Below are positions 1 through 64,000 of a DNA stretch of 64,000 nucleotides, in pieces. The stretch spans positions 44,668,659 through 44,732,658 of the forward strand of contig CM049313.1 in assembly GCA_026874595.1 (NCBI GenBank). The letters are read 5' to 3'. This DNA is from Sipunculus nudus (Eukaryota; Annelida; Sipuncula; Golfingiida; Sipunculidae). Below the pieces are notes generated by a model. The model worked only from the letters and a program-made list of their open reading frames with translations, was not told the DNA's origin and searched no databases. The translations under genes were made by a program, and so were the position numbers. Each line of letters begins with the position of its first letter. Within the stretch, counting starts at the first letter, position 1.

Positions 1-957
1 TTTTAAGGTTGGGAAATGCCTTTCTTAATAAAAGAAATACCCAGAGCGGATATGTTGTAGATATTTTGGAAATACGTACTCAAAAAGTACAACCTCTTGC
101 ATTGGGTCCTTGTCAACCAGACGCTGTTCATCTGGACGCTATTAAATACCCTCTGGGCTCTTTTTAATTACATGACCTTTTAGAGATAGCTCTCAACTCC
201 AGGGAGCAAGGACTCAGGTAACATCTGTTTATTTCTGCTAGCATATATAATATTAAACTTTATTAATATTTCAGTTCTAAATCTATACAACACTGACTTT
301 TACGCTGATGGGTTTGTATTTTACTCCCTCATATATCTGATTTCATAATGATCTCTGGCCATGCATTAGGAGAAAAATAAAGAGAGAGTATAGAATCGAT
401 CGTGTACCTCACTCCAGGATTCAGGTTTACCTGATACACGTCGTGGTGGTTTTCACTTATATTCAGGTGTTATCAAAGTGCAAAATCTCGATCTAAATGT
501 AATCATATATTAATTCTTGGGCTCAGGCTTTCGTCACACTTTATTTATACAAATTTTCCCCACACACGTGCAAACACCCTTACACACCAACACACACACC
601 CCATGCATAACACACACACCGGTCATTCTGATCCTAAGACAAGATGTTAATAGTTAGGCACAAAAGATGTGTTTTAAACGGTAAAAATAACTGTGCTATT
701 CCGTCAATAAACGGTCTGCAGGTTTATCATTCTTCCACGGCCGAGCAGGTTAATACTGAGTATTATTTTCACATATGTACCCGACATCCAAAAAAGTGAC
801 TTTCCAGTGACATTAAAATCATGTAAAGTGAATTCTGTATTTAGAACGACAAATTCAACAGCAGGATGATGACTATGACATGAGTTCGTGACATAAAGCA
901 ATCATTTTTATTATAGTTTATAAAGGGAATTGATCGGGATTTCAAATATTTCTGTTA
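1..957. other. Left flank, no gene seen
   Basis: AT-rich sequence with short open frames only. A CA-rich simple stretch lies at about 545-625. I see no exon-like or RNA-like signal. Confidence 0.6.
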
Positions 958-3900
958 CTGATCAGGCATCCACGTCTTGATGAGGTATTTCTTAACTGTT
1001 TCATGAATGATCAGGCATCCACGTCTTGATGAGGTATGTATGTTACTGTTTCATGAATGATCAGGCATCCACGTCTTGATGAGGTATTTCTGTTACTGTT
1101 TCATGAATGATCAGGCATCCACGTCTTTATGAAATATTTCTGTTACTGTCTCATGAATGATCAGGCATGCACGTCTTGATGAGGTATTTCTGTTGGTGTT
1201 TCATGAATGATCAGGCATCCACGTCTTGATGAGGTATTTCTGTTACTGTTTCGTGAATGATCAGGCATGCACGTCTTGATGAGGTATTTCTGTTACTGTT
1301 TCATAACTGACCAGGGTATCAACGTCTTGATGAGTAATGTTTGTTACTGTGTCATGAATGAACAGGCATGCACGTCTTGATGAGGTATTTCTGTTACTGT
1401 TTCATGAATGATCAGGCATCCACGTCTTGATGAGGTATTTCTGTTACTGTTTCATGAATGATCAGGCATGCACGTCTTGATGAGGTATTTCTTTATTGTG
1501 TCATGAATGAACAGGCATGCACGTCTTGATGAGGTATTTCTTTACTGTATCATGAATGATCAGGCATGCACGTCTTGATGAGGTATTTCTGTTACTGTTT
1601 CATGAATGATCAGGCATCCACGTCTTGATGAGGTATTTCTTTATTGTGTCATGAATGAACAGGCATGCACGTCTTGATGAGGTATTTCTTTACTGTATCA
1701 TGAATGATCAGGCATGCACGTCTTGATGAGGTATTTCTGTTACTGTTTCATGAATGATCAGGCATCCACGTCTTGATGAGGTATGTCTGTTACTGTTTCA
1801 TGACTGATCAGGCATCCACGTCTTGATGAGGTATTTCTGTTACTGTTTCATGACTGATCAGGCATCCACGTCTTGATGAGGTATGTCTGTTACTGTTTCA
1901 TGACTGATCAGGCATCCACGTCTTGATGAGCTATTTCTGTTACTGTTTCATGAATGATCAGGCATGCACGTCTTGATGAGGTATGTCTGTTACTGTTTCA
2001 TGAATGATCAGGCATACACGTCTTGATGAGGTATGTCTGTTACTGTTTCATGACTGATCAGGCATGCACGTCTTGATGAGGTATGTCTGTTACTGTTTCA
2101 TGACTGATCAGGCATCCACGTCTTGATGAGGTATTTCTTTATTGTGTCATGAATGAACAGGCATGCACGTCTTGATGAGGTATTTCTTTACTGTATCATG
2201 AATGATCAGGCATGCACGTCTTGATGAGGTATTTCTGTTACTGTTTCATGAATGATCAGGCATCCACGTCTTGATGAGGTATGTCTGTTACTGTTTCATG
2301 ACTGATCAGGCATCCACGTCTTGATGAGGTATTTCTGTTACTGTTTCATGACTGATCAGGCATCCACGTCTTGATGAGGTATGTCTGTTACTGTTTCATG
2401 ACTGATCAGGCATCCACGTCTTGATGAGGTATTTCTGTTACTGTTTCATGAAGGATCAGGCATGCACGTCTTGATGAGGTATGTCTGTTACTGTTTCATG
2501 ACTGATCAGGCATCCACGTCTTGATGAGGTATGTCTGTTACTGTTTCATGAATGATCAGGCATGCACATCTTGATGAGGGATTTCTTTACTGTTTCATAA
2601 ATGATCAGGCATGCACATCTTGATGAGGTATTTCTGTTACTGTTTCATGAATGATCAGGCATCCACGTCTTGATGAGGTATTTCTTTACTGTGTCATGAA
2701 TGATCAGGCATGCACGTCTTGATGAGGTATTTCTTAACTGTTTCATGAATGATCAGGCATGCACGTCTTGATGAGGTATTTCTGTTACTGTTTTCATGAA
2801 TGATCAGGCATGCACGTCTTGATGAGGTATTTCTGTTACTGTTTCATGAATGATCAGGCAAGCACGTCTTTATGAGGTATTTCTGTTACTGGTTCATGAA
2901 TGATCAGGCTTCAACGTCTTGATGAGGTATGTCTGTTACTGTTTCATGAATGATCAGGCATGCACGTCTTGATGAGGTATGTCTGTTACTCTTTCATGAC
3001 TGATCAGGCATGCACGTCTTGATGAGGTATTTCTTTACTGTTTCATGAATGATCAGGCATGCACATCTTGATGAGGTATTTCTTTACTGTTTCATAAATG
3101 ATCAGGCATGCACATCTTGATGAGGTATTTCTGTTACTGTTTCATGAATGATCAGGCATCCACGTCTTGATGAGGTATTTTTTTACTGTGTCATGAATGA
3201 TCAGGCATGCACGTCTTGATGAGGTTTTTCTGTTACTGTTTCGTGAATGATCAGGCATGCACGTCTTGATGAGGTATTTCTATTACTGTTTCATGAATGA
3301 TCAGGGAAGCACGTCTTGATGAGGTATTTCTTTACTGTTTCATGAATGATCAGGCATGCACGTCTTGATGAGGTATATCTGTTACTGTTTCATGAATGAT
3401 CAGGCATCCACGTCTTGATGAGGTATTTCTGTTACTGTTTCATGAATGATCAGGCATGCACGTTTTGATGAGGTATTTCTTTATTGTGTCATGAATGAAC
3501 AGGCATGCACGTCTTGATGAGGTATTTCTTTACTGTATCATGAATGATCAGGCATCCACGTCTTGATGAGGTATGTCTGTTACTGTTTCATGACTGATCA
3601 GGCATCCACGTCTTGATGAGGTATGTCTGTTACTGTTTCATGACTGATCAGGCATCCACGTCTTGATGAGGTATGTCTGTTACTGTTTCATGACTGATCA
3701 GGCATCCACGTCTTGATGAGGTATTTCTGTTACTGTTTCATGAAGGATCAGGCATCCACGTCTTGATGAGGTATTTCTGTTACTGTTTCATGAATGATCA
3801 GGCATGCACGTCTTGATGAGGTATGTCTGTTACTGTTTCATGAATGATCAGGCATGCATGTCTTGATGAGGTATGTCTGTTACTGTTTCATGACTGATCA

Positions 3901-6155
3901 GGCATCCACGTCTTGATGAGGTATGTCTGTTACTGTTTCATGAATGATCAGGCATGCACATCTTGATGAGGTATTTCTTTACTGTTTCATAAATGATCAG
4001 GCATGCACATCTTAATGAGGTATTTCTGTTACTGTTTCATGAATGATCAGGCATCCACGTCTTGATGAGGTATTTCTTTACTGTTTCATGAATGATCAGG
4101 CATGCACGTCTTGATGAGGTATTTCTTAACTGTTTCATGAATGATCAGGCATGCACGTCTTGATGAGGTATTTCTGTTACTGTTTCCTGAATGATCAGGC
4201 ATGCACGTCTTGATGAGGTATTTCTGTTACTGTTTCATGAATGATCAGGCAAGCACGTCTTTATGAGGTATTTCTGTTACTGGTTCATGAATGATCAGGC
4301 TTCCACGTCTTGATGAGGTATGTCTGTTACAGTTTCATGAATGATCAGGCATGCACGTCTTGATGAGATATGTCTGTTACTCTTTCATGACTGATCAGGC
4401 ATGCACGTCTTGATGAGGTATGTCTGTTACTGTTTCATGAATGATCAGGCATGCACATCTTGATGAGGGATTTCTTTACTGTTTCATAAATGATCAGGCA
4501 TGCACATCTTGATGAGGTATTTCTGTTACTGTTTCATGAATGATCAGGCATCCACGTCTTGATGAGGTATTTCTTTACTGTGTCATGAATGATCAGGCAT
4601 GCACGTCTTGATGAGGTATGTCTGTTACTGTTTCATGAATGATCAGGCATGCACGTCTTGATGAGGTATGTCTGTTACTGTTTCATGACTGATCAGGCAT
4701 CCACGTCTTGATGAGGTATGTCTGTTACTGTTTCATGAATGATCAGGCATGCACATCTTGATGAGGTATTTCTTTACTGTTTCATAAATGATCAGGCATG
4801 CACATCTTGATGAGGTATTTCTGTTACTGTTTCATGAATGATCAGGCATCCACGTCTTGATGAGGTATTTCTTTACTGTTTCATGAATGATCAGGCATGC
4901 ACGTCTTGATGAGGTATTTCTTAACTGTTTCATGAATGATCAGGCATCCACGTCTTGATGAGGTATTTCTGTTACTGTTTCGTGAATGATCAGGCATGCA
5001 CGTCTTGATGAGGTATTTCTGTTACTGTTTCATGAATGATCAGGCAAGCACGTCTTTATGAGGCATTTCTGTTACTGGTTCATGAATGATCAGGCTTCCA
5101 CGTCTTGATGAGGTATGTCTGTTACTGTTTCATGAATGATCAGGCATGCACGTCTTGATGAGATATGTCTGTTACTCTTTCATGACTGATCAGGCATGCA
5201 CATCTTGATGAGGTATTTCTTTACTGTTTCATGAATGATCAGGCATGCACATCTTGATGAGGTATTTCTTTACTGTTTCATAAATGATCAGGCATGCACA
5301 CCCTGATGAGGTATTTCTGTTACTGTTTCATGAATGATCAGGCATCCACGTCTTGATGAGGTATTTCTTTACTGTGTCATGAATGATCAGGCATGCACGT
5401 CTTGATGAGGTTTTTCTGTTACTGTTTCGTGAATGATCAGGCATCCACGTCTTGATGAGGTATTTCTAATACTGTTTCATGAATGATCAGGGAAGCACGT
5501 CTTGATGAGGTATTTCTTTACTGTTTCATGAATGATCAGGCATCAACATCTTGATCAGGTATTTCTTTACTGTGTCATGAATGAACAGGCATGCACGTCT
5601 TGATGAGGTATTTCTGTTACTGTTTCATAAATGATCAGGCATCCACGTCTTGATGAGATATTTCTGTTACTGTTTCATGAACGATCAGGCATGCACGTCT
5701 TGATGAGGTATTTCTTTATTGTTTCATGAATGATCAGGCATCCACGTCTTGATGAGGTATTTCTGTTACTGTTTCGTGAATGATCAGGCATCCATGTCTT
5801 GATGAGGTATTTCTTTACTGTTTCATGAATGATCAGGCATCAACATCTTGATCAGGTATTTCTTTACTGTGTCATGAATGAACAGGCATGCACGTCTTTA
5901 TGAGGTATTTCTGTTAGTGTTTCATAAATGATCAGGCATCAACGTCTTGATGAGGTATTTCTTTATTGTTTCATGAATGATCAGGCATGCACGTCTTGAT
6001 GAGGTATTTCTGTTACTGTTTCGTGAATGATCAGGCATCCATGTCTTGATGAGGTATTCCTGTTACTGATTCATGAATGATCAGGCATCCACGTCTTGAT
6101 GAGGTATTTATGTTACTGTTTCATGAATGATCAAGCGTACACGTCTTGATGAGGG
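958..6155. repeat. 50-bp satellite array, about a hundred units
   Basis: The unit starts GATCAGGCATCCACGTCTTG, continues ATGAGGTATTTCTGTTACTG and ends TTTCATGAAT. Many units are 49 bp because TCTGTTACTG is shortened to TCTTTACTG. Variants segregate in runs: CATGCACG versus CATCCACG, CACATCTTG, AACAGG, GGTTCATG. Runs of variants recur in the same order, showing higher-order duplication. The array starts and stops sharply. The unit length is not a multiple of three and no long frame is open. Confidence 0.97.
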
Positions 6156-7249
6156 TGAAATCGAAAACTTATTTTATTTTTCCTTGAGCACTTTCATTGG
6201 CCTCCAGAGATGAGCCTTTTGAATAGATTCAAAACTTCGGTTTTATATTACATACGACCAAATCAATTAAACAGTTTACATAGGTTCAAACATGGGTTGA
6301 AACATTCAACTTTCCCCGAGCTCCGTTGATTGAGGCAGTAATATCAATTAGACCAGGACCATAGGTCTTGTGCGAGTGTTCTAGTATGCCGCAAAGATAG
6401 GGATATGAAGTCAATATAAAGTTTTAATTAAGGGGCGGAGGTTAATTGGGTCACGGTATAATATTGTTTATGACGGAAAGTCTGGTGTTGATGGGGGATG
6501 ACGCTAAGGTCACTTTAAATTTCATGTGCAACTGCCCATAGTCATTTACTATTTACCGACATTATTGATGGCCGTATGAGACTAATTTTAGGTTGTCTAT
6601 TATTTCGAGGCGCAGTCATTTGTCTGTTACCTCTGTGAGCAGGATACTGGCCTGAGTAACTGTCAGCGGTAGTGCGTGCATTAACATGGGAATGCAGTAA
6701 CGTGTGTGTAAAACTGTGTATATGATTACCAATAGTTCCTGCTGACCAATAGTATCCGGACAGATGCTTGGGCAGATCCGGTAATCAGACACCGATCCAG
6801 GCCGCTTGAGGTGAAGCATCGCAGAGGCTTAGGCTCGCAAGTACAGGGTGACCGCTGTACTGTACTATGGGGCATTGTATATCATTCCAGAGGCGTGTGT
6901 GGGATCAATTTATCTTTCAGGGTTGGGGATGGCTTCCAGCAGAAGTTAACCTCTCTCACATACCGTACAGACATTTATATACGCCTGCGAAATACTAACA
7001 AAATACTTAAAAAACTGTATAACATACCAGTCTTTATGTCTGCAGCGGGAGCTAAATGTAATTTGACCTAAAAGCAAAAGGCATGTGTAAACTTTCATAA
7101 AAACACTCATGCTAATCTTATAATCCTATTTTAATATTTTATTAAGAACATGTTATTGGACTCGGACTCCAACTTTGACCGGGTTCAAGATTGAAGAAGG
7201 ACTTAAAGAAGGTGGACTTGGACTCGATCCTAACCCTTATAATAAAATT
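6156..7249. other. Intergenic, no gene seen
   Basis: Unique-looking AT-rich sequence. The open frames are short and show no recognisable protein features or splice context. Confidence 0.5.
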
Positions 7250-7755
7250 AAAGCAATGAGACATGACAAAAAACAAAGTTAACCCAATGAAGAATGACAA
7301 ATAACAAATTCAGTGCAATGAGGCATGGCAAATATAAAAGTTAACCCAATGAGCCTGACAAATAAAAAAATTATCGCAATGAGGCATGAAATATAAAAAA
7401 ATACGCAATGAGGCATGACAAATGACAAATTTAACGCAGTGGGACAATCATAACAAATGAGGCATGACAAATAACAAATTCAGCGCAATGAGGCATGACA
7501 AATAACAAATTCAGCGCAATGAGGCATTACAAATAACAAATTCAGCGCAATGAGGCACGACAAATATCAAAATTAACCCAATAAGCCTGACAAATAAAAA
7601 AAAAATTAACGCAATGAGGCATGAAATATAACAAATTTAACGCAGTGGGACAATCATAACAAATGAGGCATGAGAAATGACAAATGTAACGCAGTGAGGC
7701 ATGAAAAAATAACATGTTTAACGCAATGAGGCATGACAAATATCAAATTTAACGC
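7250..7755. repeat. 31-bp minisatellite
   Basis: Units start AATGAGGCATGACAAATAAC and end with AAATTCAGCGC or a variant. Lengths vary because of small deletions and A-runs. A composite block of several units appears twice (compare about 7320-7460 with 7560-7690), indicating local duplication. Minus-strand open frames here are repeat artefacts. Confidence 0.9.
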
Positions 7756-8355
7756 AAAATTTCTTATCATATGAATATCTTCATCATGATCCAGTAGACA
7801 CATGTAGTTCCATTTATTATTTCAAATACTTAAATCAACAACCCCCCCCCCCCCAAAAAAAAAAAAATTTAATCCTTTATTTTCAAATTGGTTATAAAGT
7901 GAAATAGAATCTTCGAATGAAACGCTCGCAAAACGCAGTTGTTGAAGTGTTGAAAATAGTTGAAGAATATGAAACAACAAGTCACCTGATAGGCTAAACT
8001 ATGTCTTAAAGAACAATAGACTGTGGAACCGGGTGGCAACATCGGATCCGGAGGGTGCGCAGGGGAGAGGATATTTGTAGTATTGTCACTTTTTTTATTT
8101 AGATATTAGATAAACTTCTTTTTAAAATAAGAAACCATTGTTTACATGGTTTTACACAATTTGCCACTGTTTCAAAATCATTTATGGATGTACTTCAATG
8201 TTTTCTCAGTTTTATGCTCAGAGTCATATAAAAGTCCATGCCTTGGGAAGGGGTGTCCTTCCTACACCTATTTTTTTCCTGCGCACAAATAATGAGAACC
8301 CCCCCCCCCCCTCCCCATTCACTCTTGTTCCCCGTTTGTATGAAGATAAATCGTA
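7756..8355. other. Intergenic with homopolymer tracts
   Basis: C-runs followed by A-runs occur near 7843-7867 and a C-run near 8300-8312. Nothing else is recognisable. Confidence 0.5.
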
Positions 8356-8358
8356 TAT

Positions 8359-8785
8359 AACCGGCTTCTGTGGCTCAGGGGTAGAGCGCAGCTAGGCTCA
8401 AAGCCGAGAGATCGTGAGTTCGAATCTCAGCCGAGCCGGTGAGATTTTTCACGGTCGACCCCTACCCAGGGTGGGTGCTCCGCGGGCCTAATGGGGAGAC
8501 TGTACCCAACAGTCGGGTTTCACTCACAAACGAGTGCGCCTTTCGGGGGTTCCTCGGTGTTATGACCCAGCAATGGGAATGAGACACACCCAGGACCAGC
8601 AGGAGTGGATCACCGAGCCTGGTTGACGCCAGAGCATTGTGTGCAAGCCCCTGTCACGGAGTCCGAAACCGGAATGGAAATTCTGCGGTTGTATATAGAC
8701 TTAGTTAAGCAAGCATTTAAAAAATGGAGGCGGTAACCTCCATCAAAAAAAAAGAAAAAAAAAAAAGAAAAAAAAAATATAAATC
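8359..8785 (+). mobile_element. tRNA-derived SINE
   Basis: The head resembles a tRNA: an internal A box TGGCTCAGGGGTAGAGC and a B box GAGTTCGAATCTC about 40 bp later, with complementary outer ends CCGGCTT and GAGCCGG at 8359 and 8432-8438. The D and anticodon arms do not fold cleanly, so it is not a functional tRNA. About 280 bp of tRNA-unrelated body follow, then a short inverted repeat GGAGGCGGTAACCTCC and an A-rich tail at about 8744-8778. This is the structure of a Pol III SINE with a body and A-tail. Confidence 0.85.
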
Positions 8786-8789
8786 GTAT

Positions 8790-10299
8790 ATCGCAGCGAT
8801 ACATCAACTAAGCTCTCGTCACGTGTGTGAAGGTTGGTGTGCGGGTGCGTGTGTGTATGTGTATTGATGGGTGTGAGTGAATGTGTATCTTCATGTTTCA
8901 TGTAAAAAAAGGTGTCTCTTAACTAAAATAAAAATACACCTCTTTAAATCTAAGCTCAGCGGTGTGTGTTCTCTAGACATCATTTTCCAGCTTCGAGATT
9001 GATTAAATACTGATGTAAAGGGCTAACCGATTTATGCATACAAAATAATATAAATAAATATAAACGGTCAGTCAAGTATTAATTTCAACCCCGAGTATTA
9101 TAATGGGTTAAGAATTGTTTCGACCCGAATCTCCTTTCCAGCACTTTACACATAATGAACCCGGAGATACATGAGGACGCGTTTGAACTAGTTTTAATGT
9201 TGCTTTCAGCCTTATTTGATGCCGAGGCGTGATATGCCAAGGCCCGCGCAAGAGCGACCCTGACCGCGTACATGTGATTTATATTTAACTGACTTTGGTC
9301 AACAATGTGGTCAGATTATAGATTTGAGGTTTAATATAATAGTACGAAGTTGTTGTAACATAAAAGCGCTGCGTCGTGATCGGTCGAATTATGCCTCTTT
9401 GTATGTTGTCGACTTTCTTTCGTAACCGCAGTTGCAACACGTTACCTCAATAGATCCGCGTAATAAGGCTGCTATAAACTACTATTTCATTTTGATATTT
9501 CATTTCCTACGGTTCTCAACTGTGGTTTACTATTATATATTTACAGAGTGTCTGTCAAACCATTCTCCGCTTCAAACTACATGTTGTTGCTCCAAATGTA
9601 TGCAGCTTTCGGGATCTTTATTACAAGAGTTAATGATGATTAGAAATATGTGGTAGCTTGGCGGGCTAACGATTGACTGATTGATACATCTTATTATTTC
9701 CGTTAATTTGTATATTTTTGTTATTTTGTGTGAAATTATGGTATTTTGTGTGATTTAAAGTATGTTAAAACCACGAGGAAAAAGTAATGTAACAACGATT
9801 TATAATATTTAATGATATAACGGCCCTTTAAGAATTGATCATGGGTTCAAGCCTATTTCTCTCTTGCTGTTGTTTCGTGTTTAAACCTATAAAAGTTCGG
9901 TTTTTATGGGAACATGGAATACTTAAAATGAGAGAGAACGAGGTCCCTTTAATAATAGAAAATGTAATGAGAAAATTATTATCAAAGAGCATATCATAAT
10001 CACAGTTTACTGAACTAGATTCATCTCTGAATACAGTGGCTACGAAGGGGGTGCAAAACTATACCTGTAGTTATGCATATCATTACGTCACATTTCTCTA
10101 AAGATAATCAGGAATGCACATACTCCTTACACAATGGAAATGCTTAATGACATGATATTATATAATCTTGATTTAATTTTCATTCATTTTCCCCACAAAT
10201 ACACTCGTGCATATTTTTTACAAGTGTCTTTAGTTTTATGGCCAGTGTGTTATGTGTTGTCAGCGCCAGATGCGTTGGTTCTGTTCAGACTGACGCCTG
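8790..10299. other. Intergenic, no gene seen
   Basis: TG-rich simple sequence lies at about 8820-8885. CpG is modestly denser at 9100-9300. No coding signal can be supported. Confidence 0.4.
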
Positions 10300-10452
10300 G
10301 TGGGAAAAATGGTAACTAATCGATTGTCAGTGCTGCCACCTACTCGCGTCCTTAGAAACCATCATTCCGTGTTGAGGCACATCGTTTGCTGAGGTGTCGT
10401 GGAAATACTTTTGGATCATACACGAAGAACACGGGTTTATTATGGAATTTTG
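10300..10452 (+). promoter_or_regulatory. Speculative promoter / non-coding first exon
   Basis: This stretch has more CpG than its surroundings and ends in a good donor-like sequence, TTTTG/GTAAGCAG, with GT at 10453-10454. The first coding exon at 23047 begins with an acceptor and 49 nt of 5' UTR, so an upstream non-coding exon must exist. This is one possible place for it and would imply a first intron of about 12.6 kb. I see no clear TATA box or initiator. Other CpG-richer stretches (9100-9300, 16780-17060) are alternatives. Confidence 0.18.
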
Positions 10453-13400
10453 GTAAGCAGCTTATTTTTTTCAGACTAGGGTACTAAATGCTAAAAAGAC
10501 CCTGAAGCCGAGTGATTTGTCAGTAAAACGATAGTGCTGGCCTGTCAAATCCATGCGTTATCGCCCAGAAGGCAGAAGCGGTTACACTGTCAGTGTCACT
10601 ATAGTGGCAGTGTCACTGGTGTGGCCAACATTGACAACAATTGCTAAAAAATGACAGGGATAGAAATAATGGTAAAAGTTACATTCCCCTGAGAGAATGC
10701 TGTGCAGTGCTGTTACATTCCCCATTCAAAAATTACATTCCGTCATACAGAATTGGTTCATTGGTAAAATGAACAACACAAATTTGAAGAGCCTATCCTT
10801 AATTTCATAATCTGTTCCATATGGATCTGCATAACAACACTTCTTCCTAATTATTTTGTTTTCTTAAATCTGTTAATTGGACAGAGAAAACATATACAAT
10901 AAATATTTTAAAAGGCAGGCCATGGTTTATTTAGCTTTGCCAAGTCATAGTTAATATGACTGATTTTGTTACTTAACACTTAGAACTAGAGCCAATTAGC
11001 CATTTAAAAAACAAGGCTTTTCCTTTTCATCCATGCATTTCAAATCATCCCTGCCAATTTTGTTACATATTATTGGCAGCCAGGTTCATTATTTTTTGCT
11101 CACAATATGACATATTTCCTGCATTTAAAGAATATAAAAAGAAAAGTTAATCTTAGAAAAGTTTTGAACTGGGCTTATGATGAGGAGCCGCCCCGTAAGC
11201 TTTTCCTTAATAACTGATGAGAGCCCTTTGTCTCAAAATCCGCAGTATACATTGGTGTGCAGATTGGAAACTCCTGACATACAATCATATTTGTTGCTAA
11301 TTGAGGAAGTTCCAAAGTGGCAAATCAGTATTGAAACTTATTGTTATGTTATGAAAAACTGAACTTACAAAAAAACAGACATAGCGTATACATTTATGTA
11401 AGGCTCTATTCGCCGTTGATTAATTAAAAAAAGATATAGGCAATTTAGGCAGTTGACTGTGCCAGCGTACATTGCCCTGGTAGGATATCTGTCTGTTCAG
11501 GTCTGTGGCTATAAGAAGTAATTGTTTGACAAGTATAAAATGAATAGATGCCCAAATTTCTTTTCCCAATAAAATTAAAACAATCAGTAACTGGAACTAA
11601 ATGTAACATTTCCACATCACTTATGCATTAGCATATAGCCGAGGAACTATGCCTTTTTTTCTGTACACCTGATTCATGAAATTTGGTGTTTCATAGTCAT
11701 GGAAACTATGTTAGTTCGACAGAAAAAAATCAAGCTGCTCGCAGTGATGGTCGCCACAACATACTTGTTTGACCAGTATCACACGATTAAACGTCCAGTC
11801 CCCGGTCCGAGAAAATATAAAACAGTCGACAATTGAATAGTTACGTTCTTCTGAGTTATGACGTGTTCATATGAATTATACTGCGATAGTGAGTCATTCA
11901 GTCAGTGTCAAGAAAAAAAATTCTACATTCCCGCTCGCGATTTCAAAGTCAAAACCATTCATTCCCAAAGTTAGCTTTCTCAGGAATTCGGGAATGCAAT
12001 ATTTCAATCCCTGAATATAATTCTCAATCTCAATATGACTTTAGCCATGATCTGCCCTTGCTGCCACATTATACCGTGTTTCAAGTGTGTGAGGTATTCT
12101 ATTTAGTATTTAATACTATATTTGTTACGATACTAACATTATGGAGTTCTTATAAACATAATATTTTCACTATCATTATTAACTTATAACTGCATAAATA
12201 TGCAGCGTATCCGGTAACCTTTTGTCAAAAACTAATGTTCAATCAAAATGGCTAAGGAAAATGTCAAGTGATTAAATTATTGGTGACTTACCTTAAAAAT
12301 TGCAAATATAAGACATTGAGACATGATTTTGGAGAATGTGGCTGACTGTGGAATAACTGCTACTTTGTGGTGACTGGTCACTATGTAAATATGAATGTTA
12401 CCATGAAATACAGTATTATTTGGTGAAGAAATAGATTTTCCATATTTCATTAATGCAATAATGGGACAAAAATGACAATTTTGAACTAAAATAATACTGG
12501 GACTTAAAAAAAACAGGAATGTGGCTAAAATAAAATTAATGTGGCTAAAAATTTATTTAAGGGGGCGTAGGCCCTGCATAGGCCTAAATCAAAACAATGA
12601 GAAATAAGTCATCTGATGAGAGAAAAAGCTGCTATGATCTGAAACAACTTACTGTGTAGTACCACCCCAGCCAAAGAGTTTTGAATTCCTTAAAAAGACA
12701 GCTTAAAATTGCATATGGTGAATTCCTTGTTTATTCAGTGAAAATGACCAGCACTTTGCCACAACTGCAAAATCCCTTATTTTGGTATAGACAGAGATCA
12801 ACATTACTTGTTTTCTGCACTCTCTCACATTCATTTTTAATATTTGGAAATTTCTCTGTAAATATTAATTTGATACATTTGCCACATGCCATAATTTTAA
12901 TAGGAATTCTGTCATGGATATTCACATGTATGAATATACAATCACCCTGTGACCTGTGGTATGTTCATGCGGGGCCGCCAGTTTGTCAGAGTTAAAGGCA
13001 GACAATGTCTTCAGGTGTCTGACACAGACCCCCCCCCCCCCCTCTTTAAACTGCATGCAAGTTGCAAAGCTAACAGACTCGTTCAAAACACAAATTTCTT
13101 CTCTGTTCTTGATTTGTCGGTTTCTTTTATGACATTTACATTTGGGATTTTATGGGATTTATTCTTATCTCATAATTACAATACAACTTATTTATATATA
13201 AGCGGTGGCCATCAATTGACATTGTATCATAGTTATATAATATATAAATTGATAGGGCTCTCTGATAAGTTTAATTTAAATTAAATGTCAGGAAAAACTG
13301 AAAAAATATTATATACCCAATCCTTTTTTCCTTGGATTTTGTTCTTTAAGCCTTTAAAATTAATGATTTTAATTTGAATCTTGAATTGAGTCATACCAGG

Positions 13401-16400
13401 ATTGCCTTTGAAGCCATGACACATGTATGATGCAGTGCAAATATCGGCAGCAAATGTAACTGAACAACTCTGTTAATTTTTCAAAAGTTATAACTTATAC
13501 ATGTATTTGATATATGAAAATATTGTATATTTACCTAAGTAACTTTAAAGGAATATAAAATCATATCTGAATTGATTAACTTTGGATAAAACAAAGCTTT
13601 TTCTTCTTAGTTGTATGCTGAGTTCAGGGAAATATTTTCCTTAACCAGTCATAAAAAAGGTGTTTGCAGGAACCCAGCATTGCATCTCCAACTAGAAAGC
13701 AGGCTGTGGCTACGCAGCCTGCAACTATGTCACACCATGAAACATGTAAAACAGCTGTCTAGAGATGTCACAGTCATGAAAGTGTCATCAAATAATTTTT
13801 TCAAGAAAAGTGTTTATTTTTCTTAAATATTTAAGATTATTGTTATGAATGTTATCTTTACAGGTCTTTATATTAATAAAATTTTTTATAACTCCACAAA
13901 TAACATTTTGAACAACTGTGATAATGCTGTTACATGTTTGTGAAGCAAGCTAGGTCAGATGTCCTGATCTTTCTCTAACATGTTGGGTTCTTAAATTCAT
14001 TGAAATCTCAGTATAACGTGCAAAAATATCTACATAATTATAAACCCAGGAATAGTTCAGAAACAAAGTTTGTGTGTAGACAGATTGTTTATAAACTTTG
14101 CATGGTATGTATCATATCACTGTCAGTGCACTTGATTACATATCTTGCTCATAGAACTGAGTGACCTGAATTTGGGAGGGGACAGTGGCACCAGTCAGTA
14201 ATCAATAAACAAATGAATATGTTCATGTATTATGTTGATACCTTTAATGACAGTACAGATAAATTTACAGGTGAGTAAGCAACCTGTAAGATCCTTACTT
14301 AGTAAAGGCTGAGACAGGTATTTTAGAGAGGTGGAGGTGTACTGGGCACCGTTGGCCCTCGTCAAGGGTTGAAATGATACGGGGATCAAACGTAATCTTA
14401 TGAATAAAGTGTGGTGTGTGGATATGTTGGTATGTGTGGCTATAAAACCTCCAAAGCTGGTCTGGAATGCTATTTACGCATATCTTGTATTGATCTCTGT
14501 TGTATGTTGGCTTAGGGACCTGAAGGTATTACAGGTAGACATTTTATAAACTGTTTCAAACATGTTCTAGTATTTAGTTTCCAACAGCTCAATAAATTAT
14601 TGTTGTTTGGGGCACTTTTAATAGTAAAATACCACATGCAGTAAGATAGATTATTGTGTTCTAATGCATGTATGCTGCCAGTGGAGTAGATTTGTTTTTA
14701 TTTTGTTTTGTTGATCATGCATGTTGATGTGACCATTGTTTATATATATTTGTGAGCAGAATGTCCAAACCACAATGCAAGGACCTTGACATTGCATTCA
14801 TCAACTAAATTGCTGGTGTCAGTGGTGTACAAACTGTGCATTCTACCCATGGTTCTATGAGATTTATTAATGACAAAAATTAACTGCGCTTTCATGTCTA
14901 AGACTTATGATGCCATTTTGGTTAAAACAGTGAATGGAAACAACTTCCTTGAATATCTGAATGAAAAACTATGATTTTTATGATGAATTATGTTCACAAT
15001 ATGAACATTTTTAGCTAATTAAAGCTTACCTTTGAACCCTCACATTCTTTCAAAATGAAAGCTTATAGCTTATATAAAATACATCTATTGGGAATTATTG
15101 ATTTCTTGTACATCACTTTCATGGTGTAATTTTGGTTGAATATGTTTGCTTAATTTTAAAGATATAGTCACAGAAAACCTACCTAAGCCTATTAAACTGC
15201 CTGACTTTTTTAGGGAGTAAGGGTCTCTTGTTCTGAATTATAAATTGAATAAAAAACTTTCAAGTTGAATAAAATTAAAATTTCCAACACATTGAATTAT
15301 ATTAGAATGGCACTTTCATGAAAATCTGTGAAAATTTTAGGATTGAATTGGATTTTAAAAGTCTGAATTATCCCCAGTTCTGTCTTGTTGACCTGCTGTA
15401 TTATAACATTATCATGATTAATTTCAGGAAGTGTGCATGGTATTATTAGATATTACAATTTGCCCTTATGTACACAATGATATAAATGTCAAGTGCATGT
15501 GGTCTTGAATAGTGAGTTCTTGTTGTTCATACTGGCCAGAACATGATTCATGACTTAATGTACAAGTGAAACAAACCTTATATACATTTGCTTCTCTGTG
15601 TGCAAGTCATTAATACAGTATGTACCTTGAACAGTTGAAAGTGAATAATAGTACCATGTTTTCTTTGTTAGTTGTCCGTTTGTTACTTTTCTTTCCGCAA
15701 ACCATTGTTGATACCATCAGAAACATCTGGAAATTTTATAACTATTATATGTTTCTTATTTTATAAACTTTCCATTTCTGCTGGTTCTTGTTCCCTTTCT
15801 GATCACCCTCTTCTCAGACAGTGTTCCTCGTCTCGCCTGTGCATGCACATGTATAAGCATCTATATATATAGATATACTATATGATTGACATTCCTTCCT
15901 ATGTTTTAAAATGTTCCATAGTGCTATAGTTTGAGAGTGTCATCATACTTTCATTCTTGTTTTCAAAGTTTGCATTCATCCACAAAACAGTATTTACTTT
16001 TCACTTTGTTGTTTGGCTATTCTTACCACTGAGAATCTAAGTAAAGTATAAATGGGTTTAAATTAAAATTTTATCCTTTGTACCACATAACAGGTTTTAA
16101 TGAAATTTGCAAAGAGGATGGGTTGAACTTATGTACACAATGATATTAATGTCAAGTGCATGTGGTTTTGAATTGTGAGTTCTTGTTGGGATGATAAGGG
16201 TGGGATGATTATTCATTTAGATGATTATGTGTTAGTAAAATTTTGTTCAGATTCTTTGTGTAATATATAGGCCCCTCATCATACCTTCTAATCTTTTCAT
16301 AAGGTTATGTACACTTGATAAAAGGGTACCGTAAACAGCTAGATGCAGGCAAGATTCAGTGAACAATTTGTATCTATTGTGTGCTGAATATAATTATAGT

Positions 16401-16554
16401 GTTGAAGGATTAGGTTTTGGCACAATCAGACTTGGTTTTTATAGCAATTAGCCCTGCTATATTGCTCTGTCTTTATGCTCTGTTTTCAGTCATCTTTAGT
16501 CTTTTATTGATTGTTTCCGCTATTTGTCTGATGAGGAAAATAACAAGGTGTGTT
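10453..16554. other. Intergenic or first-intron sequence
   Basis: AT-rich with no exon I can support. A 63-bp segment at 15466-15528 recurs at 16132-16194 with few changes (starts TATGTACACAATGATA). A C-run lies at about 13029-13042. Confidence 0.4.
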
Positions 16555-17200
16555 CTCTAGCTGGTAAAATAACTCATCCAGATCTGGCCTTATAAAAATT
16601 TAATGGAATTAAATCTGGGCCCCGATATGTATTCACATAAACCTTATTACAGAGAAAGGAAAATTTGTTGTTTAAAGGGACGTAATCAGGAGCAATATTT
16701 TGCCATCTCTTCCACACTAACAGTTCAGTTTGCTTTATACAAAAGTTTACCAGCAAAAACCTCGCAGCACACGGTCCCAGTACTTCGCATACAGCGGTTA
16801 AGCACCTTGTTATGGCTCTGAGTTTTGGTAAACACAGTCTACGTGTGTTTGTTTACCAAAACAACCCCGCTTGACCGGAGGTCAGAATGTGAGCCCCAAC
16901 ACGTGATGTTTCAGCCAGCAGGAACATAAATTTCATTTTTTGGGCCAAGAAGTCAGGGGATCTCCAGATTGACACGTGTTGTTGTCCGGCGATGCGTGAG
17001 CTGTGTTTTTGTTTACACCTGTGATCGCGCCCGGTCAACTGTTTTTAACACTCGTTTAGCGGAGTAAGCAAACTCTTACAGGACAATAGTTTGGCAGGTA
17101 CCAATTCATTTTAAAGGGAAGGGGCTATTTTTCATGTTAATTCAACATGCTTTATAGGTGATTGGGCCCCTTTAATCTAAAGCAGATCTGTTGTGGCCTT
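16555..17200. other. CpG-richer segment with a 13-bp perfect inverted repeat
   Basis: GTTTTGGTAAACA at 16822-16834 is matched exactly by TGTTTACCAAAAC at 16850-16862 across a 15-nt loop. Both arms contain the GTAAACA/TGTTTAC word typical of forkhead sites. The surrounding 16780-17060 is richer in CpG than its neighbours. It could be a regulatory element or an unrecognised MITE. Confidence 0.35.
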
Positions 17201-17860
17201 TAAGTTATCAGGATGGGACAATATGTTAATAAATATACTATCTCAATACTTAACTGTAGTGGTATATCAGAAACATACATCAGCAGTAGTGTTTGTTATT
17301 ACCCCGTAACTGTTAAAAATCAGATGAATACTTGTGTCACTGAGGTTAAAGGGGACATACTTGTGTTGTGGATGAAGTGCTCTTTTACCAAAAGAGCTCC
17401 CATTCCTATCGAGACCAAGTCGATCAGCAAACCAGCCATCACTACAATGTCAAGTGACATTAAAAAGCCTGATGGATTAATAGTCAGCAAGCTATGATTA
17501 AGTTACTACTGGAGTATGTGAACAGTGAACCATTGATCCCAAGTGGTGCAGTGTTGTAACTTGGTTATTCTGTGTGCCAGTAGTCACACTACTGTTCAGC
17601 AGGAAATTTTTTGCCCCTTGAGTGAGACTTGTAGGTGAACTAGGTTTCACTTCAGGGGAATATACCGGTGCTATCAAAGTGAAGGTTACTTTTTGGCTGT
17701 TACGGACACAAAATAGCAACTTTACACTTCTGTAACAGGTATGTATATAAGAATGTCTCCCAACTTGATGCTGAAAATATTGCTTCTCTGCCTCTCTCAT
17801 GCTGAATTTGACTTTATATGAGTAATTATGAGAAATATCTTCAAAAGCAAGTTAATTTTG
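17201..17860. other. Non-coding, no gene seen
   Basis: Two open frames of about 100 codons occur here, one on each strand, but they have no homology I can recognise and no splice support. Confidence 0.4.
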
Positions 17861-17869
17861 CTTTTACAT

Positions 17870-19320
17870 ATTTTCATACGCCCGTCATACGCACCGTCAG
17901 TCCGTAAGTCTTGCTGTCTGTCCGTTAACTTTTAGTGTTGCCAAGATAACTTACCTGGCCTGTGATGGATTTTCACAAAACTCACCATAACTACTAACCA
18001 ACAGATTATCTCACCCTCGTTTGATTATGGGCAAAATCCACACATATTTGATAAGATCACAGGTAGTGGTTGGAGTCGGTTCCTTTTTCATAATCGATCA
18101 TTGGTTTGAGCAAATCGATTGATGATCGATTATTAATCGGTTCAGACAAATATATGCAATTATCAAAGAAATATGAAATTATCTGTGAAACTATACCTGC
18201 GTTTCCCCGGCAGGTATTCTCCTCTCCGACACGAATGTACCGATCCTTCCATGTATATAGACACAATCAGACTAATTTTAAGGATCAAAATAAACGATTG
18301 GCAACGTCGGGTAATATCTTTCATCATGGGAATTAAGAGCATCTAAGAATATTAGGGCCTTTAGAGGGGCTGTTTTTCTAGCACATAAAGTAAGATTTTT
18401 CGGGCCCAGGTGCGCTTGGGGCAGATCTACAAATAAAATTGCAAGCTAGTTAAAAAAAAATCCAGCAAAAATCAAAATACTTGACCGGCCAGTCTAGCTC
18501 AAACAAAGAATTTTTAAGGACGGCCTAAACAGCGGCACCTGGCATCGATTATTTCTAAGAGAATCTCGCAAAATTGGCATAGACCTGGAGACTTTTGTGG
18601 TATTTAAACGCCATCCCGCCCATATTTTGCAATGTACATCTCGTAAGAAAACTCCCCGGTAATTCTGTAGCTCCCTGCGAGTTCACAGATAATAAGTTTA
18701 ATAAGTCCTCCGTTCTCGCATCTACCGTGACATACTCAGTTACATACGGAAATTTTTTGGAAACACAGACTCATTATATGAAGGACAAAATGTGTTAAAA
18801 AATGGAAGAATAATATTTGCCTATAACATAAAGGCATTCTGGAAAGAAAACAATCATTATTATAATGTAATCAATAGTTGCCTTTGGTAATCGAGCGCTT
18901 GAAAGTGACAGCAAACCGACTGACTTTCGATAAAACTCGATGATCGGCCCACCACTAGTCACAGGTCACTAGGCTACTTTTTGGTGTTGTTGCAATAACT
19001 TAAAAGAAAATATGAAGGATTTTAATAAAACTCATCAGAAATGTCAATCAGGTAAATATCTCACATAACCTTGATTTTCTAGCAAAACACACACATATTT
19101 AATGAGGTCAGAGGTCACCACACTTTGGGGGCACAATGATTACATAACGAAAATCTTGTTGATTTTCATGAAACTCATTATACATATTTACCAAAAGAGT
19201 TTCTCACCTCGATTAATTTCCTATGCAGATTTCCCACATATTGAATGAGGTCAGAGGTCACCAGACATAAGCCAGGTGAATTACTGTGATGCACGTTTGC
19301 AGTGCTCTTGTTTACAGTAG
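17870..19320. mobile_element. Tandem-core dispersed repeat (about 145 bp x3), interrupted by a hAT-like insertion
   Basis: Three related units contain GATTTTCACAAAACTCA or variants (17968, 19018, 19160), each ending in GAGGTCAGAGGTCAC or a variant. Removing the hAT-like insertion at 18064-18957 restores even spacing. The head contains a CGTCAGTCCGTAAGTC-type stretch. The tandem core recalls pearl-type non-autonomous elements of bivalves; the ends are not defined. Confidence 0.6.
18064..18957. mobile_element. Non-autonomous hAT-like element, 894 bp
   Basis: The ends are TAGTGGTTGG on the left and CCCACCACTA on the right, forming short imperfect terminal inverted repeats. The flanks ATCACAGG (18056-18063) and GTCACAGG (18958-18965) match in 7 of 8 bases, consistent with the 8-bp target duplication of hAT elements. 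The left interior is rich in ATCGAT words. No transposase frame is present. Confidence 0.75.
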
Positions 19321-21002
19321 AAACATCATGTATTTAGGTTTCCTTCAAAGAAATTATCAATGAAATTGGGAGCTATGGTTACCTTCATGACTTAGTCAAA
19401 TAGCATCAGATATTTAAAACAGTAAATATATAAATATATATTTTACTTAGACCTACTGTTAGATTTTCTATTGTAATAATTTCAAATGTCATTGGAAGGA
19501 TGTTGTTCATTCAAATACCATTATGTCACAAAATATGGGCCATGTTTAGGCCAATGAACTATTGATAATATCCAGTAGCAAATATTAGTGATATGTGAGG
19601 TGAAATAATTGAATTCATCATTTAATTTATATTAAAATCCCTCTCATTTTCTAAAAATAGTGATACATTGCATAAACACATTTTTCATATATTTATGAAA
19701 AAGCAGTATTAGGATGAACTAGATAGCTTAGATTCAGTCATTGCACTGGATTGCAACTTTAAATTATGCTATAACAATACACAGATGCACTAGTACATAA
19801 CAATAAAATTTAAAGTCAGATGTAACAGTATCATCAGTTGTCCCTTTATCTATTCGTTGACAGTATTTTATGAACTGATGTAAATGATGTCCAGCATTTA
19901 ATAATATTACTGGTAAGTCTGTTTGTGCCATTCAGACCTGCCAGGTCATCAGTTATTATGTTTTTCACAGAAATTATGTAAAATAAACATAATTCCATGC
20001 CTTGATAGACTATGTCCAGAACTCCTGTGTTTCGAGAACCATATGAATTAGATATATAGATCCATATTTTGCTACCAGGTGAGTTCCTTTCCTAGAACCT
20101 GTGTTGCATTATTTATGCTAGAAAACCATATCATATTAGGCAGTGGTTCGTGAAGTCCTAACAGCTATACCAGCTGTGCCAGTCTAGTGCCATATAAATA
20201 CCCTAGTAAGGTGAAATGTCATTGAACAGAAATGAATTTGCCACCATCTGATTGGCCAATGACCACATGACAGAAACAACAGAAGGGACTGTATAAGGTG
20301 GCCTATTCATAATTCCTGAAGAGTTCTGGTAAAGACATAATGAATATTAATTAATTTGTCATGACAAACTTTAGTTAAATTATTACAAAGTAATAATTGC
20401 TTGTATTTATTTACAGAATATACATATAGTATAACTATTAGTTAGGACTGTTGTGTACTATATAATAGAAAGTTCCTGTACCTGTAGACAGTTACAAGTA
20501 ACAATCTTTAGGTGCGGATATGATAATGTTCAGGTATCAGTGAGTGGATATAAATGTCAGTATTATTATCAGACATGAAGACTGCACCTCATTAACGCTA
20601 TCAGTAATGATTGTTTACCTGAGGTGTGATGAGAATTCCAGGATGTTTACAGGTTGTGTGTGTCACGAGGACTAGGTCACCCAGTGTAAATACTGTAATT
20701 AATGATTATCAGTGTGGAGGGCAATTTGTCACAGGTGTGGTTACATAATAGATTATCACAGGTACACACATGGCCTTAATTTACATATCAGGTGTTATAT
20801 AGATACAGAACTTACCAGTTTGATACTTTGTATTTTGTTGTTGACGGAAGCAGTAGCAGTTGTTTAATAGGATCATTAGAAGGTAACCTTGATGGATAGT
20901 AATTGTGTACATATAGTATACTTATGATTGAGGTATTATTAGTACAATGATGATGATTATATATTGGTAGCATTTCTGATGATGATATATGTTTAATGAC
21001 AC
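19321..21002. other. Non-coding, no gene seen
   Basis: AT-rich intergenic or intronic sequence with no recognisable feature. Confidence 0.4.
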
Positions 21003-21166
21003 CTGGGGTGTGTTGCAATAAGGTGACTTAAGTCATGTAGGTGACTTAAGCCCAGGGGCATCTGAGTGTCACCATGGTAACCATTATGACGTCACAATTG
21101 TAATCATGGTATTTAGGCCCCCAACTGGGCTTAAGTCCAGTAAAATGTTATTGAAACAGGCCCCTG
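21003..21166. mobile_element. 164-bp MITE
   Basis: Left end CTGGGGTGTGTTGCAATAAG and right end (reverse complement) CAGGGGCCTGTTTCAATAAC form a degenerate inverted repeat. Each is followed inward by an ACTTAAG word. The interior is palindromic-leaning, with CCATGGTAACC. No coding capacity. Confidence 0.65.
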
Positions 21167-21294
21167 ATTATTATTACTTGTATATGATGATTTTAGAGTG
21201 CATCCTGTGACTGATGTTAATTATGTATGGTGGTCATAATGACATTACGATTATAAATGTGCTATTGATAATCCACATTGGTCTGTGGAAACAT

Positions 21295-21590
21295 AGGATT
21301 TTTGTTTATCCCATAACTTTTGAAGCACAGTTTGTTTTTCTTCAAATTTGATACACAAATTGTTTCCACCAAGATCTCAGACATGTTCAAAGACTGATGA
21401 CCTTGAGCTAGGTCTTCAAGGTCAAATCTGCGAATATTTAGGATTTTTGTAAACCCATAATTTTTTAATTACTGCTTCTGCTTCCTTCAATTTTGACCCC
21501 AAAAATATATTTCCACCAATATCTTTTTCTCATGTCTAGTGATCTTGACCTTGTTTTTAAGGTCATATCTGAAGAAACCCTAGTGGCTTT
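21295..21590. repeat. 145-bp tandem duplication
   Basis: AGGATTTTTGTTTAT at 21295 recurs as AGGATTTTTGTAAAC at 21440, and the following sequence aligns through the AAGGTCAAATCTG / AAGGTCATATCTG region. It is probably the remnant of a tandem-core element. Confidence 0.6.
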
Positions 21591-21841
21591 TCAAGTGTCA
21601 GTATATGTACTTCTGAAGATGGGGGCCTATTTTTGAAGGAAAATGTCTAAATTGTGTGGGGTTACTATGGCATCTCCCATGCCAAGAACTTTCTGGTAAT
21701 GTACATAGTGTTTATTATGACAAAATAATCATTGTTATTTGTGCTATTGATAATCTACAATGGTTTATGTTTGAGGGTTGTACTTGGATTGTTTCAGTTA
21801 ACAATAACAGTATACATTTATGATATTTATTGTCATCATAA

Positions 21842-22738
21842 TATCCACCAAAACAAAATTTTGCTGATACTATGTGTTCATGCGGGTTCCCCGGCTACCC
21901 CTGCTGCATTTTTTTCTAGAGAACTCCTCTGAGACCATTAGACAGATCTTTCCAAACCCAGCATACTTAATGGGTCACATATGAACTGGTGTGCAACAAA
22001 GACTGGTGGTTCCACCTTCAATCATTCCCACATGGCCACATGACAAACAGGCCAAAAAGATGTCCCCAGTTAAAGATGAGAGCACAGATGATAGGTTCAG
22101 CTTATACGAGAAAACATGTTAGATGTTAGGGGACAGGTCACAAGATAGGGCTCAGGTTGTGATCTTCATTTTTTCATCATTGACATGAGATATTGTATTT
22201 ACATATATATCAATATGGGCTGCACATTTTAATGTAAATATCAGTTTATCACATAAAAGCTATAAATGTTTTATTATTATTAGCAATTTATATAGTTTGG
22301 CTAATACAAGCTTCTTATATATGTCATATACAGAACCTTAGGTTACAAGTACACAGTTGGCCACAGAGTTTGATACCTTGTAGCCTCACTAGTGGAAACT
22401 TCAGTTTTAATATATAAAATTGAGCCAATAGCATTTTACTCAGTTTTGCTTATTTCAGGTAGGTCCTGGTGCTGCAATAGTCCCTCGCAAATAAATGTTA
22501 AATTTCTCATGGTTTCATTACATTGACAGTATTTAATCAACACAGCTTGGGCCACCTACAATCCAGCATCCATCTAAAGATTTGTTTTTTTGTGAAAATT
22601 GCACATAAATGAGGAGTTTTTTGATGCCGTAAATTTTGGAGTCATGTCAAGTCAGGAACATTCAATGCCTCACTTTACCCTTGCCTCTGTGATTTGGTGG
22701 ATACATGTAGGCTCTTGTCGTCTGCCCGTTTTCTAGTT
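21842..22738 (+). mobile_element. HINE/pearl-like element, copy 1 (diverged)
   Basis: The 5' end TATCCACCAAAACA folds with TTTTGCTGATA. The 3' end has GGTGGATA, then a 6-bp stem (GTAGGC with GTCTGC, two wobble pairs) and the terminus CCCGTTTTCTAGTT. The same arrangement occurs at 48649-49724. Subterminal inverted repeats plus a 3' stem-loop and a CTAG-T end are hallmarks of Helentron-associated non-autonomous elements. The interior (22073-22539) is shared with 27381-27854 rather than with copy 2. Confidence 0.65.
22073..22539. repeat. Dispersed repeat, copy A (inside the HINE)
   Basis: It starts AAGATGAGAGCACAGATGAT and ends GACAGTATTTAATCA. It aligns along its whole length with 27381-27854 in the same orientation at high similarity. 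Confidence 0.85.
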
Positions 22739-23046
22739 ATGATTATCATTAACTTTGTTGAACCACTTAAAGTAAGGGTATTATTAAGACTCAGGTCTGT
22801 TTAGGTGTGTGTTTGTGTCAAGAAGATTTTACAGATTCTAAATTAACTTGACCGATGGAGTACTATCTTCAGGTCATAATAGTAGATATTTGAGTGGATC
22901 CACTCAAGGCATTATATGCAAATTTTCATCATATTTAACCACATCCTCCTCATCATTACTGCTTGTTGTTGTTGTTTCTGTTAGCAGCAGTAGTTTTAGT
23001 AGTATTTCTAAAAAAAATTAATAGTCATTATGTTTTTCTTTAACAG

Positions 23047-23141
23047 AGGATGTAGAGGTATGACCAGTTGAACGACAGAAGAAGCTAGCCCCACAATGGA
23101 CAGTGGTCAGCCTGGGTCCGGGGCTCTCAGCCCTCGTTCTG
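23047..23141 (+). CDS. Exon with start codon (5' UTR 23047-23095, coding 23096-23141)
   Basis: The acceptor TTCTTTAACAG ends at 23046 and the donor GTGAGT starts at 23142. The first ATG after an in-frame-free 49-nt leader reads M-D-S-G-Q-P-G-S-G-A-L-S-P-R-S and leaves phase 1, which joins exactly to the next exon to form GGA. The context CCACAATGG is a good Kozak-like match with A at -3 and G at +4. The peptide is Gly/Ser/Pro-rich with no recognisable signal sequence. Confidence 0.8.
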
Positions 23142-26100
23142 GTGAGTTATGTCAGACCATGTACAGTAATTTTCTCCTTACAGTTACTAGTATCTCTTTA
23201 TTATGGCACCTTTACTTAGGACATTTTATGGTCCCATAAGTAGTAGACTAAGTCCTGTAATCTGTCTAATTAATGAGGGCCTCTATATTATGGGCAAAAC
23301 TAATGCCTCATCAAGTGTCCATAATATGGAGAGTCTTCTGTATTATCTAGGCAGTCAGCTTATGATGATGATTGGTGCTCTGTGTATCTGTTATTATGTA
23401 GAATCTCAGCTCTGATCTTCATAAGTTTCAATGTATACACTTTGTGTGATATGCTGCTAATAAATGAAACTAATAAGAGGGCTTTTAAAATATATTTGAT
23501 ATTCCATATCTTAGTAATTTGTACAACTGGCACAATTAAGGAGTTAACCAATGCATATAAAAATCATTCAGTGCAGATGGACCTTTGCTGCTATCAGAGG
23601 CTCTGACAGGAGATGAAACCATAAATTTCAGCTTTTAGTTTACATTTATCTGCATTAGTAACATTTGTAGTGTTGGAAGGTATTAGGAGGCAAATCAAAT
23701 GCCCTCACTTCTGCTTCAGCTTAAATTTACATATTAATAAAAACATTTTCAATCTGTTTTTAAAATCACTTAAGTTTTTCATACTTGGCACTCAAATGCA
23801 TTTTATTGATGTTTAATTACAATAGGCAGATAATCAATATGAATAATTTTACTTTGTGCTCAATGGTCTGTGTTTGTTTCTTCAGAGAGGATGTCTTAAT
23901 GTCTACCATAATGAATAACATTGTAAAGACCAATGGACTTCTTGAAAGACAACTTTTACCACTGACAAAATTTAATATATCCTAATCTACCTAGTAATTT
24001 CTAAAACTGTTGACAGTCCAGATGGTTGTTCCTGCTGGGCCTCATCACCTACGTGTCCCTCTAAATATGTGTACCACTTGTGCGTCCCACCATTTGTGTC
24101 CCACCAATTGTGTGTCCCAGCACTTGTGTCTCCCATCACGTATGTCCCATCACTTGTTTGTTCCACCACATGTGTGTCCCACCACTTGTGTGTCCCACTA
24201 CTTGTGTCTCACCACTTGTGTGTCCTAGCACTTGTGTCTCCCATCACATGTGTGTCCCACCAATTGTATGTTCTACTACTTGTGTGTCCCACTACTTGTG
24301 TGTCCCACTACTTGTGTCCCAACACTTGTGTGTCCCACCACTTGTGTCTCCCACTACTTGTGTCCCACCACTTGTGTCTCCCATCACTTGTGTGTCCCAC
24401 CACATGTGTGTTCCACCACATGTGTGTCCCACCACTTGTGTGTCCCACTACTTGTTTCCCACCACTTGTGTGTCTGGCCTTTTGTGTCTCCCATCACATG
24501 TGTGTCCCACCACGTGTGTGTCCCACCACTTGTGTGTCCTACTACTTGGTTCCCGCCACTTGTGTGTCCGGCCTGTTGTGTCTCCCGTCACGTGTGTCCC
24601 ACCATTTGTGTGTCCCACTGCTTGTGTCTCACCACCGTGTGTCCTACCACTTGTGTCTCCCCTCACATGTGTGTCCCACCACGTGTGTTCCACCAGATGT
24701 GTGTCCTACCACTTGTGTGTCCCACCACTTGTGTCTCCCATCACATGTGTGTCCCACCACATGTGTGTCCCACCATTTGTGTGTCCCACTACTTGTGTCC
24801 CACCACTTGTGTGTCCCACTACTTGTGTCCCACCACTTGTGTGTCTGGCCTATTGTGTCTCCCATCACATGTGTGTCCCACCACATGTGTGTCCCACCCA
24901 ATGTGTGTCCCACTACTTGTGTCCCGCCACTTGTGTGTCCGGCCTATTGTGTCTCCCATCACATGTGTGTCCCACCATTTGTGTGTCCCACTACTTGTGT
25001 CCCACCACCGTGTGTCCAACCACTTGTGTCTCCCATCACATGTGTGTCCCACCACTTGTGTGTCCCACTACTTGTGTCCTACCACTTGTGTGTCCCACCA
25101 CTTGTGTCTCCCATCACATGTGTGTCCCACCACTTGTGTGTCCCACTACTTGTGTCCTACCACTTGTGTGTCCCACCACTTGTGTCTCCCATCACATGTG
25201 TGTCCAACCACTTGTGTGTCCCACCACTTGTTTGTCCCACTACTTGTGTCCCACCAGTTGTGTGTCCTACCACTTGTGTCTCCCATCACATGTGTGTTCC
25301 ACCATGTGTGTCCCACCACTTGTGTGTCCCACTACTTGTGTCCGACCAATTGTGAGTCCCACCACTTGTGTCTCCCATTAAATGTGTGTCCCACCACTTG
25401 TGTGTTCCACCACATGTATGTCACACCACTTGTGTGTCCCACTACTTGTGTGTCCCACCACTTGTGTGTCTGACCACTTATGTGCCCCACCATTTGTGTG
25501 TCTGTAACCTGAGTATGTTCTGCCAAAGATGAGTTGTGTAGACCTGCTCATTTACTTTTCATAAGCTGAAATTTTCAACATCTTTTAAGAAAATGAAAAT
25601 ATGTTTTTCATGGCTCTAGACAGTTGAGAGATGATCATACTGGGCTATTAGCACGCAAGCTGAAGATTTTAAGTGGCAACCTGGTCAGTGTTGCTGGTGG
25701 GGGACCTTATGGAAGGGGTTGTGTTTACTTATCTTAATTAATCTATATATGTTATTCGTAATCATCTCAGATAGAACCTTAGTAATATAATTAATTAAAG
25801 AAAATAAGGCAGGGATTAGCCATAGTGGACATAAAGCTAGAGGGGAGTTTCTAGGGTAGAATTGGGGGGGGGGGAGTAAACAGCCCCCCTCCCCAAAGTG
25901 GATGTCAGATAATAATCGGGTTGTCCAACTTAATTAAAGTGGATGCTCCGCAGTAATCCTGTGGACAGCTTTCTGTCTGTCCAACCATAAAATACTTGAA
26001 CATGCACTTAATTAGGAACACTTTGAGATATTGCCTGGGACTTGGACTTTTTTTGGTGAGACCAATGGCTGTTAGGTGAAACAGAAAGGGCTGACGGACC

Positions 26101-29100
26101 AAGCACCTATTGGACTATAGGCCTTGGACTGAACTGCAAGGGTCGTTAGCTGGTTTTTGCATATATTAGCTTATCTGAACTGATCTGTAACAGTAATCCA
26201 TAGCTTAATTTAAAAGCTGAGCCACATATTAGCTTATCTGAACTGATCTGTAACAGTAATCCATAGCTTAATTTAAAAGCCGAGCTACATGAATACTCAT
26301 TTGACAGTGATAACGTTAAACATAGTCTTAAGTGTTGTGTTGACTTGATTAATATACACTACACACCCCCTGATATCACTTGTTGGAGACATCAAGTACT
26401 CACTGACTTCAGTCCATGAAATATTGGTATGTTTGTGTACAACACTGTTATGGGTGTCACAGCTGGCCACAACAGTGGTACCTAAGCCAAGTGTTCAAAT
26501 GAAAGAATGGCATGCACTGCAAATAGAAAGAGCAGTTAACATACCCACCATATTATAATAGCTTTGGATACATAATTATTATGTTATGAAAAACTTATAC
26601 CCAGTTTCTGTATTACCTCATATTATCTTTAATTTATATTTACTCATGTAATCTTCTTATCTGTTTTGTACCTTTTGGTTATTGCCTTTAACATGGGACT
26701 GTATTAATTTAACCTGGTAATAATAATAATAATGATAATACCAGTGATAATAATAGTAACAGTAAAAAATTCATTTGTAGGATGAAGATTGAAGTGCATA
26801 CGTATATACAATATAGAATATTTAGAATTTTAAAAGTGGAACTTTCATGTACCCTACAATTTCAGCACCATATCAATTGATTGATATGTAGGTTTTTTTT
26901 ATAAAGGTACCAGATCTACAAGTATGACATCAGCATGAGAATATAAATCAAGAAGTTTACATTCAAGTTTTTGATTTTTTACCTGGATCTTGCTCTTTCT
27001 TTGTATGCTCAATGAAGATTTTAAAAAAAATAAAGATATAGGTGTAAATTAGCAAATGGTGTGATTTCGTGTTCACAGTAGTTCTCATGTTTGTTCCACT
27101 AATTCCAGCACTTACTGTTCAAGTAAAATTTCATAATGTACCAGAGAGAAATAAAGAAACCTTGGTTCATGGCATTCAGTGACACAGCAACAGATGTTCA
27201 AAGGGATATCAGCACAACAGAGGGCTCAAATGTGCAGCAAAGATGTGCACTACACAATAATGACTTTTAAAAATACCTCCAGTGCCATGTAGCATAGGCT
27301 TGGCCCTTTCAGGATCATATCATCCATGGATTGTTCCACTTGTGTTTTTGCCATGACCCTATGATGATGGTCCCAAGTTCAAGATGAGAGCACAGATGAT
27401 AGGTTAAGCTTAGATGAGAAAATATGTTAGAAGTTAGGGTACAGGTCACTAGATAGGGCTTAGCTTGTGTTATTCATTTTTTCATCATGGATGTGAGATA
27501 TTGTATTTACATGTATATCAATAAGGGGCAGCACATTTTAATGTACATGTCAGTTTATCACATATAGATAAAAAATGTTTCATTATTATTAGCAGTTTAT
27601 ATAGTTTGGCTAATACAAGCTTCTGTTATGTCCTATACAGAACAATAAGTTACAAGTACACATTTGGCCACAGAGGTTGATACTTTATAGCCTCACTTGT
27701 GGAAACTTCAGTTTTAATATAGAAATTTGAGCTGATAGCATATTACCCAGTTTTGCTTAGTTCAAGTAGGTCTTGATAGATGGTGCTGCATTTTACCCCT
27801 CGCAAATAAATGTCAAATTTCACATGGTTTCAATACATTGACAGTATTTAATCATCTGATTGAAAGTGACATTATTAGACAGTACCAAAAAAAAATAATG
27901 CATGGTTTTGTAGGGGCTTTGCTTTTAAATGAATTAGATTCATAGATCCTTTTTTGGCACCGCTGACTGAAAGTTATCTGAGCAGTAGTGATCACTCTTT
28001 GTCCGTTGTCAGTCTGTCCATCTGTCTGTCTTTTAACGAAACACAATTTTTAACTGCTGGACCTAGAAACTTCTAATTGAAAACCCATGGAGGGCCATGA
28101 AAAATATTATTGGAAACCTTAAATTAAGTCCTGGTAACCTATATTTTGTGAACTACAGGCTGAAAACATGATTTTTAGCACCCAGTCAGTCAGATGGGGT
28201 ACAAATTGTTTTTGCTAGGCCTAGAATCTTTGTACATTATGCTGATAGAGTTCCATAAAAACATGCTGACCTATATTACTGGCCAAAACCTTTTAAAGCA
28301 CCCAGACAGTCAGACAGGGTACAAAACTTTACTGTTGTACCTAGAATCTTCTGTCTTGACATCCAGTGATATCCTTAAAAAATGTTCAAGGTAATTTTTA
28401 GCTCAGCTGACTGCATACAGACAGGCAAGATTTTGTATGAATGGCTATACATATTATCATGAAACTTTTTCTTCCTTTTGATTTTTAAGAACTTAAATTG
28501 CTACAGTTGAATTGGGATACCACCTACGAAATTTAGAAAATTTAGAATAAAAAATATATTTGAACAAATAATATTTTAATATGTTTACTATCCTATATAT
28601 GAATTAAGCATTTAAAGTAGTATTCAGATTAAATGTTAATTTCCTCAGGCAGTTTGTTTATACGGTTAAGAATATAAGAATCAATAATCCATGCAATCAC
28701 CATTTTCTGTCATCATAATACTGGTATGATTAATATACATGTATAAATTATTCATATTAATTTTACAGGACCAATTAGGCTTGGCACTAAGGAATTGAAC
28801 CAGAGCAACGATTCTCTGCTTGATACAGGGGGCACCACAGGTTCAAATTATGCTCCGTCAAAATATACTCTGTCTTCCGTAGATTCAGGCTTGTATCTGC
28901 GGGGCTCAGGCACATGGAGTGGGGTGAGAGTAAGTGAGATTCCATCTGCTGCCCTTGGTGGGGATTCCTCTCACCGCATGCCAACATTTCTTCACCTTGC
29001 TTTGTCCATAGCTGTACCAGTTGCACCTCACTTGAACTTCTCAGCACTGATTCACCATTTTATTTCAGCATGCACCCTGCACGTTTATCATCCAGTGCAC

Positions 29101-32100
29101 CTTTACAATTATTATATATCTTACTTCAGACATTTTCCCTGTATATCCCTTTATGTATAGGCAATGCTGTGCTCATTTTATTGTTTAGAAGGAGTTCTAT
29201 GGAAAAAAAAGAAAAAAAATTGCTCATCACTTTTCTTTTGGTTAATATAATTTGTTTCCAGTACATTGTGGTATTTCTCTATCTAATTATGTATATCTTA
29301 TTCTTTGTCTTATTTTGCGTCAATTATCAGTGAAGCATCTAAATGCCATTTAGGTGCATTTTCATCATCTATCATTTAAAGAGTTAATTGTATCATCAAT
29401 GCTAAATTTTAATTCAGCTTTAAGCATGCTTTAGCAGGATGTTGTTTAGAAGAATAAACTACCAGGTACACTCACCTTCACAATCATCCCCTGATAATAA
29501 TAATTCACAAGCATTGAAAATTTACATGAAATTGCAAATGTTGGTACTAATAACACATTCACAACAATTTAATGAGCACTGTTCTTTCCTTAAAAGGTCA
29601 CATGCTTTTACGAACCATGTGTATTCTGTAACACCTTCTCACCTATTCAGTTCATTTTCATTTCCAGGATTTCTTCTTTCACATCATCAATAAAGCTGTT
29701 TATTGTTCTCCAACAATTCACTAGGTGGCAGCACTGGTATAATGACACCATATCACTGGCATTTTTTAAAGTTTAATTCTGGTGTCCAGACTTCAAAATA
29801 ACATATCATATGCAGAAAATGTAAAGCAAGGCAGTGGATATATAATATTTTTAACTTAAGTTTCTGCAAGGCAGTGTATATATAATATTTTTAAATTAAT
29901 TTCAGGCATTTCCAGATATTGATATTGAAACACAAATTACAATAAATTTGATTTTATGTGCAAGTTTTAGGTCACATTTTGTTTAACATTACAGTGATTA
30001 TAACAAGAAAGTTTAAAAAGTTTTATCAAAGGATGTAATATAACATATATTGAAATTTTTAATTGATCCATATCCTCAGTTTTTAACAGAATCAGTTGAA
30101 AATATGAATCGATATACATTTACAATATGTTATATGTTATTTCATACTGCCCAGTCTTGAGTTCAGTAGTTCTTCCACAGATCACTGTAATACTACCCGT
30201 AAATTCAAATATGTCACAAATCAAGCACAGGACTCCTCTTTGGTAGTTAATGTGTGTTTCATGACAGCAGTTGCAGGATATAATAAAAGGCCTGGTGTAT
30301 ATCATTATAGCAGTGAAACCACCATGACCTCATATCTTTCACATCAGTCACAATCTATCAGGCTGTTTTATAAATCCTATATATGATTCATCGCATTATC
30401 ATTCTAATCATAGTCTCTGCCCTTTTTTCTTGACTACCTTTTAGATGGATCAGAAACTATTGGTGAGATGTATTTTGACAATGAAACAGTTTCAACTGCA
30501 ATTGCTGAGGCTGATGATAGTCCCTCAGCTTCTAGTCCTTCAGCTGATGAAATGCCGACAAGAACAGATAATTCTAGTGGAGATCTCACTGAATCAGATA
30601 TTCAGAATATTCAAGCTTCCAAACCATCAGAACAAAATCCGGAGACAATGCATGCTGAAGAGGAAGTCACATTCGAGAACAGTACTATACAGAGTCCATC
30701 AAATGATTATAATCCAAATGCATCATTATCAGCAACCAGTCCAAGTAAATCTGACAATTCACTGCTGACCACTCTTGCTGAAGCTGACAATAGCCCCTCA
30801 GCTTCTAGTCCTTTTGTTGATGATATGCCGACAAGAACAGATAATTCTAGTGGGGATCTTACTAGATCAGGTAGTCAGAATATTCAAGCTTCCCAACCAT
30901 CAGAACAAAATCCGGAGATAATGTATGCTGAAGAGGAAGTCACATTCGAGAACAGTACTATACAGAGTCCAGCAAGTGATTATAATCCAAATGCATCATT
31001 ATTATCAACCAGTCCAAGTAAATCTGACAATTCACTGCAGACCACTCTTGCTGAAGCTGACAATAGCCCCTCAGCTTCTGGTCCTTTAGTTGATGATATG
31101 CCGACAAGAACAGATAATTCTAGTGGAGATCTTACTAGATCAGGTAGTCAGAATATTCAAGCTTCCAAACCTTCAGAACAAAATCCGGAGATAATGTATG
31201 CTGAAGAGGAAGTCACATTCGAGAACAGTACTATACAGAGTCCATCAAATGATTATAATCCAAATGCATCATTATCATCAACCAGTCCAAGTAAATCTGA
31301 CAATTCACTGCAGACCACTCTTGCTGAAGCTGACAATAGCCCCTCAGCTTCTGGTCCTTTAGTTGATGATATGCTGACAAGAACAGATAATTCTAGTGGA
31401 GATCTTACTAGATCAGGTAGTCAGAATATTCAAGCTTCCCAACCATCAGAACGAAGTCCTGAGGCAATGTTTGCTGTAGAGGAAATCAAATCCGAAAACA
31501 GTACCATTCAGAGTCCATCAACTGATTTTCATCCAAATGCATCTTTATCAATCAGTCGAAGCAAATCTGACAATTCACTACATATAACTCCTGCTGAAGC
31601 TGACAATAGCCCCTCAACTTCTAGTCCTTTTGCAGATGATATGCCGACAAGAACATATAATTCTAGTGGAGATCTTACTAGATCAGGTAGTCAGAATATT
31701 CAAGCTTCCCAACCATCAGAACAAAGTCCTGAGGCAATGTATGCTGTAGAGGAAATTACATTTGAGAACAGTACCATTCAGAGTCCAACTGATTTTCATC
31801 CAAATGCATCATTATCAATCAGTCGAAGCAAATCTGACAACTCACTACAGATCACTCTAAATACACCACCAACTGTAAGCAGCTCCAGTAGAGAACTGAT
31901 CTTGTCAACTTTACTGAATAAGCTTTCTCAGCATAACCAAGAAGCTATTTCTGCTGTTAAAATAGTTACCACCAATTCAGTATCAACTGAACTGCAGATA
32001 AATGAAACTACGCATTTTGCTGAGGATACAAGGTCTGAGACATCAAAAGTTAATTTGCCTCTGTCATTGCCAAGCAAAATTGAATCAGTTTCTACAGAAT

Positions 32101-35100
32101 TAATAGCAAGAGGATTTGAAGCTTCATGTAGTCAGAATTCTTCACAATTCCTCAATTCTCCAAACAGCCTAGAAGTTGTGAATATTATCAAAACGCCTGG
32201 AGAAATCAAGAATGAAAATGATGATGATAACACTGTGTTAGATGACATTAATGAGACATCATCACTCAAAACGGAAACAGAGTTAGAGTCCAGTGAAGCT
32301 TTAGATATATCAGACAGTCAGCAATCTGGAAAGGCTTTAGCTGTATCTGACAGCCAAAGATCTAAAATAAGCATGGGATCTAGGTCAAGGTCTCCAGCAG
32401 GAAAGAATAACTTTTGTAAGGCTTTGGATGTATCAGACAGCCAAAGATCTGATATAATCACAAGCTCTAGGTCAAGATCTCCAGCAAGAAAGAATGACTT
32501 TGGTAAGGCTTTGGATGTATCAGACAGCCAAAGATTTGAAATAATCACAAGATCTAGGTCAAGATCTCCAGCAAGAAAGAATGACTTTGGTAAGGCTTTG
32601 GATGTATCAGACAGCCAAAGATCTGAAATAATCACAAGATCTAGGTCAAGATCTCCATCAAGAAAGAATGACTTTTGTAAGGCTTTGGATGTATCAGACA
32701 GCCAAAGATCTGAAATAATCACGCGATCTAGGTCAAGATCTCCAGCAAGAAAGGATGACTTTTGTAAGGCTTTGGATGTATCAGACAGCCAAAGATCTGA
32801 AATAATCACGCGATCTAGGTCAAGATCTCCAGCAAGAAGGAATGACCCTTGTAAGGCTTTGGATGTATCAGACAGCCAAAGATCTGAAATAATCACAAGA
32901 TCTAGGTCAAGATCTCCAGCAAGGAAGAATAACCCTAGAAATCATCTGGACCTATCCGACAGCCAGACATCTCAAATAATCAAGAGATCCAGACCAACAT
33001 CTCCAGCAAGAAAGAATGACCCTAGTAATCAATTGAATGTATCCAACATCCAAACATCTGAAATAATCACAAGATCTAGGGCAAGATCTCCAACAAGAAA
33101 GAATGACTCTGGTAAGACTTTTGATGTATCCAACAGCCAAAGATCTGAAATAATCACGCGATCTAGGTCAAGATCTCCAGCAGGAAAAAATGATGACTCT
33201 GGTAAGGCTTTGGATGTATCCGACAGCCAAAGATCTGAAATAATCACAAGATCTAAATCAAGATCTCTTGCTAAAAAGAATGACTCTAATGGAGAGATAA
33301 ATTCAGCAGGCAGTCAGAAATCTCTCAGAACAGCAAGGTCTACATCAAGTTCAACAAGGAAGAGTAATGCTGCTAGGGCTTTGGATTTTTCAGACACTGT
33401 GTCTCAGCAGCATAATTCTACAACAGTAGACAGACTTACATTGAAAAATGATAGAGTATCTGGTGGTCCTTCCTTCCAGCTGGCAGTACCAGATGCTAAA
33501 TATATCTCAACATCAACTAAAACTGACAGTACTAGCAGTTTTGTATCAGGGAGAAGAACTTCTTTTCTGTCTACCACATTTTCTAGTGAGACATGTCTGG
33601 ACAACATGTTGTTAGAAGATATGCACATATCTGATGAATCAAGAAGCAATGATAGGATTATTGCTACAAAATCTGAAGGAGAAGCTGTTACACCAGACAT
33701 TAACCTCTCTACAACAACAGTTAAAGTAGAACCCACAACTGAGGGACACCAGTTAGGTGTTAAAGTGGAAATGAAAGACAGTACTTCACATCCTGTCATC
33801 AAAGTAGAACCTGCCTCACTTACATGCAGTTCATATCATAATGATAAAAACAATAAGGAAATAGCCACCCCTCTGACACCTACATACTCTTTAAAGGAAG
33901 AGAAATTAGAAAACAACCATTCAGCAAGAGTGAAGGAAGAGCCCACAACTGAGGGACCCAAGTTTGGTGTGAAAGTTGAAAAGGAGGACAGTGCTTTACT
34001 TCCTGCCATTAAAATAGAACCTACCTCATTGACAGATGACTCATCTTGTGAAGATAAAACTGCTGAAGTTACAAGTTCCCCTTTGACTCCTGAATACTCT
34101 GTGAAGGAAGAGGAAATACAAAACAGCCATTCAACATCACCATCTGAATTCATTGAGGATTTAAGCAGAGGAGCATCTAATTCTGAGCAACAGGAACAAA
34201 GTGTCCACTGTCCTGTGAAGAAGGAAGTGAGCACTGATCTATCATTAATACAGGCAGCTGCTTATACACAATCTTTGAGTGCATGTGATGATAACCCACA
34301 GAAATCTGATCGATCCCAAGCAGCCAAGCACCAAGACAATGCTCAGTCTCTTGAAGCAAATAAGACTGTTATTGAAAATTCTAATGTTGGAGAAGCATAT
34401 GCAGATGGGCACATATGCCACATAAGCAAGAGTGCCTCATTTGCATCAAAGTCAAGTAGGGTTAAGCAGGTGAAGACCGAAGATGTATCACACATTTCAG
34501 CAGAGCAGGTACCATCTCACATTGCCCACCATGGAGAGGATCATGTTGGAACAGTTGGAATAGCTAGTTGTGCTTCACTTACAAGTGTCCCTCATATGTC
34601 ATATCAGGGTGAAACACTGAGGATTGAAACTGATAGACAGACAGATTATCCAGAGAGACCCACATCACCTCAGATCATAATCTCCAGTTGCAGTACTGAT
34701 GGCTCCCATATGTCTGGTCTGCATGGTGGACTATGCAGTAATGAAACCTTTGGCTCCAGCTGTAGTGATATTTCTGAATCCTCTGTGCACAAAGGTTACA
34801 TTGCATCTGAGGAGTCAGCAAGTTCATTTGGGTCAATCAGTCATCATGCAGTATGGGGTTATAGCCCAGCAGCTTCAGAAATGAATGGAATCAGCAATGA
34901 TATGGTTGACAGTCAGGTTACGTCCTCTGTAGATGGCAGACATGTATGTGCAGATAAAATAATGGCATCCAAAGTGAAATATCAAAGCTCCTCTGAAGAT
35001 GAACTCCAAACTGACAGGCCCAAGTGTGTTACCACCAAGCCTTTTCCTAACAAGAAGAAAAAAGTGGAGATTACAAATTTTGATTGCAATACAGGGGTTT

Positions 35101-38100
35101 ATTCCTGTGGGTCAAAGAACTCTGATTACGAATCATACTGGGCTGTGAAAGATGGGTGCAAGGAAGGCGACATTACTGGACCTGAAGATTATATACAGCC
35201 TCTTGACATCAGATCCTCAAAGGTCAGTTTTAGTGATGTAGTTCAATTGAATTACTTTCAGCGTATTTTTGACTCAGAAACTGCAGCTACTGTTGGATCA
35301 GGCAGTGAATTAAGCAAGCAGTCCTTGCCCAGTTCTGTTGATGGGAGAAACAATGGTTCAATTAGGAGTATCCTGAAAGATATTCCAAGGGGTTCAGAGA
35401 AAAGACGTTCTTCCCTTCCATCTTACCTGGAGCCAGATGCTATCACTGAAATGGCTTGTGCCCAAGCCGGATACCCCAGGTCCTGCATGGAAATGAGCAG
35501 TGAGTCAAACAATGATACTCAGATTATTCAGTCTCAGTATAAGACAGACAGCATAAATCCTACAGCAGTAGACATATCACCCAGTCATGAACCAAACATA
35601 CCTGGTGTTTATGCAACATACCATTCTCCTACTACAGAGCATGTGTATTTCAGTGATGGTATTGAAGACAACCCAGCAGTTATTGCAACTAATGGTGGAA
35701 CTTCCTCTGACTTTATCTCTGAAAACAAACCCAAAGAAGAAGATCAACAAACACTCACGGCTAAGTCATTTGCTGGTTTTGATATGACAGATGAAGCATC
35801 AAGACAGTTACCAGCAAAGAAAGGTTACAGTGATGTGTGTGAGTACAAGAAGCAATATATGGTGCCAGGATATATAACAGATGAGAGAGATTGTGAAACT
35901 ACTTCTTCAATTGCAAAAGGTGATTCTGTAGCTGATTGGGTCACCCCTTCTCAGCTCTTGCACAAGTGCGAAACTTTGGATGCAGAGAGAAATACAATCC
36001 TTGAATATACAACATCTGCCTATCAGGAAAAGCCAAAAGCTGATATATCAAATAAAGTTGCAGGATATCAATCAGGCCCAGCAAATCTTCAAATGGTCCC
36101 TGTTCAACATATGAATATGAATGCTCACAAACCTAAGCAACAGATGCCAGGTCCTGTTGAGACTAAACAAGAACCTAGTGCTCATGGGAAAACCCAGATT
36201 GAAAAAAGTAACATTGCTACTAAGGAAGACTCAAGTGAAGCTTATCTTCCCACCTCATCACAGCTGTTCCAAAAATCAAATGGAGACCATGGTATAGGAA
36301 CCGACCAGAGTGCAGTTCATCTTCCCACTTGCTCACAAATCTTCCAGAAATCAATAAACAGAGACCATGGCATTCATGCAGGAGGCGTTGGCACATTGAG
36401 TCAATTTCAAGCACCTTCCTCTTTGTTAATTAATCAGTCACAAGAGGGCAGCAGTGGTGAGACCAGTGAGCCCGGTGCTTGGCTTCCACAACAATCAACT
36501 TGCACAACTGAAGGCAGTAACATTGCTGGCAGGCTTCCCACCTCACAGACACAGCACTGTGTGACTGAGTGTGGGAATTTGAGATCAGCAGAGCTTTCTG
36601 CTTCTGGATTACTTGAAAATAAGGAACTAGAAGAAAAAATAGGAACTGAACCTGTCATTGTGAACAACAATAAAAAAATATACAAAGCAAAATTGATAGC
36701 TACAAGTGAGTTTGATGGGGAAAAATACACTTCTGTTTTGAATGAGCCTGTTGAGATAACCAATATTCCAAATAAGCTAATAACTCGTGGAAAAAGTGCA
36801 GAGATCTCTGTGAAAAAAGTCATCCAAACCAAGTTACACAAAATGGCTGAAAAGGAGGTAGACACCAAGGAGGCAGTGACCTACTACAACAACACAAGCA
36901 TGTCACTGACAGAGCTGGTGTCCATGTATGATGCTACAGAGAAAAAGCTTGGAATGGGAGGCTATAAAGATGATTTTGACATGGAAGCATACTTGAAAAG
37001 TCTGGATGAGGTAAATCTGGAGTCAACTGAACAAATGGAGGTAAGATAGTGCTACACACGGAATGATGTCACAAACTTAATGAGTTCAGTTTACTATATT
37101 TTCATTTCATCACATTACTGCTCATTTCATATAAACACTTCATATCTTTCTCACTTAAATCATATCTATCACTCTTTGTATTTTAGTTGCAAATCATGAC
37201 TATGCATGCACCATTTATTTGTATATAATTGCACATGGTAAACTCTGTGGATAGTGTCTGCTTTCTCTGTATCACCTAATAGCTTCTAATTCACCATATT
37301 GATTTTATGAATATGAATCTAGCAATGTACAATTTAAAATCTATAAGTGTTATATATGTATCTCAAATAAGAATGATAGAGCTTTTTTGTGTACCTTTCT
37401 GCATTTTTACAAAATTTAAATAGTATCAGTTATCTTAGTGTTGGTTTTTAACTGGTTACTAACTGAATGCTTTAACTTATACAATAACTGCATGGTATTT
37501 TACTACTTACAACAGACAGTGCTGCAGTTAATACATTGTTTAAATTCAACAAATAAGTATGATCCACGGTTTTGTTATTGAATGATTTCTCACAACAGTG
37601 ATAATATCCCAGTGTTACTACCCATGGAATTAATTCATATTGCTGAAAATTCTTTTGGGATCATAATTTTTTAAGTCTTTATACTTAAAAAAAATAACCT
37701 TTTAAGTCACTGCCCTTGATACTATAAAACTCTTAAATCTATAAAAAAAAAAAAAGAAAACACAAAATTGTTAAATAATCTGGCCATTGTTGTTTGCTTT
37801 TATCATATTTTCTCTGCTCATGCCGTTGATGCATAAGAAAAGGGCCAGCTTGAAGAATCAATAATTTGTTGGTTCATTGCATGTGGATACAGGGATACTT
37901 TGCCTGCCAGCTCAATGGCTGTATAATCGGACCACAGCCTCAGAATTCCTGATTACTAATTAATTATGCACAGGTTACCTGCATGGACCACCTGGCAGTG
38001 CATGCAGGCAGTTGAGGTTTCATAGCCTCTACACCTCTGACTTAGAACATAAAAACAACTGGTTATATTGTGACCTAGAACATACAATCAAATAATGATC

Positions 38101-41100
38101 CAGTGACAATTAAAAAACAATTAAAACCTCAAAACCAACTGATATAAGATGTATATTTAAAGATATATAAATAATGATAAATGATGCCAAATCAATTTAA
38201 TTAAATTCTGTTTGAGACTTTGTTTTAATACTGTAATAATCCATTCATGGAATATTATTACAAAGTTATCCTTTTAGAGCTAATGCAGTACCATTAAATG
38301 AAAAAGTTATAATTATGATTAATATCATGTACACATAGATAGAAGGAGACAGAGATATGTAATATCTGTCATGGCGCAAAGTAGTACATATATATTTCTA
38401 TCAAAGTTCGGTTCTTAGACTGGAACTCAGATCTTCCACATAGCTTCTCACAGTGGCATGAAATATTAAAATCAGCAAATAATTCTTTCTTTTCTCCATT
38501 CACTACATTTTAATACCAGTGCATTTATTTTGCTAATTGTAGCATTTTCAAATAGACATTTTGGTTTCATAGTTGTTAATAAATTTCACTATATATTGTA
38601 TTGCACATAATTGCTACCATTTTCTAGTTAGAGAAAGTTGTCATTGCAGATTGAGCCAGTGCTGATAATAATTAGGGTTTTGAACGGGTTGTTGGGCTGT
38701 TAATGTTTTCGGTAAATCAGATGCTTCATGAAAGACTAAATTTTTGTTTATTTCAGACTTTTTTATCTGGATAAGAATGTGAAATAAATAATTAAGTTTT
38801 TGCTATAATAATATCTAAATATGAAATATATTTATGCTTTAATGATATCAAAATACTGTTACTGCAGCTTTCAGTCTTATTACAAACAATTTATATGGTG
38901 ATTATTTGTAGAAAGAATAACTGAATTAGATAATTTGAAGATTATAACTTTTACCTATAATACAGTTCCCTCAGAACATTATTTATATTAACATATTACT
39001 TGATATATAAAGTATAGTTATTTTGGTATATTTTTCTTTCACTATTATAAAAACAGATGCATAAGTGATAAATTTAAATAATATGAAGAATTATAAACTG
39101 AGACTGCAGAGCTGATATTCATATGCATGGTGAAAGTATATTATTTTGATGCACAGGATTCGCTAGCTTTCATGTTATACATCCTGATTAGACTCACAGA
39201 TTGTCTGTACACTTCTTTTTAAACCTGATATCCAAAGAAAAAATAAAGTCTTGTTAATGTTATAGTCTTTTTAAAGGTTTTACCATCTGTGGTTAATAGA
39301 TAATGTTTTATGATAGTGGCTTAAAAAATTTTAACTGTGTGCTGTGTCCATTCTTTTGTCTCATTTATTTTGAGTTTTGTATCCACACATTGATGGTACT
39401 TTTGTTCTTGTAATTTTCAGGGATCAGGGTTTGCTGGTGGAAGTCCAGGTGTCCCCGACAGGACCAGTGTGCTTGAAAAGGTGAACATTTGGCTCAAATA
39501 TAATCACATTCTCAGATTAGTTTTGCAGATGAATATTATGGTCATTTAAAATTAAAAGTAGTGCAAATCTAATCCTTATTTGGTTTAGATAAAGCCAGTA
39601 AAATATACCATGACTCGACATTTCCTCAATTCACATAGCAGACTGATGTAATTAAATTGTATGTAGCAGTTGAAATAAGAAATCAAATACCCTTCCTTAA
39701 CTGGGATATCAGTATCTCAATTAGGTAATATAATTGCATTTTCAGGAAATGTTGGAAAGCCAGATCAGAAAAATGCAGATAGAAAATTCAAAACTGCAGA
39801 CAGAGAACAAGATGCTGAAAGAAAAGTTCAACAGATCCCAAGGTAAGAGCGAGAAGGCTCCCAGTCAGTCTAAGAGGGCTCTGTGGGAATGTAACAGGGC
39901 TTAGTGTGAGTGTAACAGGGTTCTCAGGATGTGTAACAGGGCTTAGTGTGAGTGTAACAGGGTTCTCAGGATGTGTAACAGGGCTTAGTGTGAGTGTAAC
40001 AGGGTTCTCAGGATGTGTAACAGGGCTTAGTGTGAGTGTAACAGGGTTCTCAGGATGTGTAACAGGGCTTAGTGTGAGTGTAACAGGGTTCTCAGGATGT
40101 GTAACAGGGCTTAGTGTGAGTGTAACAGGGTTCTCAGGATGTGTAACAGGGCTTAGTGTGAGTGTAACAGGGTTCTCAGGATGTGTAACAGGGCTTAGTG
40201 TGAGTGTAACAGGGTTCTCAGGATGTGTAACAGGGCTTAGTGTGAGTGTAACAGGGTTCTCAGGATGTGTAACAGGGCTTAGTGTGAGTGTAACAGGGTT
40301 CTCAGGATGTGTAACAGGGCTTAGTGTGAGTGTAACAGGTTTCTCAGGATGTGTAACAGGGCTTAGTGTGAGTGTAACAGGGTTCTCAGGATGTGTAACA
40401 GGGCTTAGTGTGAGTGTAACAGGGTTCTCAGGATGTGTAACAGGGCTTAGTGTGAGTGTAACAGGGTTCTCAGGATGTGTAACAGGACTTAGTGTGAGTG
40501 TAACAGGGTTCTCAGGATGTGTAACAGGGCTTAGTGTGAATGTTACAAGGTTCTATGGGAGTGTAACAGGGCTTAGTGTGAATGTTACAAGGTTCTATGG
40601 GAGTGTATCAGGGATCAGAGCGAGTGAGTGTAACAGGGTTCTCAGGATGTGTAACAGGGCTTAGTGTGAGTGTAACAGGGTTCTCAGGATGTGTAACAGG
40701 GCTTAGTGTGAATGTTACAAGGTTCTATGGGAGTGTAACAGGGCTTAGTGTGAATGTTACATAGGTTCTGTAGGAGTGTATCAGGGATCAGAGCGAGTGA
40801 GTGTAACAGGGTTCTGTTGAAGAGCATCAGGGCTCAGGGTGAGTGTAACAGGGTTCTGTTGGAGAGCATCAGGGCTCAGGATGAGTGTAACAGGGTTCTG
40901 TTGGAGAGTACCAGGGCTCAGGGTAAGTGTAACAGGGTTCTGTGGGAGTGCATCAGGGCTCAGGATGAGTGTAACAGGGTTCTGTGGGAGTGCATCAGGG
41001 CTCAGGGTGAGTGTAACAGGGTTCTGTTGGAGAGTATCAGGGCTCAGGGTAAGTGTAATAGGGTTCTGTTGGAGAGTATCAGGGCTCAGGGTAAGTGTAA

Positions 41101-44100
41101 CAGGGTTCTGTGGGAGTGCATCAGGGCTCAGGATGAGTGTAACAGGGTTCTGTTGGAGAGTATCAGGGCTCAGGGTAAGTGTAACAGGGTTCTGTGGGAG
41201 TGCATCAGGGCTCAGGAAGAGTGTAACAGGGTTCTGTTGGAGAGTATCAGGGCTCAGGGTAAGTGTAATAGGGTTCTGTTGGAGAGTATCAGGGCTGAGG
41301 GTAAGTGTAACAGGGTTCTGTGGGAGTGCATCAGGGCTCAGGATGAGTGTAACAGGGTTCTGTTGGAGAGTATCAGGGCTCAGGGTAAGTGTAACAGGGT
41401 TCCATGGGAGTGCATCTGGACTCAGAATGAGTGTAACAGGGTTCTGCCCCTCAGGAGTGTATCAGGGCTCAGAGTGTGTGTAACAGTGGTAATGTGTCAG
41501 GGGCTATGGTGATTGTGACAAGGGTCAATGTGAATATGACAGTGGTCAGAGTAATTATAAGTGTGACAGCAGTCATGGTAATTGTGACAGTGGTCAGGGT
41601 AGGTTTGACTGCAGTCAAGGTGAGTGTGACAGAGGCCAGGGTAAGTGTGACAGAGGTCAGAGTGAGTGTCACAGCAGTCACAGTGATTATGACAGTGGTC
41701 AGGGTAAGTGTGACAGTGGTCAGGGTAAGTGTGACAGCAGTCAGGGTGAGTATGACAGTGGTCAAGGTAAGCTTGACAGAGGTTAGGGTGAGTATGACAG
41801 CAGTAAGGGTGAGTGTGACAGTGGTCAGGGTGAGTATGACAGCAGTCAGGGTGAGTATGACAGCAGTCAGGGTGAGTGTGACAGCAGACAGGGTGAGTGT
41901 GACAGTGGTCAGGGTAAGTGTGACAGTGGTCAGGGTGAGTATGACAGTGGTCAAGGTAAGCTTGACAGAGGTTAGGATGAGTATGACAGCAGTAAGGGTG
42001 AGTGTGACAGTGGTCAGGGTGAGTGTGTCAACGGTCAGAGTGAGTGTTATAGCAGCTGCAAGCTGATATGACAAACCTTAATATAAATGTGACCGGTAAA
42101 TTAGGATAACTTTACAGCTCTCAGCTGATAGCTAAGACATTTTGTTCATAGGTGTTGCATCAAATTCAGATGGTCAATATAATTTCCCATGTTTATTTGT
42201 AATAACTTGTCTTCCTATTTAGCAGTTTATTTACTAAGACAAGTTTTGATTTAGTTAAGACTTTGTTTCCTACATATGTTAAATATATTAATTCTGGATT
42301 GTTAACAGAAAACTTGTCCTTGCTGTATAAAACATGACACAAACATGAATATCTTCTTTATTGATTGTTAACAGCAAAGATTAATGAGTTGGAAAGTCAG
42401 CTGGAGACAGCCCACGAGGACCTGGACGTAATGGCCAGACAACACGAGGCTGAGATCTCGTCATTCAAGAAAAATTCACGAGAACACAGCGAGCTGGAAC
42501 GCCAAGACCTGCAGGCCCAGATAGTGGCCCTCACCAAGTCCCTTGAGATGGCGGAAGCTGAGGTCAGCTGCTGTTGCCATAGTTATTTTAGTGTCTACAC
42601 TTAAATGAACAGTCATATATTTAGACTGGTTTTCCATAGGCCTTGTGAGAGTTGTGTTCACCATGTTTATAATGCATTTAAATGGTTTATATTCAAACAC
42701 TTCCTTTTAATGTTATTCCTTATCTTGGTAACACAACAGTTCTGATAAACGTACAGAATAGCCTCATTCATTTGCTGTTCTTTCACTAACCAAATTTTCA
42801 TTCTACTCATATGCATTTTTCACTCATCAGATTTGGGTATAACCTTCAGACTATAAGCTTTAGGTTGGACTTGGCTTGAGAATCGCATATCTCATATTTA
42901 CTTAATATAAATATTTAAATTTTCGTACGTTATGATATGGTTAAGTGTAAATTTTCTTTTTCAATAAAGTAACATGTTTAATGTCCAAGTATATTGTTTT
43001 TAGCCCATTTCATCTACCTTCAAGTAACTTTCACCCTCTCATGTCACCAATAACTTCTTCAGATCAAATGATGGTGATAAAAAGAGGTTATAAAGTAAAA
43101 TTTACATTTCTATATGATATTTGACTGTTAGCATGCCATGATCTTGTTCTTTATATGGATGTTGACCATAGTAATACATTGTGTTACAGAAAGCCTCTAT
43201 AGAGAAGCAGGCTGAGATAGCTCGCATGGCAGCTGACCGTGCACGTGTGTCATCAGAGAAATCCAGTATCATAGCAAGTTTCAGGACAGAAGTTGCCACA
43301 CTCAAGGTCAGTTGGAAAAAATTTGAGATCACCATTACTTTGCACTGGTCTTTTCCAGATGAACTGTGAATATTGCTGACAATTTCAGAAATATATGGAG
43401 AAAAGAGACTAGAGAACAAAACCTGTTACAGCTACATATAATATTCTGTATACACATGCAAGAATGGGTATGGCTTTGATAGCAGCAGACATTTTCAGTT
43501 TGACAGTTTAGGATGCCCTAACTCATTAAAATGAAATGTGAAACATAATCCCAAAAATATTTGCCTTTTTAGGCTTATGATCATATAATTATAATTCAGT
43601 ACAGGCCTGTATGAACCCACTTGTTATGACAAAGTTGCAAAGAAGATAGTGTTAGATTACATACAATTGTCATCAAGTACAAAGAGCACACCGAGAAAAA
43701 TTAGTGACATTTGTTTCTGAATATCAAGATCTAAACTGGTGTGTGGTGTCAAAAATTTTCAGGGCAGTGAAAAACAGCCATTGGTTTTGTGATAGCTGTG
43801 CTAATCAAGCCTTCTTATAGGTTATAGATTTTTTTAAATATTGGCACTAAATTCTGCAATGTTTTGCGTTTAACTGGTCATTAAGTTATATTACATAAAA
43901 TAAACAACAAGACTGGCATTGAACATTCTTTATTTTTGTAAAATTTTATCATTGGTCCACTGTGTCAGTCTGGTATTCACTGGTTAGCAGGCCATGGCAG
44001 CTCTGTTGTCTAAAACCTTACATTTTTGGGAATATATTTTACCCCCAAAAATCAAGAATGGTTTATACTTGGGTCTGGCTTAAACAAGCAGTTTTACAGT

Positions 44101-47100
44101 GTCACAAGGATGTTGACAGTTGTTTAAGCCATTGTTCTTGCTGACACCTCCCACACTTCACGCATCTAAAGAAAAGTGGCAAAATCTCAATAGAACTTCA
44201 GAGATTCACCATTATACTTGAATTTCAGGTTATGACTTTGAAATAGTACCTGTCCACATGCATTTAAAGCCTGGGATAAAGGTAGCTTGCCGTAATATAA
44301 TATATCATTCTTATCATATAGTTAACTTGATCCTTGTTGAGTAGACCGCCGCATATTCCTAACTTTGTCAGACATTTTATATGGTTTGTGATGAATTTGG
44401 TCTCAAGCATATTTCACTAAAAGCGAGGCTATAATATTCATTATTTGCTGATGAATGTTTCTGTCTATACAGGGTGCTTCAAATACCCTTTAGCCTGGTG
44501 GTTATATTGTGTTAATATTAGTAAAAAAATGTACATGTTGCACTTTAAACAAATTACTACTGTTACTACTCCTGTAAAAGGTAAACTAATTGTAGATTTC
44601 TGATTTACAGATTTCTGTATCATGTGATTTAATGAGATTAATGTAATGATGTATTAACAGGAGGAAATAAGAAAAGTGAAGCTGCTGCAGAAACAGGCGG
44701 AGAAAGACAGGGAAGAGGAAACAGAAAGACGCAAGAACCTGTCAACACAGGTCATAAAACTCACAGAGGTCAAGTCCCTGCTCCAGGATCAGATCCAGAA
44801 TGCTTCAGGAGGCACGGCAGCTGACAAACAGGTACAGTGTGATAATTTATTTGCTAAACGTCTTTTATATGAATAAAACTACTGTTGTCTAGCCTGTGCA
44901 GTTTATCTGTCCAGCCTTTATAAATGTAGTCTTCCATATTTTGTTAAAAAGCTCTTCATTTTATTTTTATTTACAAAAAGTGTTAGTAGATATATTTGAT
45001 TTACCCTTTTGATTTTTTTAGGATTTTTATGGAATAGATTGTATGTCCCCTTGTTTTGTCATGTGTACACACATTTGTTTTTGGTCCTAAATATTAGGAT
45101 AGGAGGGTAAAGTCCAAAAAGGTGAAAGCCCCAAGTTGATACATTGTGAATTAAGCCTTACCTAAAAAAAATAATACTAAATGGCATATTGAGATAAAAA
45201 CCCTGCTGTAAACATTTTTTTCCCAGATTTCATCTGCATGCACATTTCCTATGTGCCTGGTGGAAACAAAATAAAACTAATCAAACTTCAGTATTTGAAC
45301 ACTGTAGACTTAGTTCAGCTTTAAAATATAATATCATTGTCTGAGGCATGTGTATAAAATTTTGTATGTTACAGGCACGTGCAATGGAGCGTCGCCTGAG
45401 GATCACGGAGGACCGTCTGCACCAGGAGCGAGCTGACCGAGCCATGAAGTTGTCTCAGATTGAAGAGAAACTGATCAAGGAGAATGCTAAACTGCAGGTA
45501 AACACCAAGTGATGGAATGTGATCCTGTTATACACAGGAGTAGATCCAGTAGATAATTTTTTTTTTGGGGGGGGGGGGAGGTTCTACAAGGGAGAATTTT
45601 ACCATAAAATATTGGAAAAACAGTGCAAAAAAGGTAAATTTTTCCTGTAACTGGGCATGGGGCTTACCCTTATCCAGCCCTGTTCCATTCATAAGATCAT
45701 AAAATCTGTATGCACTCTTCATGCTGTGGTTATAGTCTGAACTTGTTCTATAAATTCTTACACATTGCTGCATGCTGTGGCAGGGTTTCAGATATCAGCT
45801 GCTAGGAAGATGGTACAGATATTTCAGACCAGTGACAGTTGGGTGTCTTATTGTGCATCCGAGATTGAAACCCACAATACCCAGTTCTGATTGATCTAAA
45901 TAAATTTGGCTGTGTGCCACCTCCCTATCAGCTGATATTGGAAAACCCTGCTGCAGCAAGCAGGACTGAAGTTATAAACCACGATAATGTGCTCTCCTCT
46001 GCTGTGTCAACTATGGAATCTAAATTTCTCTGTATATTCTGCACCTCTTTATATTGGCCTTGTGATAAGCTTGTACCCCCTGCCAGCACTGAAGGTGACG
46101 TAAAACTTTTTTTCCTGAGGAAGCCGTGCAAATTCACACTTTAGCTGGTGTGGATCTGTGCATGAACTTTAAGATAAAATAGCATTTGTGCTCATTTAAT
46201 ATGACAGAGATAATTTTTCTTCAGGATAGTTGGTAGTTCAGATCAAACAAATGTACCCTTTCACCTTCAATCACAACAGGTGGCTGAAAAAGAAATGAAG
46301 CGACAGCTACAGCGGGAAAGAGACAGGCACCGTGCATTGGAAGTTAAATTCCGGGAGCTGAAGGAAGAGAGTCAGAGGCTGCAGGGCCTGTTGTCTGATC
46401 GGCCTGCTTCTACAATCGAAGACTCAGCCTTCAACCACAAGCTGAACTCTATAAGAGCTGGTATTACATCCAAAAAGGTAAACTTGTGATTTATAGACAT
46501 GTGAACCTTTCTTCAACAAATAGCATTTGATTGTTTCTTAGATTTGCCACTATGTTTACAGATGTTAATGAATGTCAGCAGGTTTTTATGAGTATTGGTG
46601 AATGATTCATTTTGGTTCAATCAGTACCACCTGGCACAAACACTGTAGTGAACTCATTCACAATGGAACATATTCAGTTCACATTGCAAGAATTTTCTTT
46701 TCTCACAAATGATAAGAAAACGTCTTGAGTTATATTGTTAGATTTTCACTGTAGTTAATAAATGAAAATTGATGTATACATAAATCTTTCAAGGATAGCT
46801 TCTAAATACCTGTGTAAGGTAAGCCCCATGATTCAAGTATTCAGTATTCCCTTCATAATAATTGATCTGATGGTGTATCTGACTACCATAAATAGTTGTT
46901 TTTCCTGAATTACCATTGTGAGTCTTACATCTGGATTATTATATGATGAGTCATGATTTCTTATAGTTATCACAGTGTCTTATACTTAACAATTTCTTGT
47001 ATCTGGCATCAGTTTAATCAAGGATGCTGTTAAATGTATATAATAAACTAACCTGTGCTTATTTTAATGCTTATTTCATACAATATTAGCTCAAACTTAT

Positions 47101-50100
47101 AGATGACTTTATGAAATAAGATCTTGTGTTATGTAAATAATAGCTTGAATTTTGCAAGTTTTAGTGTTTCTTTCATCCCATACTATTCAGGTTAGATGAT
47201 CAACCACAAATGTTGCATCAAATTTTTCAGTAGTTTTTCAGCTTCAGGTAATAAAGAAAACTACTGGAAATTTACAGACATTGTTAGGTTTCTGTTCTAT
47301 CTATTATAGATGTATATGTATCTATATATGCTTTGACGTAGATTATGACTTTAAATTAGCTGAGATTATATCATGTCAGACTTTAAATGAGAGATAAGTT
47401 TAACAGAAATCAAATACTGCATTAAGATATTCCTCTTTTATATAATACTTCTGAATGTCCTTTATACATTTTGCCAGTAAACATACAGGTTCTGGGGGAT
47501 TTTGAGGTCTCCTTTAGTAAGAGCAATATACTGAAGTGGCATGCTTTTGTTTCATGGACACAAAACTATTTGGTGTAAAATTTTTTAGCTAAGCACAGGC
47601 ATGAATCTCAGATTTTTAAGTTATGTATATGCAGCTTGAGTTTATCATAGGTTGCCCACATGTCAAACACAATTGGAAGTCCTAAGAACACTCCCATCTG
47701 GGCAGTCAAATGTATGCACTTGATATTTTATGTTTGCTCACACACACCGTTTTCAGCATGCTGAAGAAATCAAAGTGGTTCTTGAACAAATAGAAAAGGA
47801 GGAGAATCTGGCCAAGGGGCAAGAAATGGAAATTATATGGGTGTTATGGCAGCAGAGAAATCGACTCGTCAATGAGTTTAAAGAGTTGGACAGCAGTCTT
47901 GCTGACCTTGGGTTCACCCAGGGCAATGTCAAGGACTGGTTAAAGGTGAAAGGTCACTCCTGACTTAGTGTAGTATTAGTATCTGTTGTCTTGCTGTGGA
48001 AGAGTTCTAAGTTCTTGGCAGATCTGCTGTTATTTTACCTTTCCTATTCATAACCCTTTTCACACAGAAACAGTTTCAGACTTTTCTAAGTAAAAAGTAT
48101 AAACTTCAGATCCCTTGTAATATGCTGGTAAAGGACAAATGGTTTGAACATTTGTGCTGTGTTTATTATCTCTGAACCAAAAATTGAAACAACACATTCT
48201 ACAAGAGATGGAACTTGGATATGTGTGAAAATTTCAAGTGAACTTCACTGCTGTTATAAATTCACAGCCTGAAAACCAGAAAGTTAAAGATTAACACATT
48301 ATTTTTTAGTAAATTTTAGTAAATAGTGATGGCTACAACCCACAGTCTGAATCATTAGAAAAAAATGATACAACTGAAATTGTGTCAGATGGTTTATAGC
48401 CCCTGCCTTCATGGTGTGAAGCACACCAAAGCAAAGGTACACTGCATTCCCATGGATTGCCATTCCTAGCAGTGCCTGCTCGTATCTCATTATACCTCAG
48501 CACCCAGTCTAAAATATTTTTGGAGGGTTCACACTGCACATGTACAAAAGAATCAATTCACATTTTACAACAGGAGCAGGATTCAGAATCAAAATTTTAA
48601 TTATTTGGGGGAAAAATCTCTTTAGACTCTTCTGTTTACCCTTCATTGTATCCGCCAAAACAGAGTTTTGCGGATACTATGTTTTCAGCTGCCGCCGCAG
48701 CCGCCGCCGCGTAGGTGTCCAGAGAACTCCTCCGTAACCGCTGGGCGGAATTTTACGAAACCCAAGGTTTATGTTCGGGTCACATGTGAACTGCTGCGCC
48801 CCGATTTTGTTTTGACCTCTGACCTTTCCTCTGCGCTCTGCGTCCGTTTGTGCGTCTGTCTCCACACATAAACCCACATATCTCAGGAACCATTTGACCG
48901 ATCAGGAAATTTTTTTTGCACAAATGTAGCCCTTGGAGAGCTTTATAACATACACCAAAAATGGTGGCGCCACCTGCAACCATGTTTGCACAGTGTCCAT
49001 CTGTTCGTCTGCCTTATGTTAAAATCACTCATATCTCTGCAGTGACTTGACTAATTCACCTGAAATTCGGCATGTGTAAACATCCTGGATAGCTTTTCTG
49101 ATTTTATGACAGGTGGCGCCACCTACATTCACGTTTAAGCTGCAGACATCCAAGCTCATATCTCGGGAACCGTTTGACCGATCAGGAAAATTCTTTTGCA
49201 CAAATGTAGCCCTTGGAGAGCTTTATAACATACACGAAAAATGGTGGCTCCACCTGCAACCATGTTTGCACAGTGTCCATCTGTTCGTCTGCCTTGGGTT
49301 AAAATCACTCATATCTCTGCAGTGACTTGACTAATTCACCTGAAATTTGGCATGCGTATACATCCTGGATAGCTTTTCTGATTTTATGACAGCTGGCGCC
49401 ACCTACATTCACGTTTACGCTGCAGACATCCAAGCTCATATCTCGGGAACCGTTTGACCGATCAGGAAAATTCTTTTGCACAAATGTAGCCCTTGGAGAG
49501 CTTTATAACATACACCAAAAATGGTGGCGCCACCCGCAACTTGGACAGCTTTCTGGATTTTGTGGTAGGGGGGGCAACCTACATACACAATTTGGCTGCA
49601 GACATCCATGCTAATATGCAACACTCTATTTCCCCTTGCCCCTCAATCCATGCCTCACTTCACTCGTTCCACTCTGATTTAGGCGGATACACGTAGTCGC
49701 TTGTTGACTACCCGTATTCTAGTTGATAGATAATGTTATTGATAAAGAACATGGTTTTTAAAACCACTTTGCGGATGCTTTGTGAAAGGGGTAAATCTGA
49801 CAGTCATTGCACCATGCACACCCTTTTGGTTTTATATTTCCCCAGTAGATGGCTACAGATCAGGTTTTGCTGTTGCACTGAGTGACCTGGCACTATCAGT
49901 TACAGAAGCTGTGATATCACTGTACCAACGCTGTATGTGACTTTAATTTCTTATATTAACATCAAAGGCTCCCCAGTATTAGTTTTTACTCAATCATTCA
50001 CCACATCGTTGTATCGTTTTTCAAACTAATATGTTAAATGGAGTGTTTAACAGCTGTGGTTAACTTCTCCTTAGTTTAGTTCATTTCCTTTTTCATATGA

Positions 50101-53100
50101 TTTTAGTATTAGGTTTCCAAAAGTTCATTTGTATTTTTGACTAAATTGTATTTCAGTCTTATATATTTCTAAAGTGCACAATACTGAACATATCTCTGCA
50201 TTATTATCTAACTAAGTCTTGTGCAGAACCTTTTTATTTATATTTGTTTTTACCATTAGAGGTTTTCCTAACAATAGTTTGTACTTTGGAAATGTGTATC
50301 TGTGTCATGTTTCAAACTAATATTTTTGGGTGTGGTGATAGGTTGGTTTTGTGAATAATTTTGCAAATTTAATACTCTAGATCATTTTATCTTTATAATT
50401 TTAACATACTCATTTGTGTTTTCTCAAGGTTTTACTTTAATGTTTAAATTTTGTGGAAAACTGGAGATATTTGCATGATGTTTGAACCAAATGCTTGAAC
50501 TTTATACCATATGCTTCCTGTATGTAATGGTATCAAGTTCCCTGCTTGCAAATACAGATTATTGCTTTTTAGGAGTATTGGTCTTTATGCTGTCAGTAGT
50601 GTTTAACTGTACATTATTGGTATTCCTGTCATGAATATTCATTAGTACTGTCTACTAAAGAAAATATGAATAAGTCATTTACAGCACATATATGCTTTTT
50701 TATAGCAATCAGAACTGAACATTTTGGTTTAAATTTCAAATGCCAAGAAATCTTGTTTATTTTTTGTTTCTGTTATGCAACTGATTTAATGTAAAACAGT
50801 TCTTACTTATCTTTATTTTATGTCTAACATTTGGTGTTACATACCCCTGTGTGATGTAAAATCACCACTAATTATCTTTTTGAAATTCACAAATTCCATC
50901 TGACTTGTATAGTTTTATTTGTGTACTATCATGTAGAAAATAAGGATTTCAACAACTGTCATTTAAAGGTTAGAGTGACATCAGAAAGGCTTATCTGTGA
51001 CCAGAAATTGTGAAGTTGTTTCATATTAGCATATATACCTTTACAAGAATTGGAACATGCCAAGAAACGCAAGCAGTGCTCCCAGGAACTAAAAGGCAGA
51101 ATACCCTTTGTGAACAATCTTCCACTTAGAACACTTCTAGGTTATAAATATATAAGATAATTCCTTGAAAAAAAAACCCTTGTTACCAAATATTTCCTCA
51201 TAAATTATGCCATTCAGGCACATCTGTTTTAGAACCTGCCAAAACTTTAGTCCTTTCTAGGACCCTTTTCAGCATTTTTTATTCACAATAACTGTTTTAT
51301 GAATATTCTTTACTAAAATTTTGTCCTAACACATATTTGCAGATTTTAATCCAATTTTGTGTAAAATAATATAATAATAATAAATTTAGTTGAAATTATT
51401 TCTTTGGTGACCCTGTTGCATTGTTTTTGTCGATAGCATCTTTCTGGCACAGCTGGACAGTATAATCCTCCATGGAAGAGTTTCCATGTCTATAGTACTG
51501 AGAGTGTTTATAAGACCATAGTGATGTAACAAAGATGTCAGAAAGGCATTGTCTGACATCACCAGCTGGAATGGCTCATTTATTTCTTAGTTAACTGGTG
51601 ATGGACATGTTGCAAACATTAATGACTGTTCTGTCATATTTTGGATTTTTTGTCTCATAGAATGCCAGTCCAAAGGAAGACACTATTTTTCACTCAGGCT
51701 GTTGAAGAAATAGCTCGTGCAACCATTGGAAAAGAATTTTTGTACTGCCTCACATGTATGCATATTATACAGAAAAAAACATGCAGACACAGTTACTGGG
51801 ATGGACTATTGAGATCTAACTGCTACCATAATATCAAAACTTGCAATATGCATTCACTCTGGACAATTACAAACAGGGACAAAATGTTAAAAATTAAATT
51901 ATTAAATCACAGTACTTCTTTTGAAGACAAAACCATATAATATTCAGAACTTGAAGTAGTTAGTCGTGTACAAATTAAGTAAAACTGTGGTCTTTATGAC
52001 TGTCTGATGTGACATGAATGATTTTGGTTTGACACAGCTGGTCCAAGATGAACGCCAGATGTATGAAGAGAGGATCGCCACATATAAAGATAATCTGGAG
52101 GACATCTCTAATGAGAAGGAAGACCAGGAGAAAATACTCAATACGTGAGTTTATATAATCCTGTGATGAATTGTTAGCTTGTGAATGAAACTTGACATAT
52201 GTAACTTATGTAGCCCTGTTCTCAGGTACTAAAATGTAGCTTTTGGGTGTTATAGATGAGATCAAATGGTGTTATTTATTCCGAGAACCAATAAGATATA
52301 TTTTGAGTAGATTATTTAACATTTTGATATTAATTATTTTGTCCAGAAAATCATTATTTCCAAATTTTGTTTCATAATAATTTTCTTGTGTTTCTTTGAA
52401 TCAGTGTGTATTCTCTGATGCATAACAATGATTTAAGAGAGCAGTAATTGTAGCATTAATGTTTAATACCCGTTTTGAAATAATCACTTCATGTTTACCA
52501 TTCTTGTCTTATCCAACCATGATGCACATATATTAAACTGCACAGCTCACTTTAAAAAAAGGGTAACAATGCTTTGTGATCAGTTAGGCCATAGAAAAAA
52601 AATGTTCTAGGGATGTGCTGTTCCCATTGTTTGTGGATTTTCTTTTTTGCAAATGAAGACCAGGTCCCAAGTTATGTTGCTAATTGTGTCCCACTTTTGC
52701 TGAACGGGGGACTTGATTTGGGTTTGTCTGTCTGTCTGTACCTCTGCTTGTCTGTCCATCAGGTTTTTGCTTCCGTGTGATAACTTTCCTAAATATTATC
52801 TGATTTCATTAAAATTTGGGTCAGTGAATGCTCTCATGCATACCTTTGTTCAGATTGGTTTTGGAGTGTCTTTCTGATAATTTATTATCACCCGCTCCAA
52901 AACCAAAAACAAATTTCCCTTTTGTTCCCAATTCACAACAAAAATGATGACATGTAGAGACATCTTCACATGCACTATGTCATGTGGAGACATCTTCAGG
53001 GGGAAAAAAAACTAAAACATATTGAGAAGGCAACCATGAAGATCACAGGAAGCTATAATAACAAGAAACAGAAGCAGGGAACATAAATTCCATGAATTCA

Positions 53101-56100
53101 CTTGTTTGTGCTTGTTTTAAATCCCTAAATATTATGGACTAAATATTATGTTGATCATGTGAACCATAACAAGAACTGAAGCAAATTTGGTATTTTTTAG
53201 GCAAGCTGGCAAAATTCCACATAATGTGTGGAAAATAAAATAAGGAAAAAGAAAAAGCCCATGCACCAAATTGTTCCCCCCAGGCCCTGTAGAACATTTC
53301 ATTTGTTTTTGCATTTTTTCATTATTTTTACTCATTTGGTTCCCTGTCCAAATTTTATGATTTTGCCAACATGTTACTTTCTGTAATTAATTCATAAAAA
53401 GATAGATTTACTCTGTGTACATTATTGTATGGTGAGATTGTGATAATCAAACCCTCACTAAACAGTGAATACTTGAAAATCATGAAATGTTAACCTCGTG
53501 AATATGAAGCATATCACAGAGTAAGTCTTTCCCTATGTATGCTGGCATGATGTTTTATTGTCACTTCTTCAGGCGAGTTAAGGACCTGATGGCTGAGAAA
53601 CACAGTAACCATTCAAGGATAAAGAACCTGGAGGACATGGTGGAGGCAGTGCAGGCCGAGAATAATTCCTTAAGAGAAGCTGTCAAGTCAGCATATAAAC
53701 CAAGCCAGATGAAACCAGCCCAACCAAGCTCAGTTCCAGGTAACTTTGTTTTCTCAGGTTTAGAGTTTGTGCATGTATAGATTATGTCTTTCTGAAGTGG
53801 ATGACTGAGTGACAATGAATGAATATTTAATGTGATACAGTGTTATTGTATATTCAAAATTATATGATGTAGTTCATGATATGACATGATTTATAATATA
53901 TACTATACGAAATGTTATGCCTTATGACAATATACAGTAAAGTATCAGACATTATGAAATGATATTGTGTGCAATAAAACTTCACATGATATAAGATGTG
54001 ATAAGGAAGAATGCAGTATGATATAATATAATATAATATAATATAATATAATATAATATATGTGAAGAATTAAATGATATAATACATTATAAATGCTGTA
54101 ACATGCAGCATGCTGTCATATATCATACATGAGACAGTACAGTATAATATGATATAAATATTAATATATATTAAATATCAACAGGTTTAATGTGATATTG
54201 CTACTAGTAGTAATTGTGAAAATAATTTGTTAATAGCCCAACTGGAGCATCTTAATTCAGAACTGCACACAGCCAAGCTGTCTATCAACTACAAGGAGAG
54301 AGCCATCAAACTTCTGGAAGGAGAGCTGGAAACTCTGCGTGCTCAGGTACATGTTCTTTGTTTATTTATTACTTCTTCCTTTCACATGACTAGATATGTT
54401 AAATTAAGAAAAGGAGGGATATAGTGCTATTTTCTGTTTTGATTTAACCGGTCATAGGCTTAACTGGAGAGATCTTAAAGGAATAGATGGACCAAACGGC
54501 ATTTCTCCATGTGAAGCCATTATATTTTTCTCTTTTTATTTCATGTTTATGCTAGTAGCAGAGCAGTTGTCATCATATACTTTCAAATATATATTTTCAC
54601 CAGTGAAATTATAGGAAGCATTCCTGTTTGTGGATATATGTAGATAGTAATAACTAATATTAACAGAATTTTTTTTACTGATCATTAATTGATCACAGTC
54701 TAGTCACCACTAAAGCACTGAGTGGTACCAACTAGCTTTGAGGTTATATTTTTGCATAATTTTATATAAATTGTCCCTGTGAAATATAACCAATATAACA
54801 TCATAACAGCTTTATCAAGGTTCAAGCTTAAAGCCTTGAAAGTGCTTGAATTCAGCTAATGTAGAATATTTCCTTAAAAGGATTCTGAATTTCATTGTAA
54901 CATATCTAATGTATCCCTGCATTTATCTCTGCTTCTTTATTTTACATTGTTAAGTGTTCATAATGACATTAAGTCATCCTTTCATTGAACAATCTTTACT
55001 CTGCAGGAGCAAGCCAAATCACAGGCCCTGAAAGAAGCACTTGATGAACTGGAACACTTCAATAACAGCCACCTGGTGGACAGTTCAGTCACTAAAACCA
55101 AGCAAGAACAGATCAACAAATTGAGAGCTGAGGTAAGGGAAGCAAACCTTCAGTTATACAGTGGCTGAACCAGCTAAAAATCTCACTACATGCAGGGATC
55201 AAAATTATATATGGCCATAAGTATATAAGCCTGTTTAAAGGTACAAGCACCACGAAAAATAAGTTCACTCTGGTCATGTCAGTCATCTCAGGAGCAGTGT
55301 TTTACAAAATTATTCTGTTCAGGTCTATGGCTTTCCCTAATGAGCAGATGAAATACTTTACTTATAAGCCTCCTTCTCCTGTAAAGCATAAAAATGTTTT
55401 TGAACCCTGTCATGTTTTTTTTTTAGTATATTACTTACTTTTAACCTTTAAGTAAACCTCTGATGGACTGTACATGTCTTCTGCAGCAGTTGCATTTCCT
55501 TTTATTTCATTTTGTTTTGCTTTATTTCTGCATTTACATTATTAAGGGATATTTATATTGTCTGCTATGCAAAGCTTTCTTGCTAATTATGGTTAAACCT
55601 AACACTTCAGTTTTGCTGTTTTCTGACCACTGTTTATTGTGTTCATTGTGTTTGTTTTGTATACAATAAACTAAACATTCCTAATGTAGTTTCATAATGC
55701 ATCTGTCATTTTTCTTGTTAATCTTATCATTCTAATATCTAACATTTCTTAGAGCTTTTTTTGGTTTGAGTTCTTTTATTTTATCAGTTTCTTGATAATC
55801 TGTTTCTGTTTTGTTGAAAGATTATTAAACAATACTTTATATCACCTGTGGTTTTGTACACTACTAAAAATTTAGCATGAGATGTTGTACCAAAAATAGA
55901 TCAAAGGTCTCCAGGCTGAGCTGTCTCATACTCGAGATAAGTATCACCGGGCACTCTACGAGCGAACACAACTGGAGGAAAAATTAGTACCACGATCTAA
56001 ACGGAAACTGGAGAACCGTGAGGCTGGAGAACAGAGACGCAGTAAACTGTATAAAATAGATGTAGGTGATATAATCACCTTCTAAAAATAGATTTGATTG

Positions 56101-59100
56101 ACACCTTAATGATCAGCTTTTGATTGCACAGGAGAAATTGAAATTGATGATTCAGTCTCTGCTAAATTATGTCAGCTTGTTGAAATCATGCTTACCCCAC
56201 AGTGAGAAATCAATGGAGATGATTCTTAAAATGTGTGTGGTGTGCAGTGTTATCATTGATAATTGTACAAACCTGTTGTGATTACATCATTCTGATAAAT
56301 GAGTTCCAATAAGGAGCTCTGGCAATATGTCATAATTCATGCACATTGGCAAATAAAATAATATATATTATTATATAAATTATATTATAGGATCATGATG
56401 ATCAAATACTTTTCCACTGCTCGGAACAAGTGAAATATAATTTCACCCAGACTTGTTCTTAATACACTTATGAATATATCATCTAATATTGATATGTGCA
56501 GACCTTTAAAATTTAATTGATATTAGCAAATCCTTTTTAAAAAGGTAAACTAAACTATGACCAAAAACAGTGAAACAGATCAAGTTTAACAGTTGGATCA
56601 TAATGTTCAATATAGACTAACATGATCTTTAAGTGCTTTGGAGCTTGAAAAATTTCTGAGGAATATATTAAAAAGTGGAACCATGATAATCTATATTTAT
56701 ACTAATATTAATGGACAGGACATATATATCAGAAGCATCTGTAAGAAAATATATGCAAAGAACATTTTAATAATTAATTAAAAAAGAACAAAAGAATTAT
56801 TCATTCTGATTATGAAAAACTTTGCTCATAGAACTCTATATTATCTAATTTTTATTATGTTAATTTTTTTAACATGTTAGTAACATGTATATGAAACTTT
56901 CATAAATAATGGATTATATGTCAGTTTATCTGTTATATTTGTGGCACTGACGTGATATATATATATATATTTCCACACAGCGTGAAGTTCTCGAGAAAGA
57001 AGTCCATGAGAAGGACAGTCAGATTATGACCTTGACCCTCCAGTATAATGATACTGAAGATCAGCTCCAGCGGACGAAGAAGAAACTCCACCTGCAAGAA
57101 GAACATGCTGAACACCTGAAAGCTCAGGTAATACACCTGACCATTCAGCTTACTGTAATAATTCATACATGTGTAATCAATAATTACTAATTATTCAATA
57201 AACTTAATTATTATTATTTAAGTAGCACTGTAGTCATCATGTTACTTCTCTCTGTCCATATCACAGAAATGCCTGAATTTGTATTGAAATGTTGGCATTG
57301 ATGCCAAGTGTGTCCTAAGGGGGGAGGGGTCATTTTTCGCATAAATCCTGTGGAACATTGATTTAACATGGGACATCATATGGGAAATGTTAAAAGGGCC
57401 TATCACAGGGGCATCTATCAGAAACTATCCCACTGGGTGAATCCAACTCATGGAAACACATCTGAAATGAACCCGACTAAAGTCAAGACTGATGTAAGAT
57501 CTTTTTGTTCTTAATCCAGTCAAATGGCAAAGTTCAACATAAAAATTTGAGATATGCCTTCTTGGCAAAATCTGTCCAAAACCACATGTCAAAACATATT
57601 GATGTTAAAGCAATAATGGCAATAGTAAGCTGGGTATCACTATAACTAAAGCAGTGCAGATGTATAATATTGTTTCCAAAATCAGTCATTTGTCAATCTT
57701 TATATACCAGCTGCAGGGGGCATGTCAGTACACATTAGTAGGATTATCATATCAACTAGTTGTAGTGATTGGTGTGAAACAGTGTTATATTACAGCTCAA
57801 TATCTCATATGTTTTTTTGTGGTGCAAGATTCATTCTACTGTATTACAGTTTTGCAATTGAAACTATGGTCAACATGTCTTTTTCCATGACTATTTATTA
57901 CCTTTAATTTCAACACTGTTTTCTGTAATTTTATTATTTTCAGCTTGAAACTGCAAACTTAATATCCTGGAGTTGTATGTTTAGTTGATCCAAAGCAGGG
58001 ATTTTCCAGAGCCTGAAATACTTTAGCTGACTTCAAGGAAAGACAACAAAAAATTTAGTACAAGGTGTGAGTTTAGATCATGCTTTAGACATTTAACTTA
58101 CATTGAACAGGTTGACCAAATCCAAAATCAGCTGTTGCAGAAGGCACGAACCATGGAACACATCTCAGGAACCAGCAACGAGTACGAGGTTGAACTGAGA
58201 ACCATGAGAGAGACCCTGGCATCTGTGAATAGTCATCTGACACAGGCCCAAACAGAGGTGAAGGCTCAAGTTGATGCTGTCATTTCTGTTTTAATCATTG
58301 TGTATATGTTTGGGAAAATATTGTATCTTGTAACAATAAAGTTTGTGTTAAAGCAGGAAAGAAGGATCTATGTTTAGGTTTATTAAAATAATGATTAGTT
58401 GATGCTAAAATTAATGTGTCTTTGCAAAATAGATATTGTTACCTGTATCGGTTAATTTAATTTTCAGCAGGAAAAAAGTGCACTTTAGCAGCTGATTTTA
58501 ATGCTGAGCAGTATTCAGGCTTGCAAAGTCAGTCCTGTAGATAAAGATTAACTGATGTTGAACAAAAATGGTGCTTTGTATTCAGCTTGTAATATTTATG
58601 ATAGAGCACTATCTCTTCTTTTAGATATCTCAGTACTCTTATCATGGTTTACATTTGTAACCATTTTTATACACTTTTTGTTAAAATTGTTTACCAGAAG
58701 CATATTTTAATTTATTCAATTGCATTAATCCTTTTGATTTTTTACCAGGAGTATAGTCAACCAAGTTTTATACATAATATATAATATAATCTCTGATAAT
58801 AATTCCTTTTTTGTCATCTTCTTACAATATAGGTCAAGCTGAAGACAGTAGAGCTTAATCATGAGAGGAGCAAGACAGAGAAGCTGAGAGAAGATGTACA
58901 CAGGAGAGATGACATCCTGAGTAAAGGTGTGGCACAGGTGAGTAATCAGGTTTAATGTGGTAAATCATGATAACTATCGTTCAGAGTATTGCCTCAGCTG
59001 CCCTTTACTGCCATCTCGTAGTCTTTGTCCAGTTACAGATGTGGGACCGTAAGCCATCAGGTCTTATGTAGTAGTAATTCATTGTAACTATCATTGTATA

Positions 59101-62100
59101 CTGATTATAACCGCAGTTGCTCTTTAGTGCAATCTGGTGTTCAATTGTTCACTTTCTGATGTGTTATTTCTTCTAACAATTGGTGCCATAGCAGAGCAGA
59201 CTGTCTAATGCCACCATTCTTATTATCAGAACCATTCATATATCTCTCACAGATGACAGATTTTGCAAATATGCAACATGAAAATATCAAAGATTCCCAT
59301 CATAGCTCAGTATTATTATGCTTTATAATTATAGGTCATATTTAGGATTTAAATTAATTGTGATCACTATGGCTTTAAGAGATTTGTAATATCAACATCA
59401 GCATTTTATCTGGGTTGTGAATCAGTTAACTCTTGCTGCACTAGGCCACTAATCTACATCAGTTCCGTTAACTCTAGACTGCTTGAAAGGTGGTCCACAG
59501 AAGTTTGGTTTACTTTCATCCGGTTTACAGTAAACTGGTTTCTAGTGTGAACTAGCAAATACATTTCTGGTCTGCATGAAGTCAGTTTAACTACCATTTA
59601 CTCATCCTTCCCACAGAATATCAATTTTTGCAGCACAGTTTATCAGATTAACAACCAAGTGTGGACAGCAAACTTGTGTTTTATTGAATAAATTGATTTA
59701 GGCTTTCGTAAAGCGAACAACGTACAGTGCAGACACAAAAGCACACTGCTTCCAGACTAAAGTAAACCAGTTTAGTATTATCCAGTTTAGATGCAATTTA
59801 AGTGAGGATATGGCTTTATTAAAGAGTTAATTAATTTTTTTTATGTACCAGGCAATGCGGGATGGGGAGTTGGACTCTGTGCTGTTCCAGGAAGCAGACA
59901 CCCCCCAGCAGGTGCTCCAAGAAGCTGATAACAAGTACCGTAAAGTTGAGTTCGAGAATGAACAGCTGAAGCATGAACTCCAAGTGAGTTAAAAATATTA
60001 GCAAACAATCCCAGTGGTCATTCTCACTTTCTTGTTCTGAAGTGGTTTTATAAAATCCATGCATTCCAAATCATCATTCAGCCATTCATGGACTTGAGAC
60101 ATATGAAATTTTGCCCATTTGTCCCCTCCCAACAGAAATCCTGCAAGTGTGATTCCTCATAGGTGTGTCATAAACATTACTTTCAACTTATAAAATATAT
60201 GTATCATGAAATATATATTAAAATTAAAAGAATTATAATAAAATTACCTTCTTTTTACAATGTGGCAGTACCATCTTTGAGAATCTTTCTGTATATTCTC
60301 ATAAGTGTCCTTGGAATACTGTTTCCACAAAGAAGTGTCCAAAGAAGATTATGTCCTCTTGGTAGATATCTAGGTTATTTGATGTTTAAACTGCAATCCA
60401 CTAATTCAGAGGCTATTTGTGGTAAGCTTTCTTATTGTAAATGGGTTCTGGAAGTTTACGCCTGTGCCATGTTTGTTACTCTAATCCATTGAACCTGAGA
60501 CCATTGATCATTGTGTTCTGTGTCTATCAGACTGTGAAGGAGACCATGTCCACCATACTGATGGAGAACGGTCAGCTGACCGGGACCGTGAGGGAAATTA
60601 AACAAGATTTGGTGCAGGAACGGGCACAGATATCACACACAACGTCCCAGCAAACCAGCCTACAACACCAACTGCAGGTAGGTCAAGACATGCATTGCTA
60701 CAGTTATTGTATTCCAGACAAAGTCAGGGAAACTTTTTTATTAGCAACATCCCACCACCGCAGAAAAACCTTGCGAGTGAGATAGCGTTGGAAGGCACCT
60801 TGCTCTCTTTGCGGTGGGATTGGAGTGACTTCTGCAAAATTGTAGCAGATAAGCTGTAACATTTTTATTTTCTTAATTTTTCCTCACATTGTTCTCAATT
60901 TTCTGAAACAACCCTTATCCATCCTCTTTAAGCACTGCCAAAAGATCTGGTGAGAAACCTTTTTGACTGTGTAAACAGGGCAGCTGGGACACTTCTTTCC
61001 ATTTTGTTGGTCATTGGTCTATTGTCTGTCCCACCATCAAACTAAAAGGATAAATACTTTGGCCTGGAAGGTACTGACCAGGGAATGTCACAATTTAAAC
61101 GGTGGCTATGCTCATTACCTTCACAAGTTGTTAAATTACTTCACTTCAGGGTCTTTAATAATAGTAAAAATATTCATACACTGGGCACTCAAGGTATAAG
61201 CATCACAGCATGAGGCAAGTACCCTACCCTTCCGCCAGAGGTTGTTTCTACTCAAAACGAATCTCTTCTGTTTGGGCACTGTGGGAAGGACCGAACTACT
61301 TGAAAAGTGTAGCCTGGTACCAAATTCTCCTAACACCAAATTAACGGACGGACGGACGATTAACCATAACTACAGCACATATATATCGGGTTACTTATCA
61401 AACGTCAGCTGAGCTAAAATTGTGGGTTCCCTTAACTTGCTGAAGTTCCTATATAGTACGTCCCAGTACCCGTGTCAACATGTTTTTCTGGGATAATTTT
61501 TTATACGTGTAAAGCAGTGTAAACCTTTCTTGTCCAAAGGTTGTAGGAGCTATTCCAACGACTACCTGCCTAAAAAGTAATGCCTTACCTTGTTTTGATT
61601 TTGTATGAGACAATCTAAAATATGCCAAAACAGATTACAGTGTTTACGAATTATTCCTTGTCCGAGAACTGATAATAAAAAAACCAGTCAAACATATGAC
61701 GTCAGTCAATTGAAGGTGACGCGCGAACGAACATAGTGACGTCTTTGTGATGTCACTGTTGTCTAACGAACACAAAACGCAGCCATAAACACTGAAAGTG
61801 TACCATGGAGGAATGTACTGTCCAGCAGTGCCGATAAGACGCCAACCACGGTATTTCAGCATAAATAAGGCAAAAGAGTCGCAAAGTAAATTCGTTTTAC
61901 ATGACATAGAACTACTTTACACAAAATTCAACGCATTTTAACGGACTACATTGGCTCCTTTTCACCACTTGTGTATATCCGCTGTCAGTGTACATGTTGA
62001 TGCCGCGTTGTGCATTATTGGAGTCAGATTTTGACTCCAACAATCCCCAGACAGCAGTGTCGTACTCTTGAGAGTCCGAGTCTGCGCAGTGTGGCAAGTA

Positions 62101-62389
62101 CCCAACAGAATGAGCAGGAAATTTTCTATTCTTGGATGCTATGATTGTCTTTCCAACATTATGGTCTTGTTTGTTCAATTCCTAACTCTTCATTCTGCTG
62201 TATCCTGTATTTCAGCTTTGTACCCAGGAGCGTGACACCTGCCAGCTGGAGAACGACAAGCTGGTTGCAGACCTGGCTCGTCATGAGAAAGAGGCAAAAC
62301 AGGCAGTCCATAAACTGATGGAGGAGTCACAGAAATCCCAGATAGAAGTTGAGACCCTATATCATAAGTTTGGACCAGAAGGCAAACAG
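23096..62389 (+). CDS. Giant multi-exon gene: repeat-rich disordered N-terminal region plus long C-terminal coiled coil (3' end outside window)
   Basis: Twenty-two exons can be joined with consistent phase and canonical AG/GT borders, giving 3158 codons with no stop up to 62389. Residues 1-70 are Gly/Ser-rich. Residues 71-2269 come from one 6.6-kb exon, low in hydrophobics and rich in S, T, D, E and N, with three families of internal tandem repeats, an NLS-like KKKKV (residues 1607-1611), KVSF (1663-1666) and SILK (1712-1715). Residues 2270-3158 are almost wholly heptad-type coiled coil with Leu/Ile at a/d positions and abundant E, K, Q and R. No enzymatic domain, signal peptide or membrane segment is visible. 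I do not recognise an orthologue. Centrosomal, kinetochore or golgin-type scaffolds share this layout (inference). Most exons downstream of exon 3 are phase 0, so exon skipping would often keep frame. The gene presumably continues past position 64000. Confidence 0.85.
24069..25505. repeat. About 15-bp minisatellite (14-16 bp units), 1.4 kb, in intron 1 of the coding region
   Basis: Units are ACTTGTGTCCCACC (14) and ACTTGTGTGTCCCACT (16), often paired into 30 bp, with variants ACATGTGTG and CTGGCCTATTG. Composite blocks recur (for example about 78 bp at 25065 and 25143). The unit lacks stop codons in all three forward frames, which produces three overlapping 410-430-codon open frames. The encoded C-V-P-P-L-V-type text simply mirrors the repeat, and no splice or start logic supports coding. 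Confidence 0.95.
26163..26288. repeat. 63-bp direct duplication
   Basis: Two adjacent units start ATATTAGCTTATCTGAACTG at 26163 and 26226 and are almost identical; the duplication is recent. Confidence 0.9.
27381..27854. repeat. Dispersed repeat, copy B
   Basis: It matches 22073-22539 from AAGATGAGAGCACAGATGAT to GACAGTATTTAATCA. Unlike copy A, it has no recognisable HINE ends around it. Confidence 0.85.
27950..28430. mobile_element. Tandem-core element remnant (about 120-130 bp x3)
   Basis: Three units share a CCTAGAA-CTTCT box and end in TTTTTAGCACCCAG-like text (28178, 28298). The right edge TTTTTAGCTCAGCTGACTG (28395) is matched in reverse complement at 61406-61424, so this is probably an element end. 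Confidence 0.5.
28769..28933 (+). CDS. Coding exon 2 (3' border uncertain)
   Basis: The acceptor ATTTTACAG ends at 28768. The frame from exon 1 continues as GPIRLGTKELNQSNDSLLDT and ends in Ser/Gly/Tyr-rich sequence (...YLRGSGTWSG). Three overlapping donors lie at the end: GTGAGAG at 28924, GTAAGT at 28930 and GTGAGA at 28934. Only the last leaves phase 1, as required by exon 3 (acceptor at 30443-30444), so I end the exon at 28933. If one of the two phase-0 donors is used, a small unseen exon must lie before 30445. Confidence 0.65.
29826..29904. repeat. About 42-bp direct duplication
   Basis: GCAAGGCAGTGGATATATAA occurs twice in succession with small differences. Confidence 0.75.
30445..37040 (+). 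CDS. Coding exon 3: 6.6-kb exon for the repeat-rich disordered region
   Basis: The acceptor CTACCTTTTAG ends at 30444 and the donor GTAAGA starts at 37041; the frame stays open for 6596 nt. It encodes residues 71-2269. The order is: five 91-residue repeats (30504-31860); a Ser/Thr/Glu-rich linker; eleven 29-residue RSRSRSP repeats (32331-33290); two 70-residue repeats rich in psi-K-x-E (33720-34139); a long Ser/His/Gln-rich stretch; a lysine cluster KKKKV (35052-35066); KVSF (35220-35231); SILK (35367-35378); WVTPSQLLHK (35937) and two LPTxSQxFQKS copies (36246, 36321); and a final predicted helix, LTELVSMYDATEKKL, that leads into the coiled coil. An internal exon this long beside neighbours of 60-200 nt is unusual. 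No globular domain is recognised. Open frames on the opposite strand are shadows of the repeats. Confidence 0.9.
30504..31860 (+). repeat. Five tandem 91-residue protein repeats (273 bp, last units 270 and about 267 bp)
   Basis: Units start at 30504, 30777, 31050, 31323 and 31593. Each begins AEADNSPSASSP or close to it, passes through MPTRTDNSSGDLTRSGSQNI and EENSTIQSP-like text, and ends in SKSDNSL. Units 2-4 are nearly identical at the DNA level, so the expansion is recent. Units 1-3 end with TSPSKSDNS, which contains a full CDK-type S-P-x-K site; in units 4-5 it has become SRSKSDNS. Phase is preserved throughout. Confidence 0.95.
32331..33290 (+). repeat. Eleven tandem 29-residue RSRSRSP repeats (87 bp)
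   Basis: The unit begins KALDVSDSQRSEIITRSRSR and ends SPARKNDFG. Units start every 87 bp from 32331, except unit 10, which is 90 bp. Units 2-9 carry S-P-x-R, a full CDK consensus; units 1 and 10 carry SPAGK; unit 11 has lost the proline. A half unit lies before the array (LDISDSQQSG) and decayed units follow to about 33400. The region is strongly basic between acidic flanks. SR-type Arg-Ser dipeptides could also be SRPK/CLK substrates (inference). Confidence 0.95.
33720..34139 (+). repeat. Two tandem 70-residue repeats with eight SUMO-type psi-K-x-E motifs
   Basis: Unit 1 spans 33720-33929 and unit 2 spans 33930-34139. Unit 1 contains VKVE, VKVE, IKVE and LKEE; unit 2 contains VKEE, VKVE, IKIE and VKEE at the same four positions, although the surrounding residues have diverged. 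Four of these are followed by proline, as in VKVEP. Both units also keep PLTPxYS. The psi-K-x-E tetrapeptide is the established consensus for SUMO conjugation; its use here is inference. Confidence 0.9.
37041..39420. other. Intron after exon 3
   Basis: AT-rich 2.4-kb intron with an A-run near 37743. No further exon or element is recognised. Confidence 0.6.
39421..39480 (+). CDS. Coding exon 4
   Basis: The acceptor TTGTAATTTTCAG ends at 39420 and the donor GTGAAC starts at 39481. It is 60 nt, phase 0 to 0, reading GSGFAGGSPGVPDRTSVLEK: a Gly/Pro hinge ending in the first heptad residues before the coiled coil. Confidence 0.85.
39746..39842 (+). CDS. Coding exon 5, start of the coiled coil
   Basis: The acceptor GCATTTTCAG ends at 39745 and the donor GTAAGA starts at 39843. 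It is 97 nt, phase 0 to 1. The peptide EMLESQIRKMQIENSKLQTE continues as NKMLKEKF and is a textbook heptad pattern. The donor lies only about 50 nt upstream of the 21/42-bp minisatellite. Read-through would reach a TAG at 39900. Confidence 0.9.
39890..42060. repeat. Compound 21/42-bp minisatellite in the exon 5-6 intron
   Basis: Three adjoining sub-arrays share a 21-bp ancestry. Sub-array A (39890-40530) has 42-bp units made of GTGAGTGTAACAGGGTTCTC plus GGATGTGTAACAGGGCTTAG. Sub-array B (about 40800-41480) has 42-bp units with GTAACAGGGTTCTG and CATCAGGGCTCAGG. Sub-array C (about 41490-42060) has 21-bp units of the GTGAGTGTGACAGTGGTCAG type. Units of A are almost identical. Because 21 is a multiple of three, long open frames of 200-250 codons appear on both strands; they are artefacts. 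Confidence 0.95.
42375..42562 (+). CDS. Coding exon 6, coiled coil
   Basis: The acceptor GATTGTTAACAG ends at 42374 and the donor GTCAGC starts at 42563. It is 188 nt; its first two bases complete the Ala codon split with exon 5, and it ends in phase 0. The peptide starts AKINELESQLETAHEDLDVM and is coiled coil to its end (ALTKSLEMAEAE). The GTCAGC donor is weaker than average. Confidence 0.9.
43190..43306 (+). CDS. Coding exon 7, coiled coil
   Basis: The acceptor TTGTGTTACAG ends at 43189 and the donor GTCAGT starts at 43307. It is 117 nt, phase 0 at both ends. It reads KASIEKQAEIARMAADRARV and ends SFRTEVATLK, helical and highly charged. Confidence 0.9.
44661..44831 (+). CDS. Coding exon 8, coiled coil
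   Basis: The acceptor TATTAACAG ends at 44660 and the donor GTACAG starts at 44832. It is 171 nt, phase 0 at both ends. It begins EEIRKVKLLQKQAEKDREEE and ends in a short break, ASGGTAADKQ, which probably interrupts the coiled coil. Confidence 0.9.
45375..45497 (+). CDS. Coding exon 9, coiled coil
   Basis: The acceptor GTATGTTACAG ends at 45374 and the donor GTAAAC starts at 45498. It is 123 nt, phase 0 at both ends. It begins ARAMERRLRITEDRLHQERA and ends KLIKENAKLQ, a continuous amphipathic helix. Confidence 0.9.
46280..46477 (+). CDS. Coding exon 10, coiled coil with a linker
   Basis: The acceptor ATCACAACAG ends at 46279 and the donor GTAAAC starts at 46478. It is 198 nt, phase 0 at both ends. 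The coiled coil VAEKEMKRQLQRERDRHRAL runs into a probable linker, SDRPASTIEDSAFNHK, then a short helix ending GITSKK. Confidence 0.9.
47757..47945 (+). CDS. Coding exon 11
   Basis: The acceptor CCGTTTTCAG ends at 47756 and the donor GTGAAA starts at 47946. It is 189 nt, phase 0 at both ends. It has an unusual Trp-rich segment for a coiled-coil protein (IIWVLWQQRNRLVNEF) followed by a turn, LGFTQGNVKDWLK. This is the best diagnostic segment for homology searching. A 4.1-kb intron containing a HINE element follows. Confidence 0.88.
48649..49724 (+). mobile_element. HINE/pearl-like element, copy 2, with 280-bp tandem core
   Basis: The 5' end TATCCGCCAAAAC pairs with GTTTTGCGGATA (48649-48676, one bulged C). 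The 3' end has GGCGGATA, a perfect GTAGTC/GACTAC hairpin with a 7-nt loop, and the terminus CCCGTATTCTAGTT. Inside, units start CATATCTC(A/G)GGAACC at 48877, 49157 and 49437, a 280-bp period, with the third unit internally deleted. The palindrome GGTGGCGCCACC recurs in the core. There is no protein frame. Terminus architecture and core fit pearl/HINE elements described in bivalves (family knowledge). Confidence 0.75.
49725..52037. other. Remainder of the exon 11-12 intron
   Basis: AT-rich, with no feature recognised. A 99-codon frame at 51641 has no splice or homology support. Confidence 0.5.
52038..52144 (+). CDS. Coding exon 12, coiled coil
   Basis: The acceptor TTTGACACAG ends at 52037 and the donor GTGAGT starts at 52145. 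It is 107 nt and leaves phase 2 (AC, completed by G in the next exon to give Thr). It begins LVQDERQMYEERIATYKDNL and ends EKEDQEKIL. Confidence 0.9.
53573..53739 (+). CDS. Coding exon 13, coiled coil then Pro-rich linker
   Basis: The acceptor CACTTCTTCAG ends at 53572 and the donor GTAACT starts at 53740. It is 167 nt, entering in phase 2 and leaving in phase 1. The helix RVKDLMAEKHSNHSRIKNLE continues to SLREAVKSAY, then a flexible KPSQMKPAQPSSVP breaks the coiled coil into two blocks. Confidence 0.9.
54237..54346 (+). CDS. Coding exon 14, coiled coil
   Basis: The acceptor TTTGTTAATAG ends at 54236 and the donor GTACAT starts at 54347. It is 110 nt; two bases complete Ala, then phase 0. 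It reads AQLEHLNSELHTAKLSINYK and ends LEGELETLRAQ. Confidence 0.88.
55007..55132 (+). CDS. Coding exon 15, coiled coil
   Basis: The acceptor TTTACTCTGCAG ends at 55006 and the donor GTAAGG starts at 55133. It is 126 nt, phase 0 at both ends. It begins EQAKSQALKEALDELEHFNN and ends KQEQINKLRAE. Confidence 0.9.
55900..56061 (+). CDS. Coding exon 16, basic coiled coil
   Basis: The acceptor CAAAAATAG ends at 55899 (weak pyrimidine tract) and the donor GTAGGT starts at 56062. It is 162 nt, phase 0 at both ends. It begins IKGLQAELSHTRDKYHRALY and then becomes strongly basic (LVPRSKRKLENREAGEQRRS). An alternative GT at 56066 would break phase with exon 17. Confidence 0.82.
56981..57127 (+). CDS. 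Coding exon 17, coiled coil
   Basis: The acceptor TTTCCACACAG ends at 56980, preceded by a TATATA run in place of a good pyrimidine tract; the donor GTAATA starts at 57128. It is 147 nt, phase 0 at both ends. It begins REVLEKEVHEKDSQIMTLTL and ends EEHAEHLKAQ. Confidence 0.9.
58111..58257 (+). CDS. Coding exon 18, coiled coil
   Basis: The acceptor ACATTGAACAG ends at 58110 and the donor GTGAAG starts at 58258. It is 147 nt, phase 0 at both ends. It begins VDQIQNQLLQKARTMEHISG and ends SVNSHLTQAQTE. Confidence 0.9.
58833..58937 (+). CDS. Coding exon 19, coiled coil
   Basis: The acceptor TTCTTACAATATAG ends at 58832 and the donor GTGAGT starts at 58938. It is 105 nt, phase 0 at both ends. It begins VKLKTVELNHERSKTEKLRE and ends RRDDILSKGVAQ. 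Confidence 0.9.
59852..59983 (+). CDS. Coding exon 20, coiled coil
   Basis: The acceptor TTTTATGTACCAG ends at 59851 and the donor GTGAGT starts at 59984. It is 132 nt, phase 0 at both ends. It opens with an acidic, Pro-containing break (DSVLFQEADTPQQVLQ) and resumes heptads at NKYRKVEFENEQLKHELQ. Confidence 0.9.
60531..60677 (+). CDS. Coding exon 21, coiled coil
   Basis: The acceptor CTGTGTCTATCAG ends at 60530 and the donor GTAGGT starts at 60678. It is 147 nt, phase 0 at both ends, the same length as exons 17 and 18. It begins TVKETMSTILMENGQLTGTV and ends TSLQHQLQ. Confidence 0.9.
62216..62389 (+). CDS. Coding exon 22, coiled coil (last certain exon in window)
   Basis: The acceptor CCTGTATTTCAG ends at 62215 and the donor GTCAGT starts at 62390. 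It is 174 nt, phase 0 at both ends. It begins LCTQERDTCQLENDKLVADL and ends ETLYHKFGPEGKQ. There is no stop codon, so the gene continues. Confidence 0.9.
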
Positions 62390-64000
62390 GTCAGTGTCTT
62401 TATATTTGTCTCGTTTTAAATTTTAGTCTCCGTATTACTTCCTTTTTGTCTTTACATTATCTGTATTATCTCTACCACAGCTTTATCATAGTACCATCTA
62501 TTTGGAAGTCCAGTGGTTTAATATTAGCAAACAGTATGGCCTGCTGGTTTTAGCTCTCAATTGGGGCAGGGACAAGAAAACTAGCAGACATGCCCATGTG
62601 CATTTCAGGCTTTGTAATACCAGTGGTTACAAATTACTTTTTACAAATCAGTAGGCATACATTGATTATACTAGTTGATTTAAAAGCAACACATTTTAAT
62701 CTGCAGGACTTCCAAATTGATAATAAATAGATTGCTATTAGTTTGTAGCTGGCTTCAGGAATATATGTGTCAGCAGTTTAGCTGTTTTTGTTCATATATT
62801 TTCTTTTTATACATCACTTTATGAGTGATGATTAATCACATGTAGCAGTAGCTCAGAAGCTACCGTTTTCCTGTTTTATATTGTTTTTGAGCCTATAATG
62901 AATTTCAGCAAAAAATAAATCTTCCAACAAAAGTAACTGCAAAACTGATAATAAACTATACTGTGGAACTGTTTGTGTCAAATTTTTTATTCAGCAGTGA
63001 TATGGTATTCTTGCCTGAATTTGATAAAATGACTATTATTTAAATAAAATTTAATCTCAATTCTGTATAGGAAAGAATGTTTTCTGTGGTGAGTGTAAGG
63101 AGAGTGTAATTTTTCTGAAAATTTCTTCATTTTATTCTGATGTTGTGTTTTCTGTTGATGTTGGTTCATCAAGTTCCATAATCATATCCTTTTTATGTTA
63201 AACGTAGAATTTCTATTGAATGATAGCCAACAAAGCCTGCACAATCTGAAGAAAATGTAAGTGATCAGTTTGATGAACACCTATATATATTGTATATCAC
63301 CGTGTACAGGACTTGCTGCTTGTACTAAAGTGATGCAGGGTCACTGCACCTGTGAACAAATCTGACCATACAAGCTGTTTTGTGTTGAATGGTGGAGTTG
63401 GTTCAATGTATCATAGTTGTGTATAATATGTTGTGTGATCATTTGTACTGTTACAGTGTTGTACGTACATTGTACTGATAAAAACCTGAAAGGTCAGGAA
63501 TTTTTTTTGAATATAATTAATTCATGAACATGCCTCAATATACAATTTTTTTTTACATTTTGGAAATTTGCAATGTAGTGCCTTATAATGGGCCTAAAGG
63601 CTGTTAAACAGTTCATGCATCAGGCTTTACAGGAATATCAATATGGTGTCATGTATGTTTGTTTTTGAGGGTGTGTCACTGTGATTGGAACTCATATTAT
63701 CTTACAGTCTGTTGTTGCGTGTTACTATTAAGGACAGACACTTTTGAGATTGGGATTCTTCTTGTAATTCAGAGGAGTCGGTGGTAGATGAGTTACCAGC
63801 CTTCAGATTTTCTTATACTATGGTTTCTCAAACATCTGTTATAGAGAGGTCCCATAGCAATCTTGTTGCTGAGTTTGTGATTTTGTAACTTTGCAAGTGA
63901 GATTTATTTCTTTAATTAAGTGTTGAAGGTGGTGCCATTCCCATAAACTGAAGTAAATAATATCAATTTTTTTAATATTTATCATTTCTTGACCAGGTAA
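62390..64000. other. Intron and right edge
   Basis: AT-rich. The only exon-like signal is the microexon candidate at 63227-63256. The last bases, TTCTTGACCAG/GTAA, could be an acceptor at the window edge, but the exon body is not visible. Confidence 0.4.
63227..63256 (+). CDS. Possible 30-nt microexon 23
   Basis: A 30-nt open stretch reading PTKPAQSEEN lies between TTGAATGATAG and the strong donor GTAAGTGAT. It keeps phase 0 on both sides, so it could be included or skipped without frameshift. The pyrimidine tract is poor and the sequence is short, so chance is a real alternative. Confidence 0.3.

Follow-up and report, generated by a model that had tools for sequence, protein, structure and literature searches.

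The question raised by this locus is how a single predicted exon came to hold several unrelated tandem repeats, and what kind of protein would carry them. The exon lies in the window, which is the whole 64,000-nucleotide stretch of Sipunculus nudus DNA that was analysed, and is enclosed by an open reading frame of 2,211 codons (30414–37049). The exon and its repeats are listed below.

30445..37040, + strand: giant predicted exon, 6,596 nt and 2,198 codons, with an open frame and AG/GT borders
30507..31862, + strand: 91-aa tandem repeat, 5 copies (91, 91, 91, 90 and 89 aa), from TRF (273 bp x5.0) and protein comparison
32331..33290, + strand: 29-aa tandem repeat, 11 copies, with SRSRSP in 8/11, from TRF (87 bp x11.0) and protein comparison
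33717..34136, + strand: 70-aa tandem repeat, 2 copies, with four psi-K-x-E motifs per copy, from protein comparison
36246..36353, + strand: weak fourth repeat, LPTxSQ[LI]FQKS twice at a 25-residue pitch, from shuffle tests

The earlier note had read this region as one long exon with three arrays kept in frame, and this description was borne out. The predicted exon was bordered by the acceptor TTTTAG/AT and the donor ATGGAG/GTAAG, the arrays of 91 aa x5, 29 aa x11, and 70 aa x2 were recovered, and the spacings between repeat copies were whole codons in a frame that was open throughout. The copies of the 29-aa array were 29–30 aa long with degenerate edges, and the two 70-aa copies were identical at 38 of 70 residues. 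The fourth repeat barely exceeded its null, with a score of 60 where 10 shuffles reached at most 59, and 9 of 11 identities where 60 shuffles reached at most 8. A reverse-strand frame of 207 aa (32318–32941) was the antisense of the 29-aa array. In the genome search, this locus was the only one found among the 21 scored of 177 candidates, with no second copy of the giant exon.

Disorder of the product, which had been asserted for about 2200 residues, was supported but not proven. Fifteen of the 21 hundred-residue windows, which end 98 residues before the exon does, were classed as disordered by the Uversky boundary, and single-sequence AF2 models of the two halves of the product had mean pLDDT values of 31.6 and 39.1. 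A beta ladder modelled by AF2 over the 29-aa array (block pLDDT ~41–69) was taken as an artefact of single-sequence repeat folding.

Long internal exons tend to gain tandem repeats that encode disorder, which is a general trend described by Homma et al. 2025 (PMC12457776). The giant exon resembles the exons described there in being long, internal (as predicted), and disordered, with tandem repeats and a preserved frame, whereas it differs in its length of 6.6 kb, far above the ranges of 1–540 and 1–840 nt given there, and in holding several unrelated units. In line with this trend, the arrays may have arisen neutrally, through slippage during replication and through unequal exchange, in a stretch of genome prone to tandem repeats, and be tolerated because the region is disordered, with a copy number that has no function, a reading that we regard as tentatively possible. 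Elsewhere in the window, large arrays also occurred outside the predicted exons (50 bp x104, 16/78 bp over 1.4 kb, 42 bp x37, and 21/63 bp). In addition, the pN/pS among copies was 0.55 in the 91-aa family (bootstrap 0.32–0.98) and 0.66 in the 29-aa family (bootstrap 0.38–1.23, which includes 1). These values allow a simple expansion under weak constraint and do not show the selection for multivalency that the earlier note had suggested; constraint on the copies appears weak at most. The neutral reading is opposed by the frame preserved throughout the exon, by the 91-aa family, in which pN/pS was <1 in 98% of bootstrap draws, and by the conservation of certain motifs, which are listed below.

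33720..34112, + strand: eight clustered psi-K-x-E motifs, predicted to accept SUMO and for the most part 13 residues apart, from a shuffle test
35046..35069, + strand: NLS-like basic run PNKKKKVE, from a motif scan
35220..35279, + strand: PP1-docking candidate KVSFSDVVQLNYF (RVxF, hydrophobic residue at +6, YF pair at +8/+9), the sole match in the 4,054-aa model

The eight-motif SUMO cluster in the 70-aa repeat had no part in the earlier note. The psi-K-x-E motif occurred 13 times in the giant exon against 1.8 expected, a count inflated because repeat copies multiply motifs (9 with one 70-aa copy removed). Eight motifs lay within 140 residues, whereas no more than 3 did so in any of 1,000 shuffles. 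The lysine and glutamate positions of these motifs were identical at 8 of 8 between the two 70-aa copies despite their overall agreement at 38/70 (p = 0.005), which argues against a neutral origin. Furthermore, [VILMF]K.EP (4 against 0.10 expected), RSRS (14 against 0.12), and SP/TP (43 against 28.9) exceeded expectation in the giant exon, SUMO-interacting-like motifs fell below it (4 against 7.8), and inverse SUMO motifs were at expectation (3 against 3.3). The SUMO synergy control motif has the form IKxEP. The predicted acceptors resemble the motifs described under this name in nuclear receptors and related factors, being [VIL]KxE sites of which several are followed by P, but differ in that eight occur within 140 residues, mostly at a 13-residue pitch and multiplied by tandem duplication.

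The PP1 composite pattern, which was written after the site had been seen, was found in 55 of 5,000 shuffles, and neither RVxF alone (1 against 0.42 expected) nor SILK alone (1 against 0.14) was significant in the giant exon. In human PNUTS, TVTW (398–401) is followed by L407 (+6) and YF at 410–411 (+9/+10) (PMC10731240). The candidate resembles this RVxF-PhiR-PhiPhi arrangement in that its RVxF, its hydrophobic position at +6, and its YF pair are spaced as in the human protein to within one residue. Unlike PNUTS, this is one candidate site, and the likeness is one of docking spacing, not a claim that the protein is PNUTS. From the motifs present, SUMO attachment is predicted at the psi-K-x-E lysines and PP1 binding at the RVxF.

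The exon taken alone also permits a first- or last-exon reading, and its internal status is a prediction, made together with the following neighbours.

28769..28957, + strand: predicted 189-nt coding exon that precedes the giant exon and fits it in phase (phase out 1)
39421..39480, + strand: predicted 60-nt exon after the giant exon, phase-neutral, omitted by the dynamic-programming model
39746..39842, + strand: first predicted coiled-coil exon, 97 nt (EMLESQIRKMQIENSKLQ...), phase-compatible
42375..62389, + strand: 17 further predicted coiled-coil exons inside the window, phase-compatible

The phase-compatible model was composed of the giant exon, one exon upstream, and 36 short exons downstream, of which 17 lie past the window end and lead to a stop at ~98045 (window numbering), ~34 kb further on. 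A protein of ~4,050 residues was predicted, with its 5' end absent. The flanking exons were predicted to be short, as had been claimed (189 nt upstream; 60, 97, and 188 nt downstream), and the other coding parts were 80 to 283 nt. The upstream exon was the highest of the 4 candidates listed for ~50 kb upstream; against it, other codon weights scored another stretch higher, and one alternative exon path took 25620–25696 in its place. Because this exon contains no Met, a further 5' exon is missing from the model.

The giant exon might instead belong to a separate gene from the coiled-coil exons, or be a terminal or cassette exon, which we consider quite improbable. Its frame runs into a stop 9 nt past the donor (37049), which would suit a last exon, and ~24 nt inside the giant exon there is an in-frame ATG. 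Tandem arrays fill the intron that separates the first coiled-coil exon from the second, and the bridging 60-nt exon is the one left out by the dynamic-programming model. On the other side, the giant exon ends in phase 0, which suits both 39421–39480 and 39746–39842, phase 1 of the latter fits 42375, the donor GAG/GTAAG is strong (score 6.3), and single-sequence AF2 placed helices (pLDDT ~42–53) over the last ~77 residues of the giant exon.

In the downstream 1,793 residues, the hydrophobic power at period 3.5 was 15.6 SD above shuffles, whereas this signal was absent from the giant exon product (z -0.5). The extended heptad periodicity of a long coiled-coil scaffold, which defines a layout and not a family, was thus found in the downstream half. 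The power at period 3.6 was close to that at period 3.5 (1.70 against 1.89) and the strict coiled-coil cut was passed by just 4% of windows, so that an amphipathic helix is better shown than a coiled coil. Judged from its sequence, the predicted protein is probably disordered in one half, with ~1,700 residues of coiled-coil periodicity.

The earlier note had recognised no described family and had proposed a search of profile libraries. Neither the giant exon nor the coiled coil had a Pfam match above the curated cut-off, scanning upstream frames with Pfam gave nothing usable, and PDB sequence searches with the giant exon and with 470 residues of the coiled coil, taken from a preliminary and incomplete set of exons, gave no match. 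TMF_DNA_bd, Rab11-FIP3, ATG16, and DUF3584 remained below their curated cut-offs, albeit at E 0.0001–0.002; matches of this kind are given by any coiled coil. Kinetochore KNL1-like and EB-binding readings were dropped because their motifs were at chance level or absent (MELT-like 1, SxIP 0, KEN 0, PIP-box 0).

The repeat region of Ki-67 (MKI67) is a single huge exon 13 (PMC8354752). The giant exon is likewise single, huge, disordered, and tandemly repeated, with a candidate PP1-docking motif, but has three unrelated units in place of one, and the Ki-67 repeat was not matched (no Pfam family at E <= 1 in the giant exon). An N-terminal FHA domain was not found in the upstream frames scanned, namely three frames of 15400–28769 and one of 6200–15400; a domain divided among exons can escape such a scan. 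A coiled coil is predicted downstream of the giant exon, a term that does not occur in the Ki-67 review (PMC8354752).

The general layout of a disordered, repeat-rich, phosphatase-docking arm, in some cases with a coiled coil, is shared with named centrosomal or mitotic proteins (TACC, Ki-67, KNL1, ANKRD26, or pericentrin kind), of one of which the protein may be a divergent orthologue, with a disordered half beyond recognisable similarity. We consider this rather unlikely. The coiled coil had no Pfam match to the CCDC144C domain (ANKRD26 family), the C-terminal PACT domain (pericentrin/AKAP9 family), or the CCDC158 profile, and their sole genome matches lay on other contigs, C1, C13, and C10, respectively, the last of them weak (26.9 bits, just short of the cut-off of 27; 28.3 with neighbours). 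A tblastn search of the 124-kb region with a generic consensus for the N-terminal ankyrin repeats (ANKRD26 family) gave nothing convincing, its best match (E 2.2) lying within a coiled-coil exon. The C-terminal domain TACC_C (TACC family) was matched neither in the coiled coil nor anywhere in the genome, which makes the sensitivity of the exon-by-exon search doubtful.

The explanation that we favour, at about an even chance, builds on the observed repeats, open frame, phase-compatible exons, period-3.5 signal, and motif excess, and takes the locus as one gene for a coiled-coil scaffold, probably nuclear or mitotic, with a disordered docking arm that grows fast. The giant exon would have grown as several unrelated segments of a disordered region were duplicated in tandem and in frame. 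If expressed with its halves joined, the product would be a ~1,700-residue coiled-coil rod, presumably dimeric, bearing a flexible arm of 2,200 residues with repeated docking and modification sites, namely an SR-type phosphorylation array, a SUMO-acceptor cluster, and one PP1-docking site. A rod of ~1,700 residues is perhaps 250 nm long at the usual helical rise. Given the run PNKKKKVE, which we take to be NLS-like, and the SUMO and SR content, action in the nucleus or in mitosis would be the likeliest case. A more specific proposal, which we hold to be distinctly unlikely, is that tandem duplication multiplied a SUMO-site ladder of 13-residue pitch beside the 11-copy SR array and the PP1-docking site on the rod, so that the modification capacity of the scaffold is set by repeat number and is quick to evolve.

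Exon growth by in-frame copying of short pieces is a known process, but the dense cluster of predicted SUMO sites inside one repeat merits a closer look. Even as a neutral by-product, the locus would be a good extreme example of the growth of a very long internal exon. Should the SUMO cluster prove real, it would clearly illustrate how a single scaffold can gain modification sites through tandem duplication, and copy-number variation among individuals would be a natural experiment.

The window is carried by contig C8 of a genome of 1.43 Gb in 153 contigs. A forward frame contained 2,211 codons without a stop (30414–37049), within which a giant exon was predicted. Three tandem protein repeat arrays were certainly present in this exon, with the units and copy numbers described in the earlier note. 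The predicted exons and arrays were as follows.

28769–28957, + strand: upstream exon, in phase with the giant exon
30445–37040, + strand: giant predicted exon, preceded by TTTTAG and directly followed by GTAAG
30507–31862, + strand: 91-aa array, 5 copies (tandem-repeat and protein-level analysis)
32331–33290, + strand: 29-aa array, 11 copies (tandem-repeat and protein-level analysis)
33717–34136, + strand: 70-aa array, 2 copies (protein-level analysis)
39421–39480, + strand: small downstream exon of 60 nt, phase leading towards 42375–42562
39746–39842, + strand: small downstream exon, phase leading into 42375–42562
42375–42562, + strand: downstream exon, phase reached from both small exons

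The average protein identity was 82% among the 91-aa copies and 64% in the 29-aa family, counting its two degenerate edge pieces, and the 70-aa pair shared 54%. A fourth short repeat, LPTxSQ[LI]FQKS, with a pitch of 25 residues, was suggestive only. DNA searches of the genome used one query of two 91-aa units and another of four 29-aa units; each matched this locus alone, as did the giant-exon protein (21 of 177 first-look candidates scored). Very common words were skipped and the best candidates alone were scored, so the single-locus result is no proof of absence.

The pooled pN/pS between copies, whose pairs were not independent of one another, was 0.55 for the 91-aa family (95% bootstrap 0.32–0.98) and 0.66 for the eleven copies of the 29-aa family without the edge pieces (0.38–1.23). 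With the copies aligned a little differently, pN/pS came to 0.58 in the 91-aa family, 0.69 in the 70-aa pair, and 0.64 in the 29-aa family when its edge pieces were counted. The values of 0.55–0.66 represent weak constraint on the repeat copies, with no evidence of selection for more copies, and do not bear out the selection for multivalency that had been suggested. At least five sizeable tandem arrays were found outside the predicted exons of the window, and therefore the repeat-making mutational process is general here.

The exon model was home-made from splice-site scores, codon bias, and phase, using our own splice and codon weights, trained partly on this very gene. The upstream exon contained no Met, and therefore the 5′ end of the model is missing; this exon was absent from one earlier model path, and another stretch scored higher under one codon weighting. 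The frame of the giant exon reached a stop 9 nt past its donor, so that a reading of the giant exon as the last exon is compatible with the sequence. In the model with downstream exons, the 60-nt exon, which the dynamic-programming run did not pick, was included by hand because its phase fits. After 42375–42562, 33 further predicted exons followed in phase, the last at 97763 (window numbering), where the open frame ran to a stop at about 98045. An exon chain past 97956, which joined a separate downstream reading frame, was rejected. The model comprised 38 predicted exons, 21 of them within the window, and a protein of 4,054 residues (63 + 2,198 + 1,793). All 14 genome matches of its last 805 residues lay in this locus (56 of 645 candidates scored).

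Several further arrays were located outside the predicted exons. A 50-bp array of ~104 copies with 92% matches occupied 959–6154. At 24073–25502, a 16-bp array with a 78/94-bp higher order left all three forward frames open for 414–459 codons; a gene at this position was rejected as a repeat artefact. Two arrays at 39890–42055 (42 bp × 37; 21/63 bp), in the predicted intron that separates the first coiled-coil exon from the second, had long open frames on both strands, which an automatic gene finder could take for exons. A 280-bp repeat (2.4 copies, 95% matches) was located in a predicted intron at 48877–49540. The next gene downstream, from ~8492 of L007 (112492 in window numbering), is a reading frame containing VLLVGYMRGGTTFLESLF, a motif that makes it look sulfotransferase-like; a Pfam scan of 142 residues preceding this motif gave nothing significant.

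The giant-exon protein contained 16.9% Ser, and 15 of 21 windows were on the disordered side of the charge–hydropathy boundary. AF2 without an alignment gave a mean pLDDT of 39.1 for the N-terminal half, with one helix and a low-confidence strand ladder across the 29-aa array, and 31.6 for the C-terminal half, with helices across its final ~77 residues plus a single short helix outside them; such low values are weak evidence of disorder. In the downstream part, hydrophobic power at period 3.5 was 15.6 SD over shuffles, period 3.6 being nearly equal, and only 4% of windows passed a strict cut. Its first 1,700 residues contained 10 prolines, four of these at residues 401–500, and its last 93 residues contained six.

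Twenty motif patterns were counted in the giant exon, where repeat copies raise the counts, against 2,000 shuffles. The predicted SUMO-acceptor motif psi-K-x-E was observed 13 times (1.8 expected), [VILMF]K.EP four times (0.10), RSRS 14 times (0.12), and SP or TP 43 times (28.9). Nine psi-K-x-E motifs were left without one 70-aa copy. Eight were located within 140 residues, with spacings of 13, 13, 31, 13, 13, 13, and 31 residues, and the maximum in 1,000 shuffles was three. The K and E of all four motifs matched between the 70-aa copies in 8 of 8 cases, whereas overall agreement was just 38 of 70 positions (p = 0.005, in a test devised once the motifs had been seen). The coiled-coil part showed no psi-K-x-E excess (4 observed, 5.4 expected). 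Two counts in the giant exon spoke against a SUMO hub: SUMO-interacting-like motifs were fewer than expected (4 and 7.8), and inverse SUMO-acceptor motifs were close to expectation (3 and 3.3). The predicted SUMO-motif ladder is the part of the giant exon most worth testing.

The site KVSFSDVVQLNYF at 35220 contained RVxF, a hydrophobic residue at +6, and a YF pair after it. By sequence pattern, it is a candidate for PNUTS-type PP1 docking, compared with the docking-residue positions of human PNUTS in PMC10731240. The composite pattern, framed once the site had been seen, arose in 55 of 5,000 shuffles. A SILK at 35367 was not significant against shuffles, and its placement after RVxF is not the usual order of the two motifs.

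The earlier note had recognised no family, and profile searches agreed: Pfam gave none at E ≤ 1 for the giant exon and none above cut-off for the coiled-coil part. PDB sequences matched neither the giant exon nor a 470-residue coiled-coil piece. Genome matches to CCDC144C (ANKRD26) and PACT (pericentrin), and a weak one to CCDC158, were located elsewhere in the genome; TACC_C and DUF3496 matched nowhere in the genome, which does not demonstrate absence. The nearest layout was that of Ki-67 (PMC8354752): its exon 13 is very large and contains 16 repeats, each of ~120 aa, and the protein also has an RVxF motif. However, its repeats differ from those of the giant exon, no coiled coil is named in that review while this gene has a predicted coiled-coil part, and Ki-67 has an FHA domain, none being found here in the part of the upstream frames scanned. 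A limited literature look found no described protein with this combination of features.

The giant predicted exon is real and striking, and is part of a large predicted coiled-coil gene. Its mode of growth is ordinary. According to PMC12457776, longer internal exons contain more tandem repeats, mostly disorder-encoding and with the frame kept, and exon growth of this kind is an already published phenomenon.
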